This document shows positions 1 to 58,250 of a stretch of DNA of 58,250 nucleotides, in pieces (the stretch's first letter is position 1; each line of letters starts with the position of its first letter). Under the pieces are notes generated by a model, which had not been told where the DNA came from, ran no database searches, and saw only the letters and a list, made by a program, of their open reading frames with translations. The translations under genes were made by a program, and so were the position numbers. Source of the DNA: Balneolaceae bacterium (GTDB taxonomy: Bacteria; Bacteroidota; Rhodothermia; Balneolales; Cyclonatronaceae). The DNA is taken from assembly GCA_007694035.1 (NCBI GenBank), contig RECM01000139.1:1-58250 (forward strand). Reading direction: 5' to 3'.

Positions 1-1
1 C

Positions 2-1237
2 GGCCGGCCGTCGAACTGGATCAGGCTGTATGAGGAAGGACGTGTCGCGCGAGGACTAATGGATATGGCTTCGGCAAACAGCATTGTTACCGATTCTGCT
101 GCAGCCGCCTCATCCTGGGGATGCGGAGTTCGCATAGTGAACGGTGCAGTTAATATGGGGCCCGACGGTGAAGAATTCCCCATCCTGCTTCCGATGTTCA
201 GAGATGCCGGCAAGGCCACCGGACTGGTTACCACAACCCGCATCACCCATGCCACACCGGCCGGTTTTTCGGTTCATGCAACTCAGCGCGGGCTCGAAGA
301 TGAGATTGCTGAAAAACAGATTGCCGGCGGTTTTGATGTTCTTCTCGGTGGCGGAAACACCCATTTTGATCCGGCCATCAGGCCCGACGGGAAAGACCTG
401 TACGCGCAGGCCAGCTCTTCGGGCTACTCGATTTTCCGTAACAAAAGTGAGATGCAGGCCTGGAACGAAACAGGAAAAGCCCTGGGAATTTTCCATGACA
501 GCCATGTGCCTTACACCATCGATCATCTGAACACTCCTGAATATCTGGAGAATATTCCGACCCTGGCCGAAATGTCCCGGGCAGCCATCAACCGGTTATC
601 CCGAAACCCGAATGGTTTCATCCTGCAGATCGAAGGCGGGCGCGTGGACCATGCCGCACACAGCACCGATGTGGCCGGACTTATTTTTGATCAGATCGCT
701 TTTGATGACGCGATCGGGGCTGTGATGGAATTTACCGAAAACAGGGACGATACTCTGGTCATTATTACAACCGATCATGGCAATGCCAATCCGGGCCTGA
801 ATGGACAGGGACCCGGTTATAACGATTCGAATACCAATTTCGACAAGATCCGGGATTTCAAATATTCCAATTACTGGATATTGTCCGGTTTAAACCGTGA
901 CAGCAGCATTTCACAAATACAGGAGAGATTTGAGGAGGCAACGAAGCTGCAGGTGAGCAGTCGTCATGCCGGAATTCTGCGCCAGGCGTATCGTGGTGAG
1001 CATCAACCGGTTTACTCCATGATGAGCAGTCCCTGGGCCACCCTGGGTCAGATTCTCGCAGAACACACCTCGGTAAACTGGATAGGTACAGCTCACACCT
1101 CCGATTATGTGGAACTTGCTGCATACGGCCCCGGCAGCGAGGCCATCGGTGCTTTTACCCGCAACACCGATCTGTTCGGGTTAATGAACAGAGCTGCCGG
1201 CATTGAGATACCGGTGTCATCCGCCTATCCGGCCTGA
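2..1237 (+). CDS. Alkaline phosphatase, 5'-truncated by the window edge
   Basis: This is a periplasmic or secreted phosphomonoesterase of the alkaline phosphatase superfamily, which releases phosphate from organic phosphoesters. The reading frame is open from base 2 upstream of the ATG at 59, and the upstream residues (NWIRLYEEGRVARGL) continue the family pattern, so the ATG at 59 is internal and the true start lies outside the window. The nucleophile motif VTDSAAAAS holds the catalytic serine. Zinc and magnesium ligands are visible in ILQIEGGRVDHAAHSTD and TTDHGNANPG, and a C-terminal histidine in GTAHTSDYVEL. The last bases of the gene lie in the first unit of a 52-bp tandem repeat. The family call is secure; substrate preference cannot be read. 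Confidence 0.93.
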   Translation, partial: GRPSNWIRLYEEGRVARGLMDMASANSIVTDSAAAASSWGCGVRIVNGAVNMGPDGEEFPILLPMFRDAGKATGLVTTTRITHATPAGFSVHATQRGLEDEIAEKQIAGGFDVLLGGGNTHFDPAIRPDGKDLYAQASSSGYSIFRNKSEMQAWNETGKALGIFHDSHVPYTIDHLNTPEYLENIPTLAEMSRAAINRLSRNPNGFILQIEGGRVDHAAHSTDVAGLIFDQIAFDDAIGAVMEFTENRDDTLVIITTDHGNANPGLNGQGPGYNDSNTNFDKIRDFKYSNYWILSGLNRDSSISQIQERFEEATKLQVSSRHAGILRQAYRGEHQPVYSMMSSPWATLGQILAEHTSVNWIGTAHTSDYVELAAYGPGSEAIGAFTRNTDLFGLMNRAAGIEIPVSSAYPA

Positions 1238-1438
1238 ATGCGATGAATTTTGTTTATTGAGTTTTTTTAGCAGCGCATGCCTGGCCTGAATTGGCTGAAT
1301 TCAGGTTATTGAATTTTTTCAGCAGTGCAAACCTGGCATGAATTGACCGATCTCAGGTTATAGTCGCATTTCAGCAGCATCTGTGCGGCCTGAATTGGCT
1401 GAATTCAGGTTATTGACACATCTCAGCAGCGCCATGCG
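1231..1438. repeat. Four tandem 52-bp units at a convergent gene junction
   Basis: Units begin at 1231, 1283, 1335 and 1387, spaced exactly 52 bases apart. Units 2 and 4 share an identical 30-base core. Each of these two also contains a perfect 8-bp stem, CCTGAATT/AATTCAGG, with a 5-base loop. Unit 4 is the 3' coding end of the minus-strand gene (peptide RMALLRCVNNLNSANSG). Units 1-3, read on the minus strand, still spell variants of ALLKK.NNLNSANSG, so the array looks like serial duplication of the gene's 3' end. Because 52 is not a multiple of 3, the copies are in successive frames, and the gene ends 27 bases into unit 3. The hairpins may also serve as a bidirectional terminator. Confidence 0.9.
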
Positions 1439-2332
1439 GATGGGTACTGAACGCCGGTGGATCTCCAACTGCAGTTCGGCGTACTGTTGCCGCCCGGCAT
1501 CGGTCTCAATGGGGATGGGGGCGTAGCCGAGTGCGCTCAGGTCGTAGGGGCTCGCCCGCATATCCACATCCCTGGTAAACAGGGCCAGTTCGAACGCGTC
1601 GGCGATCAGGTCACTGCCTGTGAACGGGAACAGCTTGTAGGCCCATTTGTACAGGTCCATATTGGTGTGCAGGCACCCCGACTGTTCATTTTCAATCATG
1701 GTGTCGCGGGTGGGCTGAACCCGGTTCATTGGGCGGGCGGCATCAGTAAAAAAACGGAACGCATCGAAATGCGAGCAGGTGATTGGCCTCGATTCCACAA
1801 AACGGTCCAGATCGTTCTGTGGCATGCGCAGCGGCCACTTCTGGTGCCGGCGTTCATCCGCCTGGTAGACCATAGCCCACTCATGCAGGCCGTAGCAGCC
1901 GAACCGCGGCGGACGGTTTAACGTGGTTTCGAGCAGCCCGGTAACAAACGGCAGTGCGCGCAGCCGGTTTTCTGGCATATCTGCAGGATCGATGTATGCG
2001 CCGCCATGTAACCGGGTAAACGCGTTGTGTTCAAACGGCTCATCCGGGCCGGCATCCTGCAGCAGAATACCCGCTCCGGGCGACCACTGCCGCAGCTTTG
2101 AAGGCCGGAAACTGTAGTACTCAAACAGAAAATCGATAACGGGATGCTTTTGGTTATGCCGCCTGTGTTCGAGATAGTCGCCGATGAGCCCGTCGATGCG
2201 TCGTTCGTGATCGGCAACCATACGCGCCCACTCATCCCGGCTCAGGCTGGTGAGTTCGGTGGTGGTGGTGTTGCTTATAATTCCGGCAGATTTTTCGGGC
2301 ACCGTTTCAACTTTTATACTACATTTGCGCAT
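1358..2332 (-). CDS. Conserved protein of the family commonly labelled '3-methyladenine DNA glycosylase'
   Basis: The pattern HRRHNQKHPVIDFLFEYYSFRP, followed by a tryptophan- and histidine-rich middle region (GLHEWAMVYQ, CSHFDAFRFF, NMDLYKWAYKL), matches a family widespread in actinobacteria and Bacteroidota. Databases usually name it 3-methyladenine DNA glycosylase. I see no helix-hairpin-helix or AAG-type active site that would prove base-excision activity, so the name should be treated as inherited. The start at 2332 overlaps the UbiA start (the shared CATG). The first ~30 residues are low in family character, and a GTG about 10 codons in is an alternative start. The C-terminus has been extended by the 52-bp repeat array. 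Confidence 0.6.
   Translation of the reverse strand: MRKCSIKVETVPEKSAGIISNTTTTELTSLSRDEWARMVADHERRIDGLIGDYLEHRRHNQKHPVIDFLFEYYSFRPSKLRQWSPGAGILLQDAGPDEPFEHNAFTRLHGGAYIDPADMPENRLRALPFVTGLLETTLNRPPRFGCYGLHEWAMVYQADERRHQKWPLRMPQNDLDRFVESRPITCSHFDAFRFFTDAARPMNRVQPTRDTMIENEQSGCLHTNMDLYKWAYKLFPFTGSDLIADAFELALFTRDVDMRASPYDLSALGYAPIPIETDAGRQQYAELQLEIHRRSVPIRMALLRCVNNLNSANSGRTDAAEMRL
2320..2327 (+). promoter_or_regulatory. Possible TAnnTTTG -7 box just before the UbiA start
   Basis: TACATTTG fits the Bacteroidota sigma-70 -7 consensus TAnnTTTG. It sits only 3 bases before the UbiA ATG, so transcription from it would give an almost leaderless mRNA. No convincing -33 TTTG is evident, so this may be chance. 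Confidence 0.3.
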
Positions 2333-3194
2333 GGTTACTGCCCGGCAAATTACCGATTTTCTGCTGCATTTGCGATGGCACTATCAGCTGTTCATCCTGT
2401 CGGGTGGATTTCTGATGGGTGGGCTGTTCAGCGGTGTTCATGATCCTGCCATGTACCTGATGCAGTTCGGCAATGTTCATTTACTGCTTTTTGGCGGTGC
2501 CACGGCCTTCAATTCATGGTACGACAGGGATACCGGCCCTATCGGAGGCCTCAGAAATCCGCCGAAGATGCAGCCGTGGATGCTGCCGGCATCCTGGTTG
2601 CTGCAGATTGCCGGGGCCGTGGCAGCCCTGCTGGCCGGCTGGCTGTTTTTCGGGCTGTATCTGCTGTCCATGCTCTTTTTCTGGCTCTACAGCGCTCCCG
2701 GGCCGCGCTGGAAGGGCCATCCTGTGCGCAGTCTAATCGCGATTGGTGTGAGCACCGGAACCGGATCTTTTTTGATGGGCATTGCGGCTGCCGGGCATGA
2801 GTTTGTTCCACTGCACGTGATCGGCGCATCGGTGGGTGTTGCACTGGTAATTCTGAGCCTGTACCCGCTCTCCCAGGTATACCAGATGGAGGATGACCGG
2901 AACAGGGGCGACCAGACGTTTGCCATCCGTTACGGGCTGACCGGGGTAAGGCGATTCTTTGCCGGGGCCTTTTTCCCCGGGCTGCTCATCCTGGCCCTGG
3001 CGCTGGGTTATGAAGGTCAGCTGGCGATAGCACTGCTGTTGCCCGCTGCCGGTTTGCCAGCCGGCGTGCTGATCGCGGTATTTCTGGGCCGGCTTACCGG
3101 GAAAAGGGAGGAGTATACGTCTGTTATGCGAATCAAGTATCTTACTTCACTTTTGTTCGTTATCTTTATCCTCACCTGCTTCGTGATATTTTGA
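2331..3194 (+). CDS. UbiA-family prenyltransferase (integral membrane)
   Basis: UbiA-superfamily enzymes attach polyprenyl chains to aromatic or other acceptors in the inner membrane. The two Asp-rich motifs expected for Mg-diphosphate binding are visible: FNSWYDRDTGP (NxxxD type) near residue 63 and YQMEDDRNRGDQTFA near residue 185. About nine hydrophobic segments follow the usual plan. The track ORF starts at 2250, but residues 1-27 of that frame are read from inside the divergent gene. The ATG at 2331 gives a normal N-terminus (MVTARQITDFLLHLRWH). The acceptor (quinone, heme, other) cannot be decided, and no quinone genes are nearby. Confidence 0.8.
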   Translation: MVTARQITDFLLHLRWHYQLFILSGGFLMGGLFSGVHDPAMYLMQFGNVHLLLFGGATAFNSWYDRDTGPIGGLRNPPKMQPWMLPASWLLQIAGAVAALLAGWLFFGLYLLSMLFFWLYSAPGPRWKGHPVRSLIAIGVSTGTGSFLMGIAAAGHEFVPLHVIGASVGVALVILSLYPLSQVYQMEDDRNRGDQTFAIRYGLTGVRRFFAGAFFPGLLILALALGYEGQLAIALLLPAAGLPAGVLIAVFLGRLTGKREEYTSVMRIKYLTSLLFVIFILTCFVIF

Positions 3195-3284
3195 TGATAA
3201 TCTGTTGATTGTTTGTTGATTCAGGTTGCGCTACAGACAGGTATTATTGATGTGCGAATGAAATAAATACGCCCGCTGTTCCTA

Positions 3285-3350
3285 TATAGAATAGTATTGA
3301 TATAGAATAGTATTGAGAGGATAATCTGGAATAGTATTAGAGGATAATTT
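3285..3350 (+). repeat. Tandem 16-bp repeat in the leader of the thioredoxin-like gene
   Basis: TATAGAATAGTATTGA occurs twice head to tail (3285-3300 and 3301-3316). A third, degenerate copy (GGAATAGTATT) follows, and AGAGGATAAT also occurs twice. The second AGAGGA is the ribosome binding site of the next gene, so the duplication has copied the Shine-Dalgarno element. The rest of the 3195-3351 intergenic stretch shows nothing else recognisable. Confidence 0.8.
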
Positions 3351-3351
3351 T

Positions 3352-3981
3352 TTGACAACTATAACATCTGCAGACCATCCCGTAACAAGGGATGTGCTTG
3401 ATCAGGCCATAAGCTACGATCAGTTCCGGGCCTTAACCGACCGGCTGCTCACCGCGAATAAAACCACGGGCAACAACCACAGTGAAGCAATGCTGCACTA
3501 CACCCGTATGAACGTTCACCGCATGAAACGGCTCGACAAAGGGCCTGACCTGATACCCGGCCTCCTGGAACTTCTGAAACCGGCAGACCGCAAAATGTAC
3601 TGGCTTGTTCTTGTGGAAGCCTGGTGTGGCGATGTGGCTCAGAACCTGCCGGTAATTGCAAGGATGGCCGGTGCATCAGACCGTATTCAGCTCGGTCTTC
3701 TGATGAGGGATGAACATCCTGATATTATTGATGCTTTTCTGACCAACGGTGGGCGGGCTATTCCGAAACTGATCGCATTCGACGCCGAAACCCTGGAAAT
3801 CATGTTCACATGGGGCCCGAGGCCTCAGGCGGTGCAGGATCTGTCGTTAAAACTGAAATCGGAAGGCCTGCCATATAATGAGGCGGCTGTAATGGTGCAT
3901 GGCTGGTACGCCAAAGATAAAACCCTGAGTTTGCAGAACGAGTTTGCCGGCCTGCTTGAAACCCTGCTGGCGCCTATTTGA
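3352..3981 (+). CDS. Thioredoxin-family protein with a WCGD centre (Thioredoxin_9-like)
   Basis: A cytoplasmic thioredoxin-fold protein of about 210 residues; no signal peptide is seen. The active-site region reads LVLVEAWCGDVAQNLP near residue 90, with a single Cys instead of CxxC. It is followed by the beta-strand and cis-Pro pattern typical of this group (GGRAIPKLIAFD). Proteins of this type are common in Bacteroidota and their substrate is unknown. The start is TTG at 3352, supported by AGAGGA about 8 bases upstream; no ATG is available before the conserved region. The 3' end overlaps the convergent gene by 8 bases. Confidence 0.8.
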   Translation: MTTITSADHPVTRDVLDQAISYDQFRALTDRLLTANKTTGNNHSEAMLHYTRMNVHRMKRLDKGPDLIPGLLELLKPADRKMYWLVLVEAWCGDVAQNLPVIARMAGASDRIQLGLLMRDEHPDIIDAFLTNGGRAIPKLIAFDAETLEIMFTWGPRPQAVQDLSLKLKSEGLPYNEAAVMVHGWYAKDKTLSLQNEFAGLLETLLAPI

Positions 3982-5113
3982 TCAGGGTCATTCGCCGCAC
4001 AGCCGATATGGCGCCTGATCCATCTTCGGGCACTACCCGCATGCGGTACAGATAGATACCGCTGGCCACATTGCTTCCGTCGAACAGGGCCGTATGGAGA
4101 CCGCTGCCGAAGCGGGTTCCGTTGGCGAGCGTGGTTATGTGCTGACCGTTTACAGAGTAAACATCCAGATACACGCTGCCGGGCCTGTCGAGATTGAAAC
4201 GGATACTGGTGGATGGATTGAACGGGTTCGGATAATTCTGCAGCAGTTCAAAACGGCCGGCCACATCGCCTCCGGCATCGGCGATGGATGTTCCTGTTGA
4301 AAAACCCGTCATTGTTGATTCATTTCCGGGAATCGTGAACAGGTATTCGTCCAGTTGCGTGGTGAGAACCGTTGCGGTTGCCCTCACCTCGTATACCTCA
4401 GAAAACCGGTAAACCAGCCCGAGACCTTCGGAGTACTCATTTCGGATTTCGTAATCGCGGATCAGGGGCAGGGTGATTGTCTGCTGAGAGCCGAAGATCA
4501 GATAATATACCACGGCAGTCAGATCGATTACGGTTGTATAAACCTCCACATCAACCTCGCCGAATGCCAGGCTGCGGGTTTCATTTTCCCCGCGGATACC
4601 GGATATGGTCACAAATACATCCATGGTATCCCTCGGTTCGGCGAATGACGGGAAAGCCGATTTAAGGTCTTCGGTCAGCGGCACTTTCAGCATAAAATCC
4701 GAAACCGGCCACTCGCCTCCGGGCTCGATGTCAGTTCTCACGAAACCAACCCATGACTGTTCAAACTCAAGCGATTCGGCGTCAATTTCTTCGGGCAGCA
4801 ATCCGCTTATTGCACTGCGGATATCGGTGAGCAGGGTGTCGCCGTGGGCCCTGATCTGGTATGTGCTTCCGGGATCGCGCCGAATGGTATATGTGAAATC
4901 GCCATCAGCATCCTGGATGTTATCGAGGAATTCCTGATAGGTATACAAAAAGTCATTCCCGGCGCTGTCGGTCTGCACGGCATCGAATGTCCACGAGGAG
5001 CCTGTAATGTTCGGCAACAGTGCAGGGGCCCCGTTTTGGGCATAGGCTGCCGGCAGGGAAATCAGCAGGGAAATTAGCAGTGCAATAGCCGGTATGGTAA
5101 TAAATTTGAGCAT
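3974..5113 (-). CDS. Secreted protein with a C-terminal T9SS sorting domain, function unknown
   Basis: The N-terminus MLKFITIPAIALLISLLISLPAAYAQ is a clear Sec signal peptide. I therefore place the start at 5113 rather than at the track's 5161, which would add 16 non-hydrophobic residues. The C-terminal ~85 residues form a type A T9SS sorting domain (LLQNYPNPFNPSTSIRF, ending in ASGIYLYRMRV...RMTLIK), which predicts export across the outer membrane and surface attachment or release. The central ~280 residues look beta-rich and match no family I recognise. It lies downstream of the secreted metalloprotease on the same strand with a gap of about 135 bases. Confidence 0.75.
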   Translation of the reverse strand: MLKFITIPAIALLISLLISLPAAYAQNGAPALLPNITGSSWTFDAVQTDSAGNDFLYTYQEFLDNIQDADGDFTYTIRRDPGSTYQIRAHGDTLLTDIRSAISGLLPEEIDAESLEFEQSWVGFVRTDIEPGGEWPVSDFMLKVPLTEDLKSAFPSFAEPRDTMDVFVTISGIRGENETRSLAFGEVDVEVYTTVIDLTAVVYYLIFGSQQTITLPLIRDYEIRNEYSEGLGLVYRFSEVYEVRATATVLTTQLDEYLFTIPGNESTMTGFSTGTSIADAGGDVAGRFELLQNYPNPFNPSTSIRFNLDRPGSVYLDVYSVNGQHITTLANGTRFGSGLHTALFDGSNVASGIYLYRMRVVPEDGSGAISAVRRMTLIK

Positions 5114-5248
5114 CAGCAATTGTAATTCATTGGTATTAAATATGCCATTCGGCTTATGCACCCATCAAACAGTTTCTCTGTATAATGGCTGCATCTTATG
5201 ATCGCCAGATTTGACGCCTTACTGACAGTCAAAACCGGATTCTGCAAT

Positions 5249-7915
5249 CTATTTCAACAGCATCAGTTTACGGATCTTGGTACTTTCACTATAGTTTGCC
5301 GATATCGGGTTCATTGTGAGGCGGTAGAAATAGACACCGCTCGCAAACCCGTTGGAAAAGTTAACCGGTACATTGTTTCGCCCGGCCTGGTACCGCCGGT
5401 TCCGGAAGATGTCGGCAACCCTGCGGCCGGTCACATCATAGATCTCGAGGGTTACGTTGCTTTCAGTCGGGAGCACAAAACTGAAGGTAGTGGACGCGTT
5501 GAATGGATTGGGGTAGTTCTGAAGAAGTTGAAACTCGGGGGGAGCAAGGCTCAGTTCAGCGATGTTGCTTTCAACCGAACCTGCAAAATTACTAACAATA
5601 ACGGAATAAAAGCCCACATTGGCCTGGGTTATATTGTTCAGGTTCAGTGTTTTACCATTCGCACCGGGTATGCTTTCGCCGTCTTTTCTCCACTGTATAA
5701 ACGGCGTGGGAAAACCTGTAAAATCGACACTGAACGAAACATCGCGCCCGATAGACGAGAAAACCGTCTGAGGTTGTGTTGTGATTACAGGGGCCTGGGA
5801 GGGCCCGTCGTAACGGCCGGCAAGATTCACCGAGGCGAGGAAGTTGTTATTGCTGCTGTATCTGAACCAGCCAGCCTGTGAAACCGATGGCGGATTGATG
5901 AAGAGGCGGGATCTGGCCGGGAAGTAGTTGGTGTCGGTGGTATTAGTGGAACCTGCATCCAGCAGAAACTCGATCCGCGCGGCTCCGCCGTTATTGATCA
6001 CTTCGAAGGTGATGTGGTACTGACTGCCCGACTCGACCCTCCAGTTCTGGCCTGAAACATCGATCACGTTGCTGCCCCGTGCCAGGTTGCCCATGGGAAT
6101 ATCAATACTGCTGGTGAATGGGCCGGGGATGAACTCTCCGGATGCGGGTTGTGTACCTCCAAACCAGATCCGGAGATCACCGTCGGGTATAAGGCCGGAA
6201 TCCCGGTTGTTAATAATAAACTGAACACTGCTGATGTCGGAAGAGATATTGGGGCTGATGCGCAGGCTGTAGGCCTGAATGCCTTCGCGGTCGGTATTGC
6301 CCGGGTCGCCGGGCAGCTCGGCGAAAAATGCAGCCCCGGCGCTGTAGTTTAGCGTTTCAATAGCATATGGCAGGGAGGTCCAGTTACTGGTAAAGCTGTA
6401 GCTGCGCTGGCCCGGCGAGACTTCTGATCCCTGCGCCCGGGTGTTGGCGGCAACCAGGGCAACCGATGTGAATTCGCCGTTTAACTGGTGGTTGCCTGGC
6501 TGAATGCGTGTTACCGAAGAGGCTCCCCCGTTGAACGGTTTGGTGATCAGATGAAAGACAATGCCATCGTCACCATCCAGCGAAAATTGCAGGTTTTCGG
6601 CAGCTATCCATTCCACATACTCCACACCGCCATAGTTCACAGTACGGTTGCCCTCACCGCTGGTCTGCCCCGGCAGGAAGGGTACAGTGCCAAAGGGTAC
6701 ACTTACGTTGCTGCGGCGGACATCCTCATAGCCAAATCGCGAGCCGTTTATCGAGGAATCGTTCACCCAGTTGGCCGTGTGGAATTCACCTATCACATCC
6801 TCGAAATTGAGGCCCGATGACGTCAGGGCAGATTCATAGGCCATTCTGCCGGATTGTGTTGCCCGTGTTATACGCCCGGTTTCGTGCGGGCCGACCCTCT
6901 CGGCGATGTAGCTGTGCAGCAGCGATGCCCGCTGATAATCCTTGAGCACATCAGCAGAACCGGAGCGCCAGGTGTAGAGCACGCGGTTGAGCTCTGCAGG
7001 TTCGGAGAGGTAGGCGGGCCCGCGCCCGGGAAATCCGTTCAGCAATTCTGCCCACTCAGACTGCCCTTCGTTCATAAACGTGTTGAGCGATCCGTAGTTG
7101 GCATGTATCAGATGCTGGTATTCGTGGGCCAGTACACTGAGCGCCCGCGAAGGGTTAGCCGGCCTGCCCTGCGTGTAGATACCGGGTAGGGCGTCAATAT
7201 AGATAATGTCGGCCGCGTTGCTGTTTGCGTTATTGACATTCAGGTCAACCGGGTCGAAAAAACCGGCAGTGAAAGAGCCGCCCTCCGCTTCCGTCCAGCC
7301 GTCTTTTACATCCACAACAAGTACATTCAGATAACCGGAACCGTCTATGTTTGGCGGATTGCCGAAAATTTCCTGGTTGATTTCAACCACACCCTTCTCG
7401 GGGAAATACGACAGGGGGTTGGTTCTCGATTCGAGAGTTACCATCATCTGGTCGACCACATCCTGCGTAACCTTGTTCTCTCCGAACTGGTCGTTGGCAA
7501 CCCAGATATAGGTGAGTTCACCTTTGGCCCGAAGGGTGAACTGAACGGTATCCCAGGTATTCTGGCTGGAGGGATTTGAGAGATTCCTCACCCTGAATGT
7601 GCGGGATGCACCAACCTCGTACTGTGTTACGGTCTGATCCTCCAGTATTCCGGTATCATCATTTTCACGCAGTTCCCGCCATTCATAGTACTGGCGCAGT
7701 GCTTCCATCCCCTCTTCGCTGCTGATCAGGCCGATCGTTGTGCATACGAGCGGGTCTTCATCATTGCTGTGATCATGAACGTGGTTGAGGGAGTGTATCC
7801 CTTCGATACCGGGGGATGGCTGGTGTATGGTCTGTGCCTGCAGGCTGAGTGTGATGCCAAGTGCAAGCACGGGCAGCAGGAGCAGTTTACAGATAAATCT
7901 ATTGGTCATTTTCAA
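5249..7915 (-). CDS. Secreted HExxH metalloprotease with Ig-like and T9SS sorting domains
   Basis: An extracellular zinc protease of the gluzincin type, most like the M30 (hyicolysin) group. A signal peptide (MKMTNRFICKLLLLPVLALGITLSLQAQ) is followed by the catalytic region. HEYQHLIH supplies two zinc ligands and the general base, and the Glu in MNEGQSEWAE about 20 residues later is the likely third ligand. Near the C-terminus an Ig-like domain is visible (FPTPFIQWRKDGESIPG...GFYSVIVSN). It is followed by the T9SS sorting domain (LLQNYPNPFNASTTFSF to KIRKLMLLK). The start overlaps the small upstream gene by 17 bases, suggesting coupled translation. The function is probably nutritional proteolysis or processing of surface proteins. 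Confidence 0.85.
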   Translation of the reverse strand: MKMTNRFICKLLLLPVLALGITLSLQAQTIHQPSPGIEGIHSLNHVHDHSNDEDPLVCTTIGLISSEEGMEALRQYYEWRELRENDDTGILEDQTVTQYEVGASRTFRVRNLSNPSSQNTWDTVQFTLRAKGELTYIWVANDQFGENKVTQDVVDQMMVTLESRTNPLSYFPEKGVVEINQEIFGNPPNIDGSGYLNVLVVDVKDGWTEAEGGSFTAGFFDPVDLNVNNANSNAADIIYIDALPGIYTQGRPANPSRALSVLAHEYQHLIHANYGSLNTFMNEGQSEWAELLNGFPGRGPAYLSEPAELNRVLYTWRSGSADVLKDYQRASLLHSYIAERVGPHETGRITRATQSGRMAYESALTSSGLNFEDVIGEFHTANWVNDSSINGSRFGYEDVRRSNVSVPFGTVPFLPGQTSGEGNRTVNYGGVEYVEWIAAENLQFSLDGDDGIVFHLITKPFNGGASSVTRIQPGNHQLNGEFTSVALVAANTRAQGSEVSPGQRSYSFTSNWTSLPYAIETLNYSAGAAFFAELPGDPGNTDREGIQAYSLRISPNISSDISSVQFIINNRDSGLIPDGDLRIWFGGTQPASGEFIPGPFTSSIDIPMGNLARGSNVIDVSGQNWRVESGSQYHITFEVINNGGAARIEFLLDAGSTNTTDTNYFPARSRLFINPPSVSQAGWFRYSSNNNFLASVNLAGRYDGPSQAPVITTQPQTVFSSIGRDVSFSVDFTGFPTPFIQWRKDGESIPGANGKTLNLNNITQANVGFYSVIVSNFAGSVESNIAELSLAPPEFQLLQNYPNPFNASTTFSFVLPTESNVTLEIYDVTGRRVADIFRNRRYQAGRNNVPVNFSNGFASGVYFYRLTMNPISANYSESTKIRKLMLLK

Positions 7916-8198
7916 TCCATTGGTAAGATGTTACCCTGATGAAAAGGGCTCTCTTGCCCGACCAGTCATCCTGATAGACACGGCCGGTAACAACGACTCT
8001 TTTTCCGGCATTTGATGCCATATCACTCTTCACTTCGTCGGATACACTGAGAAAATAGCGCTTGTTGTTCTCATCATAAAGCGCAGGAACCGAAAAAGGT
8101 TCATTTCCGACAAAAATTATTCCGCCTTCCACCGTGATTTCCGGGCAGGGCGGACCGGGGATGGCAGCCGTCATTATTATTAGAAGTAAAAAGATCAT
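7899..8198 (-). CDS. Small exported protein of unknown function upstream of the metalloprotease
   Basis: A 99-residue ORF with a short hydrophobic N-terminus (MIFLLLIIMTAAIPGPP) and a compact beta-rich remainder containing NAGKRVVVTGRVYQDD and ALFIRVTSYQWIE. This is reminiscent of small OB-fold periplasmic proteins, but that is only an impression. It overlaps the protease start by 17 bases and has protein-like composition, so it is probably real and cotranscribed. A role as protease partner or inhibitor is speculation from position alone. Confidence 0.6.
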   Translation of the reverse strand: MIFLLLIIMTAAIPGPPCPEITVEGGIIFVGNEPFSVPALYDENNKRYFLSVSDEVKSDMASNAGKRVVVTGRVYQDDWSGKRALFIRVTSYQWIENDQ

Positions 8199-8296
8199 AT
8201 TTCAGAACGTATAACTGACAAAATCGGTTTTTGTTACCGCGGCTAAAAGATTGTAACGTAGATGTTATGCTTTTCTGTGCTGAAGGTACAGTTTCT

Positions 8297-8304
8297 TATC
8301 TTTA
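8297..8304 (+). promoter_or_regulatory. Possible -7 box for the aminotransferase gene
   Basis: TATCTTTA differs from TAnnTTTG at the last base and lies 10 bases before the ATG at 8315. A T-rich patch (TTTTC) lies about 20 bases further upstream. The assignment is weak. Confidence 0.3.
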
Positions 8305-8314
8305 TTACGATACC

Positions 8315-9529
8315 ATGAACAATCGCAATTCAAACCGGGAGTCATTTTACGGCCACATCGCGCAGACAAGCGATGCCCCGATGGGTCTGGAGATCAGCCA
8401 CGCCGAGGGCCCCTGGCTGTATACAACCGACGGACGCCGCTATGTCGATTTTATCTCGGGCATTGCGGTCAGTTCGCTGGGCCACCGGCATCCCGAGGTG
8501 GTGGATGCGATCAGGGAACAGCTCGACCGCCACCTGCATGTTATGGTGTACGGGGAGTTCATCCAGAAACCCCAGGCTGAATTTGCCTCCCTGCTCACAT
8601 CCTTGCTGCCCTCTTCGCTCGACCGCATCTACCTGGTGAACAGCGGTACCGAAGCTAATGAGGGAGCGCTGAAACTGGCCAAAAAGCACACCGGCCGATC
8701 AGGGCTTGTGGCTTTCCGGAACAGTTACCACGGCGATACACACGGATCGCTCAGCGTAACCGGCCGCGATATCTACCGCGATCCCTACCTGCCTTTGCTT
8801 CCGGAAGTAACCTTTCTTGATTTCAACGATCCCGCGGGGCTCGAATCTATAGGCAGGGATACCGCGGCCGTGATCCTCGAACCAATTCAGGGCGAGGGGG
8901 GCATTATAGAAGCCGATCCGGAATGGCTGAAAATGGTAAGAGCGCGCTGCAATGAAACCGGCAGCCTGCTCATTTTTGATGAAATCCAGTCGGGTTTCGG
9001 GCGCACGGGCAAGCTGTTCGCATTCATGCACTACGGCGTGGTCCCCGACATCCTCTGCATGGCCAAAGCCATGGGCGGAGGGTTGCCGATCGGCGGATTT
9101 GCATCATCCGGCGCAATTTTTGAGGCGTTTAAGCACGACCCGCCCCTTAACCATGTTACCACCTTCGGAGGGCATCCGCTCAGCTGTGCGGCCGCTCTGG
9201 CCAATCTTCAGGTGCTGCTCCGGCCCGGTGTGATGGACCGGGCTGCGGCCATTGAAAAGCGGGTAAAGGAAACGATCCGCGGCAAGGGCGTTGTTGAGGT
9301 AAGAGGCAAAGGGGCCATGCTGGGGATGCAGCTTGAAAATTTCGACATCACCCGTAAAACCGTAGAATATGCCCTCGAAAGGGGTGTACTGCTGGGCTGG
9401 ACCCTGCACTCAAGTACCCTGGTGAGGCTGGCCCCGCCGCTGATAATTGACGACGATCTGCTCAACGAGGTGCTTCAGATCATTCTGGAGAGCCTTGCCA
9501 GGGCACATCTGTCTGTCGGGCAAACATAA
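8315..9529 (+). CDS. Class III PLP-dependent aminotransferase (acetylornithine/GABA type)
   Basis: A cytoplasmic fold-type I aminotransferase of about 404 residues. Visible landmarks are DGRRYVDFISGIAVSSLGHRHP at the N-terminus, VNSGTEANEGALKLA (phosphate-binding loop), FRNSYHGDTHGSLSVTG, EPIQGEGGII, IFDEIQSGFGRTGKLFA, and the Schiff-base lysine in MAKAMGGGLPIGGF. The start was moved from the track's 8231 to ATG 8315 (MNNRNSNRESFYGHI), because the preceding 28 residues are not family-like and lie over the probable promoter. No arginine or GABA genes are adjacent, so the amino donor (acetylornithine, ornithine, GABA or another omega-amine) stays open. Confidence 0.85.
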   Translation: MNNRNSNRESFYGHIAQTSDAPMGLEISHAEGPWLYTTDGRRYVDFISGIAVSSLGHRHPEVVDAIREQLDRHLHVMVYGEFIQKPQAEFASLLTSLLPSSLDRIYLVNSGTEANEGALKLAKKHTGRSGLVAFRNSYHGDTHGSLSVTGRDIYRDPYLPLLPEVTFLDFNDPAGLESIGRDTAAVILEPIQGEGGIIEADPEWLKMVRARCNETGSLLIFDEIQSGFGRTGKLFAFMHYGVVPDILCMAKAMGGGLPIGGFASSGAIFEAFKHDPPLNHVTTFGGHPLSCAAALANLQVLLRPGVMDRAAAIEKRVKETIRGKGVVEVRGKGAMLGMQLENFDITRKTVEYALERGVLLGWTLHSSTLVRLAPPLIIDDDLLNEVLQIILESLARAHLSVGQT

Positions 9530-9754
9530 AACGATACAACTATACCCGATGAATGAACAGTGAGGTAACTAAATCTGTGTTGAAAAGGCATAAAGGAAAG
9601 TGCCCCGGTTATAAATACCTTTACAGGGTACGATTATCGGGTACATTTATGGGGTACCCGAAATGGGTATTATTAAATGGTATCATTGATACCGGAGAAC
9701 CTGATAACCGGTTTAATAAATTAGCCGGACCGATAATTAAACGAGGAGAACATT
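9530..9754 (+). other. Intergenic leader with several hairpins before the redoxin gene
   Basis: The stretch is rich in GGTA/TACC motifs. It forms CGGGTAC/GTACCCG (9638-9660, 9-base loop) and GGTATC/GATACC (9679-9693, 3-base loop), followed by the palindrome AACCGGTT. A strong Shine-Dalgarno GAGGAG (9743-9748) lies 6 bases before the redoxin ATG. The 75-codon ORF 9553-9780 in this stretch is not protein-like. It could be a structured 5' UTR, but no known riboswitch class is recognised. Confidence 0.4.
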
Positions 9755-10330
9755 ATGGCTGTACAATCGACCATGCTTGAAATCGGAACAACGGCACCCG
9801 ATTTTACCCTTCCTGATACGGATGGGAAGATGCTGAGCCGCGATCATTTCAAAGGTAAAAAAGGGCTGCTGGTAATATTTTTGAGCAATCACTGTCCTTT
9901 TGTGAAGCATATCCGCCATGTACTGCGGGATGTTGCAGAAGAGTATCAGAAAAAGGATGTGGGCGTTGTGGCCATTATGAGCAACAATGTGCAGACCCAC
10001 CCGGACGACAGTCCCGCGAAAATGGCCCAAGAGGTAGAAAACATCGGCTATACCTTTCCGTATCTGTACGATGAAACCCAGCTGGTGGCCAAAGCCTACC
10101 GTGCGGCCTGCACACCAGACCTGTACCTGTTTAACAGTGAATTCAAACTGGTCTACCGCGGCCAGTTCGATGGCAGCCGTCCGGGAAACCAGGTGCCGGT
10201 AACCGGTATGGACCTGAAAAAAGCCCTCGATGCCATGCTTGCGGGCGAACAGGTTCCTGAAAACCAGATTCCCAGTGTGGGATGTAATATAAAATGGAAG
10301 CCCGGTAACGAACCCGACTATTTTGGATAA
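9755..10330 (+). CDS. Redoxin / thioredoxin-like family protein (AhpC-TSA fold)
   Basis: A cytoplasmic peroxiredoxin-like redoxin. APDFTLPDTDGKMLS is the usual AhpC/TSA opening. The catalytic Cys lies in FLSNHCPFVKHIRH, which lacks a CxxC. Further cysteines occur in RAACTPDLYLF and the conserved tail SVGCNIKWKPGNEPDYF. This architecture is a recognisable clade of thioredoxin-family proteins whose reductant and substrate are mostly untested. The start is ATG 9755 with a strong GAGGAG. Its end overlaps the TTG-initiated extension of the pdxH frame, and both probably share one transcript. Confidence 0.85.
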   Translation: MAVQSTMLEIGTTAPDFTLPDTDGKMLSRDHFKGKKGLLVIFLSNHCPFVKHIRHVLRDVAEEYQKKDVGVVAIMSNNVQTHPDDSPAKMAQEVENIGYTFPYLYDETQLVAKAYRAACTPDLYLFNSEFKLVYRGQFDGSRPGNQVPVTGMDLKKALDAMLAGEQVPENQIPSVGCNIKWKPGNEPDYFG

Positions 10331-10355
10331 AACCTACAGGTCTCAGACCAGTCCC

Positions 10356-11018
10356 ATGCCGTTGAATTATCTTACCCCTGAAGAGCTTGCTGCCATGCGC
10401 AGCGATTACAAAATGCACACGTTCGATGAAGAGGATGCCGGAGCTGATCCGCTCATGCTGTTTGACCGATGGTTTAACGAGGCACGCAAGGCGGACATCA
10501 AAGAGCCGAACGCCACCGCACTGGCAACGGTTTCGGCCGGGGGCCTGCCTTCTTCGCGCATCATCCTGATCAAAGCGTTCAATGAGCGCGGTCTTGCATT
10601 CTATACCAACCTGGGCAGCCGGAAAGCTGTTGAACTGGAAGATACCGGCCGCGCGGCCCTCTGTTTCCACTGGAAAGAGCTTGAGCGGCAGGTGAGGGTT
10701 GAGGGAACTGTTGAGCGTGTATCAGACGACGAGGCTGAAGCCTATTTCAAATCGAGACCGTTCGACAGCAAGATCGGTGCGTGGGCTTCAAAACAGAGCG
10801 ATGTGGTTGCCGGTGGCCGGGAGGAACTGGAAAAACGGTTTGATGCGCTTAAAAAGCAGTACGAAAATCACGATGTACCGAAACCGCCCTTCTGGGGCGG
10901 GTACAGAGTGGTGCCCCATGCCTGGGAGTTCTGGCAGGGCAGAACGGGACGGATGCACGACCGTTTCAGGTATGTACTGCAGGATGGCACCTGGCGGCGC
11001 AGCAGGCTCAGCCCGTGA
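10356..11018 (+). CDS. pdxH: Pyridoxamine 5'-phosphate oxidase
   Basis: An FMN-dependent oxidase converting pyridoxamine/pyridoxine 5'-phosphate to pyridoxal 5'-phosphate, the cofactor of the aminotransferase two genes upstream. Family signatures are AAMRSDY, SSRIILIKAFNERGLAFYTNLGSRKAVELE, CFHWKELERQVRVEGTVERV, SRPFDSKIGAWASKQS, and the C-terminal FWQGRTGRMHDRFRY...WRRSRLSP. The track starts at a TTG at 10323, overlapping the redoxin stop. I prefer ATG 10356 (MPLNYLTPEELAAMRSDY), which gives the normal family N-terminus, although neither start has a good Shine-Dalgarno. Length and residues are otherwise complete. Confidence 0.93.
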   Translation: MPLNYLTPEELAAMRSDYKMHTFDEEDAGADPLMLFDRWFNEARKADIKEPNATALATVSAGGLPSSRIILIKAFNERGLAFYTNLGSRKAVELEDTGRAALCFHWKELERQVRVEGTVERVSDDEAEAYFKSRPFDSKIGAWASKQSDVVAGGREELEKRFDALKKQYENHDVPKPPFWGGYRVVPHAWEFWQGRTGRMHDRFRYVLQDGTWRRSRLSP

Positions 11019-11150
11019 GATATTGGTTCGGAATGAAGGGACGGCGGGGAACCCAACGGGTTTCAGGATGTATTTTATGCTGATGGGAATTTTCGCCGGG
11101 ATGTTATAATTTCGGTCATCTTCTACAAACATAACGGCAACAGGTTCGAT

Positions 11151-11804
11151 ATGGCCAAGAATAAACTGCAGCGTTACGAGGATATCAAATATCTGGATAA
11201 CGTTATTGAGATGGATGAGCACAATTTCACCGAACCGGGCGAGGTAAGGGGGCGCTGGTCACTGTATTTCGGAAATGATAACCCGATCGTGCTCGAGCTG
11301 GCTTGCGGCAAGGGTGAATACACCCGTGAGCTCGCCAAACGGAATCCCGGCCGGAACTACATCGGGATCGACCGGAAGGGCGACCGGATCTGGAAAGGGG
11401 CGGTTGATTCCCTGGAAAATGAACTCGATAACGTGCGGTTTCTGCGCATCCATATCGACCACATCACCAGTTACTTTGCACCTTCAGAGGTGGATGAAAT
11501 CTGGATCACCTTCCCGGATCCGCAGATGAAGAAAGAACGCAAGCGGCTCACCTCGCCCATGTTCATCGACAGGTACCGCCAGATCATGAAACCGGGGGGC
11601 ATCATCCATCTTAAAACAGACAGCCACGTGCTCTATGAGTACACCTCCGAGATCATCCGTGAGCTGAACCTGGAGATCATCAGGGTAATTCCCGACATCT
11701 ACCGGCTCGACAGGCTGCCGGATGACCTCGACATACGCACATACTACGAGGAGAGCCATTTGAAGTCAGGTAAAACGATTCGCTATATCAGTTTTGCGGT
11801 CTGA
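11151..11804 (+). CDS. trmB: tRNA (guanine-N7-)-methyltransferase
   Basis: SAM-dependent methylation of G46 in the tRNA variable loop. The SAM motif is VLELACGKGEYTRELA. It is followed by NYIGIDRKGDRIWKGA, the TrmB signature ITFPDPQMKKERKRLTSPMF (the family's PDPWxKKRHxKRR region), and LKTDSHVLYEYT. Length (217 residues) and motif order are normal. It stands apart from neighbours with about 130 bases upstream. In the 155 bases downstream, before the convergent SDR gene, I see no clear terminator. Confidence 0.93.
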   Translation: MAKNKLQRYEDIKYLDNVIEMDEHNFTEPGEVRGRWSLYFGNDNPIVLELACGKGEYTRELAKRNPGRNYIGIDRKGDRIWKGAVDSLENELDNVRFLRIHIDHITSYFAPSEVDEIWITFPDPQMKKERKRLTSPMFIDRYRQIMKPGGIIHLKTDSHVLYEYTSEIIRELNLEIIRVIPDIYRLDRLPDDLDIRTYYEESHLKSGKTIRYISFAV

Positions 11805-11959
11805 GTTCGGGGGGCCTTATGTAAGAGCCTCTTTACTTAAGATTGCCGGTCTAAGGCTATGCCACAGATGAATGCGGCTGAATAACCCGACCTGCGCTAC
11901 GGCATTTTCGAGGTTTTACAGTTCCGTATTCCCAGGATTGTCGTTGTGGTGTGAGCGCA

Positions 11960-12694
11960 TCACCTTGCCATAAAACCACCATCCACCAACATGATTGCAC
12001 CGATGGTACTTCTGGATTCGTCGGAAGCCAGATATACTGCCATGGCAGCGACTTCTTCAGGCTCGACCATTCGGCCATGCGCCTGGCGCTGTTTCATGGC
12101 TTCCCGTTTGGCTTCAGGGTCTGCCATCTGAGAGGTTATATGTTGTACCCATGGCGTGTTGACCGTTCCGGGCGCTATTGCGTTAATGCGAATGCCCTCT
12201 TTGGCGTGGTCGATAGCGGCAGCTTTGGTGAGCGCTGTCACCCCTCCCTTTGTTGCACAGTATGCGGCCCGTTCATACAAACCGGCCAGGCCACCAATGC
12301 TGCTCATATTGATTACAGAACCACCGGATTGCTGTTTCTGCATGGCCTGAACAGCATATTTCAGACCAAGGAAAACACCTTTCAGGTTAACACGCACCAT
12401 CCTGTCGAAATCGTCGGGTTCCGTGTCGGTTACAGTTCCGGCCATTCCTATACCGGCATTGTTTACCATAACATCAAGACCACCGAACAGGGCTGTTGCC
12501 TTTTCAACAAGCTGCCTCACTGAATCAGGGTCACCCACATCGGTCATTACATATTCGGTCCCGTCAAAGTCGGGCGGATTGAGGTCACCGACCATAACAC
12601 GGGCACCCTCATTCAGAAATCGCTGCACAATGGCTTTACCGATGCCGGCCGAACCACCGGTTACGATGCATCTTTTTTGATCAAGTCGCTTCAT
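11960..12694 (-). CDS. SDR-family sugar(-acid) dehydrogenase, last gene of the leftward catabolic operon
   Basis: A classical short-chain dehydrogenase of 244 residues: NAD-binding TGGSAGIGKAI, NNAG motif, catalytic Ser in INMSSIGG, and YCATK (YxxxK). An acidic residue after the second strand (VMVGDLNPPD) suggests NAD preference. It overlaps the FAH hydrolase by 4 bases. The operon holds two SDRs and a diketo-acid hydrolase, so one SDR should oxidise the free sugar and the other the 4-hydroxyl of the 2-keto-3-deoxyaldonate. By position beside the hydrolase I favour the second role here. Exact substrate unproven. Confidence 0.8.
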   Translation of the reverse strand: MKRLDQKRCIVTGGSAGIGKAIVQRFLNEGARVMVGDLNPPDFDGTEYVMTDVGDPDSVRQLVEKATALFGGLDVMVNNAGIGMAGTVTDTEPDDFDRMVRVNLKGVFLGLKYAVQAMQKQQSGGSVINMSSIGGLAGLYERAAYCATKGGVTALTKAAAIDHAKEGIRINAIAPGTVNTPWVQHITSQMADPEAKREAMKQRQAHGRMVEPEEVAAMAVYLASDESRSTIGAIMLVDGGFMAR

Positions 12695-13533
12695 AGGGCA
12701 AGAATCCTGTTGTTCAGTTCACCAATGCCCTCAATGCGGGTGCGCATGGTGTCGCCTGGTTTCAGATAGATTGGAGGGGTACGGCTAAACCCGACTCCCG
12801 AGGGAGTGCCCGTCGCTATGATATCGCCGGGTTCGAGTGTACACCATTTCGACAACTCACTGATGAGTGTGGCCACGCCGAAGATCATATCTTTTGTGCT
12901 GGCCTGTTGCAAAATCTGCCCGTTTACTTCGCAGCTGATGTCGAGGTTTTGTGGATCGGCAATCTCGCCGGCCGGCACGATAACGGGACCCATTGGGCAG
13001 AAGGTATCAAGTGATTTTCCCCGCACCCATTGTCCGTCGGCGAACTGCAGATCCCTGGCCGATACGTCATTAATTACAGTATATCCGAAAACGGATTCGA
13101 GGGCGCTTCCGACAGGTATATCCCGGGTTTTTTCACCGATAACCACCCCGAGTTCAACCTCGTAATCCACCCTGGAGGTAATTTCTACGGGTATGCGAAC
13201 CGGGTCGGCCGGCCCCGTGATGCTGCTGCTGAATTTGGTGAAAACGAGAGGTGATTTGGGCACCTCCATCTTCGATTCGGCCGCGTGGTCAATATAGTTC
13301 AGGCCGATGGCGATTATTTTGCCGGGATCCGTGATGGGTGCAGAAAAATCAGAATTTCCCGGCAAAGCGGCGAAGGTGGCATCAGTCAGCTTGTTGAGAA
13401 CACGCTGCCTTCCGGGATTCCCGATACGGATAAATTCCCTGAGTGAGCCGGTAAATCCCAGGCTTTCAAGCGTTGTGTAACCGGCATCGACAATAACGAT
13501 GGCACTTCCGTTTTTTAAAGTTGCAAACCTCAT
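12691..13533 (-). CDS. FAH-family hydrolase, candidate 2,4-diketo-3-deoxyaldonate hydrolase
   Basis: A fumarylacetoacetate-hydrolase fold enzyme of 280 residues. It has the substrate and metal landmarks KIIAIGLNYIDHAAES, SPLVFTKFSSSITGP, VDYEVELGVVIGE (Glu metal ligands), GYTVINDVSARDLQ, and GDIIATGTPSGVGF. Members in L-fucose and L-rhamnose gene clusters hydrolyse 2,4-diketo-3-deoxy acids to pyruvate plus lactate or another hydroxy acid. Both flanking dehydrogenase and dehydratase genes fit that pathway. It overlaps the downstream SDR by 4 bases (ATG/stop overlap) and lies 10 bases from the epimerase-like gene upstream. Confidence 0.82.
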   Translation of the reverse strand: MRFATLKNGSAIVIVDAGYTTLESLGFTGSLREFIRIGNPGRQRVLNKLTDATFAALPGNSDFSAPITDPGKIIAIGLNYIDHAAESKMEVPKSPLVFTKFSSSITGPADPVRIPVEITSRVDYEVELGVVIGEKTRDIPVGSALESVFGYTVINDVSARDLQFADGQWVRGKSLDTFCPMGPVIVPAGEIADPQNLDISCEVNGQILQQASTKDMIFGVATLISELSKWCTLEPGDIIATGTPSGVGFSRTPPIYLKPGDTMRTRIEGIGELNNRILAL

Positions 13534-13543
13534 AAAATCAATG

Positions 13544-14608
13544 TTATTCGTTAAAAAAATTTGTATTGAAAGGGATGTTGATGGCTATTCCATTGCCGGA
13601 CAGCTCTAACGATTCACCCGAGAAACGGATGTCTCCGACTTTTTCCAGATTTTGTGGACGTTCAACCACGCCGAAAGCGTACCTGATTTCGGTAGTATCT
13701 CCATTAAGGTCGAGGCTGGTGGGGATACCGGCATCGGAAACCGGATTCGGGGCAACTGAAGCCCGGTGCCCGAGGTGGAAATACGACCGGCATTCCTCTA
13801 TACCGATCACTCGTTTATGTGTGCCGTTAAATGGAGGGTAGTAGCGCCCGCCGTTGCTCATCCACAGTGTGGTTGACGGCAGAACGGAAGCATCTTTCAA
13901 TGCAAACCAGATCCAGTTTTCGTCACGGCACACTGCAGCCGACCAGGCTGGCAATATACCCGGATCTGAACTTAGCATGAGTAGGTCTTCATGGGGTTCA
14001 GGCAGCGGATAAACAGACAGGTCCCGGGTACGGCCATCGGCGAGCGGTGTTTGTTCCAGTTTACGGAACCGGGTGTTGTAAGCGAGAAGCGATTTTCCCA
14101 TGGCGGGATCAACCTCGACCGGATCCGGTGGGGTTGCAATATACCGGTAGCCGGAGAAGGAGAGCTGCAATCCGGATCTGGCTTTCAGCATCAGGTGGTG
14201 TGCAACGGGCAGTTTTCCGCGGCCGCCCTTAAAAACATGCTTTTGATAAACAACGGGATGATCGGGTACAAGTTCAATGTGTTTAAACAGTGTGGCACCG
14301 CAGATTTCCGGCCGAAGTTTCCACTGGCCTTTCTGATCAAGGATTTCGACAGGTTCCCAGATATCGTTAGCCGATGCGCCGTGAGGACGGGTTTCGGCCG
14401 GATCTGCATCAGCCGCGCCGAAAGGTGCACAGAAAAAATCGCCCCGAAGGTTTTTCAGCATGGGGGGCAGATCGTTTAAATCGTCGCGCCCCGCCCAATG
14501 CGCGGTATGAAGTGGCGAAAAACGACCGTCGAAGGTGACCTCGTCGAGAAAGCCGCAGAGCTCATGGAAGATGAGCTGTACCCGGCCGGATTTCAGCCGT
14601 GTTGCCAT
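13544..14608 (-). CDS. Aldose 1-epimerase-like (galactose-mutarotase fold) protein
   Basis: A 354-residue beta-sandwich-type protein without a signal peptide. Features resembling the mutarotase superfamily are PFGAADADPAETRPHGASANDIWEPV (His and Asn in the ligand site), KHIELVPDHPVVYQKHVF, and GGRYYPPFNGTHKRVIGIEE near the C-terminus, where the catalytic glutamate would lie. It overlaps the MBL-fold gene by 16 bases. In this operon it could equilibrate sugar anomers before the first dehydrogenase. The superfamily is likely, but the substrate and even catalytic competence are inference. Confidence 0.65.
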   Translation of the reverse strand: MATRLKSGRVQLIFHELCGFLDEVTFDGRFSPLHTAHWAGRDDLNDLPPMLKNLRGDFFCAPFGAADADPAETRPHGASANDIWEPVEILDQKGQWKLRPEICGATLFKHIELVPDHPVVYQKHVFKGGRGKLPVAHHLMLKARSGLQLSFSGYRYIATPPDPVEVDPAMGKSLLAYNTRFRKLEQTPLADGRTRDLSVYPLPEPHEDLLMLSSDPGILPAWSAAVCRDENWIWFALKDASVLPSTTLWMSNGGRYYPPFNGTHKRVIGIEECRSYFHLGHRASVAPNPVSDAGIPTSLDLNGDTTEIRYAFGVVERPQNLEKVGDIRFSGESLELSGNGIAINIPFNTNFFNE

Positions 14609-15483
14609 AACCCACCCTCATTTCTGATCAGACCTGCATTCTCAAGTTCGGCAAGCTGCACGCTGATCATGGCATAGCCCCTGAATTCAAGATCTTTATG
14701 CATTTTACTGCAAACTGTTTTCCAGATAGTGGTTAAATCGTTTCCATTAACCGCATCGAGCGTATGATCGCGGACCTGATCTAAAAATGACCGGGTTTCA
14801 TTTATCACAGCCATGGCCTGGCCCGCGTCAAGAGGGTTAAAATGTGCGGCATAAACACTTTTTGCCCGGCCGCTTTCCAGTAAATTCTCAATTTTGTGAA
14901 GGCTGTTGTGAAAACCTGAGGCAGTTTGAAAACCGTGAAAGAAAGGGGCTTTCAATGCCAGGAACAGATCACCCATGAACAGGATTCCGGTGCTATGCTC
15001 CAGAAAGGCAAGTTCCTCCAGTTTGTGGCCGGGCACGGCAATGGTTTCCAGTACGGTTTCCCCACCGGGTCTGATCAGGTCGCCCTCCCGTAGTGTGATA
15101 TCGACCCTGACCGGCTCATCCATAATGCTTCTTACTTCGGCTGCCTGTCCCGGGGTGTAATCCCCGGTCTCTTCCTGCAAGCAGAATTCGCGGATGTGGG
15201 TTTCATAGTCTTCAATCCAGGGCAGTGCGCCGCCTGCCAGGAACGTTGCTCCGGTATGATCGCGCACCGCTCTGTTACACCCGATGTGATCGGCATGGGC
15301 ATGTGTAATAAGAACATACCGGATGCCTCCGGCCTTATCACACATGGAGAGGATTTCATTTTTCATGGGAGTGATACCGGTGTCGATGAGTACGCTGAAA
15401 TGTGAACCTTCGATGGCATACACATGCAGGGGTACATCCGGCATCAGTACGACTCCTGTATGGTGGATTTTCGGTTTGTTCAT
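14593..15483 (-). CDS. Metallo-beta-lactamase-fold hydrolase, candidate sugar lactonase
   Basis: The MBL core is complete: THAHADHIG near residue 60 (HxHxDH metal site), a later His in AVPGHKLEE, Asp in LFMGDLFLA, and His in AAHFNPLD. A ~70-residue C-terminal helical extension follows. The overlap with the dehydratase gene is 4 bases. Oxidative sugar pathways need a lactonase between the sugar dehydrogenase and the aldonate dehydratase. No SMP-30, amidohydrolase or 6PGL-type lactonase is encoded here, so this protein is the natural candidate. MBL-fold enzymes include known lactonases, but this assignment is from context only. Confidence 0.75.
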
Positions 15484-16703
15484 GGTTTTGCAAATCGGGT
15501 TTCGGGCATGATGCAGTACCAGCCAGGTCGCTGGGGGTCGCGGTCGTAGGGATATCCACCGGTTTCCCTGAACAGTTCGGCATACCTGGCAATCTTATCG
15601 GGATCGGGTTCAACTCCGAGGCCGGGACCCGTGGGCACACTGATACATCCATTTTCATACTGGAGTTTGCCGCCTTTGAGAATGTCGTCGGAGAGGTGAT
15701 GGTAATGGGCGTCGGCGGCGAAGGAGAGATTGGGTATGCATGCGCCCAGGTGAAGCATGGTGGCCAGTTGTATGCCCAGTTCGCCGGAGCTGTGCACCGC
15801 GGTTCCCCATTGAAAGGTTTCAAGAACAGCCGCCGCCTTCCAGGCCTGGCGAAGTCCGCCCCAGAAGGTAGTGTCGAGCAGTATTACATCTACCGATTCT
15901 GTACGGATATTTGCGGCCAGCTGCTCGAAATTAATCACTACCGTATTCGTTGCGGTTGGTATTCGTACAAAATGACGGACCCTCCGCATGCCCTCGAGAC
16001 CGAAGGTGGGGTCTTCGAAATAGTCATTGTTCAGGTGCTCGATCGCTTTTCCAACGCGGATGGCCTCTTCGACGCTCCATACGCTGTTGGGATCAAGCCG
16101 TAGTCTGTCGCCGGGAAATGCTTCAGCCAGCGCGTGATAAACCTCAATATCATGGTTGGGCGGGAATACTCCGCCCTTGAGTTTGTGCGTGGTGAAGCCG
16201 TGCTGTTCATTCAAAAGGCGGGCATGTTGTACGATCTGTTCCGCCGACGTTTCACTGCCGGTACTGCCATCGGACGAGGGCCCCCGGTAGAAAATGTAGC
16301 TTGCAAAGGGGATTTGCTCGCGCAGGGAACCGCCTAGCAGGTCACAGGCACGGATATCCAGGAATTTGCCTGCAATATCGATGCAGGCAAATTCAATGGC
16401 AGCATGTAATTGGTACCGGTAGTTGTACAGCGAACCGACCGGGTTCATGATCTTCCAGCGTAGTTGTTCAAGTTGCAGGGGGTCGTGGCCAATCAGGTAG
16501 GGTTTCAGCCCTTCGATGGCGTCGCGGGCCGAAGCGCCGCCTCCGCCCATCTCCCCCCAACCGGTGATACCGGCATCGGTGTGGATTTCGACCAGGGTGC
16601 GTACAAACCGGCCCCAGTGTGAACCGTTGGCGTGCCTGAGTGGAGCTTCAAGCGGTACGGCTACAGTTGTGGCTTTAATATCGGTTATTTTGAGTTGTTT
16701 CAT
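15480..16703 (-). CDS. Enolase-superfamily sugar-acid dehydratase, glucarate-dehydratase-like subgroup
   Basis: A Mg-dependent enzyme that abstracts the proton alpha to a sugar carboxylate. Visible elements are the capping-domain start ([20 protein letters not shown]), the [11 protein letters not shown] KxK motif near residue 175, metal ligands in RLDPN, FEDPT and ATNT, the dyad Asp in [11 protein letters not shown] and the His in AVHSSGELG, and the tail [13 protein letters not shown]. The pattern is that of glucarate dehydratase and its relatives rather than of rhamnonate dehydratase. However, the operon's SDR plus FAH genes imply a 2-keto-3-deoxyaldonate product, not 5-keto-4-deoxyglucarate. 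Two bases separate it from the upstream SDR. Confidence 0.82.
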
Positions 16704-16705
16704 GA

Positions 16706-17503
16706 TTACTCCGCCGGTGATCCGCTTATGGGCAACAACAATCCGCCGTCTGCTATTAGTGTTGATCCGGTTACATTTGCAGCTCCTGGTCCGGCAAGAA
16801 AGGCCACAATTTCGGCAATGTCAACAGGCTGCGCGATACGTCCAAGCGGGTGCATCTGTTCGATCACCTTCCATAATTTTTCAGGATTTGGATCCGATTG
16901 AACAGCATTCTGCAACATGGGAGTGTTAACGGATCCTGGAGCAACACCATTAACCCTGACGCCATATTCGGCCATATCAAGTGCCATGGCCCGTATAAAC
17001 CCGATGAGCGCATGCTTGGACGTGGTGTAGGCAAGCACATTTTTCTGAGTGGCAAAACCCTGTACCGAACTCATAACCACGATGGCTCCCCGGGTTTTTT
17101 TGAGGTGAGGGATGCAGGCTTTACAGGAATGGAAAACACTTTTCAGATTTGCGTTCATTACCTCATCCCACATTTCGGTTGTTGTGGTATCGACGGTGCC
17201 ATAGCGCTGAATGCCCGCGTTGCAGCTAAGTATATCGACACGTTCGTAGGTGTGAAGCACTTCTTCAATGGCTTTCACCACATTCTTCCACACGGAAAGG
17301 TCTGCAGCATGGAAGGAGGCGATTTGACCATTATCTGTTATCGTTTTGGCGAGCCGTTCACCTTTATCACTGTCTTTGTCTAAAATGGCGATGGATGCGC
17401 CACGCGACGCGAGCAAAAGGGCGACGCCCTCGCCGATTCCGCTAGCCCCACCGGTAACAACAGCCACTTTATTTCTGAAATCTTCGCGCATATATAAGGA
17501 CAT
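16706..17503 (-). CDS. SDR-family sugar dehydrogenase, first gene of the leftward operon
   Basis: A short-chain dehydrogenase with [11 protein letters not shown], Asp at the NAD-selecting position (AILDKDSD), CNAG, the catalytic Ser in VMSSVQGF and YTTSK (YxxxK). PGSVNTPML follows, as in L-fucose and L-rhamnose dehydrogenase-type SDRs. As the promoter-proximal gene it is my candidate for oxidising the free sugar to its lactone. The start may be 17503 or the ATG four codons in (MREDF), and neither has a clear Shine-Dalgarno. The divergent promoter region with the GntR operators lies immediately upstream. Confidence 0.8.
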
Positions 17504-17673
17504 GATATATAAATTATGTTAGAACATAACAAAGTATGTACCTAATTCTGAACATGTATCAAAGTTTGTATTGGAACCGCTTTTCTAAACCATAATCTGA
17601 TATTATGAAAAATATAACAGTAATCTTGTAATGTTCAATTCACTTTTTTACTTTGATAAAACAAACCATATGT
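17504..17673. promoter_or_regulatory. Divergent promoter region between the two sugar operons
   Basis: An AT-rich stretch carries promoters for both operons. On the plus strand TTACTTTG (17648-17655) lies about 20 bases from an upstream CTTG and about 18 before the GntR ATG. On the minus strand TACTTTG (complement of 17530-17536) lies about 27 bases before the SDR start. Both boxes share TACTTTG, one base shorter than TAnnTTTG. Half-sites TGAACAT are scattered at 17549-17556 and, inverted, at 17630-17637, the latter between the -33 and -7 elements of the GntR promoter. Confidence 0.55.
17514..17529. promoter_or_regulatory. Perfect palindrome TTATGTTAGAACATAA, probable GntR operator
   Basis: Two 7-base arms flank a 2-base centre. 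The site overlaps the expected transcription start of the leftward operon, just downstream of its -7 box, which is where a repressor would bind. Its core AACAT recurs in the half-sites near the GntR promoter. Assignment to the adjacent regulator is inference. Confidence 0.6.
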
Positions 17674-18438
17674 ATGAACATTCCAACAAGCAAATCAACA
17701 AAGATCGGACCGCTGGATCATGACAGCTATATTCCGCTCTACATTCAGGCTGAAACCATACTCAGGGAGCTAATCCAGGAGCAGGAATATCAGGACGGAA
17801 AGTTGCTTCCCGATGAAATGTCGCTGGCCGGTATGATGGGTATTTCCAGAAATACGGTACGTCAGGCCATGGACCGCATTGTGAATGATGGCCTCCTTAG
17901 CAGAAAGAAAGGTGTGGGGACCCGTGTTTCGGTTCGTACTGTTACCACCGACCTGGATCACTGGCACAGTTTTACCCACGAAATGACCGGGCAGGGCATT
18001 CCCATAGAGAACCTGAAAACAACTGTGGAATGGGAACTGGCGCCAGATTCCGTTGTGACTTTTCTTGGCATACCGGAAAACCGGCCGGTACTCAAGGTCG
18101 ATCGTCTGCGCAGGCTCGACCGTGCCGGCCTTGTATACTTCAGCTCCTGGCTGCATCCACGGCTTAACCTTAGTGGAACCGAAGATTTCGCGAACATACC
18201 TCTGTATGATATTCTGGAAAAAGAGTGCAGAACTGTCCCCGAGTTATCGGAAGAAGAGATTCGTGCGAGGGGTGCAGAAACCGCCGAAGCAAAACTGCTG
18301 AAGATTCGCCCCGGTGCTCATGTGCTGCTGCGTACCCGCAGGGTATATGATGAAGCAAACAGGCCCATCGAGTACAACACGGGTGTGTACGATGCAGAAC
18401 TGTTCAGTTACAGGATCAAAATAAAACGACCACGTTAA
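17674..18438 (+). CDS. GntR/HutC-family transcriptional regulator of the sugar island
   Basis: An N-terminal winged helix (PLYIQAETILRELIQEQ, LLPDEMSLAGMMGISRNTVRQAMDRIVNDGLLSRKKGVGTRV) is followed by a UTRA effector domain (PENRPVLKVDRLRRLD, IRARGAETAEAKLL, VLLRTRRVYDEANRPIEYN). HutC-type regulators usually repress until a small sugar or sugar phosphate binds the UTRA domain. The start was set at ATG 17674 (MNIPTSKSTK) instead of the track's TTG at 17653. Its stop overlaps the next start (TAATG), so regulator and importer are co-translated and probably autoregulated through the palindrome upstream. Confidence 0.9.
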   Translation: MNIPTSKSTKIGPLDHDSYIPLYIQAETILRELIQEQEYQDGKLLPDEMSLAGMMGISRNTVRQAMDRIVNDGLLSRKKGVGTRVSVRTVTTDLDHWHSFTHEMTGQGIPIENLKTTVEWELAPDSVVTFLGIPENRPVLKVDRLRRLDRAGLVYFSSWLHPRLNLSGTEDFANIPLYDILEKECRTVPELSEEEIRARGAETAEAKLLKIRPGAHVLLRTRRVYDEANRPIEYNTGVYDAELFSYRIKIKRPR

Positions 18439-19781
18439 TGCTTCGATCCGTCTCCCTTTACCGGGTGGTTCTTGCTGTCGCACTGTTTACAGTCGCTATG
18501 GTCGCGGCATGTGGACCTGTTTCGCGGGATACGGTATCCGACAGGGTACAGATTAAGTATTGGTATGTGTCGGGTGCCACGGAACAGGTGCCTCTGAGTG
18601 TTACCCTTTTCAATGCATCGCAGGATTCGATCGAGGTGATTCCGGTTGCCATTCCATGGAAAGAGCATGAAAAAAAGGTGCTTACGGCAATTCTGAGTGG
18701 CGATCCTCCCGACATCATCAACCTGGTTACACCAATCGTGAAATGGGCGTCGCGCATGGCTCTGCAGCCCCTTGATGAAAAGATCGCCGGATCGGATAGG
18801 GGCGAAGAAGATTTTTATCCTGCCAACTGGGACGATGTTACCTGGATGGGCAGTGTTTTCGGGTTACCCATGCATACCGCATCGTACGCTTTCTTTTTTA
18901 ATAAAGACCATTTCAGGCAGGCCGGGCTCGATCCCGATATGCCACCCGATACATGGGACGATGTACTGAATATGGCACGCAAGCTGGATACCCGCGACGC
19001 GATGAACAGGATAACCCGTATGGGGTTTCTGCCGGATTATGGTAACCTTCAGACCCCCATCCTGATGGCATGGCAGCAGGATATGGATTTTCTGAAGGGT
19101 GATACCCTGGTAAATCTGAACGACAAAGCGCTTATTGCTGCCATGGACTGGATGGAATCGTTTTATGAGCCGTTTACCCTGCACGAACTGCTTGGTTTTC
19201 AGGCCGGTCTGGGACTCGCCGATCAGCACGGTTTTATATCAGGCAGGATCAGCATGATGGTGCTTGACAATACTTTTCTCGATCAGATTGGCCGGTATAA
19301 TCCCGGCATAGATTATGGTGTTGCAGCTATACCAACCTGGCCCGGATATCCTGAGGTGAGTTCAACAGGTACCTGGTGGGTGGCCATACCACGGGGAGCT
19401 GCAAATCCGGAAGAAGCCTGGGCATTTATGGAATTTGCTACCAGTGCCGAAACCCAGATTTACGAAGCACTTAATATGAAGGAAAACCTGTTTCCCGCCA
19501 ACCGGGCGGCCCTTACAGATTCCACCTTCCTGATGGTACATCCCACTCATGAAATGTTTACCCGTATGCTGGCCGTGGCCAGGTCACCCTCCGTAGTGCC
19601 GATGGCACACGATCTTTTCTGGAGGGAATACGGAGCGGCAAGAGAATCGATAAAATATGGCAGGCGTACGCCTGGTCAGGCCCTGATGCAAGCCGAGAGA
19701 AGAATACAGAGAGAGCTCAACGATGCCATAGAATACGACCGTTTTGTGCGTTCGCGGATGGATTTTGGGGGTATGCCATGA
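18438..19781 (+). CDS. ABC sugar-binding lipoprotein (family 1 / CUT1 type)
   Basis: The lipoprotein signal ends in VAACG with the lipidated Cys at residue 25, so the protein is anchored to the periplasmic face of the inner membrane. The body resembles family 1 extracellular solute-binding proteins (VLTAILSGDPPDIINL, FGLPMHTASYAFFFNKDHF, WDDVLNMARKL, GTWWVAIPRGAANPEEAWAFMEF). Such proteins usually bind oligosaccharides or glycosides. It overlaps the GntR stop by one base and permease 1 by four. Confidence 0.88.
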   Translation: MLRSVSLYRVVLAVALFTVAMVAACGPVSRDTVSDRVQIKYWYVSGATEQVPLSVTLFNASQDSIEVIPVAIPWKEHEKKVLTAILSGDPPDIINLVTPIVKWASRMALQPLDEKIAGSDRGEEDFYPANWDDVTWMGSVFGLPMHTASYAFFFNKDHFRQAGLDPDMPPDTWDDVLNMARKLDTRDAMNRITRMGFLPDYGNLQTPILMAWQQDMDFLKGDTLVNLNDKALIAAMDWMESFYEPFTLHELLGFQAGLGLADQHGFISGRISMMVLDNTFLDQIGRYNPGIDYGVAAIPTWPGYPEVSSTGTWWVAIPRGAANPEEAWAFMEFATSAETQIYEALNMKENLFPANRAALTDSTFLMVHPTHEMFTRMLAVARSPSVVPMAHDLFWREYGAARESIKYGRRTPGQALMQAERRIQRELNDAIEYDRFVRSRMDFGGMP

Positions 19782-20668
19782 GCAAGGTTCTTCTATTCGA
19801 AAAAAGAAAAGCGCTTTCCGGATGGTTATTCGTATCACCCTGGCTGTTCGGGTTTCTGATATTCGGCCTCTACCCGATGATCATGTCATTCTACTACAGC
19901 CTCACCCGCTACGACGTACTCAGGATTCCACAGTTCATCGGTCTGCAGAACTATTCAAACCTGCTGTTTAATGATCCGGATTTCTGGATCTCAATCTGGA
20001 ATACCATGTTTTATACGGCATTCCGGGTGCCGGCGGCAATCATCCTGTCGCTGCTGCTGGCCGTGCTTGTGAACCAGGCGGTGAAAGGTGTGAGGATATT
20101 CCGTACCATGTTTTTCATCCCCAGTATTGTTACCGGCGTAGTACTTTCGGTATTATGGATGTGGCTATTTAACCCGCAGTACGGACTGATCAACAGCGGT
20201 CTGGCCGGTTTGGGAATTATCGGTCCTCTATGGCTGCAGAGCCCCGACTGGTCGAAGCCCGCCATGATCGTAATGAGCCTGTGGTCGATCGGGGGACCTC
20301 GAATGCTGGTTTTTCTTGCCGCCCTTCAGAATATACCGACCCAGCTTTATGAGGCAATCGAACTGGATGGAGGTGGATGGTGGGATAAATTCCGCCATGT
20401 AACCCTGCCATCGCTGTCGCCCGTTATTTTTCTGTGGGGTATTCTCGAAGTAATCGGATCGTTTCAGGTATTTGTGGAGGCCTATGTAATGACCGAAGGC
20501 GGCCCGCTGAACAGCACGTTATTTTACAATCTGTATCTTTACCGCAGGGCATTCGATGATTTCGAAATGGGGTATGCATCGGCGATGGCGTGGATTCTAC
20601 TTGTAATTACACTGGTTGTTACCGTTGTGCAGATCAGGCTTAGTAAAAAGTGGGTGCATTATGGGTAA
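19778..20668 (+). CDS. ABC sugar transporter permease 1 (MalF/UgpA type)
   Basis: An inner-membrane protein with six predicted helices. It has an N-terminal GWLFVSPWLFGFLIFGLYPMIMSFYYS typical of MalF/UgpA-like CUT1 permeases, and the EAA loop YEAIELDGGGWWDKFRHVTLPSLSP, which contacts the ATPase. FYNLYLYRRAFDDFEMGYASAMAW near the C-terminus is also typical of the family. It overlaps both neighbours (4 and 8 bases), as expected for subunits made in fixed ratio. Confidence 0.92.
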   Translation: MSKVLLFEKRKALSGWLFVSPWLFGFLIFGLYPMIMSFYYSLTRYDVLRIPQFIGLQNYSNLLFNDPDFWISIWNTMFYTAFRVPAAIILSLLLAVLVNQAVKGVRIFRTMFFIPSIVTGVVLSVLWMWLFNPQYGLINSGLAGLGIIGPLWLQSPDWSKPAMIVMSLWSIGGPRMLVFLAALQNIPTQLYEAIELDGGGWWDKFRHVTLPSLSPVIFLWGILEVIGSFQVFVEAYVMTEGGPLNSTLFYNLYLYRRAFDDFEMGYASAMAWILLVITLVVTVVQIRLSKKWVHYG

Positions 20669-21479
20669 AAAGCTCATCCTTTATATCATCCTGAGCCTGC
20701 TGGCCGTCATTTTTGTGATGCCGTTTCTGTGGATGCTGTCCACATCGCTGAAGGCCGATCAGCAGATATTCACCATGCCGCCGGTATGGATCCCTGAAAC
20801 CATTGTCTGGAGCAATTATCTGAGGGTTTTTGAGGTGATGCCGTTCTTTACATATCTGTACAACACTACACTCATAACCGGTCTCACCATTCTGGGTTCG
20901 GTGCTGTCGGGCTCGCTGGTGGCGTACGCTTTTGGCTGCCTTGAGTGGCGCGGCCGCGACGCCCTTTTCCTGCTTGTTCTGGCCACCATGATGTTGCCAA
21001 TGCAGGTAACCATGATTCCTGTGTTTGTTTTATTCAAAGACCTCGGCTGGCTCAATACCATAAAGCCGTTAACAGTACCCGCATTCTTCGGTGGGGCAGC
21101 TTTCAATATCTTCCTGCTCCGGCAGTTTTATATGACTATCCCCAAAAGCCTGCTGGATGCGGCAAGAATTGACGGATGTCCGGAAATTCGCATTTGGTGG
21201 TCGATCGTAATGCCTCTGGCCAAGCCGGCACTGGCCACAGTGGCCATAATGACGTTCATGTTCACCTGGAACGACTTCCTTGGCCCTCTTATCTACCTTT
21301 CTGACCAGGCACAGGGTACACTGGCACTGGGACTTGCATCACTTGTTGGGCAGCACCAGACAGACTGGTCGTTGCTTATGGCCGCTTCGCTTCTGATGAT
21401 GCTGCCAATCATACTGCTGTTTTTCTTCTTTCAACGGTTTTTTATCCAGGGTTTTACCATGAGTGGAATCAAGGAATAG
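20661..21479 (+). CDS. ABC sugar transporter permease 2 (MalG/UgpE type)
   Basis: The second CUT1 permease. LWMLSTSLKADQQIF is the hallmark N-terminal region, and LDAARIDGCPEIRIWWSIVMPLAKPALATVAI is the EAA loop. The track start (20616) lies inside permease 1; ATG 20661 (MGKKLILYIIL) gives a normal first helix and an 8-base overlap. The TonB receptor follows after 4 bases, so inner- and outer-membrane uptake components are on one transcript. Confidence 0.92.
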   Translation: MGKKLILYIILSLLAVIFVMPFLWMLSTSLKADQQIFTMPPVWIPETIVWSNYLRVFEVMPFFTYLYNTTLITGLTILGSVLSGSLVAYAFGCLEWRGRDALFLLVLATMMLPMQVTMIPVFVLFKDLGWLNTIKPLTVPAFFGGAAFNIFLLRQFYMTIPKSLLDAARIDGCPEIRIWWSIVMPLAKPALATVAIMTFMFTWNDFLGPLIYLSDQAQGTLALGLASLVGQHQTDWSLLMAASLLMMLPIILLFFFFQRFFIQGFTMSGIKE

Positions 21480-21483
21480 AACA

Positions 21484-24420
21484 ATGAGAACAAACATACT
21501 CATCATATTACTGTCTCTGATCCCGATACTGGCCTTTGCACAGACCAGTGGTCGTATAACAGGCACAATTACCGAACGTGCTACCGGTGAACCTCTGGTA
21601 GGTGTTAACATTACCATAGATGGTACATTTATCGGGGCTGCGGCCGACGAGGATGGCTATTACAACATCATACAGGTACCATCAGGCACGTATACGGTGG
21701 TTTTCTCCATGATCGGCTTTCAACAGGTACGGGTTACGGATGTGGTGGTTCGTACGGGGCTTACCACAACCATCGATATGCAGATGGATGAGCAGTTAAC
21801 CGAAGCGGATCAGGATATAGTAGTGACCGCCGAAAGGCCGGTTATTCAACAGGATATTACCTACAGTATACAATATATAGGATCTGTAAGGCTTGAAAAT
21901 CTGCCGGTTACCGATGCACGTGAAGGCCTTTTCGTTCAGGCCGGGGTGTTCCTCGATCCCATTCCCGTTGCCGGTGGCCTGGGGTCGGCCGGGCGGGGAG
22001 AAAAGCGGTTCTCGGTACGGGGAGGGCGCCAGGATGAAGTGAAATGGTTTATTGACGGTGCCCGTACGGCAACTCTTGTAGCAGGGCGGGCCGACTGGGG
22101 TGGTTCATTCACTAACCTGAATATGGACATCATTGAGGAAATACAGCTGATGACGGGTGGATTTACGGCTGAATACGGCGATGCACAGTCGGGTATCGTG
22201 AATGTAATAACCCGAAGGGGGGGCAGCCGGCTAAGCGGTTCGTTCAATTATATGTACGGCCTGCCCGGACAGAAACACTTCGGTGAATACCTGTATGACC
22301 GGAATACGCAGCGCGAGTTTCTTGACAATACGCTGCCCGATGGCACACTCAACCCGAACTGGTGGACACCCGAACGTCAGCGGCAGGTGTATGACTACCG
22401 GGATGTGGCCGACCACAGCCTGAATGCCAGCCTGGGTGGGCCCCTGTTCAGTATCGGGTCAAAAGAGGTGCGTTTTTTCGCAGCTACCCAGATCAAACAG
22501 CATGCGTATGCTTTGCCGAGGCCACGCGATTCACGCAATTCGGAAAACTACTTTGCAAATATTTCTACTGCCGGCAGGGGCTGGACAATGAGGCTCAACC
22601 TCATGGGCGACAGGGACGCACATTCAACCCTTCAGGAAAACGGAGATTTTACGTCACAGGCCAAATACTACCGCGGGTGGGGTACCCTGTTGTATAATTA
22701 TACCTATAACGCATCGCTTCATTTTACACGGGTTCTTGCCGATAACCTGTTTCTGAGTTCCAAACTGAGTTATTACCGGGTGGAATTCAGGGAAAAACCG
22801 GGCGATTACACCCAGCTTGGCAGAAGTGCAAATCCGACTCTGTTCGGGTTTCAGCGCTACGACGGCTATGAAGTAGAGCCATTTGATCAGTTCGCACCTA
22901 TTTTGAAAAACAATATTGGTACGGGCGATGTATCCCTCACAATGGCGCTCAACTGGCAGGCCGACCGTAACAACCAGATACAAACAGGATTTGATTTCCG
23001 CTACCATTCATACAATGAAAGGTACAAATATCGCCTTTCGTCCTATTCAATGGATGAACGGTTGTGGCTGAACCGTGGCCTGCACGAAAATTACAACCCC
23101 ATTCAGTTCGCTGGTTACATCCAGAACAAGATGGAATTCGACAGTATGATCCTGAATTTCGGGGTACGCTACGACTATTTTAATCCGAACAGAGACTGGT
23201 TTGTACCCACAAATCTGTTCAATACCTCGATTAATCCCGACTATGATTCCGCTCTGGATCCGCAGAATACCCAGGTTGACAGCAACGGAAATGTGAAGTA
23301 CAGCTTTGAAAATGCAGCCGGTAAACCACGTGAACCACACAGGTCTTACCATATGATCAGTCCGAGGTTCGGGGTTTCTTTTCCAATGTCGGTGAATACC
23401 CTGCTGCATTTCAATTACGGTCATTTCTACCAGATGCCGGCCATCGATCAGATGTTTGAATTTACGTACTTCCGACCGGTCTATATAACAGACCAGCTGG
23501 CAGCTGAACTTGTTCTGGCCGATGCCGAAGGCCGTGCACCCCGGCATATTCCATCTACCGACGGTGATCCGGAACGCGTGGTCGAGTATACAAGGGAACC
23601 TCTCAAACCCATGTTAACCATACAGTTCGAAGTGGGGATTAAACACAATTTTTATGATTTTGCCGTACTGGACGTGACCGCTTTTTATAAGGATGTTTTC
23701 GATCAGACCGAAGAAAGGGTCGGTTTGTTTGACCGGTCGATACGGGGCTATGATCCCTGGCGCGACCGAATTAACCCGAACCAGAGTTATGCGTCTTTCC
23801 TGTCGGGCGATTACGGAGATTCCAGGGGATTTGAAATCAGTCTGGCCAGCCTGTTCAGCCGCCGGTTCAATTTCGATATCAATTACAGTTTCAGCCGTTC
23901 AACAGCTGGCAGGGCAAGTCCACGTATTGTTACCATTCAGGAAGATGGCAGTACCACATTTGAGTGGGATTCCGACGTGAACAAGAGAATTCCGGTTGAG
24001 CGAAGTTTCAGCCGTCCCCACATACTCAGAACCACGGTATCCTACACAGATTACGGGTTCAATACCAGTTTGATGTACCGGTTTATTAGTGGTCAGGCAT
24101 TTACGTATCTGCAGCCTGCCGATCCCGCAGATACCTACAACAATTATCGGTATCCGGGAAATCACAATGTTGACGCACGAATAGAGAAAACCTTCAACCT
24201 GGGCCGTCTGCACCATATTTCGGCCTACATGCTTGTAACCAATGTGTTGAATATCCGGAATTTGCGTGCCTATGGCGATATCCTGTTCGATGCGGATGCA
24301 ACCAGGTTGTATGTCGAAGAGGGTGTGGTTTCGAGCATTGACGGGGCCGGATACGATATGAGCTGGCAAAATTACTTTGAGCCGCGGCGTTTTTATTTCG
24401 GAGTTAAATATGGTTTCTGA
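21484..24420 (+). CDS. TonB-dependent receptor with an N-terminal carboxypeptidase-like domain
   Basis: Outer-membrane active transporter. Signal peptide MRTNILIILLSLIPILAFAQ is followed by a CarboxypepD_reg-like domain (GRITGTITERATGEPLVGVNITIDGT...GYYNIIQVPSGTYTV). A plug domain comes next (RFSVRGGRQDEVKWFIDGAR, MTGGFTAEYGDAQSGIVNVITRRG), then a long beta-barrel ending in aromatic FYFGVKYGF. The start is ATG 21484; the track's 21463 start lies inside the permease. The barrel resembles the SusC-like receptors of Ignavibacteria and Balneolota that occur without SusD. Here it is followed by an FnIII-T9SS protein and a PorV-like protein. Substrate presumably the island's glycan. Confidence 0.9.
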   Translation: MRTNILIILLSLIPILAFAQTSGRITGTITERATGEPLVGVNITIDGTFIGAAADEDGYYNIIQVPSGTYTVVFSMIGFQQVRVTDVVVRTGLTTTIDMQMDEQLTEADQDIVVTAERPVIQQDITYSIQYIGSVRLENLPVTDAREGLFVQAGVFLDPIPVAGGLGSAGRGEKRFSVRGGRQDEVKWFIDGARTATLVAGRADWGGSFTNLNMDIIEEIQLMTGGFTAEYGDAQSGIVNVITRRGGSRLSGSFNYMYGLPGQKHFGEYLYDRNTQREFLDNTLPDGTLNPNWWTPERQRQVYDYRDVADHSLNASLGGPLFSIGSKEVRFFAATQIKQHAYALPRPRDSRNSENYFANISTAGRGWTMRLNLMGDRDAHSTLQENGDFTSQAKYYRGWGTLLYNYTYNASLHFTRVLADNLFLSSKLSYYRVEFREKPGDYTQLGRSANPTLFGFQRYDGYEVEPFDQFAPILKNNIGTGDVSLTMALNWQADRNNQIQTGFDFRYHSYNERYKYRLSSYSMDERLWLNRGLHENYNPIQFAGYIQNKMEFDSMILNFGVRYDYFNPNRDWFVPTNLFNTSINPDYDSALDPQNTQVDSNGNVKYSFENAAGKPREPHRSYHMISPRFGVSFPMSVNTLLHFNYGHFYQMPAIDQMFEFTYFRPVYITDQLAAELVLADAEGRAPRHIPSTDGDPERVVEYTREPLKPMLTIQFEVGIKHNFYDFAVLDVTAFYKDVFDQTEERVGLFDRSIRGYDPWRDRINPNQSYASFLSGDYGDSRGFEISLASLFSRRFNFDINYSFSRSTAGRASPRIVTIQEDGSTTFEWDSDVNKRIPVERSFSRPHILRTTVSYTDYGFNTSLMYRFISGQAFTYLQPADPADTYNNYRYPGNHNVDARIEKTFNLGRLHHISAYMLVTNVLNIRNLRAYGDILFDADATRLYVEEGVVSSIDGAGYDMSWQNYFEPRRFYFGVKYGF

Positions 24421-24424
24421 ACAG

Positions 24425-26242
24425 ATGAAATACATACCATTTTTGCTGTTTCTGGCATATCTGCCGGCAGTTGCAACCGGGCAAAACCGTGTGGCCGAAT
24501 TTGAAATTCATGCGAGGGGCAACCTGTGGGAGACCGTACGTGATGATGGCCGCCTGGGAGCGCCTGATCCGAATAACCGTTTTCAGAACTTTCCAAGCCT
24601 CGACTGGCCGGGCGGCCCCACTTTCATGGATAAAGATGATCAGCGCCATTACCGCGTATCAGCCGGGTTGTGGATAGGAGGACGCCGCGCCGATAATTCG
24701 ATATTCTTTGTTGAAAACGGCCCGTTTCAACTGGTGAATGTGCAGTCGGTTCAGCCGATGCAGAAAATAACCAATTACATCGAAGACCCCGGCTTCAGAC
24801 CGGAAGAGGCTGAAGAGACCATCATTGCCGATTTTACGACCACCGAAAACCTCAGGGTCGTTCGCAAGAGCAGGGTGTGGAGCTTCAGGGGGTACACGAA
24901 TATGATCCTGTATGAATATGAAATTGAAAATTCCGGGTCACAGAATCTGACCGATGTCTTTGTTGGTTTTCCGAACCTGCTGCGGCCCAGCTACCAGGAT
25001 TTTGTAGTACATAATGGATGGGGCGACGATTTTAACCGTGTCGACGATCAGGTCCGGTTCGACCCGGATCGCAGGCTGATGTACACATGGGATGATACCC
25101 CCAGCTTCGACCTGCCATCAGATGTTGGTAATTATCTGGCATCAGCGAATGAGCTCAGAACAACCGGCTACGCGGGTTATGCAATCGTGGATTACGATCC
25201 TGTATCCGATGGCCGTCAGCAGCCTGCCGCAGCGCTTTATGCTCAATACCTGAATAATGAACGCTTCTTTACCGGTCTGAATACGCCGGTTAACGATATG
25301 TACAATCTGCTGAACGGAACGGATACAAGCCTGCAGGCTGATGATGATGAAAGGCTCGCACCATTTATGCTGATGTCGGTAGGGCCATACAACCTGGGTC
25401 CGGGACAAAAGGTGCGTATTGTAGTAGCTGAAGCTGTAAATGGCATCCCCCAGCAGCGGGCTCTGCTCGGTTTGTCGGCACAGCCACAATTACCGGCCGG
25501 TCTCGACTCCCTGCGCAGAACCATCGACCGCGCTGCCGCACTTGCAATGGCTGATTTCAGGGTCGCAGCGGTACCCCCTCCCGTTCCGGATATTACGATA
25601 ATACCGTCGCCATCTGACCAGTCTGTAACCATATACTGGACTCCAATTGAACAGTCATGGGTCAATCCACTTGATCCGTCCCGGACCATACGGGATTACC
25701 GGGTTCTTCGAAGCAGCCGGTCATTTATCGGTCCTTATGAAGTTCTGGCTACCATACGACCGACCCGGCCCATAGATATTACCCGTTACTACGATGAGTT
25801 GAACAACCGCTGGGTTTTCCGGGACGAGTCGGTGAGCCTTGGTGCAGAATACTATTACGCGGTAACATCCGTGGATGTCAGAAATGTTGAAAGCTGGATG
25901 ACCAACCGCAACGAGGAAGGAATCCGCGCTGCAAGGGATCCGGCCGCCGACGCGGCAAATGTGGGCGTTTTCCCCAACCCGTTCAGGCTCACATCCGGTT
26001 TCCCCGGCACAGGTCAGCAGAACGATATCATATTTACCAACCTGCCTGTAAAATGTACGATTCGTATTTATACCAGCAGCGGTGAGCTCGTGAAGGAAAT
26101 ACGCAGGGATAATCCGAATTCGGGTGAGGAAGCATGGAATCAGCTTTCCGATGCGCGACAGCGACCGGCACCGGGCATCTATTTCTGGACGGTAAGCTCC
26201 GATGTGGGCACGGCAACAGGAACGTTATTGATAATCAAATGA
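24425..26242 (+). CDS. Secreted FnIII-containing T9SS protein, candidate surface glycan-binding partner of the receptor
   Basis: Signal peptide MKYIPFLLFLAYLPAVATGQ (ATG 24425; an in-frame ATG at 24410 overlaps the receptor stop). The N-terminal ~370 residues contain GLWIGGRRADNS and a beta-rich domain of a large uncharacterised family seen beside such receptors. A fibronectin type III-like domain follows (SDQSVTIYWTPIEQ to YYYAVTSVDVRN). The C-terminus is a T9SS-type sorting domain (VGVFPNPFRLTSGF to TGTLLIIK). It is placed between receptor and PorV-like genes, with spacings of 4 bases and a 4-base overlap. A SusD-like docking role is inference. Confidence 0.7.
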   Translation: MKYIPFLLFLAYLPAVATGQNRVAEFEIHARGNLWETVRDDGRLGAPDPNNRFQNFPSLDWPGGPTFMDKDDQRHYRVSAGLWIGGRRADNSIFFVENGPFQLVNVQSVQPMQKITNYIEDPGFRPEEAEETIIADFTTTENLRVVRKSRVWSFRGYTNMILYEYEIENSGSQNLTDVFVGFPNLLRPSYQDFVVHNGWGDDFNRVDDQVRFDPDRRLMYTWDDTPSFDLPSDVGNYLASANELRTTGYAGYAIVDYDPVSDGRQQPAAALYAQYLNNERFFTGLNTPVNDMYNLLNGTDTSLQADDDERLAPFMLMSVGPYNLGPGQKVRIVVAEAVNGIPQQRALLGLSAQPQLPAGLDSLRRTIDRAAALAMADFRVAAVPPPVPDITIIPSPSDQSVTIYWTPIEQSWVNPLDPSRTIRDYRVLRSSRSFIGPYEVLATIRPTRPIDITRYYDELNNRWVFRDESVSLGAEYYYAVTSVDVRNVESWMTNRNEEGIRAARDPAADAANVGVFPNPFRLTSGFPGTGQQNDIIFTNLPVKCTIRIYTSSGELVKEIRRDNPNSGEEAWNQLSDARQRPAPGIYFWTVSSDVGTATGTLLIIK

Positions 26243-27198
26243 AATCAAAACCTATCATACTGGCGATTTTCTGTGCAGGCATGATATCGCTGATCCCGTT
26301 GGCCGGCCATGCCCAATACGATTACGGTTTTGAGTTCAGCAAAGCCGGCTCGGGCGGTCTGCAATTCCTCAAGATAGCCGTTGGCCCCAGAGAAACCGCG
26401 ATGGGCGAGGCGGGTACGGCCATTTCAAACAACATCAACTCGGTATTCTGGAATACATCGGGCCTGGCATTTATCGACAAAACCCAGTTTATGGTCAGCC
26501 ATACCAACTGGCTGGCCGGATCCACCCATAATGCAGCAGCTGTGGCGTTCCCGATCAGGGGGATCGTTATCGGTGTATCTGTTATTTCGCTGAATATTCC
26601 GTCGTTCGAAGAAACCACTGTTTTTGAACCCGATGGTACCGGACGGATGGTCAATGCCGGCGATTTGCTATTCGGTCTGGCCATTGCCCGCCGTTTTACC
26701 AATCAGCTGGTGATTGGCGGCCAGCTCAAATACGCATATGAAACCCTTGACGATTATCAGTTTGGAAACCTGTTGCTCGATATTGGCGCGGGGTACGATA
26801 CCGGCTTCCGGGATTTGCGATTCGGATTTTCGCTGCAGCATTTCGGTCCTGATATGAAAATTGCCGATCAGACATTTCGTACACCGCTGCTGTTCAGGAT
26901 CGGTGCATCCGATATTCTGGTAACGACCGACAACATGAACCTGCTGGCTACAGCAGAACTGGTGCATCCCACCGACAATGTGGAATGGGTTAATACGGGT
27001 CTTGAGCTCACCATCATGTCGACCCTTGCCCTGCGCGGCGGGTACCGGTTCAATTCCGATATATCTGATTTTACCATGGGTTTCGGTTTAAAAGGCAGGC
27101 ACCGGTCGCTGGGCGCGCTGAGTGTCGACTATGCCTACGTGCCATCCGTAACCGTATTCAAACCGGTACATCAATTCAGTGTGAGTATAAGTCTTTAA
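26239..27198 (+). CDS. PorV/PorQ-like outer-membrane beta-barrel protein
   Basis: Signal peptide followed by a FadL-like barrel with the family opening AGSGGLQFLKIAVGPRETAMGEAGTAISNNINSVFWNTSGLAF. This motif is shared with PorV (the T9SS shuttle protein) and the UPF0164 group. The start was set to ATG 26239, which overlaps the previous stop (ATGA), rather than the track's 26134, which lies inside the FnIII gene. A dedicated PorV paralogue next to a T9SS substrate suggests it delivers or anchors that neighbour at the surface, an inference from context. Confidence 0.78.
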   Translation: MKSKPIILAIFCAGMISLIPLAGHAQYDYGFEFSKAGSGGLQFLKIAVGPRETAMGEAGTAISNNINSVFWNTSGLAFIDKTQFMVSHTNWLAGSTHNAAAVAFPIRGIVIGVSVISLNIPSFEETTVFEPDGTGRMVNAGDLLFGLAIARRFTNQLVIGGQLKYAYETLDDYQFGNLLLDIGAGYDTGFRDLRFGFSLQHFGPDMKIADQTFRTPLLFRIGASDILVTTDNMNLLATAELVHPTDNVEWVNTGLELTIMSTLALRGGYRFNSDISDFTMGFGLKGRHRSLGALSVDYAYVPSVTVFKPVHQFSVSISL

Positions 27199-27202
27199 AA
27201 AA

Positions 27203-30200
27203 ATGAAGCAATTTATCCTTCTAATAATATGTCTGTTCATGCTGCCTGCAGCCGGATCAAGCCAGTATATTGATCTGTTACCCGATGGAACAGTACCGGT
27301 CTGGATGGTAAGCGGACCATATGAACAGCCGCACATCGGTTTTGGAACACCCGCAGATTTTGATCCTGTCGATGAAGCCACCGTGAAACCGGTATGGGAT
27401 GATAACTGGTTTCCGCAGCAGGTCTCCAATAATGGTTTTCTTGATTTCAACGACATAATCGGATGGAAAGTGAATACCAGCGAGCCCGAAAAGATTTGGA
27501 GCGCGAGGGCTGCGTATGCTTCGGCCAACATCATAAGCGACAAAGCGGGGGAAGCCACATTATGGTTTGGAGGTAATTCACGCATCAAAATTCTGCTGAA
27601 TGGTGAACTGGTGTTTATGTCCGATTCGGACGAAAATGCTGTTGTTGACGCCCGGTCGGTAACAGTGCAACTCAAAGAGGGCAGCAATCTGTTGCTCATA
27701 CGCACTACCCAGTCGCATATGAACTTCAATATTGTGATTTTCGAAGAACTGAGTTATGATTGGGGATTTTTTGCCAGGCTTGAGTCGGATTCACAGCATC
27801 TGAAGGTGGTTCATCCGGCATCACGTGCTCTGAACGCAGAACTTATTTCCACATTCTTTTACCGTGAGCTCAATGGCAAACTGCATCAACGTCACGATGT
27901 ATATGTGACTAATACACAGCAGGGCCAATCCGGCTCGGTTACCCTTGATATGAAGGGCAATCACATTAATCTGGATCTGCCGGAGGTTCCGATGGGGGTG
28001 TCGCGTCACGAGTTGTGGGTACCGGAAACGGACAGTGATCAAAGGCTTGGTTTAATGATTCGTGTGGGGGATACCAGCAGAAGGGTGGGTGTAACCCTTT
28101 ACCCACGACCTAAATATGAACTCCATCTGATGTTTCTAACACACACCGATATCGGATATACCCATACTCAGCCCGTAGTGCGCGAAATTCATATGAAAAT
28201 TCTGGATGATGTAGTTGCCCTGTGCGAATCCGATGAAACCTTTAAATGGACTATAGAGACGATCTGGTCGTTGCAGGCCTACTATGAAGGGCGAACAAGC
28301 AATCAGTTCCTGAAATTAATTGAACTGATCCGTTCAGGCAGGGTAGCAGTTTCACCATTCTACACCAATCCCTTCACCGGCATGGTCAGTGCCGAAGAGT
28401 TGATCCGCTCTTTCGACAGGGCAAATTACTTTGCAGAAACCTATCAGATCACCTATGATGCGGCTGTATATAACGATGTGCCCGGGCAAACCTGGTTCCT
28501 GCCCCAGCTGTTGCGCGATCAGGGGGTTTCCTTTCTTGTAAACGGCCTGAATGAGGTGTATGGTGACTATAAACTGCAAAAAGCCATACCTAAAGTGATG
28601 TACTGGCAGGGCGACGATGGTACGCAGATTCTGCACTATAGAACCGAATCGTATAACGAAGCAATGGCCTACGGTTTGGAACGCGGCAACAGTGCAATTG
28701 AACACCGTATGTGGCAGCGAATTGCAAAACTTGAAGCGGCAGGATATCCCACGAACAGGATTCTGCTGAATTCTGCGTTTGGCGATAATCTTGGAATCCC
28801 GATGCGCCAGTGGGAAGCGCATAAACGCTGGAACCATGAATATGCCTGGCCAACATTCATACCTGCTACGGTGAGCTCCTTTGCACAGGCACTCGGTGAC
28901 TTATCCGGCAAAGAGATACCGGTAGTTACCGGCGACGCCATATCTGACTGGGATATCTATTTCCAGGGCGAACCGGACCGTATGCAGCGTTACCGGCAAA
29001 CTCAGCATAACCTTTTTGCCGCGGAAAACCTGGCTGTGATTTCCGCGATGCAGCATCCCGACATCAGTACCATGAAAGAGTCGATCGACCGGGCTTACGA
29101 TATGCAGCTGCAGTACAGCGGGCATGGCAGCGGACTGGAATACGGGTATGGGTCGGATCTTGAAAATGAGCGTGCTTTCGATTACCGGGAAGCCTATGTG
29201 AGTGAGGCTTTTATTGAAACATTACAGGCGCTGGAAAGGTCGGCTTACCGAACTATGAACAGGCAGGCTGCTCTGGAAGGGGAATTCGCCGTCGTGCTGA
29301 ATCCCCATGAAGTGAATGTGGATTTTATAGCAGAACTTGGTCTGAAACCTGCATGGGGAGAACACTATGGTGTTGAAGATGCCATTTCGGGTAACTGTAT
29401 TCCTTCAGTAGTAAGGGACCATATACTCAGATTTCTGGCTGAAGATATACCTGCGCTGGGGTGGAAGAAATTCAGGCTGGTTCCGGCCTGCGAAACCTCA
29501 AAATCCACAGAGCTTAAGGCGGGCCCGGATTATATCGAGAATGGTGAGTATCGCATCAAAGCCGACATCGCTGTTGGCACAATTGTTTCGGTATTTAACA
29601 AGAAGCTGAATAAGGAGCTTTGGTCGCAGGAAAACGGTTTCGCTTCACCAATGCTGCAGCAGGGCGGGGCCGATAAACCCTTCACACGGCTGGTAACCGG
29701 AGGTGCCCGGGTCCAGATTACAGATGATTCGCCGGTGGCCCTGCACATGATATTGAACCGTGATGATAGCCTGTTTCCATCAACACGGTTTACCCTGCAT
29801 GATGGTGGTTCGTCCCTCGACATTGAAGTGGCAATGGACCTTAACATGCTGGAGTCTGTTGAGCAGCCGCATGCGTACTCCATATCATTTCCGGGACTGA
29901 CCGACAGGAAACACTTATATGCAGAGACAGTTGGCGGCTTCCTGGGCGGTATGTGTGATCGAATGCCGGGTCTGGGTTCCAGTGCATTCTCCATACGCGG
30001 GGTACTGAGTGTTGAAAATGGTGCACAGACACTGAGCATTGCATCACCCGAAACGCGAATTGTATTTGTTGATGAGCAAAGCATTCATTTTAACATAGCG
30101 AATAATTTTCCCGGGAATTGGAACCGGCGTGAGCCTAACGACCGGGTCATTACATCAACTTTTTCGGTCATGTTAGAAAATCAGCCTTTTCATCATGGCA

Positions 30201-30556
30201 GGGCGGCACGGTTTGGAAGGTTAACTGCCATCAAACCGGTTGTTCTGAGAGGTTGGTTTACGCACGATCCCGATTCATTCGGGGCTATGGATTTTAAAAG
30301 TGATAACATTGTATTGCAGGCTTTGCGGCCATTGGGCAGCTCCATACATGATGGTATTCTGATCCGCCTCAGAAACACGCATACCGAAAACGAAGAAACA
30401 GTCTCTGTAACAGCTCCCTGGTTAGATGGGGGTACAATAAGCCGGTCTGATTTCGCTGGGAAACATGAAATGAAACTGGACTCAGCAGGCGGTAAGATAG
30501 AAATCAGACTCAAACCAAACGAAACCGCTACACTAAAATGGATACCCGAACCCTAA
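27203..30556 (+). CDS. Secreted GH38-like glycoside hydrolase (alpha-mannosidase-related)
   Basis: Signal peptide MKQFILLIICLFMLPAAGSSQ; 1117 residues. After an N-terminal beta-sandwich region (GEATLWFGGNSRIKILLNGELVF), the GH38-type seven-stranded domain begins near residue 310 with LTHTDIGYTHTQPVVREI (metal-binding His-x-Asp). The probable nucleophile Asp lies in YNDVPGQTWFLPQLL near residue 423. C-terminal beta domains follow (VVLNPHEVNVDF, GWKKFRLV). The divergent motifs (HTDIGYT, NDVPG) place it in a poorly tested branch, so alpha-mannosidase activity should not be assumed. It lacks a T9SS tail and is probably periplasmic. It may trim the glycan before inner-membrane import. Confidence 0.72.
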   Translation: MKQFILLIICLFMLPAAGSSQYIDLLPDGTVPVWMVSGPYEQPHIGFGTPADFDPVDEATVKPVWDDNWFPQQVSNNGFLDFNDIIGWKVNTSEPEKIWSARAAYASANIISDKAGEATLWFGGNSRIKILLNGELVFMSDSDENAVVDARSVTVQLKEGSNLLLIRTTQSHMNFNIVIFEELSYDWGFFARLESDSQHLKVVHPASRALNAELISTFFYRELNGKLHQRHDVYVTNTQQGQSGSVTLDMKGNHINLDLPEVPMGVSRHELWVPETDSDQRLGLMIRVGDTSRRVGVTLYPRPKYELHLMFLTHTDIGYTHTQPVVREIHMKILDDVVALCESDETFKWTIETIWSLQAYYEGRTSNQFLKLIELIRSGRVAVSPFYTNPFTGMVSAEELIRSFDRANYFAETYQITYDAAVYNDVPGQTWFLPQLLRDQGVSFLVNGLNEVYGDYKLQKAIPKVMYWQGDDGTQILHYRTESYNEAMAYGLERGNSAIEHRMWQRIAKLEAAGYPTNRILLNSAFGDNLGIPMRQWEAHKRWNHEYAWPTFIPATVSSFAQALGDLSGKEIPVVTGDAISDWDIYFQGEPDRMQRYRQTQHNLFAAENLAVISAMQHPDISTMKESIDRAYDMQLQYSGHGSGLEYGYGSDLENERAFDYREAYVSEAFIETLQALERSAYRTMNRQAALEGEFAVVLNPHEVNVDFIAELGLKPAWGEHYGVEDAISGNCIPSVVRDHILRFLAEDIPALGWKKFRLVPACETSKSTELKAGPDYIENGEYRIKADIAVGTIVSVFNKKLNKELWSQENGFASPMLQQGGADKPFTRLVTGGARVQITDDSPVALHMILNRDDSLFPSTRFTLHDGGSSLDIEVAMDLNMLESVEQPHAYSISFPGLTDRKHLYAETVGGFLGGMCDRMPGLGSSAFSIRGVLSVENGAQTLSIASPETRIVFVDEQSIHFNIANNFPGNWNRREPNDRVITSTFSVMLENQPFHHGRAARFGRLTAIKPVVLRGWFTHDPDSFGAMDFKSDNIVLQALRPLGSSIHDGILIRLRNTHTENEETVSVTAPWLDGGTISRSDFAGKHEMKLDSAGGKIEIRLKPNETATLKWIPEP

Positions 30557-30572
30557 ACAAACACATGATACC

Positions 30573-31424
30573 ATGAAAACTAAATCTATACGAACACTGA
30601 TACCAGTAATGATCATTACTGCAATAATGGTGAGTTGCATCATTGATGAAGTTGATCAGCCAGAGAGCGTCGAAGCCGGGGCGTCATTCCTGATCACACT
30701 TGAAGCCAGAACCACCAACTCTGATGCCGCGGCGAAGTACGGGGTTGTTGGCATATTTCTGCCCATTGAATTTGAGGTCGATTCCGTGCGTTTTTCAGGC
30801 ACCATGGGCGGCGGAAGTTTTTATGAACTCATGAACGACAGCACCTCAAAGTACCCCGGGGAAGGCGGTATCAAAACAGGATGGTCTGATGTTCTGGCAG
30901 ATCTGTTTGGTGAGCAGGAAGGCTATACCTGGAGAGTATTCGAAACTGAAGAACCCCATTCCACGGGCGATACAGAAGAACATTCCCATACGATCGAGAT
31001 TTTCGCCAGGGCTGGAATGACTCAGGGTGAGTACGGGCTCGGTTACGTGATTACCGAATCCGCTCTCGATTTTACCGACGATAGCATGTGGGGCGACAGC
31101 TTCGACAACATGATCACCGTGGTTGAAGCTACATCGATCGAACGCCATGATGAAGTGGCTTCATCGTTTACCCTGAATCAAAACTATCCGAATCCGTTCA
31201 ACCCTACTACAGTCATCAGCTATACGCTTGCAGAACACAGTGATGTGGCTCTTGAAATTATCGATATCAACGGCCGGGTTGTGAATACCCTGGTAAATGG
31301 GCCGCAGATGGCCGGTAAGTATGATGTGACAGCAAATATGTCGCAACTGCCCAGTGCTGTCTACATGTACCGTCTTACGGTGAATGGGCAGAGTCAGGTC
31401 AGGAAAATGACCCTTTTAAAATAA
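30573..31424 (+). CDS. DUF4961-like protein with both a lipobox and a T9SS sorting domain
   Basis: The N-terminus has a lipoprotein-type signal with Cys at residue 22 (IMVSCIIDE). The middle reads ASFLITLEARTTNSDAAAKYGVVGIFLP, resembling the DUF4961 domain found in Bacteroidota polysaccharide loci. The C-terminus is a type A sorting domain (FTLNQNYPNPFNPTTVISY, VYMYRLTVNGQSQVRKMTLLK). Having both signals is unusual, because T9SS cargo is normally cut by signal peptidase I. A glycan-binding surface role is plausible from context, but the function is unknown. Confidence 0.65.
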   Translation: MKTKSIRTLIPVMIITAIMVSCIIDEVDQPESVEAGASFLITLEARTTNSDAAAKYGVVGIFLPIEFEVDSVRFSGTMGGGSFYELMNDSTSKYPGEGGIKTGWSDVLADLFGEQEGYTWRVFETEEPHSTGDTEEHSHTIEIFARAGMTQGEYGLGYVITESALDFTDDSMWGDSFDNMITVVEATSIERHDEVASSFTLNQNYPNPFNPTTVISYTLAEHSDVALEIIDINGRVVNTLVNGPQMAGKYDVTANMSQLPSAVYMYRLTVNGQSQVRKMTLLK

Positions 31425-31433
31425 ATAAAGTGA

Positions 31434-31466
31434 GGTTGCCGGATATGCATCAGTGTTCCGGCAACC
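31434..31466 (+). terminator. GC-rich hairpin between the exported and cytoplasmic gene blocks
   Basis: GGTTGCCGG and CCGGCAACC form a perfect 9-bp stem with a 15-base loop in the widest gap (54 bases) of the rightward operon. No T-run follows, so it may be a weak terminator or an mRNA-stabilising or processing element rather than a full stop. Confidence 0.5.
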
Positions 31467-31478
31467 CGCTTACCTTCT

Positions 31479-32531
31479 ATGATAAAAGTAATAAATGTAG
31501 CGGATCTTGGGCCTTTGTTTACGGAAAACGATCATCAGATGGTCGGGCAGGACGGTGCTTACAGTATCCCCACCGATAAAGGACTGCTCTTTTTTTTCGG
31601 CGATACCATAATCGGCAAGCGCACTCCCAAAGTTAGCCTGTGGTACCCCGATGGCAAGCCCATTGAAAACCGCCCTATGGAGCGGTTCGGTGAAATTATC
31701 GACATGCCGGTAAATTGCGGGCTCCTTTTCAGAAGTACGAATGATTTTGAATACATACTGAATGAGGAGGGTAAAATTCGTGAACTGGTTCCTTCATTTC
31801 CCCATGAAACACCCGACAAATGGCGGGTTTGGTGTATGCACGGTATACAGATTGGCAAAAAACTCTACCTGTCGTACATAAAGGTGAAGATGCTCGAAGA
31901 AGGAATGGCCCCGGTCAATTTTGAAATTCACGGGTCGGGTATTGCCGTGGGCGATACAGACACATGGAAGTTTACACGCATTCTTGACAACGGGCACCGT
32001 TCAATATGGACGGCCGATCAACCCATGTTCTCATCAGCCATTCTCGATGGCAACGACGGATGGATCTACCTCTATGGTGTTCGGAATGAATCGGGTAATC
32101 AAAAATGCTACCTGAGCAGGGTAAAGCCTGATGATATTGAACAACCGGAGAAGTACAGATATTGGGATGGATCGGGCTGGAACAGGGATATCAGGTCGGT
32201 ACAACCGGTAATGTTCGATATGCCCAATGAAATGTCGGTATCGTGGAATATTTATCTCGGCTGTTGGCTGGCAGTCTACAGTGAGGGCACCGGCGGGCGC
32301 ATTGTAGCATGTACCTCGCAAAGACCTGAAGGGCCATGGAGCAACCCTGTGCTATTGCACACAGTTGAAATGCCGGAACATGATCTGCCATATCCACGGC
32401 TTATTTATGCGGCGAAAGAGCATCCGGTGTTGTCGAAGAATAATGGCAGCATATTATGGATTACCTACATAGAATTTGAAGAATATTTTCCTCATCTGCT
32501 CGAAATAAAAATCGAAAAATCAACTACTTAA
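31479..32531 (+). CDS. DUF4185-family beta-propeller protein, possible glycosidase
   Basis: A 350-residue protein without a signal peptide. GQDGAYSIPTDKGLLFFFGDTIIG at the N-terminus and repeated propeller strands (YLSYIKVKML, GWIYLYGVRN, CWLAVYSEGTGGRIVACTS, GPWSNPVLL) match DUF4185. Some DUF4185 proteins are now known as endo-D-arabinanases (GH183), with an Asp-containing FxxGD motif near the N-terminus like the FFFGDT here. It is the first gene after the internal hairpin and the first of the apparently cytoplasmic enzymes. The substrate is unknown, and a role on imported oligosaccharides is inference. Confidence 0.68.
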   Translation: MIKVINVADLGPLFTENDHQMVGQDGAYSIPTDKGLLFFFGDTIIGKRTPKVSLWYPDGKPIENRPMERFGEIIDMPVNCGLLFRSTNDFEYILNEEGKIRELVPSFPHETPDKWRVWCMHGIQIGKKLYLSYIKVKMLEEGMAPVNFEIHGSGIAVGDTDTWKFTRILDNGHRSIWTADQPMFSSAILDGNDGWIYLYGVRNESGNQKCYLSRVKPDDIEQPEKYRYWDGSGWNRDIRSVQPVMFDMPNEMSVSWNIYLGCWLAVYSEGTGGRIVACTSQRPEGPWSNPVLLHTVEMPEHDLPYPRLIYAAKEHPVLSKNNGSILWITYIEFEEYFPHLLEIKIEKSTT

Positions 32532-32545
32532 TCGTTTAATTTTAT

Positions 32546-34612
32546 ATGATTCCAACTTCAGCCCGCCTGGGCAGTGATGTGCTTGTTCACCGGCACGGCG
32601 ATATTTTCAACCCGCCGGGGCTCACTAATTTTATCGGTACCACACAAATCGATCTTGAACCGGTGGCCATCCGGTCAGTCAACTTTCCGCCATTTGGCAG
32701 TGGCGATGCCGTTACGGCAGGGCTGTTTCTGAACGACCGTTTTTGGGCGTCCTACGGGGTTCCTGTACACATTCAGTGGTTCCCCGACCGGATTGTGCGC
32801 AGTACTGAGGCCGACGGACTGCGTGTTGAAACCATAACTACCATACCGTTTCACAGTAATGCGGTACTCATTAAAATCGCGATAAAAAATCTGAGCGGAA
32901 CCCGCCGCGATGTGCCGGTGCGACTGGGTATAAGCGGCTATGTTACAAAAGCGGTAAGGCCATGGAATGAGCCAACCGCTCCTGCCGAAGGTGATAACAT
33001 CGTCGAAACCGATAACAGCCGACCGGCCATAATCCATAAAGCGGCAAACAGCAGCGCTGTTAGGATACAGGGACTGGCAGATGCCGGGAACGCATCTGCC
33101 AATCCGGTGCAATTGAAAACGGTACTGGGGCTTGAGGCCGGCGAGGAGAAAATTTTCTGGTATCTGAATGTGACCGAAGATACCACTGAAAAAGCGTTCA
33201 GCACGTTCGATGAACTGGCCGCGAACCCCCAAAGGGTACAGGATGAAGTACGCGCAGGCTGGGATCGTGAAATTTGTGACATTTTTACCCCAGGTAATGC
33301 TTCATACTCCGGGTCGATGCCCGTACTTGAAACCGATGAAGCCGATATCCTCCGAATGTACCATATGGCCATTCTTGGTGTTGTCTATTTCAGGAGAGAC
33401 AATCCTGCATCGGTATACGGCCGCGCTTACGATACCCTCATGCCCAAATACTGGCAGACGGTTACTTTCATCTGGGATTATGCCCTGAGCGGACTAACAC
33501 ACGCGCTTCTCGATCCGGGAGTAATGACCAGGTATATGGAGACCTGGATGAACATGGACATCCACAAACATTTCGGTACGGAATATCTGACGGGCAAACC
33601 GGTCGGCCCCTGGTACTCAGTAAACGACTTTGCGATGACATCGCTCATCAAAGATTATCTGCGTTGGAGCGGTGATTTGAAATGGCTGGGAAAAGGAATT
33701 AAAACGGAGTCTGGTGAACAGCCGGTTTCCGACTTTCTGGTAAGGTTCTCAGAAAATTACAAGCAATTTCTCACCCCCGCCGGGCTGGCCGACTATGGCG
33801 GGCTAAACAATCTGCTTGAATGTGTTAGCACCTACATCCACGAAGTGGCCAGTTTGAATGCTGCCAATGTATTTAATCTGCGCTATACCTCCGAAGTGCT
33901 CGACCTGCTGGGGGAAAAAGAAAAAGCGGCTGCCCACAGGGCCGAAGCCGGAGCGCTGGTGGGGCAGGTTAATAAATTGTATGCCGATGGCAAGGGGTTC
34001 TGGCATACCCGTTTCCCCGGCAATAAATTGGTCGAAGTTCGCCATATCTACGATTTCATTACCATTCTGAATACCATTCCCGACGACCTCACGGCCAAAC
34101 AGAAAGAAGAAATGACCCGCTTTTTTGTTGAGGAGATGCAGACCCCTACCTGGTTGCGGGCATTATCGCCCAAAGATGCCGATGCCATGTTCAGCGTCCG
34201 GCCAGATCATCAGTGGAATGGTGCCTACCCGGCATGGCCGGCCCAGAGTGTTACCGGGCTGTACAGGATCGGGCAGCATGAACTGGCATTTCAATGGCTG
34301 AAAGGCCTTGCAAAAACAGCAAATCAGGGTCCGTACGGGCAGGCACACTTTACGGAAGAGGTGCTGAAACCCGAAAACGGCGGTGCGATCAAAGCATCAC
34401 CGGATATACCATGGATCAACGACTGGATCTGCTCAAGCAACGGCAGCTGGACCAACATTATCATCGAATCCATATTCGGGGTAAAAGCCGGGTTGGGTGG
34501 AATTACAGCTGAACCCCGGTTCGGCGCATTCGACAAAAACGCGGTTCTGCGTGGGCTCCGTTACCAGGGTAAGTTGTATGATGTAACCCGGAAAGGGATC
34601 AGTAAACAATGA
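32546..34612 (+). CDS. (alpha/alpha)6-barrel glycoside hydrolase-like protein
   Basis: 688 residues, no signal peptide. The N-terminal ~250 residues look like a beta-sandwich. The remainder is a helical toroid with aromatic and acidic motifs of clan GH-G/GH-L type enzymes: FIWDYALSGLTHALLDPG, GPWYSVNDFAMTSLIKDYLRWSGD, DYGGLNNLLECVSTYIHEVASLNA, MFSVRPDHQWNGAYPAWPAQSV, and SPDIPWINDWICSSNGSWTNIIIESIFGV near the C-terminus. The general layout recalls GH63, GH37 and MGH1-like families, but I cannot fix the family. It overlaps the esterase gene by 4 bases. Probably cleaves an imported oligosaccharide. Confidence 0.65.
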   Translation: MIPTSARLGSDVLVHRHGDIFNPPGLTNFIGTTQIDLEPVAIRSVNFPPFGSGDAVTAGLFLNDRFWASYGVPVHIQWFPDRIVRSTEADGLRVETITTIPFHSNAVLIKIAIKNLSGTRRDVPVRLGISGYVTKAVRPWNEPTAPAEGDNIVETDNSRPAIIHKAANSSAVRIQGLADAGNASANPVQLKTVLGLEAGEEKIFWYLNVTEDTTEKAFSTFDELAANPQRVQDEVRAGWDREICDIFTPGNASYSGSMPVLETDEADILRMYHMAILGVVYFRRDNPASVYGRAYDTLMPKYWQTVTFIWDYALSGLTHALLDPGVMTRYMETWMNMDIHKHFGTEYLTGKPVGPWYSVNDFAMTSLIKDYLRWSGDLKWLGKGIKTESGEQPVSDFLVRFSENYKQFLTPAGLADYGGLNNLLECVSTYIHEVASLNAANVFNLRYTSEVLDLLGEKEKAAAHRAEAGALVGQVNKLYADGKGFWHTRFPGNKLVEVRHIYDFITILNTIPDDLTAKQKEEMTRFFVEEMQTPTWLRALSPKDADAMFSVRPDHQWNGAYPAWPAQSVTGLYRIGQHELAFQWLKGLAKTANQGPYGQAHFTEEVLKPENGGAIKASPDIPWINDWICSSNGSWTNIIIESIFGVKAGLGGITAEPRFGAFDKNAVLRGLRYQGKLYDVTRKGISKQ

Positions 34613-35736
34613 TTGTAAGCATCAAATGGCCTGTTAATGCGGGGGAAACCCCGCCTGTTCTGCTAGGCGATTTTACACAGTGGGAACCTGTTGAGGGTAC
34701 TGCCGTGAATGGCCGGCTGGAGTGGCAATTTGATGTGGAATACGATGCACGCCTGGAATACTGTTTTATGACCGGTGATAATCGGCTCATACCCGATCCC
34801 GCTAATGAAAACAGGGTGATGAACGGACTTGGTGCCATGTCTGAACTTGTAATGCCGGGTTATGAGTATCATCCGGTTTTTGAACCGTTCCGGCACGGTG
34901 TGAAAAGTTCCACTGACCATCTGAATAAGATCAGCATCACAAGCAGGCATCTGGGATATATAAAAGAAGTCTGGATTGTGGAAGCAGGCAGGGATGCGTC
35001 ACTATTGCCAGGCGGACAAAACCCGGGAATAAGTCTATTATCGGGGAAATTGACCGGCCGGATGTTTGAAAAAAAGGGTACCGGGTTTATAGATAACCCG
35101 GGAAAATCAGGCATAGCCCCGTTTCTTCTGGTTTTTCAGGACGGGTTGGATTACCTGGAGTTCGCGCATGCCGAAACGGTTCTTCATTATTTGTTTAACA
35201 ACAAACTGATACCGCCAACAGTGGCCCTGTTTGTTAACCCGCCAAACCGCCATGCCGGGAAAAAACCCGACAGGATGACCGAATACGGCATGAACCCGTT
35301 ATACGCGGCCTTCATAGCCGAGGAACTGATTCCGCGGTTCAGCAACATTACCAATCGTGCAATCATTGGTGCCTCCTATGGTGGCTTGTGTGCCATACAT
35401 ACCGCCATGCTCTATCCCGGTTTATTTTCAGCCGCCTACAGTCAGTCGGGTTATGTGGGATATAACAGCGACGCTCTGTTTGAACTGGTCGGTCGTTCAG
35501 ATAAATCGGTAAGCATATACACGGATATTGGCACCTGGGAACGCTCGGTGGGCAGGTCGTTTCTGGATAACCGTGAACTCGACTTTTTAGCTGCGAACCG
35601 GCGATTCCGTGATATGATGCAGCAATATGATATCCCCCATACCTATTGTGAACACCATGAAGGGCACACCTGGGGGTACTGGCGGAACGGGTTGGTAAGA
35701 ATGCTGCCGGCAATCATATACGGAGACAGATTATGA
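34609..35736 (+). CDS. Esterase with an N-terminal E-set (CBM48-like) domain
   Basis: Residues 1-~90 resemble a CBM48/E-set module (PPVLLGDFTQWEPVEG...LEYCFMTGDNRLIPDPAN). The alpha/beta-hydrolase domain follows as in enterochelin-esterase/CE1-type proteins: PFLLVFQDGLDYLEFA, VALFVNPPNRHAGKKPDRMTEYG, the nucleophile in IIGASYGGLCAIHTAMLYPG, Asp in YTDIGTWE, and His in HHEGHTWGYWRNGL. It has no signal peptide and overlaps both neighbours by 4 bases. In the island it would remove acyl groups (acetyl or aromatic) from imported glycans in the cytoplasm. The acyl specificity is not readable. Confidence 0.78.
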   Translation: MIVSIKWPVNAGETPPVLLGDFTQWEPVEGTAVNGRLEWQFDVEYDARLEYCFMTGDNRLIPDPANENRVMNGLGAMSELVMPGYEYHPVFEPFRHGVKSSTDHLNKISITSRHLGYIKEVWIVEAGRDASLLPGGQNPGISLLSGKLTGRMFEKKGTGFIDNPGKSGIAPFLLVFQDGLDYLEFAHAETVLHYLFNNKLIPPTVALFVNPPNRHAGKKPDRMTEYGMNPLYAAFIAEELIPRFSNITNRAIIGASYGGLCAIHTAMLYPGLFSAAYSQSGYVGYNSDALFELVGRSDKSVSIYTDIGTWERSVGRSFLDNRELDFLAANRRFRDMMQQYDIPHTYCEHHEGHTWGYWRNGLVRMLPAIIYGDRL

Positions 35737-36647
35737 GAATGGGAATTGATCTGGGCGGTACCAACCTGAAACTGGGATTGTTTGATAACGATGGTGGGCC
35801 CCATTCATTCAGAAGCACTCCGGTTTCAGGCCTGGGCGGTGATAAAGGCCTGTGGAATGCCATATGCAATTATATTGAAGGGTTCAGAAAAGACGTAGAA
35901 TTAACATCTGCCGGGCTCTCAATTAAAGGCCTGGTGAGCGCAGACGGAGTGCTGTGCGACGATATAGGCCTGGCCGGTCTCTTTCAGGGTATGAACCTTA
36001 AACAGGACCTTGAGGCGCGTTTAGGTGTTCCCGTTACCGTAGCAAATGATGCGCGCTCGTATGGATGGGGCGAATATTGCTTCGGTGCCGGCCGGGGCTG
36101 CACTATCATGGTCTGTATAACACTTGGTACCGGCATCGGCTGCTCCATTGTGGCGAACGGCAAACCATGGATGGGCAAAGATCCGACCAGCGGCATCCTC
36201 GGTGGTCACATCACCCTCGACAGAAACGGTCCGGAATGCCTTTGTGGCAATCGTGGATGTTTTGAAGGATACTGCTCGGCTACCGCGTTCAGGTCCAGAA
36301 TCCTTGGGCAGCACCCCGGTCTGATGGATTCTGAGGATGTAATCGTCGCTTTTTTTGAACACTACCGGAACGATCCGGCTACGTATCAGAACGTACTGCA
36401 CGAGTGGACTGACGACCTTGCCCTTGGTATTGTATCACTCGTGCATACCACGGGGGGTGATCTGGTGGTTATCGGTGGCGGATTAACCGGCAGCAGCGAC
36501 CTGTTTATGCCGCGGCTCAGGGAAATTGTGCACAAGCGTGCCTGGACCTGGCCCCGTGGAACCGTAAACATTGAAACATCGAAGCTTGGGAACATGGCGG
36601 CTGCGCTCGGTGCCGCTTTTTTAAATGATATTGACAACCATCTATAG
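35733..36647 (+). CDS. ROK-family sugar kinase
   Basis: Cytoplasmic ATP-dependent hexose kinase of the ROK type, 304 residues, with no N-terminal helix-turn-helix and so a kinase rather than a repressor. MGIDLGGTNLKLGLF is the phosphate-1 motif, VANDARSYGWGE contains the catalytic Asp, ITLGTGIGCSIV is phosphate-2, and CLCGNRGCFEGYCS is the ROK zinc signature. Next to the ManA-like isomerase it suggests mannose or a related hexose is phosphorylated and isomerised to fructose-6-phosphate. It overlaps the esterase stop (ATGA). Confidence 0.9.
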   Translation: MRMGIDLGGTNLKLGLFDNDGGPHSFRSTPVSGLGGDKGLWNAICNYIEGFRKDVELTSAGLSIKGLVSADGVLCDDIGLAGLFQGMNLKQDLEARLGVPVTVANDARSYGWGEYCFGAGRGCTIMVCITLGTGIGCSIVANGKPWMGKDPTSGILGGHITLDRNGPECLCGNRGCFEGYCSATAFRSRILGQHPGLMDSEDVIVAFFEHYRNDPATYQNVLHEWTDDLALGIVSLVHTTGGDLVVIGGGLTGSSDLFMPRLREIVHKRAWTWPRGTVNIETSKLGNMAAALGAAFLNDIDNHL

Positions 36648-36662
36648 CAATTATTATTTCAC

Positions 36663-38441
36663 ATGAATGTTACGTCAAAGCAAAAATGGCCCAGAGGGCA
36701 CTTTAACATGTTACCAGCTCATGAACTGGCGGGTGGCAGACTGAATTGTGGTTATGCCGTGCTGGGAGCGGAAATTGCATCTCTGCAAAATGAAGGTATA
36801 CATCTTCTGGCCATCGATGGCTACCATGGAACACTATGGGATAGTTTCAGGTCGCACCTGACCAAAGAACTGAACCATGGCGGTATCAATCACGAGTGGA
36901 TCGACATATCCGGATACCTGCACAGCAGTGGTCGTCTGTCGGAAATGCTCGAACCGTTTCTTGGCGGTGATGACCCGATATTCGGCCGTATCTGGCCTCT
37001 GGGTGTTGAACCGATGTTCAATCCGGAAAAGCTGGCTGAACTGCACCGGCAGCTGCTTATTAAGAAAGGCAATGACTCCGCCTCTTTCGTGATTGTTTAC
37101 GGTACAGGTGCGTCACTAATCGGCTGCCAGCAGGCGTGCTGGTACTCGGATGTATCGAAGCAGCACATCCAGCAGTTTTTCAGGGAAGGCCGTATCAGTA
37201 ACTGGACAACCGGTGCCAGCCTTTCGTTTGGTGATTTCTACAAACGTTCCTACTTCATAGAATGGCAGGCACAAAACAAGCTGAAGCAGGCTTTATTGCC
37301 CGTACTTGACCTGTTTATCGATATGAACAATCCCGATGAACCAGTATCTGTTCAGGGCGGGGTTTTCAGGCAGTCACTCGATGAACTGACCCGTTCTCCG
37401 TTCAGGCCACGTCCCTGGTTTGCCCCCGGGCCCTGGGGAGGTCAATTTATGAAAGGCCATATGGGCCTGGATCCCAATGAACCCAATTACGCGTGGTCGT
37501 TTGAACTGATTGCCCCCGAAAACGGTGTTATGCTCTCGTCTGGTAATCTGCAGCTTGAGTTCAGCTTCGACTATCTTCTTTATAACAACAGTGAGGGTAC
37601 AATGGGCAGGGAGGCGGCGGCAACATTCGGAACAGAGTGGCCAATCCGGTTCGATTACCTTGATACCATCGACGGGGGAAATCTGAGTGTTCAGGTACAT
37701 CCGTCGAATGAATACATCCGCAGGGAGTTCGGCGAAGCCTTCACCCAGGACGAAACCTATTATATTTCCAAAGCCCGCCCCGGATCCAGGGTTTATCTTG
37801 GCTTACAGGAAGGCATAGATCCGGCCGTATTCCGTAAAAGCCTGGAGAACTCCGCCATAACAGGTCAGGAAGTGGATATCGATAAATTTGTTCACAGCAT
37901 TCCATCAAAAGAGCACGACCTGTTTTACATTCCGAACGGTACCATTCACTGCAGTGGCAGTGGCAATCTGGTACTTGAGATCAGTGCCACGCCCTATATC
38001 TATACCTTTAAGTTGTACGATTACCTGCGTCGAGACCTGGATGGGAACCTGAGGCCTATCAATGTAGATCGCGGGTTCGATAACCTGAAATTTGAACGGA
38101 AAGGCAATTGGGTGGATGAAAATCTGATAGCGAAACCCAGGGCTCTGAACACCAATTCAGGTGCGGTGGAGTTGGTTCTGATGGATGTGCCCTATATGTT
38201 CTATGTTATTCACCGGGTTGATTTTGAACAGGAGTGCGGCTGGGATACCGGCGGGTTGGCGTATATGGTGAATCTGGTTGAGGGCGATCAGGTTGAGGTG
38301 ATCTCCGAAAATGGCCGCAGTACAACACTATCTTATCTGGAGAGCATGGTTATACCCGCTTCAACAGGTTATGTAAGGTTCGTAAATAAAGGAAGTACCG
38401 CATGTAAACTGGTTAAGGTGTTTGTCAGACCCCGTAAATGA
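36663..38441 (+). CDS. Class I mannose-6-phosphate isomerase-like protein with an extra N-terminal domain
   Basis: 592 residues, about twice the size of small ManA proteins. The C-terminal ~330 residues hold the cupin metal site: LSVQVHPSNEYIRREFGE (QxH...E) and FYIPNGTIHCSGSGNLVLEIS. The N-terminal ~240 residues include ASFVIVYGTGAS, HLLAIDGYHGTLWDSF and WYSDVSKQHIQQFFREG. They recall the nucleoside-kinase-like module fused to similar isomerases in other bacteria, but no Walker A GxxxxGKS is visible, so the module is probably not a kinase. The gene follows the ROK kinase and overlaps the GH78 gene by 4 bases. The substrate could be mannose-6-phosphate or another aldose. Confidence 0.8.
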   Translation: MNVTSKQKWPRGHFNMLPAHELAGGRLNCGYAVLGAEIASLQNEGIHLLAIDGYHGTLWDSFRSHLTKELNHGGINHEWIDISGYLHSSGRLSEMLEPFLGGDDPIFGRIWPLGVEPMFNPEKLAELHRQLLIKKGNDSASFVIVYGTGASLIGCQQACWYSDVSKQHIQQFFREGRISNWTTGASLSFGDFYKRSYFIEWQAQNKLKQALLPVLDLFIDMNNPDEPVSVQGGVFRQSLDELTRSPFRPRPWFAPGPWGGQFMKGHMGLDPNEPNYAWSFELIAPENGVMLSSGNLQLEFSFDYLLYNNSEGTMGREAAATFGTEWPIRFDYLDTIDGGNLSVQVHPSNEYIRREFGEAFTQDETYYISKARPGSRVYLGLQEGIDPAVFRKSLENSAITGQEVDIDKFVHSIPSKEHDLFYIPNGTIHCSGSGNLVLEISATPYIYTFKLYDYLRRDLDGNLRPINVDRGFDNLKFERKGNWVDENLIAKPRALNTNSGAVELVLMDVPYMFYVIHRVDFEQECGWDTGGLAYMVNLVEGDQVEVISENGRSTTLSYLESMVIPASTGYVRFVNKGSTACKLVKVFVRPRK

Positions 38442-41197
38442 GTAAAAAACCTGAATGGATATATCACCCTGTTCCTGAAGACCCGGCCGGCCTGGTTTTT
38501 GAAAAAGATGTTGATATCTGGATCTGGCATGACAGGGAGCAGATTTTCCAGCTGTCGTTTCAAATTGTGAATGTACATAAACTAATCTCGGCCACCGTGC
38601 TGATCAGTGTGGATGAGGGGTATGAGCTCAGAATTAATAACAGGGAGGTTTGCCGGTCGGATGGCAGAATATTCAGCTGGGCCCGTCCGGCGCGCAAGCC
38701 GGTATTGGATTATCTGAAACCGGGCACCAATACCGTGATAATCAGGGCCACCAATTCCTATCTTGAAAAACCGGGAGCCTGTTTTAAAATGAAGCTGATA
38801 TTTTCGGATGGTAGTAAAGAAACCATCAGAACCGGCCCGGACTGGGTTACTCCTGGTGGTGATAAGGTCAGGGTTGCGGCCCGGATGGGCGATATGCCCT
38901 GGCGCATTCCTTCGGCAGATGTTTGCCCGCTGCCGGCCGTGCACTTCCGGAAGTCTTTCCATCTTACCAGGTCTGTAAAAAACGCGGTGCTGGAATTGTC
39001 GGCTCTTGGCATTGTGGAGGCCCGCCTAGACGGGAAACGACCTGAAGCCCACCCATCGTTGTTACCCGGCTGGACCGACTACCGCAAGGTTGTGCCACTT
39101 CATAAAATCGAGTTGTCCGAACTTGCCCCGGGTGATCACATTCTGGAACTTATTCTCGCCTCAGGCTGGTATGCCGGGTACGTTGGCTGGGAACGTGGCA
39201 AGGGGTACTATGGTCCTCATCCTGCTGTTATTGCTTCTCTAAAACATGGTAACGAAACGCTGCTTTTTACAGATACCACATGGGATTCGGGCACCGGCCC
39301 TTGGCTCGGGGCAGACCTGTTGATGGGCGAGGTTTTCGACGCGCGGAATGATGTGCTTTTTCAGGGAAATGCCCTGCGATTTGAAAGTCCCGTTCCTGAA
39401 CTGATTGATGTGGAATGGGAACCCGTAGGGGTGGTAAGTAAGCTTGAACCCGTTTCCATTGTTCAATCGGCGGGTAACCAGTGCATGATTGATTTCGGCA
39501 GGATAATTGCAGGATATGCTGAAATCTGGGTATCGGGCCGGGCAGGTTCGCGCGTAAGGATGCGTCATTCCGAAGTGCTCGATGAACAGGGTGCGCTCTA
39601 CGTGGAACACAATCGGATGGCCCGTGCCGAAGATGTGTACATAATCAAAGGTGACACCAATGAAAACTACCGGCCTTATTTTACATACCACGGTTTCAGA
39701 TATATCGAACTAACATCCGAATCGGATAACGCAGATCTTGCAATCCTGGAATTCGATGCAAAAATCTCCGGTTTGTGTAAACCGGATGCATCCAGGCCCG
39801 GCAATGATGAACCGGTATCCGCCAAATCGGTCCTGGATGGAAACGGGTTTCGCCGGGCCGGGCCTGATGTCGTTTATCTGCATACTATCAAAGCAAATCA
39901 GATACGCAGTTCGCTTAAACGAACAGGCTTTTTTAATTGCAATGTACCTCTGGTGAACAGCATTTATAACGCGTACATCAGCAGTGCGGAATGTACACTG
40001 GTCGATATTCCCACTGATTGCGCTCAGCGTGATGAACGCCTGGGCTGGACGGGCGACGGGAGCATACTGGCCGAAGCTCACTGCCAGACATTTGCGATGG
40101 GATCATTTTATGCAAGGTGGCTCAACGAACTTTTCAGGGCACAGAAAGATGACGGTTCACTGCCCGATATCGCTCCCTGGGTGGAGTTCGGATCAGGAAT
40201 TGCTGGCTGGAACAATGCTGCCTGGCCCGATGCCTGTGTATGGGTTACCTCGCAGCTCATCAGAGAGTATGGAATGACATCGTATGCCGCGACGGTTCTT
40301 CCCAACCTCAGGGCATACTGCGGCCTGATCTGGGATAAGTCAGATAACGGATACCGCCCCGGAGGCCAATACGGCGACTGGCTGAATGTGGATGCTCCTA
40401 CACCGGTTGATCTGATAGGTACTGCATATCATGCAATGATGAATCGAGAGATGCATTTTATAGCGTCCAAATTAGGCGATCGTGACCTGGCAGCGTTTTA
40501 CAGGAATCGTTATGACATTATACGCGGGATATTCTGCGGGAAATTTTTACCGGATCATGCAGCCATTGACCGGTTGAGCCAAACGGCCTGTGTGTTGTCA
40601 TTACATTTCGGGCTGGTTCCTGAAGACCGTCTTTCAAAGGTCCGAAGCCGCCTGGTATCCGACATCATCGGGCGTGACACGTCCCTGTCAACCGGTTTTC
40701 TGGGTACGCCATGGCTGCTCGATGAGCTGTCTGAAATGGGCCGCAGCGACCTGGCAGTGGCACTGCTCGAAAAAGAGACCTACCCCTCGTGGGGCTTCAT
40801 GATCCGGAATGGCGCGACTGCGTTGTGGGAGCATTGGGACAGCTATATACCCGGCCGCGGTTTCAAAGACCCGGTTATGAACTCATTCAGCCATGCATCC
40901 CTGGGGGCTTTCGCATTTTGGTTTTACAAGAGGGCCGGCTGGCTGCATCATACAGACCCCGGTACACGTACTTTTTTTCTGAGGCCGGATGTAGCCCCAT
41001 ACCTTAAACATGTACATATTAACAGGTCTACCATAATCGGTGATATCGATATCGCCTGGCAATGCGAAGATGATTTCATCAATGCAACGGTTTCGGTCCC
41101 TGACAATACACGGGCTGTATTGGCCACATCATATCAGCAAATATTACAGCCCGGCCTTCATCAACTCAGTATTCCATACCCTGAAGCGAATAAATAA
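38438..41197 (+). CDS. GH78 alpha-L-rhamnosidase, apparently cytoplasmic
   Basis: A 919-residue enzyme releasing L-rhamnose from alpha-rhamnosides. Order: N-terminal beta domains with carbohydrate-binding look (YELRINNREVCRSDGR, GIVEARLDGKRPEAHPSLLPGWTDYRK, the Bac_rhamnosid_N region). The concanavalin-like module MIDFGRIIAGYAEIWVSG...RMRHSEVLDEQG comes next. The (alpha/alpha)6 catalytic domain carries IPTDCAQRDERLGWTGD near residue 530 with the family's acidic residues, and ATALWEHWDSY toward the C-terminus. It has no signal peptide. It overlaps ManA by 4 bases and the ATPase by 1 base. This gene is the strongest pointer to rhamnose in the island's substrate. Confidence 0.93.
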   Translation: MSKKPEWIYHPVPEDPAGLVFEKDVDIWIWHDREQIFQLSFQIVNVHKLISATVLISVDEGYELRINNREVCRSDGRIFSWARPARKPVLDYLKPGTNTVIIRATNSYLEKPGACFKMKLIFSDGSKETIRTGPDWVTPGGDKVRVAARMGDMPWRIPSADVCPLPAVHFRKSFHLTRSVKNAVLELSALGIVEARLDGKRPEAHPSLLPGWTDYRKVVPLHKIELSELAPGDHILELILASGWYAGYVGWERGKGYYGPHPAVIASLKHGNETLLFTDTTWDSGTGPWLGADLLMGEVFDARNDVLFQGNALRFESPVPELIDVEWEPVGVVSKLEPVSIVQSAGNQCMIDFGRIIAGYAEIWVSGRAGSRVRMRHSEVLDEQGALYVEHNRMARAEDVYIIKGDTNENYRPYFTYHGFRYIELTSESDNADLAILEFDAKISGLCKPDASRPGNDEPVSAKSVLDGNGFRRAGPDVVYLHTIKANQIRSSLKRTGFFNCNVPLVNSIYNAYISSAECTLVDIPTDCAQRDERLGWTGDGSILAEAHCQTFAMGSFYARWLNELFRAQKDDGSLPDIAPWVEFGSGIAGWNNAAWPDACVWVTSQLIREYGMTSYAATVLPNLRAYCGLIWDKSDNGYRPGGQYGDWLNVDAPTPVDLIGTAYHAMMNREMHFIASKLGDRDLAAFYRNRYDIIRGIFCGKFLPDHAAIDRLSQTACVLSLHFGLVPEDRLSKVRSRLVSDIIGRDTSLSTGFLGTPWLLDELSEMGRSDLAVALLEKETYPSWGFMIRNGATALWEHWDSYIPGRGFKDPVMNSFSHASLGAFAFWFYKRAGWLHHTDPGTRTFFLRPDVAPYLKHVHINRSTIIGDIDIAWQCEDDFINATVSVPDNTRAVLATSYQQILQPGLHQLSIPYPEANK

Positions 41198-42300
41198 TGG
41201 CAACTATAGAATTCGACAATGTCTCAAAATGGTATCGGGAAGCAGAGCCGGTTGTTAAAAATGTCTCTTTTCACATACGTGATAAAGAGTTCATGGTGAT
41301 AGTTGGACCATCGGGATGCGGCAAATCGACCATGCTCCGAATGATTGCCGGCCTTGAAGACATCAGTCTCGGCGAACTGCGAATAGACGGCGTACGCGTT
41401 AATGAAAAAGCGCCAAAAGACCGCGATATCGCCATGGTTTTTCAAAATTATGCCCTTTATCCTCATATGACGGTTTACGAAAATATGGCCTTCGGTCTAA
41501 AGCTGCGGAAGATGCCCAAAACGGAAATCCGCAACCGGGTGTTTGAGGCCGGTAATATTCTTGGCCTGGCCGATTATATGGACAGGAAACCCAAGGAATT
41601 GTCGGGTGGGCAGCGGCAGCGTGTGGCCGTTGGCCGGGCAATAGTTCGCGATCCGAAAGTTTTCCTGTTTGATGAGCCTCTAAGCAATCTGGATGCTAAG
41701 ATGCGGGTACAGACAAGAGCTGAAATTTCGGCCCTGCACCGTAAGCTGCAGGCTACCATGGTTTATGTGACCCACGATCAGATTGAGGCCATGACTATGG
41801 GCGACCGAATTGTTGTTATGGATTCAGGGAACATCAGCCAGATAGATACACCGCTGAACTTGTATCACCACCCGGTAAATATTTTCGTTGCCGGTTTTAT
41901 TGGCAGCCCTTCAATGAATTTTATCGAGGGAAACCTTAGCAGCGAATCAGGGCAATTCAGCGCGGAGAACCTCACTGGCAGTATATTGCCCCGATCGTCA
42001 GTGAAATCGGTTTCTCCGGTATCCAACCAGGGGGCTGTAACACTTGGTGTGAGGGCTGAGCATATGGAGATTACATCCCCGGGAACCAACGGCAGCATAA
42101 CCGGGGTGGTCGAGATCAGCGAGCCACTTGGCAACGAAACGTATACCTATGTTAAATCCGGGGGTAAAATTATCGTTGCCCGAACCTACGGCAGCCTCAT
42201 TCCCGAAGCTGGATCAACTATTGCACTGTTGCCTGATCCCGGAAAGGTTCACATCTTCGATCGGGAGACAGGGCAAAACCTGGTGAAACAACCTGTATAA
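41197..42300 (+). CDS. ABC transporter ATPase (UgpC/MsmX type), last gene of the sugar operon
   Basis: A CUT1 importer ATPase of 367 residues. Walker A GPSGCGKST, Q-loop MVFQNYALYPHMTVYENMAFGL, signature LSGGQRQRVAVGRAIVRDP, Walker B FLFDEPLSNLDA and H-loop VYVTHDQIEAMTM are all visible, followed by a C-terminal TOBE/MOP regulatory domain (GVRAEHMEI). It should energise the permeases encoded about 20 kb upstream at the head of the same operon. It overlaps the rhamnosidase by one base (TAATG). UgpC-type ATPases often serve several importers. Confidence 0.93.
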   Translation: MATIEFDNVSKWYREAEPVVKNVSFHIRDKEFMVIVGPSGCGKSTMLRMIAGLEDISLGELRIDGVRVNEKAPKDRDIAMVFQNYALYPHMTVYENMAFGLKLRKMPKTEIRNRVFEAGNILGLADYMDRKPKELSGGQRQRVAVGRAIVRDPKVFLFDEPLSNLDAKMRVQTRAEISALHRKLQATMVYVTHDQIEAMTMGDRIVVMDSGNISQIDTPLNLYHHPVNIFVAGFIGSPSMNFIEGNLSSESGQFSAENLTGSILPRSSVKSVSPVSNQGAVTLGVRAEHMEITSPGTNGSITGVVEISEPLGNETYTYVKSGGKIIVARTYGSLIPEAGSTIALLPDPGKVHIFDRETGQNLVKQPV

Positions 42301-42453
42301 TGTTGCAGGCATTTGAAAATTACCCTTTGTTCCAGTTTTACCTGTACTTATGTCAAATCATGGTCGGACATTTTTTCCTTCACATTTTTCCACATTTTTT
42401 TTATTAACATACACCATGTAAGCAAGTGAAATTTTTATCAAAAATATTAGATC

Positions 42454-43749
42454 ATGGATAACACAGAATTAAGAATAGACGACAAAACTATTCAGCTGCC
42501 TGTAATTACCGGCAGCGAAAATAAAAAAGCCATGGATATCAGCCGGCTGAGAGCTGAGACCGGTTTCGTGACAATGGATTACGGGCTGAAAAATACAGCG
42601 GTAACGCAAAGCAGTATTACTTTTCTGAACGGAGAAGAAGGCATTCTGCGCTACAGGGGCTATCCTATTGAGCAGCTTGCCGAAAAGGCCACATTTCTTG
42701 AGGTCGCCTACCTGCTCATCTATGGTGAACTCCCCACAAAAGACGAGCTGAATGCGTTTGTGTCGGGTGTAACGAATCATACCCTCATCCATGAGGATAT
42801 GAAAAAGTTTTTCGAGGGATATCCCCAGCGGGCACATCCGATGGGCGTACTTGCCTCAATGACATGTGCCCTATCCTCGTTTTATCCGGATTCGCTCGAC
42901 TCCAAACAAAAAAATGAGGATGTGGATCGTACGATACTCCGGTTAATAGCCAAAACGGCCACGATCGCTGCATGGTCGTATAAAAACAGTGTAGGTCACC
43001 CTGTCATGTATCCGCAGAACCGTCTCGATTACAGTGCCAACCTGCTGTATATGATGTTCGCCAAACCAACCGAACCCTATGAGATTAATGATAAGATGGT
43101 TAGTGCATTAAACAAGCTGCTGATACTGCATGCCGACCATGAACAGAACTGTTCTACGTTTACCGTTCGTGTTGTAGGGTCGTCGCAGGCCAGTTTGTAT
43201 GCGGCTGCTTCTGCCGGAATTATGGCCCTGTGGGGTCCGCTTCACGGAGGTGCGAACCAGTCAGTTGTTGAAATGCTGCAAACCATTTATGATGACGGTG
43301 GTGCCAGCAAGGAAAACATCAAGAAATGGATTACCCGGTTCAAAGACAAAACGACCGATCAGCGTTTGATGGGCTTTGGCCACCGCGTCTATAAAAACTT
43401 CGATCCGCGGGCTACCATAATAAAGAAAGCCGCCGATGAGGTTCTGGAGGATCTGAATGTTAATGACCCTCTTCTTGATATCGCCAAAGAGCTCGAGAAT
43501 GCCGCCCTGAGCGACAATTATTTCATAGAGAGAAAATTGTACCCCAATGTGGATTACTACTCGGGGCTGCTTTACCGCGCCATGGGTATACCCACAGATA
43601 TGTTTACCGTGATGTTTGCGCTCGGCAGAATGCCCGGCTGGATAGCAAACTGGAAAGAGATGGTTGCTGAAAATCAGCCGATAACCCGCCCGAGGCAAAT
43701 ATATATCGGTGAAAGGAAACGGGATTACGTACCTGTGGATAAAAGATAA
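42454..43749 (+). CDS. gltA: Citrate synthase
   Basis: Condenses oxaloacetate and acetyl-CoA to citrate in the TCA cycle. The family landmarks are ILRYRGYPIEQLAEKATFLEVAYLLIYGELP, LHADHEQNCSTFTVRVVGSSQ (catalytic His), GPLHGGANQSVVEML, GFGHRVYKNFDPRA (catalytic His and Arg) and the Asp-bearing PNVDYYSGLLYRAMGIP. The length of 431 residues and the ~50-residue N-terminal domain are those of the type II (hexameric, E. coli-like) enzyme. The 153 bases upstream are AT-rich with a T-run but no clear promoter box. A strong hairpin follows the gene. Confidence 0.96.
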   Translation: MDNTELRIDDKTIQLPVITGSENKKAMDISRLRAETGFVTMDYGLKNTAVTQSSITFLNGEEGILRYRGYPIEQLAEKATFLEVAYLLIYGELPTKDELNAFVSGVTNHTLIHEDMKKFFEGYPQRAHPMGVLASMTCALSSFYPDSLDSKQKNEDVDRTILRLIAKTATIAAWSYKNSVGHPVMYPQNRLDYSANLLYMMFAKPTEPYEINDKMVSALNKLLILHADHEQNCSTFTVRVVGSSQASLYAAASAGIMALWGPLHGGANQSVVEMLQTIYDDGGASKENIKKWITRFKDKTTDQRLMGFGHRVYKNFDPRATIIKKAADEVLEDLNVNDPLLDIAKELENAALSDNYFIERKLYPNVDYYSGLLYRAMGIPTDMFTVMFALGRMPGWIANWKEMVAENQPITRPRQIYIGERKRDYVPVDKR

Positions 43750-43774
43750 CCGGTGCGGTTAACAGGTAATAAAA

Positions 43775-43806
43775 AACGGCTGCCCGGTATAATCCTGGCA
43801 GCCGTT
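43775..43806 (+). terminator. Rho-independent-type terminator after citrate synthase
   Basis: AACGGCTGCC and GGCAGCCGTT form a perfect 10-bp stem around a 12-base loop, preceded by an A-run and followed by GCTATTTTA. On the minus strand the A-run becomes a T-run, so it could also stop the convergent M48 gene transcript. Confidence 0.8.
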
Positions 43807-43940
43807 GCTATTTTAAGTTCCTGGTAACATTAGCCGGCAAAAGCTAACCCTGCACGTGTTACGATAATGCAATCGTGCTGTCACATCTTAATGCGTAACC
43901 GTTGCAGCGATTATAAGTAGCGTACTGGTGTATCTGCAGA

Positions 43941-45446
43941 TCACTGTGGGATCTTGATCCTCTGCCCGCGCTGTATCTGCGTATCCAGTTCAACCTGGTT
44001 TATGATCGCCAGATCTTCGGCATCCATGCCTATTGGCAGTTTTGAGGGAATAAAATCCCGGAACGGTGCATTTCTGTCGGCCGAAACGATACGGATACGT
44101 GATGGCTGTACGTTGAGCCGCGCCTGATCGGTAAGCGCGTTGAAGCTTTCCGACTGGGTGATGAAAGCCGGCAGATAGGTCTGGTATCTGGCTGCGGTTG
44201 TATAGGATATGAGACGGTAGACCCGGCCGTCATATTCTATTCCGTGAAGCACAACTTTAAGTGGATTGCCCTGCTGGTCGGTTGCATCGGCCATGGCGCG
44301 ATGGGCAACGAGGCCGTTTATGCGCAGGTCGGTCCTCTCAGTCATGGTAATGCCATCGCTTTCAAGCACTTTATCGACGGCCTGCCGGGCCGACGTTACA
44401 TCAGAGGCTATGTTCAGGATCTGCACGCCGTCCTGGGCTTCGGTGAAGGTAACCACCTGGCTTCGGTCGTTTTGCAGCCTCCAGCCGGCCGGCACATTGA
44501 ACCGGAATTTCAGCTCCGGATGGTAATACACATTGTTGTCAACAAACCCGTTTCTGGGGTTTTCACCGATAACGATTCCTTCGATTTTGGAAAGATATTC
44601 GTCGCGCCCCCTGTAGTTCATTTCGGTGCCTTTGTCGCGCCATTCCTGTGCCATGCGTTCAACGGCTGCTTCACGGTCGCCCGGATCGGGGTGCGATGAG
44701 AGATAGAAAGGCAGGCTGCCGCCGCCTCTGGCGCTTACACGCTGAATGACCCTGAAAAACGCGGATCCGTCTTCGGCGGCGTAGCCGGCAAGTGCAGAAT
44801 ATTCAACTCCGAGTTTGTCAGATTCCCGTTCGGCATCGCGGCTGTGGCTAAGAAAGATAAGTTGCGCTGCCGTTCCCCCGAGCTGCAGAATATTGCCGGC
44901 CGGAATGCCGAGGGCCTCCTGGCCGATGATGGCTCCGCCGATGAGCAGTATCTGTCCGGCCTGTTGGGTGAGCGCCCTCTGCGAGGCGTGGCGGGCGGCT
45001 ACGTGTCCGATTTCGTGGCCCATAACCATTGCAAGCTGGGCTTCGTTGTTCATGTGGGCCATTATGCCGCGCGTGAAATAGACATAGCCCCCCGGCAGTG
45101 CAAACGCGTTAACTATCGGGCTGTCGACCACGCGAAAGGTGAAGGGAGTTTCACGGAATTGACGGTCGGCATCAGGGCGCCTCAGATGACTTTCGGCCAG
45201 CACGCGTTCGCCAATTGCGGTCAGGTAGGCATTGAGCTCCGGATTATCATAGATGCCGTAATAGGCTATAACCTCACCGTCGGCCTGCTTGCCAATCTCA
45301 ACCTCCTGCTGCCATGAATAGGCAAAAGCGCGCTTCTGCCCGGTTACAGGATTGGTCTGTATCGATACGCAGGAGGTAACTCCGAAAGAGAGGATCAGTA
45401 TACCTGTGAGTAGTCGGTATTGCAGTGATCTCAAAATGCTGTACAT
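43941..45446 (-). CDS. M48-family metalloprotease lipoprotein (BepA-like)
   Basis: The lipoprotein signal has Cys at residue 26 (FGVTSCVS). The zinc site HEIGHVAARH is near residue 143, with the third ligand Glu in SRDAERESDKLGVEYSALAGY. The stretch LSSHPDPGDREAAVERMAQEW is typical of periplasmic M48 proteases such as BepA/YfgC, which clear misassembled outer-membrane proteins. Instead of TPR repeats, the C-terminal ~230 residues contain a beta-rich domain (YHPELKFRFNVPAGWRLQND). The final segment (LAIINQVELDTQIQRGQRIKIPQ) is LysM-like. It lies 156 bases downstream of a TonB receptor gene on the same strand. Confidence 0.87.
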   Translation of the reverse strand: MYSILRSLQYRLLTGILILSFGVTSCVSIQTNPVTGQKRAFAYSWQQEVEIGKQADGEVIAYYGIYDNPELNAYLTAIGERVLAESHLRRPDADRQFRETPFTFRVVDSPIVNAFALPGGYVYFTRGIMAHMNNEAQLAMVMGHEIGHVAARHASQRALTQQAGQILLIGGAIIGQEALGIPAGNILQLGGTAAQLIFLSHSRDAERESDKLGVEYSALAGYAAEDGSAFFRVIQRVSARGGGSLPFYLSSHPDPGDREAAVERMAQEWRDKGTEMNYRGRDEYLSKIEGIVIGENPRNGFVDNNVYYHPELKFRFNVPAGWRLQNDRSQVVTFTEAQDGVQILNIASDVTSARQAVDKVLESDGITMTERTDLRINGLVAHRAMADATDQQGNPLKVVLHGIEYDGRVYRLISYTTAARYQTYLPAFITQSESFNALTDQARLNVQPSRIRIVSADRNAPFRDFIPSKLPIGMDAEDLAIINQVELDTQIQRGQRIKIPQ

Positions 45447-45602
45447 GGCGGTATTCCTTATTTGACGGCCCGTATAAACGATATTTTCTTATTGATGAGC
45501 ATGAATCTGAATATAATAATTGAACTCATGTAAAAGTGTACATCAAAGCTGATCAAATTAACAGATTTTACAGGTCTGCTAATGGGTTAACGATTTCGCA
45601 AC

Positions 45603-47672
45603 CTATTCGCCTGTCCATATCACATTGAACCCTGCCTGAAACGTACGCCCTGCTGCAGGTTCAAAATAACGGTTATTTGCAGCATTGATAATCACCGAAC
45701 TGTTGTAACGCACATCGGCAATATTGCTTATCTGCAGAAAGGGGAGTACCGAAAAGCCTTTCCCCCCGATCCCCGTATGGGAAATCCTGAGATCTGCAAC
45801 GGTATACGCGTCGTTTTTAACGGTATTGAGGCTATTCACATAGTAACTGCTTACCCGCTCGGCCTGCAGCGATGGCCGGAATCCGTAAAGGATGCCTTCA
45901 AGGCGGATACTGAACCGGTGATCGGGGAGCCCTGGAATTGAATTGTCCCTGAGCGATTCACCCTGAATCTGTTCATCGGCACTCCTGAACCGGTTGTTGC
46001 TGAAAGAATAGGATCCGCTTATGATGGCGCTCCGCCAGGGAGTAATGCCAAAAAAGACCTCCAGGCCCTGGTGCAGACTGCGCCCCTGGTTGCGGAAAAA
46101 ATCTCGGTCGCCGCCCTCTTCGGTACGGAATGGAAGAATACGGTCACGCACGCTCATGGAATAAACAGCCAACTCGTACCGGAACAGGCTTCCGCCAAAC
46201 TCACCGCGCACACCGGTTTCGAAATTGACCGTGCGCTCAGGCTCAATGTCCTGGTTGAACCCGCCAGTCATATCGGGACGGTTTACCAGTTCGGTAGTAG
46301 TTGGGGTTTCGTAGGATGTACCGGCGTTTAAAAACAGAACCGTCTGGCCAAGATCCAGTGAGATACCGGCCGAGGGGCTCCAGGCCTGGAACAGGCGGGA
46401 ACCGGAATTATCACCACCGGCCTGGAAGAAATCGTCGCTTTCGAACCGGATCCAGTCACGGCGCAGTGCCGTGCTCAGGGTTATGTTCTCATAACTTCCG
46501 CGAAGGGCCGTGAAAAGTGCCGTATTGAGCACGGTCTCTTTCTGGTCGAGCCGCAGGTCGCCGCGCTCACCGCCGCTGTTGCCCCAGTTTTTCCGGTCGT
46601 CGATCTGCCGCGACATGTCGATCCCGCCGGCAACCGACAGGTATTCAAATGTCCGCTCCACGTTCGACCGGAACCCGTAAGCGACCCTGTCGACCTTGAT
46701 CCATGCAAAAGCGAGCGGATTTTCAAGGTCCCTGAACACCCCGTAACCAGTGGTATTGATTTCATAGTCGTCGCTGCGGAAACGGTAGGTAATGCCCAGC
46801 TGGCCCTGCTCGTTCATTTTTCCTGCGTTCTGGTTCACATTGAACGGATTGGCCGAGCGGGGCACATCAGAAGCCTGTTCTTTGGTGAGCGATCCCGGAT
46901 TGAAGCTGGTGGGGCTGTTCATCCAGGTTGATGTGATGCTCAGCAGGGAGCGTTCGCTGATCAGCCACCGGGCATTTGCCCCAAGGCGCGTAGTGATGAA
47001 TCGGCTGTGGTCACGGAAACCATCCTGCTGCAGATGCGATCCCCAAAAATGATAATTCACGTTTCCGGAGCGGAAAGAGGCTTCGGCATCCGTTTTGTAC
47101 AGGCCGTCGGAACCGGTGAGGCCGCGCACCCTTACGGTGGGCCGCGCTGTAAAGCGGTCCGACCTGAGCATGATTACCCCGCCTGATGCATTGCCCCACA
47201 TGCTGGATGAGGGCCCGCGGATAATCTCCATGTTGCTGATGAAGGCCGGGTCGACCACATTCGTCACCGTCTGCCCGTCGGGCATGGTGAGTGGTACTCC
47301 ATCCATGTACATCTGAATACCCCGTACTCCGAAAGCCGCCCGCCAGCCCATGCCGCGGATCGATATCCGCTCGCCCAGCGCCGGATTTTCCCGGTTGTTG
47401 ATCCATACGCCCGGTACTTCGAACATGATGCGGTCGAGGGTAAGGGCGGGTTCAACAATTGCATCATACGCCGAACGGTTTCTGATGCTCACTGAAAAAG
47501 GTGCCGTTTTCCCCGTTTCGGTAATTCGTGCTGCTTCCACGCGGATTTCGTCGAGCCGGACCTGAAGCGTGTCGGTTGCGGGTTGTTGGGCTTGTGCAGC
47601 CGGCAGTATCCCGAAGTAAACAGCCGGAAGCAGTAAACCTGTTATCAGATGTATGGAGGTGAAACGGGTCAT
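45603..47672 (-). CDS. TonB-dependent siderophore/metal-type outer-membrane receptor
   Basis: A 689-residue receptor with a signal peptide ending AAQAQQ. A TonB box-like stretch (LDEIRVEAARI) and the plug domain (GERISIRGMGWRAAFGVRGIQMYMDGVPLTMPDGQ, MEIIRGPSSSMWGNASGGVIMLRSD) come before a 22-strand-type barrel (GTSYETPTTTELVNRPDM...EPERTVNFETGVRGEF). It ends NRYFEPAAGRTFQAGFNVIWTGE. Size and plug resemble FecA/PupB-like receptors for ferric chelates. No regulatory or ABC genes are alongside, so the ligand is unknown. The 31-bp tandem repeats lie upstream, between this gene and the divergent serine hydrolase. Confidence 0.88.
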   Translation of the reverse strand: MTRFTSIHLITGLLLPAVYFGILPAAQAQQPATDTLQVRLDEIRVEAARITETGKTAPFSVSIRNRSAYDAIVEPALTLDRIMFEVPGVWINNRENPALGERISIRGMGWRAAFGVRGIQMYMDGVPLTMPDGQTVTNVVDPAFISNMEIIRGPSSSMWGNASGGVIMLRSDRFTARPTVRVRGLTGSDGLYKTDAEASFRSGNVNYHFWGSHLQQDGFRDHSRFITTRLGANARWLISERSLLSITSTWMNSPTSFNPGSLTKEQASDVPRSANPFNVNQNAGKMNEQGQLGITYRFRSDDYEINTTGYGVFRDLENPLAFAWIKVDRVAYGFRSNVERTFEYLSVAGGIDMSRQIDDRKNWGNSGGERGDLRLDQKETVLNTALFTALRGSYENITLSTALRRDWIRFESDDFFQAGGDNSGSRLFQAWSPSAGISLDLGQTVLFLNAGTSYETPTTTELVNRPDMTGGFNQDIEPERTVNFETGVRGEFGGSLFRYELAVYSMSVRDRILPFRTEEGGDRDFFRNQGRSLHQGLEVFFGITPWRSAIISGSYSFSNNRFRSADEQIQGESLRDNSIPGLPDHRFSIRLEGILYGFRPSLQAERVSSYYVNSLNTVKNDAYTVADLRISHTGIGGKGFSVLPFLQISNIADVRYNSSVIINAANNRYFEPAAGRTFQAGFNVIWTGE

Positions 47673-48079
47673 GGTTCAGATTAAAATTGTAAAAAAATTG
47701 CAAGTTATTACAGCATCCTGAAGATACGCAAACCGGATGCACAGATCATCTGACGGATTTTCCGCCTTTCCCATGGGTCAATTCTTCATACCGTTGAGTT
47801 GCCTGCATTAATGCGGCGAACACCACAAATGCGGGATTCTTGTACCGGTTAGCAAACCGGATTTTCACGTATCCGCAGGTTGTGACCGGCTTTTCACATA
47901 CCCATTAAGGTTGAGGCCGGTTTTTCACATACTCATGCAGGGTGAGACCGGATTTTCATATACCCATACATGTTAGGTTGTGATATGTAACAATTCCCGG
48001 GAGCCGAACCGTTCAGATATTGGCATAAAATTTGAATTCCACTATATTCTAATATCATTATTATATTTTCCATGAAGCC
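47673..48079. other. 407-bp divergent intergenic region with tandem repeats
   Basis: Between the TonB receptor and the serine hydrolase. The central part holds the tandem 31-bp array described separately. The flanks are AT-rich, with TAATATCATTATTATATTTTCC directly before the hydrolase start. No ORF or RNA gene is recognisable. Confidence 0.6.
47855..47976. repeat. Four tandem ~31-bp repeats
   Basis: Units begin at 47855 (29 bases), 47884, 47915 and 47946 (31 bases each), with consensus GACCGGNTTTTCACATACCC then AT.NAGGTTGA. They are head to tail without spacers, so this is not a CRISPR array. A more decayed unit may precede the first (ACCGGTTAGCAAACCGG). The position between two divergent genes suggests a protein-binding or promoter-spacing role. 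Confidence 0.85.
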
Positions 48080-49936
48080 ATGAGCCTTTCTGCCGCTTTA
48101 TTATTGTTATTACTGGCTTTTTATGCCCAAACAGAAACCGATTCGCTAAACCCTGAACTGCAGAAACTATTTGAGAAGCACAGTTCACCGGGTGCGCTGG
48201 TAGTCTGGGTGAAAGACGGCCAGGTGGTAGTCAATACGGGTTTTGGATATGCAGATATCGAACAAAAGAGACGGGTTGATCCGGCCAGGACCCTTGTCCG
48301 TGTAGGTTCTGTCTCCAAGCCATTCACCGGTATCGGTGTTCTGAACGGTGTGGAGGCCGGAGAGCTTGATCTGCATACCGATGTGAATCTGTGGTTTGAT
48401 GAACCCGTGGTTGACCATCGCTTTGCCGGCCCGGTTACCCTTGAACATTTGCTCACGCATACGGCGGGTTTCGACGATCGTTATATCGGGAAATCGGCCC
48501 GCACATTTGAGGAAGCCCTGCCGCTGCGGGATGCGGTACACACATTGCTCCCTCCCAGATTTATAGAATCGGGGCAAATTGCCACCTATTCCAACTTTGG
48601 TGTAGCCCTTGCAGGGTATGTTCTTGAACGGGTATCCGGAAAGCCGTTTGACGATGTGATGAATGAACGTGTATTCTCCCCGCTCGGAATGGCCGACACA
48701 TCATTCGAACCTGACAGAGAGGCATTGCAGCATTTCATGACCGGTTACCATGAGGCTGGCGGGCAGCTCAACCCCCTGGAGTATGATTATATTCTGGATG
48801 CCCCGGCCGGTCAGCTGGTAACCACCGGCAACGATATGGCCCGTTTCATGCTTCAGCTGCTCGATCCCGATGGCTTGCAGAACGCCGGTGTGCTGTCGGC
48901 CGAAATGACCAGCAAGATGATGGAAGTCCGTTTCACGCATCATCCGGAACTGGGCGGAGGGTATGGGTACCTGTGGAATATTTCAGAGTATGGCGGTCAT
49001 CACACGGTAGGGCACGGGGGCGGATATATCGGGGTAGCAGCACGGCTGCTGTTTTTCCCTGAGCATAATGCTGCATTGTTTGTGGCAGCCAATACCATGG
49101 ATTTCGGCTTTATCGGAGATGTGACCGACTTTTTTACCCGGAATTACCTGCCTGAACCCGATGCAGCAATAAATCGCCCCAGGCGGCCGGTTTTCAACGA
49201 CGGGCATAAGCTTTCTGCATTTACCGGAACCTGGCGCGATACAAGATACAGCAGGAATTCATTCACAAAGTTCGCTGTACTGGTTGGTATTATGGGCAAT
49301 GAGATGAAAACCGGTGCTGTCGGCGACAGCCTGCTCACCATGCCGACCCATACCGGCGAAATGAGACGTCTGCGGCGGGTTGGCCCGGTTCTGTTCCAGT
49401 CGCTGGATGATGATTATATGCTCGCATTCAGAGAGCATCAGGGTAAAATCACCCACATTTTCACAAGCGGTACTTCTGCGCTCGAACGACTGCACCCGTT
49501 GGAAACCCGCATGTTTCATATGGTTCTGATATCAGTACTGTTCACCCTTTTTATTGCCATCACCCTGTTCTATCCCGGCATCCGGGTGTACCGGCGGATC
49601 AGGGGTGTCAGGACATCCACAAGAAGAAAGAACCTGTTTGAATGGGGAATTGCGGCGTTGTACACATCCGGGCTCATATTGTACGTACCGGTTATGGCAC
49701 AGGTACCGGCCCATGAATTTATGATCGGGTTCGGATACGGGATACCTGCCGGAGTTTTCGTTCTTACCCTGTTCCCATGGGCGGCGCTTCTTCTAACGGC
49801 TGCGTATGTACTGCATCTTTTCCGGAGAAAACCACCCGCAGACCGGGAAATGGTTCGGGCAGTTTTGATCATTTTTGCATCCGCGGTTTTCTTTCTGGTC
49901 CTGAACTACTGGAATCTTGCAGGCTGGAGGTTCTGA
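48080..49936 (+). CDS. Serine hydrolase (beta-lactamase class C / S12 type) with C-terminal membrane segments
   Basis: N-terminal signal MSLSAALLLLLLAFYAQ is followed by a penicillin-binding-protein-like domain. SVSKPF near residue 77 gives the nucleophile SxxK, TYSNFG supplies the YxN motif, and VGHGGGYIG replaces the KTG triad (HGG variant). A ~100-residue beta region follows. The last ~140 residues contain four hydrophobic helices (VLISVLFTLFIAITLFYPG, LYTSGLILYVPVMAQ, VLTLFPWAALLLTAAYVL, VLIIFASAVFFLVLNYW). The catalytic domain should sit outside the inner membrane. Members cut peptides or esters; true beta-lactamase activity is not implied. Confidence 0.85.
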   Translation: MSLSAALLLLLLAFYAQTETDSLNPELQKLFEKHSSPGALVVWVKDGQVVVNTGFGYADIEQKRRVDPARTLVRVGSVSKPFTGIGVLNGVEAGELDLHTDVNLWFDEPVVDHRFAGPVTLEHLLTHTAGFDDRYIGKSARTFEEALPLRDAVHTLLPPRFIESGQIATYSNFGVALAGYVLERVSGKPFDDVMNERVFSPLGMADTSFEPDREALQHFMTGYHEAGGQLNPLEYDYILDAPAGQLVTTGNDMARFMLQLLDPDGLQNAGVLSAEMTSKMMEVRFTHHPELGGGYGYLWNISEYGGHHTVGHGGGYIGVAARLLFFPEHNAALFVAANTMDFGFIGDVTDFFTRNYLPEPDAAINRPRRPVFNDGHKLSAFTGTWRDTRYSRNSFTKFAVLVGIMGNEMKTGAVGDSLLTMPTHTGEMRRLRRVGPVLFQSLDDDYMLAFREHQGKITHIFTSGTSALERLHPLETRMFHMVLISVLFTLFIAITLFYPGIRVYRRIRGVRTSTRRKNLFEWGIAALYTSGLILYVPVMAQVPAHEFMIGFGYGIPAGVFVLTLFPWAALLLTAAYVLHLFRRKPPADREMVRAVLIIFASAVFFLVLNYWNLAGWRF

Positions 49937-49992
49937 GGCCGGCAATCCGGGATTTCAGGCATTCCGGGTGGGATACGGATTATGCCGTAAAC

Positions 49993-51735
49993 CTACCCGC
50001 CCAGATCATCGGTTATTTTTCCGATAAGTCTGTCGAGTTCATCATTTGCCTGGGCCAGTGCATCCGCTCCGGTGATGTGACTGTTAACACTGATGTAGAA
50101 CTTGATCTTCGGTTCCGTGCCCGAAGGGCGGGCTGAGATCACCGACCCCGACCCGGTAATAAACTGCAGCACATTCGATGCGGGGAAACCGAGTTTCGTT
50201 TCGGTGCCCCGGGTTCTGTTTTTTTCGATGCCGCTCAGGTAGTCTCTTACAAGCTCGATCTTTTCACCACCGAGTTCTGCCGGCGGCCTGTTTCTGAAGT
50301 TATCCATCATTGCGCGGATCTCCTCGGCGCCTGCCTTTCCTTTTTTGGTGAGTGAGACCAGCTTTTCCCGGTACAATCCGTACTCAAGATACAGCGAGAT
50401 GAGGGCATCGTACAGGGATTTGCCCTGCGATTTGTAGTATGCAGCCATTTCGGCGATGAGCAGGCACGAGACCACGGCGTCTTTATCGCGCACATGTTCG
50501 CCGATCAGATATCCGTAGCTCTCTTCACCGCCGCCAATAAAACGCTCTTTGCCCTCCAGCTGCGTCATCAGGGCGCCGATATACTTGAAACCGGTGAGCA
50601 CATTATAACAGGTTACATCCATGGATGCGGCAATTTTATCGATCATGCCGGTGGTGACAATGGTTTTCACTACGTACTCGCTGCCGGTGAGCCGGCCCTG
50701 CTCCTGCCAGGCCTGCAGCAGGTAGTGGATGAGCAGGCTGCCGGTCTGGTTACCGTTCAGCAGCATATACCGTCCGTCGGGGCCTTTTACAGCCACGCCT
50801 ACGCGGTCGCAATCCGGGTCGGTGGCCATCACCAGGTCGGCACCGGTGGCCCCGGCCTTGCGGAGCGACAGGGTCATGGCTTCCTCCTCCTCGGGATTGG
50901 GATAGACCACCGTCGGGAAGTCGCCGTCGGTAACGCACTGCTCTTCAACCAGGTTCACGTTGGTAAAGCCGGCCGATTTCAGGGCATCCGGAATCAGTTT
51001 TACACCCGCACCGTGGATGGGGGAAAAGACAATGTTCAGATCGGGGTTCCGCCTGATGACCTCCGGGCGCACCAGCTCCTGCTTGATCCGCTCAATATAC
51101 CGGGCGTCGATTTCCGCCCCGATCATGCTGATGTTATCATCCACCGCGTCGAATTTAACTTTGCTGATACTGTCGACCCTGCCGACCTCCGCGATAATGT
51201 TTTTGTCGTGCGGGGCGATCACCTGCCCGCCGTCGCGCCAGTAGGCTTTGTACCCGTTATATTCACGGGGATTGTGCGATGCGGTGAGCATCACCCCGCT
51301 GTGGCAATTCAGCTCGCGGATGGCGTACGACAGCTCCGGGGTGGGGCGGAGGGCATCGAAAAAATAGACGCGGATGCCATTGGCCGAAAACACCCCGGCT
51401 GTTACCCTGGCCAGTTCCACGCCGTTGTTCCGGTTGTCGTGGGCGATCACCACGCTGATCTGTTCGTTGGGGTAGACTTTTTTCAGGTAGTTGCTCAGCC
51501 CCTGGGTGGCCATGCCAATGGTGTATTTGTTTACCCGGTTGGTTCCGTGCCCCATTATCCCCCGAAGGCCGCCCGTGCCGAACTCCAGATCACGGTAAAA
51601 CGCATCAGTGAGTTCCTCGTACTGCTTTTCGTCAAGCATCTTCCGGATAGCCGCTTTGGTGCCCGCATCGAAACCGCCCTCGAGCCAGGTGTTGATACGC
51701 GCGGCAACGGCCGCATCTACTTGTTTAATACTCAT
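49993..51735 (-). CDS. Phosphoglucomutase/phosphomannomutase family protein
   Basis: An alpha-D-phosphohexomutase of 580 residues interconverting hexose 1- and 6-phosphates. The four domain signatures are in order: GVMLTASHNPREYNGYK (phosphoserine loop, near residue 150), MATDPDCDRVGVAV (Mg site), FIGGGEESYGYLIGEHVRDKDAV (sugar-binding loop) and SARPSGTEPKIKFYI (phosphate-binding loop). The length and the GTGGLRGIMGHGTNRVN opening match the PgcA/Pgm2-type long clade active on glucose or ribose phosphates. The ORF 50494-51777 on the other strand is its antisense shadow. Confidence 0.93.
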   Translation of the reverse strand: MSIKQVDAAVAARINTWLEGGFDAGTKAAIRKMLDEKQYEELTDAFYRDLEFGTGGLRGIMGHGTNRVNKYTIGMATQGLSNYLKKVYPNEQISVVIAHDNRNNGVELARVTAGVFSANGIRVYFFDALRPTPELSYAIRELNCHSGVMLTASHNPREYNGYKAYWRDGGQVIAPHDKNIIAEVGRVDSISKVKFDAVDDNISMIGAEIDARYIERIKQELVRPEVIRRNPDLNIVFSPIHGAGVKLIPDALKSAGFTNVNLVEEQCVTDGDFPTVVYPNPEEEEAMTLSLRKAGATGADLVMATDPDCDRVGVAVKGPDGRYMLLNGNQTGSLLIHYLLQAWQEQGRLTGSEYVVKTIVTTGMIDKIAASMDVTCYNVLTGFKYIGALMTQLEGKERFIGGGEESYGYLIGEHVRDKDAVVSCLLIAEMAAYYKSQGKSLYDALISLYLEYGLYREKLVSLTKKGKAGAEEIRAMMDNFRNRPPAELGGEKIELVRDYLSGIEKNRTRGTETKLGFPASNVLQFITGSGSVISARPSGTEPKIKFYISVNSHITGADALAQANDELDRLIGKITDDLGG

Positions 51736-52047
51736 TATTCAGTAAGAATGGTTAAAAAATGTGGCCAGCCGTGTTAGCCTGAAATGTTCTGGTATCCGGA
51801 ACCCGGCAATCAGTTCCCTGAAATTTTTAAGATGCACACTAACAGGCTGCGTGACCCGGCCGGCAAAAAAAAATCCGGCCGGCTAAAAATAAAGTATAAT
51901 TCCAGCAACTGGTAATCTTCTTCATCATACTGAAATCACCGTAGATCACCGAAGATCACCGAAAATCGCTGATAATCAATGTGAATCACAGCAAATCGAT
52001 GCAGACCGCCACAAACAGCTGCAAACCGTTGCAAAATAGTCCGCAAA
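51736..52047. other. 312-bp intergenic stretch with a palindromic hairpin and a 10-bp-periodic array
   Basis: CCGGCCGG occurs at 51856-51863 and 51875-51882 around an A-rich loop, each copy self-complementary, so they can form a stem, followed on the plus strand by CTAAAAATAAA. From 51931 onward the sequence is a 10-bp periodic array described separately. No gene is seen. On the minus strand this lies between the PH-domain operon and the mutase gene, and the hairpin may end the former's transcript. Confidence 0.5.
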
Positions 52048-52050
52048 TTA
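51931..52050. repeat. Twelve degenerate units in exact 10-bp register
   Basis: From 51931 to the stop codon of the PH-domain gene the sequence can be cut into consecutive 10-mers without any indel. The first three, TGAAATCACC, GTAGATCACC and GAAGATCACC, are closest to a consensus GNARATCACC. Later ones decay (GAAAATCGCT, GATAATCAAT, GTGAATCACA, GCAAATCGAT, GCAGACCGCC and so on). The period is close to one helical turn, so the A-rich tracts fall on one face of the DNA. Confidence 0.75.
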
Positions 52051-53571
52051 CCCGGCCGGTACACCTGGTATTTTTCCCGCAAAACCCGGAACAAACGTTT
52101 CTTCTGTTTCAATATCGGGTATATGATTGCCCGGGGCGGCCCAGTGGAAAAACTCGCCGGCCGTTGTAACGTCGAGGTCCTGTGCGGTAAACGAATGTCC
52201 GCTGTTGCCGGAAGCTACCGTTGCCGTGAACGAGGCCAGGTCGAGCCTGCGCTGAAACGGATTGGCGACCAGATCGGCCGACTGGATGCGGTGTTTCCTG
52301 ATGATGGCGGTGGTAAGGGCCAGGGCACGTGAACGGATCACCACTGTATGGTCGAAAATGCCGGCGGTCAAATCGAGGTAACGGCGTATACCCAGCCAAA
52401 TTCCGAAGGGCAGAAGCAGCAGCGGGTACCAGGCCAGATCCAGAAATATCAGGGCAGGAACGACAAGGAACAGCAGGATCGGTCTGACGCTCCTGAACAC
52501 AAACCGGAAACGTGACCTTTTTGGCGGTTTTACCGCTCCGGCGCTCACATCAAATTCCGGCAGCATCTGCGCGATAAAATGCTGCAGGTCGCGCTTTTTT
52601 ATGAGCGGTGCTATAATGGTAGACTGGTTACCGGCCTCATCCCCGTAACCGGCACTCTCAAGGTAGACGGTCGCGTAGCCGAATGGTTGTCGCAGTATGC
52701 CCTCAACCACCCGTACGGCCTGAATTCGGTGAAAGGGGATGGATAACGTTTTTTGTTCAAACAGGCCGCTCTGTACTATCAGCCCCTGTTTCTGCTTGGT
52801 GAGCCGGAAATTGTAGAATCGGATGAGGGTGCCGAAGAACGACAGCAGCCATGCCGCAATCACGAGTCCCAGAATGATGGTAACCCAGAACTGACCGGCC
52901 GAAAGGATGAATCGCTCCATGTATTCGGCCATCTCTTCTTCGTCGATGGTCTGCTGCACCTGCGAAAAGATGGTGCCTATAATGGAAAGGGCAATACCGA
53001 AGCTTCCAGCGGTTGTGGCGGCAATGATCAGGTGCCGCGGGTTCAGCACCCAGGCCTCATCCGGCTGCGGTTCGGTGGCTTCAAGCCCGGTGCCCGGCCC
53101 GGAACTGATCCCGTCGGCCGGTGTGGCGGGTTGTTGCCGTTCGCCGTTCAGCAGTTCCTTGATCTGTGCTGCGTCCTCTTTGGTGAGTGCGTTGATCTCG
53201 GCGCCCGAACGGTTGTCGCCGGCGGTCTGCACGGTTAGGCTCACAAGCCCGAACATCCTCTGAATAATGCCGGAACGTACATCAATCACCTGTATCCTGT
53301 CTTTCGGGATGTACTTTTTTTTGCGGACCATCAGGCCGTGTTCAATGCGCAGTTCATCGTCTTCAACCCGGTATGTGAAACGGTACCAGCGTACAACGCC
53401 ACCGATGAACAAAAAGGCGATGAAAGCCATCGCGATCGACAGGTTGATGATCTGCGAATCGGATCCGGTGCCCACAAAAAGTACAATGATCAGCGGGATC
53501 AGCATCTCCCGAAGCGAACGCAAAGCGCCGGTTACCGCGGCTACTGGGTGTTGGCGTCTCGGTTCAAACAT
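52048..53571 (-). CDS. Bacterial PH-domain membrane protein (YdbT-like)
   Basis: A membrane protein with at least two bPH_2 (PF03703-type) modules. Each follows hydrophobic segments: YRFTYRVEDDELRIEHGLMVRKKKYIPKDRIQVIDV...GLVSLTVQTAGDN, and FYNFRLTKQKQGLIVQSGLFEQKTLSIPFHRIQAVRVVEGILRQPFGYATVYLESAG, with a third partial copy near the C-terminus (RSRALALTTAIIRKHRIQSADL). The start was set to ATG 53571 (MFEPRRQHPVAAV), which overlaps the partner's stop by 8 bases; the track's 53631 start lies inside the partner gene. Paired YdbS/YdbT proteins are widespread, with poorly known roles in the envelope. Confidence 0.85.
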   Translation of the reverse strand: MFEPRRQHPVAAVTGALRSLREMLIPLIIVLFVGTGSDSQIINLSIAMAFIAFLFIGGVVRWYRFTYRVEDDELRIEHGLMVRKKKYIPKDRIQVIDVRSGIIQRMFGLVSLTVQTAGDNRSGAEINALTKEDAAQIKELLNGERQQPATPADGISSGPGTGLEATEPQPDEAWVLNPRHLIIAATTAGSFGIALSIIGTIFSQVQQTIDEEEMAEYMERFILSAGQFWVTIILGLVIAAWLLSFFGTLIRFYNFRLTKQKQGLIVQSGLFEQKTLSIPFHRIQAVRVVEGILRQPFGYATVYLESAGYGDEAGNQSTIIAPLIKKRDLQHFIAQMLPEFDVSAGAVKPPKRSRFRFVFRSVRPILLFLVVPALIFLDLAWYPLLLLPFGIWLGIRRYLDLTAGIFDHTVVIRSRALALTTAIIRKHRIQSADLVANPFQRRLDLASFTATVASGNSGHSFTAQDLDVTTAGEFFHWAAPGNHIPDIETEETFVPGFAGKIPGVPAG

Positions 53572-54043
53572 CTTCGCGGGCTGTCCTGGCAAGTTTGGAT
53601 ATGTGATTGCGCACGGTGTCGGCCGTCTCATCGTCGAGGGCAGGAATCTCGTGCACGGTGGCCGCTGTGGAGATGGTTACCGACGATAGGCCGAAATACC
53701 TGAGGATGGGCCCCTGGCGGGTATCCACGTGCTGAATGCGGTTAACTGGGATCAGGGTTCTTTTGATGATGAATACTCCGCGCATCAGGTCGATCTCCGA
53801 CTCGGCTACCGTATAGCGCCATTTGCGCCAGCGCAGCTCCGGAATTATGGCGATATCGAACAGGGCAGTCATCAGTACAAAAAGGATTCCCAGCCATGCC
53901 GGCCACATAGGGAAATCTTCCGTAAAGACGAAAAACAGGTAGACGATGAGCATCGTTAAATAGAACATCAGACTGAACGCTGCATTGATCCGCCAGGCTG
54001 TTATGGCTTTGGGGTGTATATGTTCCCGGGGTTCTGGCCTCAT
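53564..54043 (-). CDS. Bacterial PH-domain membrane protein (YdbS-like)
   Basis: 159 residues: two N-terminal transmembrane helices (FSLMFYLTMLIVYLFFVF and MWPAWLGILFVLMTALFDIAII) followed by one bPH_2 domain (WRYTVAESEIDLMRGVFIIKRTLIPVNRIQHVDTRQGPILRYFGLSSVTISTAATVHEIPAL). It is the first gene of a two-gene operon with the YdbT-like protein, overlapping by 8 bases. Function not established. Confidence 0.85.
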   Translation of the reverse strand: MRPEPREHIHPKAITAWRINAAFSLMFYLTMLIVYLFFVFTEDFPMWPAWLGILFVLMTALFDIAIIPELRWRKWRYTVAESEIDLMRGVFIIKRTLIPVNRIQHVDTRQGPILRYFGLSSVTISTAATVHEIPALDDETADTVRNHISKLARTAREDV

Positions 54044-54145
54044 AATTTATCTAAAAAAAGTTCGGTACCTGCGGCAAATGCCGGCTGCCCGGTACAAATA
54101 ATAGTAATAATAAAGATACATAGAGTTTTGAAAAGCCCTCACGTG

Positions 54146-54228
54146 CTTCGACTTCGCCCTTCGACTCCACCCTTCGACTTCACTGCGTTTCGCTCAGGGT
54201 TGAGCTCAGGACTGCGCTCAGCATGACG
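54146..54228. repeat. REP-like CTTCGACT / GCTCAG intergenic element
   Basis: Three CTTCGACT-type steps (CTTCGACTTCGCC, CTTCGACTCCACC, CTTCGACTTCACTGCG) are followed by inverted GCTCAGGGTTGAGCTC and CTGCGCTCAGCATGACG. GAGCTC and the CGCTCAG/TGAGCTCAG pieces can pair. Elements of this wording are dispersed repeats in many Bacteroidota-type genomes. Only one copy is in this window. Confidence 0.6.
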
Positions 54229-54230
54229 TT

Positions 54231-54279
54231 GTCTTGTGTCTCAAGTCTTGCGTCTTGCGTCTCATGTCTTGCGTCTCAC
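54231..54279. repeat. CTTGCGTCT microsatellite-like array, left copy
   Basis: GTCTTGTGTCTCAAGTCTTG followed by further CGTCTTGCGTCTCATGTCTTGCGTC steps, a degenerate 7-9-bp repeat. A closely related array lies at 55341-55372 on the other side of the nucleotidase gene, in the same orientation. Confidence 0.75.
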
Positions 54280-54402
54280 AACTCTTCCATTCCAGCCTAA
54301 AAATACACTTTGACGAACTCAATAAAAACGATCGGCATTCCGGGGCATACCCCTTAACGACCGGTTTGGACAAACAGTACTGCCATTTGCCCGTGCATTG
54401 CG

Positions 54403-54410
54403 TATCTTTG
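54403..54410 (+). promoter_or_regulatory. -7 promoter box TATCTTTG of the nucleotidase gene
   Basis: An exact match to the Bacteroidota TAnnTTTG element, 23 bases before the TTG start. A TTTG at 54386-54389 upstream is spaced more closely than usual, so the -33 element is uncertain. Confidence 0.55.
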
Positions 54411-54433
54411 GCCCTGGTTAAAAAAAGGACGAT

Positions 54434-55129
54434 TTGAAAAAACCCGAATATATTTACTTTGATCTTGACGATACGCTTCTGGATCATAAGCGTGCCGAAA
54501 AGGCTGCGCTGCGCGATATATGGTATCATTACGATTACCTCCGGCAGATTAGTACGGTAAAACTGCAGACCGAATACCAAAAGGTGAACAAACTGCTGTG
54601 GGATGAGTACGGCAGCGGCAAAATTGACCGGGATGAGCTGCAGCGCAGACGTTTCCAGGACACACTCGAAAACCTGGGCTTCGACGGCTCTGTACACCGC
54701 GAGATGGGCCGGCGCTATATGGAGCGTTACCGCATGCACTGGCACTGGATCGAAGGGGCCGAGGAGGCGCTGAAAGATCTCTCGCGGCGGTACCGGGTAG
54801 GTTTTCTTACCAACGGGTTTTCGGAAACGCAGAAGCTGAAAGTTCGCAAGTTCGGGCTCGACCGTATATCCGATCACATCGTAATCTCGGAGGATGTAGG
54901 GGTGATGAAACCCGATCCGCGTATTTTCAAACACGCCACAAAACTGGCCGGAGTGGATGCCGCCTCCATACTGTACGTGGGCGACTCATGGACATCCGAT
55001 ATTCAGGGCGGAGCGGCCGCCGGCTGGAACACGGCCTGGTACGTAAAAGAACCGAACGGGGAGGAAGCGAAAAAAGCGCAATTCATTTTCAGCGATTTCG
55101 CCAAACTTACCGCCAAACTCCTCGATTGA
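54434..55129 (+). CDS. YjjG-like HAD-superfamily pyrimidine nucleotidase
   Basis: A cytoplasmic HAD phosphatase of 231 residues. Motif I is YFDLDDTLLDH (nucleophile Asp near residue 10), motif II FLTNGFSETQ, motif III lysine in DVGVMKPDPRIF, and motif IV ILYVGDSWTSDIQGG. The helical cap (IWYHYDYLRQI...WHWIEGAEEAL) and overall pattern match the YjjG noncanonical pyrimidine nucleotidase group. The start is TTG at 54434, supported by AGGA 6 bases upstream, and no ATG is available before motif I. It is flanked by CTTGCGTCT arrays on both sides. Confidence 0.85.
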   Translation: MKKPEYIYFDLDDTLLDHKRAEKAALRDIWYHYDYLRQISTVKLQTEYQKVNKLLWDEYGSGKIDRDELQRRRFQDTLENLGFDGSVHREMGRRYMERYRMHWHWIEGAEEALKDLSRRYRVGFLTNGFSETQKLKVRKFGLDRISDHIVISEDVGVMKPDPRIFKHATKLAGVDAASILYVGDSWTSDIQGGAAAGWNTAWYVKEPNGEEAKKAQFIFSDFAKLTAKLLD

Positions 55130-55151
55130 TCCTACCACGTCGTTCTAAGTG

Positions 55152-55186
55152 CTAAATCTGCAGACCATTATGGGCTGTAGATTTAG
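55152..55186 (+). terminator. Hairpin after the nucleotidase gene
   Basis: CTAAATCT and AGATTTAG form a perfect 8-bp stem extended by partly pairing GCAG/CTGT. No T-run follows, so terminator function is only likely. Confidence 0.5.
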
Positions 55187-55280
55187 GAAAATGACACGCG
55201 GTTTTGTTGGTTGGCTTTGAGTTAGGGATTCAGGGAGCAATCGAGCAATTGAGTTTGGAAGTGGATGGGAGAGTGCCCCC

Positions 55281-55350
55281 CTTCTGCCTCACGCCTTCTA
55301 ACTTCTGCCTTTTGCTTTTTGCCTTTTTACTGCCTTTTACGTCTTGTGTC
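55281..55350. repeat. Strand-asymmetric pyrimidine-rich repeat tract
   Basis: About 70 bases of near-repeats of CTTCTGCC, CTTTTGC, TTTTTGCC and TTTTTACTGCC run into the CTTGCGTCT array. The plus strand is almost free of runs of purines. Confidence 0.6.
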
Positions 55351-55372
55351 TTGCGTCTTGCGTCTCATATCC
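55341..55372. repeat. CTTGCGTCT microsatellite-like array, right copy
   Basis: GTCTTGTGTCTTGCGTCTTG then CGTCTCAT. It is like the left copy at 54231 with one internal step deleted, so the two arrays form a direct-repeat pair around the nucleotidase gene. Confidence 0.75.
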
Positions 55373-55467
55373 AACCGGGATGGAACAGCATAACCCTCTC
55401 AATTATCATGCGCATTCGCTCGCATTGGCCGTGACGATAATCTGAAAATACCAAGTGCAAAACCTCT

Positions 55468-55475
55468 TATATTTG
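55468..55475 (+). promoter_or_regulatory. -7 promoter box TATATTTG of purL
   Basis: An exact TAnnTTTG match, 29 bases before the first ATG of purL. The -33 element is not clear. Confidence 0.55.
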
Positions 55476-55504
55476 CCTGTCAGAAATTCGAACTTCCAAA
55501 ATCC

Positions 55505-57730
55505 ATGATGATGAAAGAACCCCTGGTCACCGCTGAACTTGCAAGGGAACACGGTCTGAACGACGAAGAATACGCCAAAATACAGGAATACCTGGGCCGC
55601 GTACCAACCTTTACCGAACTGGGGGTCTATTCGGTGATGTGGAGCGAGCACTGCTCCTACAAAAACTCCATTGCCGTGCTCAAAACCCTGCCGAAAAAAG
55701 GGCCGCACCTGCTGGTGGAAGCGGGCGAGGAGAACGCCGGGCTCGTCGATATCGGCGACGGCCTTGCCTGCGCCTTCAAGATCGAAAGCCATAACCATCC
55801 CTCGGCCGTTGAGCCCTACCAGGGCGCCGCAACCGGCGTGGGGGGCATCCACCGCGATATTTTCACCATGGGTGCGCGTCCGGTGGCGTCGCTGAACTCG
55901 CTGCGGTTCGGGTCGCTCAAAAATCCGCGCGTGCGCTATTTGTTTGATGGTGTGGTGCGGGGCATCGCAGACTATGGCAACTCTTTCGGGGTGCCTACCG
56001 TGGCCGGCGACATCTTTTTCGACGAAAGTTATGAGGGCAATCCGCTGGTGAACGCCATGAGCGTGGGACTGGTGAAAGTGGGCGAGACCGCCTCTGCCAT
56101 CGCGAAAGGCGAAGGCAATCCGGTCATCATCGTGGGCTCGAGCACTGGTCGCGACGGCATCCACGGGGCCACGTTTGCCTCCGAAGACCTCAGTGAAGAC
56201 AACGAATCGAAACGTCCGAATGTACAGGTGGGCGACCCCTTCACCGAAAAACTGCTTCTGGAAGCATCCCTCGAAGCCCTGAAGACCGGCGCCGTGGTCG
56301 GGATGCAGGACATGGGCGCGGCGGGCATAGCCTGCTCCACTTCCGAAATGAGCGCCAAGGGCAAGAGCGGCATGCGAATCGACCTCGACAAGGTGCCCAT
56401 GCGCGAGGAGGGGATGAGTGCCTACGAACTGCTGCTCTCGGAAAGCCAGGAGCGGATGCTGGTGGTGGCCGAAAAAGGCCGCGAGCAGGAGATCATCGAC
56501 ATCTACGAAAAATGGGACCTGAACGCCATTGTGATCGGCGAGGTGACCAGCGACGACAAGGTAGTCTATTACCGCGACGGTGAGATGAAGGCGAGCATCC
56601 CGGCCGATTCGCTTGTGCTGGGCGGCGGCGCACCGGTGTACATCCGCGAGACCAGGCGGCCCGGTTATCTCGACAAAAAGCACGCGTTCGATTTCACATC
56701 CCTAAAGCCCCCCACCGACTATAACGAAACCGTTCTGAACATGCTGGAATCGCCGAATGTGGCTTCGCGCCGCTGGGTGTTCGAGCAGTACGACCACATG
56801 GTGCGCACCAACACGGTAGTGGGACCGGGCCCGTCGGATGCGGCCGTGATACGCATCAAGGATTCAAACCGGGGCCTGGCGGTTAAGACCGACTGCAACG
56901 GCCGCTATGTATACCTGAACCCCAGGGTAGGCGGGCGTATTGCCGTTGCCGAGGCCGCGCGGAATGTGGTCTGTACCGGCGCGAAGCCTGTTGCTATTAC
57001 CAACTGTCTGAACTTCGGAAACCCCTACAAGCCGGAGGTATACTGGGTGTTCAAAGAGGCGGTGGGTGGTATGGGCGATGCATGCCTGGCGCTGCAGACC
57101 CCGGTAACGGGCGGCAATGTGAGCCTGTACAACGAAAACCCGAAAGGCGCGGTCTTCCCGACGCCAACCATCGGCATGCTGGGCATTATCGAGGATATGG
57201 ACCATGTGACCACGGCCGCGTTCACGGGCAAACACGAAATTCTCTATGTGGGGGCGCCCCGCCGGGGCCTTGGCGGATCCGAATACCTGAGCCACATCCA
57301 CGGCCTCACCGAAGGCGACGCTCCGCACCTTGATCTCGATTTTGAAGTAAACCTGCAATCGGCCCTGCTCGATGCGATCCGCGCCGGGTTGATCTGTTCG
57401 GCCCACGATATCTCCGACGGTGGCCTGGCCGTAACGCTGGCCGAGATGTGCATTTTTGGCGGCATCGGGGCCGGTATCGATCTGAACAAGCTTGGGGATG
57501 ATCCCGTGGAGGTACTTTTCAGCGAAGCCCAGTCGGGTGTGGTGGTGGCGGTTACCGGGGATGACCTGGAAAAAGCGACGGCGCATTTCGAGCGGGCGGC
57601 TGTGCCGGTGGTACACATCGGCCGTGCCGGTGGCAGTACCCTTGATCTGGGAGAACTCGTCTCGCTGCCGGTCGAAGCGATGAAGGATCGATATGAAGGA
57701 GCGATCCCGAAAGCGATGGAGGGACGGTAG
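55505..57730 (+). CDS. purL: Phosphoribosylformylglycinamidine synthase subunit PurL
   Basis: The fourth step of purine synthesis: ATP-dependent amidation of FGAR, working with PurS and PurQ, which are not in the window. The 741-residue small form shows [51 protein letters not shown], the second-half ATP site region ([30 protein letters not shown]) and the repeated half ([51 protein letters not shown]). The start is one of three consecutive ATG codons at 55505-55513. GC and codon bias are higher than in neighbouring genes. Confidence 0.96.
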
Positions 57731-57810
57731 GCGGCCTGCCGGTTGTGCCGGTACCGGCTGGATCAACTGGATACCTGATCAGGGATACGGATTGCCATAT
57801 TTTCACCAAT

Positions 57811-57833
57811 ATAGTGCATTAATTAAGCACTAT
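57811..57833. other. Inverted repeat ATAGTGC/GCACTAT downstream of purL
   Basis: A perfect 7-bp stem around a 9-base ATTAATTAA loop, 80 bases after purL, without a T-run. It could be an mRNA 3' stabiliser, a weak terminator or an operator. The rest of 57731-58021 is AT-rich and shows no gene. Confidence 0.5.
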
Positions 57834-57952
57834 GTAAAATGGGAATTGTGACGGATGCATACCGGAATGTTATCGGACACAAGAGCAGTTTTCAGCCGGA
57901 TATAAAACGACAAAAGTAAAGGGGTTGCTTGTGCAAATCACTGGTTTGGACT

Positions 57953-57993
57953 ATTATGCGACACACAGGGGAAAAGTTTATATGTCGCAGAAT
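57953..57993. other. attC-like hairpin before an AT-rich cassette-like gene
   Basis: ATTATGCGACA and TGTCGCAGAAT are complementary over 11 positions with one mismatch (7 perfect, TGCGACA/TGTCGCA) and enclose a 19-base loop. It lies 29 bases before the start of a small AT-rich gene. The geometry recalls integron recombination sites, but the GTTRRRY core is not matched convincingly. Confidence 0.35.
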
Positions 57994-58021
57994 TATATGT
58001 TATAGAGCATGGTTACCGACA

Positions 58022-58250
58022 ATGAGAAAATTCATATTCATATTAGCTGTCCTTTTTTTGTACACTCAGCCTTCTTATGGTTGTACATGTTTTGAAACAC
58101 CTTTCCAGGAAGCAATCGATTATGAAGAGATTTTTTTGGGTAGAGTTGTCAAGATTGAGGAGAAAAGAGAATTTTTTTCATCAGATTTTGACAAATATTG
58201 GGTTACGCATCTGGATGTTACAGAAAAGTGGAAGGGGGGCAGAAAAACCA
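58022..58250 (+). CDS. Small secreted protein, 3'-truncated by the window edge (absent from the ORF track)
   Basis: ATG 58022 opens a frame that stays open to the window end. It starts with a signal peptide (MRKFIFILAVLFLYTQPSYG) and continues CTCFETPFQEAIDYEEIFLG, then RVVKIEEKREFF...YWVTHLDVTEKWKGG. The mature CxC start, a central FLGRVVKI strand and a VTEKWKG strand resemble the bacterial TIMP/NTR-like secreted proteins (CxC...F.G.V....V...WKG). The sequence is clearly more AT-rich than the rest of the window, suggesting recent acquisition. The C-terminal half is not seen. Confidence 0.7.
   Translation, partial: MRKFIFILAVLFLYTQPSYGCTCFETPFQEAIDYEEIFLGRVVKIEEKREFFSSDFDKYWVTHLDVTEKWKGGRKT

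Follow-up and report, generated by a model that had tools for sequence, protein, structure and literature searches.

The 58,250-nt stretch of DNA analysed here (the window) carries three tightly coupled genes, encoding a TonB-dependent receptor, a surface protein with an FnIII domain and a T9SS tail, and a PorV-like barrel. This triad is a real, recurrent module that is inherited as a unit. On balance, we lean towards the view that it forms an importer complex in the outer membrane, where the surface partner of the receptor is exported by the T9SS and anchored by a barrel of its own, and is not a lipoprotein. We denote the FnIII/T9SS surface protein FN. Our search of the open-licence literature found no published account of the receptor–FN–PorV triad.

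Gene calls on the window agree with the original prediction on the three genes and their coordinates, with a 4-base gap between the receptor and FN genes and a 4-base ATGA overlap between the FN and PorV-like genes (Table 1). The triad shares an operon with a MalEFG-type importer, whose genes match PF01547 (1.9e-31) and PF00528 (5e-17 and 8e-21) and end 4 bases before the receptor start. On the other side, a 4-base gap separates the PorV-like gene from that of a GH38-type mannosidase. MalE/F/G-type ABC genes or GntR/LacI-type regulators adjoin several triads. A sugar-gene neighbourhood is a feature of some triad loci only, and single-copy triads of distant families adjoin unrelated genes.

Table 1 Features of the triad locus, in window coordinates
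Feature	Position	Strand	Basis or content
GntR-type regulator	17653..18438	+	Open frame, identity read from sequence; heads the same arrangement in locus L060
MalE/MalF/MalG-type ABC importer genes	18438..21479 (18438-19781, 19778-20668, 20661-21479)	+	
TonB-dependent receptor, 978 aa	21484..24420	+	Signal peptide, CarboxypepD_reg, plug, barrel
FN, T9SS-exported surface protein, 605 aa	24425..26242	+	Signal peptide, N-domain, FnIII, CTD
FN N-terminal domain with GLWIGG segment	24482..25564	+	Alignments
FN FnIII domain	25577..25939	+	3mpc, E 0.0014; Foldseek fibronectin matches
FN C-terminal domain (CTD), PorZ/PorU-type	25952..26239	+	CTD models, triad-type clustering
PorV-like barrel, 319 aa, private paralogue	26239..27198	+	NF033709; PorV-family tree
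GH38-type mannosidase	27203..30556	+	PF01074, 1.2e-21; start resembles signal peptide
DUF4961 protein	30573..31424	+	PF16328, PF18962; ordinary type A T9SS tail, TIGR04183 39.4 bits
Remaining sugar locus	31479..42300	+	DUF4185, 688-aa protein without Pfam match, putative esterase, ROK kinase, ManA-like, alpha-L-rhamnosidase, UgpC/MalK-type ATPase

The triad recurs well beyond the window. Among 79 PorV/PorQ-family loci from nine assemblies, a selection and not a census (matches below about 80 bits and the complete genome G134 were mostly omitted), 38 have the receptor–FN–PorV arrangement and another 6 consist of a receptor–PorV pair; five of these six are immediately preceded by an FN-type gene, and the sixth runs into a contig end. 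Triads in GC-rich genomes were called on all frames. In the window genome, a receptor gene occupies one of the two positions upstream of 6 of the 12 PorV-family genes, where about 1% per gene would be expected by chance (rough P ~1e-9). Sequence distances of the receptor, FN body, FN tail and barrel correlate (r 0.75-0.90 overall, nulls near 0), most closely between receptor and FN body (r 0.90), and the agreement extends to copies within one genome (r 0.79-0.85). This co-inheritance marks the triad as a unit, but is no demonstration of contact. Across the phylum, a triad-type tail occurs in about half of 247 good-quality genomes, with up to 11 divergent triad copies per genome. The SprA translocon is present in all 125 genomes with triad tails, and none of the 57 genomes without SprA has a triad tail; SprA of the window genome scores 1518.9 bits. 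Of the tail matches sampled across the phylum, all 20 strong ones and 7 of the 9 weak ones proved to be triads. Single Bacteroidia-like matches were considered as PorU–PorV pairs, a reading rejected on the grounds that the fragments gave no match to the PorU model and that longer regions contained full triads. The expected co-occurrence of the three families thus holds far beyond chance, and the Ignavibacteria-like relative named in the original prediction exists: an Ignavibacteriales metagenome-assembled genome carries the whole operon, with a surface protein 54% identical to window FN. Some cultured relatives carry several triads per genome.

The receptor has the anticipated carboxypeptidase-like domain, with Pfam matches to CarboxypepD_reg (PF13715, 4.4e-18) and Plug (PF07715, 2.4e-10), and reaches 66.6 bits on the SusC/RagA model TIGR04056, against a cut-off of 368 and over its N-terminal part only. 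SusD is a lipoprotein and the surface partner of the receptor SusC. The triad resembles SusC–SusD in that a CarboxypepD_reg TonB-dependent receptor adjoins the gene of a large surface protein in a glycan locus with enzymes. In contrast to SusD, however, the triad partner is a T9SS cargo protein without a lipobox, and the triad includes an additional PorV-like barrel. The start of window FN contains no lipobox, and a crude scan of 33 triad FN starts found a lipobox-like motif in one. No SusD match (PF07980) occurs on the window's contig; the six in the window genome lie on five other contigs (C84, C255, C236, C62 and C252), so in this genome the triad exists alongside SusCD.

The barrel belongs to the PorV/PorQ family (NF033709, 168.5 bits, cut-off 90) but is neither PorV itself (NF033710, 51.1 against 250 bits; its gene adjoins FN, not porU) nor a match to the PorQ equivalog. 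The family tree splits by gene context (5 changes, 36 when shuffled), and triad barrels group apart from the PorU-linked true PorVs, in keeping with the idea of a private paralogue. In alignments, triad barrels are colinear with PorV across the region of its CTD-binding extracellular loops. Aligning the triad PorVs as a collection query yielded no conserved stretch. An AlphaFold model of the Ignavibacteriales FnIII–CTD–PorV region, built as a single chain through its TAG stop from an alignment of 5 rows, has low confidence (mean pLDDT 52.6, pTM 0.37) and is good for the strand count (14 strands in the barrel) and the match to PorV only.

By sequence, the FN tail appears to differ from an ordinary cargo tail and resembles those of PorZ and PorU. 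The window CTD scores 28.6 bits on the PorZ model and 20 bits on the PorU model. Against the generic model TIGR04183 (cut-off 23), it scores 22.3 bits by hmmscan and 26.2 bits in a six-frame search, and most other triad tails miss this cut-off. Among 23 tails of the long FN class, 8 match the PorZ model, 5 the PorU model and 1 the generic type A model; all triad matches to the PorZ and PorU models have low bit scores. Tail clustering also follows gene context (5 changes, 47 when shuffled). With its CTD nearest the PorZ/PorU models and its PorV-family barrel, the window pair falls by sequence into the PorU/PorZ-like class; PorU and PorZ themselves are kept at the surface by PorV and PorQ, the PorZ CTD being uncleaved (PMC8545088). 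The tail type suggests that FN is retained by the barrel and not shuttled in the ordinary way. In this respect it refines the original prediction, which started from the shuttling of T9SS cargo by PorV.

Should the barrel nevertheless be a dedicated shuttle, FN would pass from SprA to the sortase, the barrel would be recycled, and FN would be lipid-linked or free and only functionally linked to the receptor. PorV handles ordinary type A cargo in this manner (PMC12618676, PMC10994853), and the long FN class retains a lysine near the C terminus, a trait of type A tails. We nonetheless regard this as unlikely: no private barrel is required for ordinary type A cargo, whose genes here do not adjoin one; the FN tail is of the type found on retained proteins; and the presence of a separate barrel for each FN gene points to stoichiometric use.

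FN is, as foreseen, a protein of about 600 residues with a WIGG-type domain, an FnIII domain and a T9SS-type CTD. A Pfam scan of window FN found no family above its cut-off. The FnIII domain is indicated by the match of the FN family profile to PDB 3mpc and by FnIII matches of a predicted structure in Foldseek. An AlphaFold model of window FN, built from an alignment with two homologues, has a mean pLDDT of 40 and a pTM of 0.44, and in this low-confidence model the N-domain matches that of GH94 phosphorylases (Foldseek E 7.6e-6). We tentatively consider the N-domain a beta-supersandwich akin to the latter. The tentative fold match takes in glycoside phosphorylases and hydrolases, which have this domain in common with carbohydrate-active enzymes, and could also mean that FN is a barrel-kept surface enzyme or adhesin, the receptor being co-expressed to import its product without any physical lid. 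Such a role seems improbable, as the match covers the non-catalytic supersandwich only, neither Pfam nor NCBIfam recognises a catalytic domain in either FN class, and it is the receptor and the FN body whose distances agree most closely.

The likeness of the FN tail and barrel to parts of the attachment complex raises a further alternative, that both serve secretion or assembly, with the receptor as part of that machine (for example, in TonB-driven release or assembly) and no importer involved. Distant single-copy triads near carB/greA-like or sigma-factor genes would suit such a machine. We give it slightly less credence still, because up to 11 divergent copies in a genome are easier to reconcile with many substrates than with one machine, and several copies adjoin ABC importers, glycosidases and sugar-type regulators. 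PorV is a member of the FadL superfamily. If the barrel itself were a FadL-like channel that carries a hydrophobic ligand, with the T9SS genes as incidental neighbours, this would account for weak barrel-profile matches to TodX and related transporters (5e-4). Such a role is very improbable, given that the PorV structure 6h3i_F is by far the best match (1.6e-24), that an FN tail gene lies directly upstream in nearly all cases and that no sampled genome has a triad tail but lacks SprA.

Comparisons with known systems are consistent with barrel-held FN. In PorU–PorV and PorZ–PorQ, too, a PorV-family barrel retains a CTD protein on the cell surface, and PorV binds CTDs through its extracellular loops (PMC10994853). 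The porU and porV genes are adjacent in the window genome and in six complete relatives. Triads differ from these pairs in having no recognised sortase or propeller domain, in being multi-copy and receptor-linked, and in having barrels that form their own group. Type B CTD proteins with PorP/SprF-like shuttles share the direct succession of a cargo gene and its own barrel gene; these pairs combine cargo with a downstream barrel stoichiometrically, and the shuttle is thought to determine where the cargo ends up (PMC12618676, PMC9143113). In published complex predictions, type B pairs favour the cognate partner (PMC12618676). However, the triad CTD is PorZ/PorU/type A-like, the barrel is of the PorV and not the PorP/SprF family, and the unit includes a receptor; the type B models for tail (TIGR04131) and barrel (TIGR03519) matched no window protein at E <= 1. 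In BamG–BamH of the Bacteroidota BAM complex, too, a FadL-family barrel grips a surface protein, by its extracellular loops (PMC12578637), but BamH is grouped with surface lipoproteins (PMC12578637) and that complex serves barrel assembly, not nutrient uptake.

In the import complex that we favour, FN would be exported through SprA. The PorV-like barrel, whose gene follows directly, would recognise the PorZ/PorU-type CTD of FN, dock at SprA, as PorV does, and draw FN out. The barrel would then keep FN as its membrane anchor, with no hand-over to the sortase, and the N-domain and FnIII domain would be positioned over or beside the receptor, capturing a glycan. The receptor would carry this glycan to the periplasm, and the MalEFG-type importer and glycosidases would complete its processing. 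We infer SprA docking, permanent anchoring, receptor contact and the glycan ligand from the observed gene order, recurrence, co-inheritance, CTD type, barrel family, SprA presence and operon context; the pointers to a glycan are the neighbouring genes and the tentative N-domain fold match. The barrel probably holds FN beside the receptor, and FN plausibly plays a role like that of SusD beside SusC, which would make the triad an alternative SusCD-style importer and a plausible SusCD replacement.

More broadly, and with somewhat less than even confidence, we suggest that triads may represent a third class of T9SS cargo and carrier, in addition to type A, which shares PorV, and type B, which uses PorP/SprF; in this class, PorZ/PorU-like tails and private PorV paralogues make permanent, barrel-anchored partners of TonB receptors, many times per genome, as a general lipoprotein-free counterpart of SusCD. 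If triads work in this way, many Bacteroidota would build receptor complexes by secretion and not by exporting lipoproteins, and a function could be assigned to a large number of PorV/PorQ-family genes that at present are known by family name only. If, in addition, triad tails count as type A, the published statement that all type A CTDs are recognised by PorV (PMC12618676) would need qualification.

The TonB-dependent receptor, FnIII/T9SS surface protein (FN) and PorV-like barrel genes of the window match the original prediction exactly in coordinates, gap and overlap. The triad belongs to a longer run of closely spaced same-strand genes: 4 bases separate it from a MalG-type gene on the 5′ side (end at 21479) and another 4 from a GH38-type enzyme gene on the 3′ side (start at 27203). 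Because GH38, an alpha-L-rhamnosidase, a ROK kinase, a ManA-like protein and a MalK-type ATPase are encoded here, the neighbouring enzyme genes suggest a glycan with mannose and rhamnose as substrate. A possible deoxysugar-acid pathway, which would serve the rhamnosidase locus, is encoded on the minus strand at 12691-17503 by genes for an SDR-like protein, an enolase-superfamily enzyme, a metallo-beta-lactamase-fold protein and an FAA hydrolase.

Triad genes at the window locus
Gene	Coordinates	Arrangement
Receptor	21484-24420	same strand as neighbours
FN	24425-26242	4-base gap after receptor
PorV-like barrel	26239-27198	4-base overlap with FN

The arrangement recurs. PorV-family matches number 12 in the source assembly (4.0 Mb in 279 contigs; 90% complete), the lowest-scoring at only 23 bits, beside about 95 T9SS tails and 34 plug domains; the assembly holds five full triads (contigs C159, C263, C108, C273 and C67) and one receptor–PorV pair (C15), and by a rough estimate six receptor-linked PorVs would arise there by chance with P of about 1e-9. 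Contig C70 closes with an FN-type gene and the first part of a gene resembling the one before the receptor in receptor–PorV loci, and the C15 locus starts close to the end of its own contig; together this suggests one split locus. In six complete relatives (matches mostly picked at >80 bits), this genome and two named MAGs, 79 distinct PorV-family loci comprise 38 triads, 6 receptor–PorV pairs, 7 PorU–PorV loci, 6 other FN–PorV pairs and 22 others; an FN-type gene lies slightly upstream in all receptor–PorV loci (5/6) except C15. The original prediction mentioned similar triads in Ignavibacteria-like genomes, and an Ignavibacteriales locus (L060) indeed has the same operon as the window: regulator, MalEFG-type importer, receptor, FN, barrel and GH38, with 54% identity between the two FN proteins. 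Across the phylum, the triad-tail profile matches 124 of 247 good-quality genomes at 1e-12. Receptor, FN and barrel occur together at all 20 strong matches fetched from other families (once in the order receptor–barrel–FN) and at seven of nine weak matches (eight distant genomes), the barrel gene being absent from the stretch read at the other two; these counts bear out the predicted co-occurrence.

MalE- and MalF/G-type genes follow the triads at C263 and L074, and GntR- or LacI-type regulators, GHL10 or SSF genes follow others (identities in L074, L069, L088, L103 and L104 were read from sequence only). Triads of distant families (L150-L156) have a larger FN (1339-1705 aa), in genomes with one weak tail match each, or two in G270; by sequence reading, those at L154 and L155 adjoin greA- and HIT-like genes and those at L151-L153 lie close to an ECF-sigma- or anti-sigma-like gene. 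After a single receptor, L103 carries a tandem FN–PorV–FN–PorV array with barrel sequences identical over the compared part. Between FN-type genes and receptor, five loci (L080, L089, L093, L095 and L096) encode a conserved protein of 500-564 aa that carries a lipobox-like cysteine; Pfam gives no match for the L080 copy. A T9SS-tail protein (~400-545 aa) followed by two tandem PorV-family genes, without a receptor (L027, L110, L112, L116 and L120), is a recurrent unit distinct from the triad.

The PorV-family tree sorts by gene context (5 label changes versus 36 when shuffled), with 37 of 38 triad barrels and one tandem copy forming one group, on a branch that is not starred, apart from PorU-linked PorVs. 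Tails sort likewise (5 versus 47), over few columns. Receptor, FN body, FN tail and barrel give concordant distance matrices (r 0.75-0.90), also among copies within one genome (r 0.79-0.85; permuted nulls there average near zero). From these sequence comparisons the triad is therefore one inherited unit, although co-inheritance alone does not prove physical contact.

Ordinary tails at the examined loci read PNPFNPTT...VYD.LG...RKM.LIK and triad tails VVPNPY...F.NLP..CTIRIYT..GELV..I.H...WDL...GKFAIIK. NCBIfam assigned PorZ, PorU and generic type A models to 8, 5 and 1 of 23 long FN proteins; the window tail scores 28.6, 20 and 22.3 bits, respectively. The C-terminal domain (CTD) of PorZ is uncleaved by PorU, and PorV and PorQ hold PorU and PorZ at the surface (PMC8545088). 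Mainly because of this resemblance to PorZ and PorU CTDs, FN may be retained by the barrel rather than shuttled, a supported lead short of proof at such low bit scores. FN bodies fall into short (~600-830 aa) and long (~1000-1340 aa) classes, and in the members shown of either class no Pfam family exceeds its cut-off; an FnIII domain is supported. Foldseek matches of the window N-domain are nearly all beta-supersandwich domains of GH94, GH65, GH116 and similar proteins (E 7.6e-6), a tentative assignment from a model with mean pLDDT 40.

In a profile scan the window barrel lies above the PorV/PorQ family cut-off and below the PorV, PorQ and PorV2 equivalog cut-offs. The triad-barrel profile matches Flavobacterium johnsoniae PorV (6h3i_F; 1.6e-24) colinearly over residues 6-223, which include Asn87 and Phe115, loop residues reported to contact the CTD lysine. 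In a low-confidence model, the barrel part of the Ignavibacteriales orthologue has 14 strands, and PorV is that model's best single-barrel match.

The triad resembles SusCD in place and context, but three SusCD membership tests were negative for it; six SusD matches lie on contigs other than the window's, and SusCD and triads therefore coexist in this genome. The triad's tail and barrel recall PorU–PorV and PorZ–PorQ, and its gene order recalls that of type B cargo with PorP/SprF (PMC12618676, PMC9143113). BamG–BamH illustrates that a surface protein can be gripped by the loops of a FadL-type barrel (PMC12578637). We found no prior account of the triad among the openly licensed papers searched; one may exist elsewhere.

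The T9SS translocon SprA is present in this genome and in 125 of 125 genomes with triad tails, and none of the 57 genomes without SprA has one (hypergeometric P 8e-22, relatedness ignored). Building on the established genes, linkage, co-inheritance, families and SprA, we propose that FN would be exported via SprA, picked up by its own barrel, presumably docked at SprA, and kept on that barrel. FN and receptor, probably in contact, would form an outer-membrane import unit for a putative ligand, from which an ABC importer would take over at the inner membrane.
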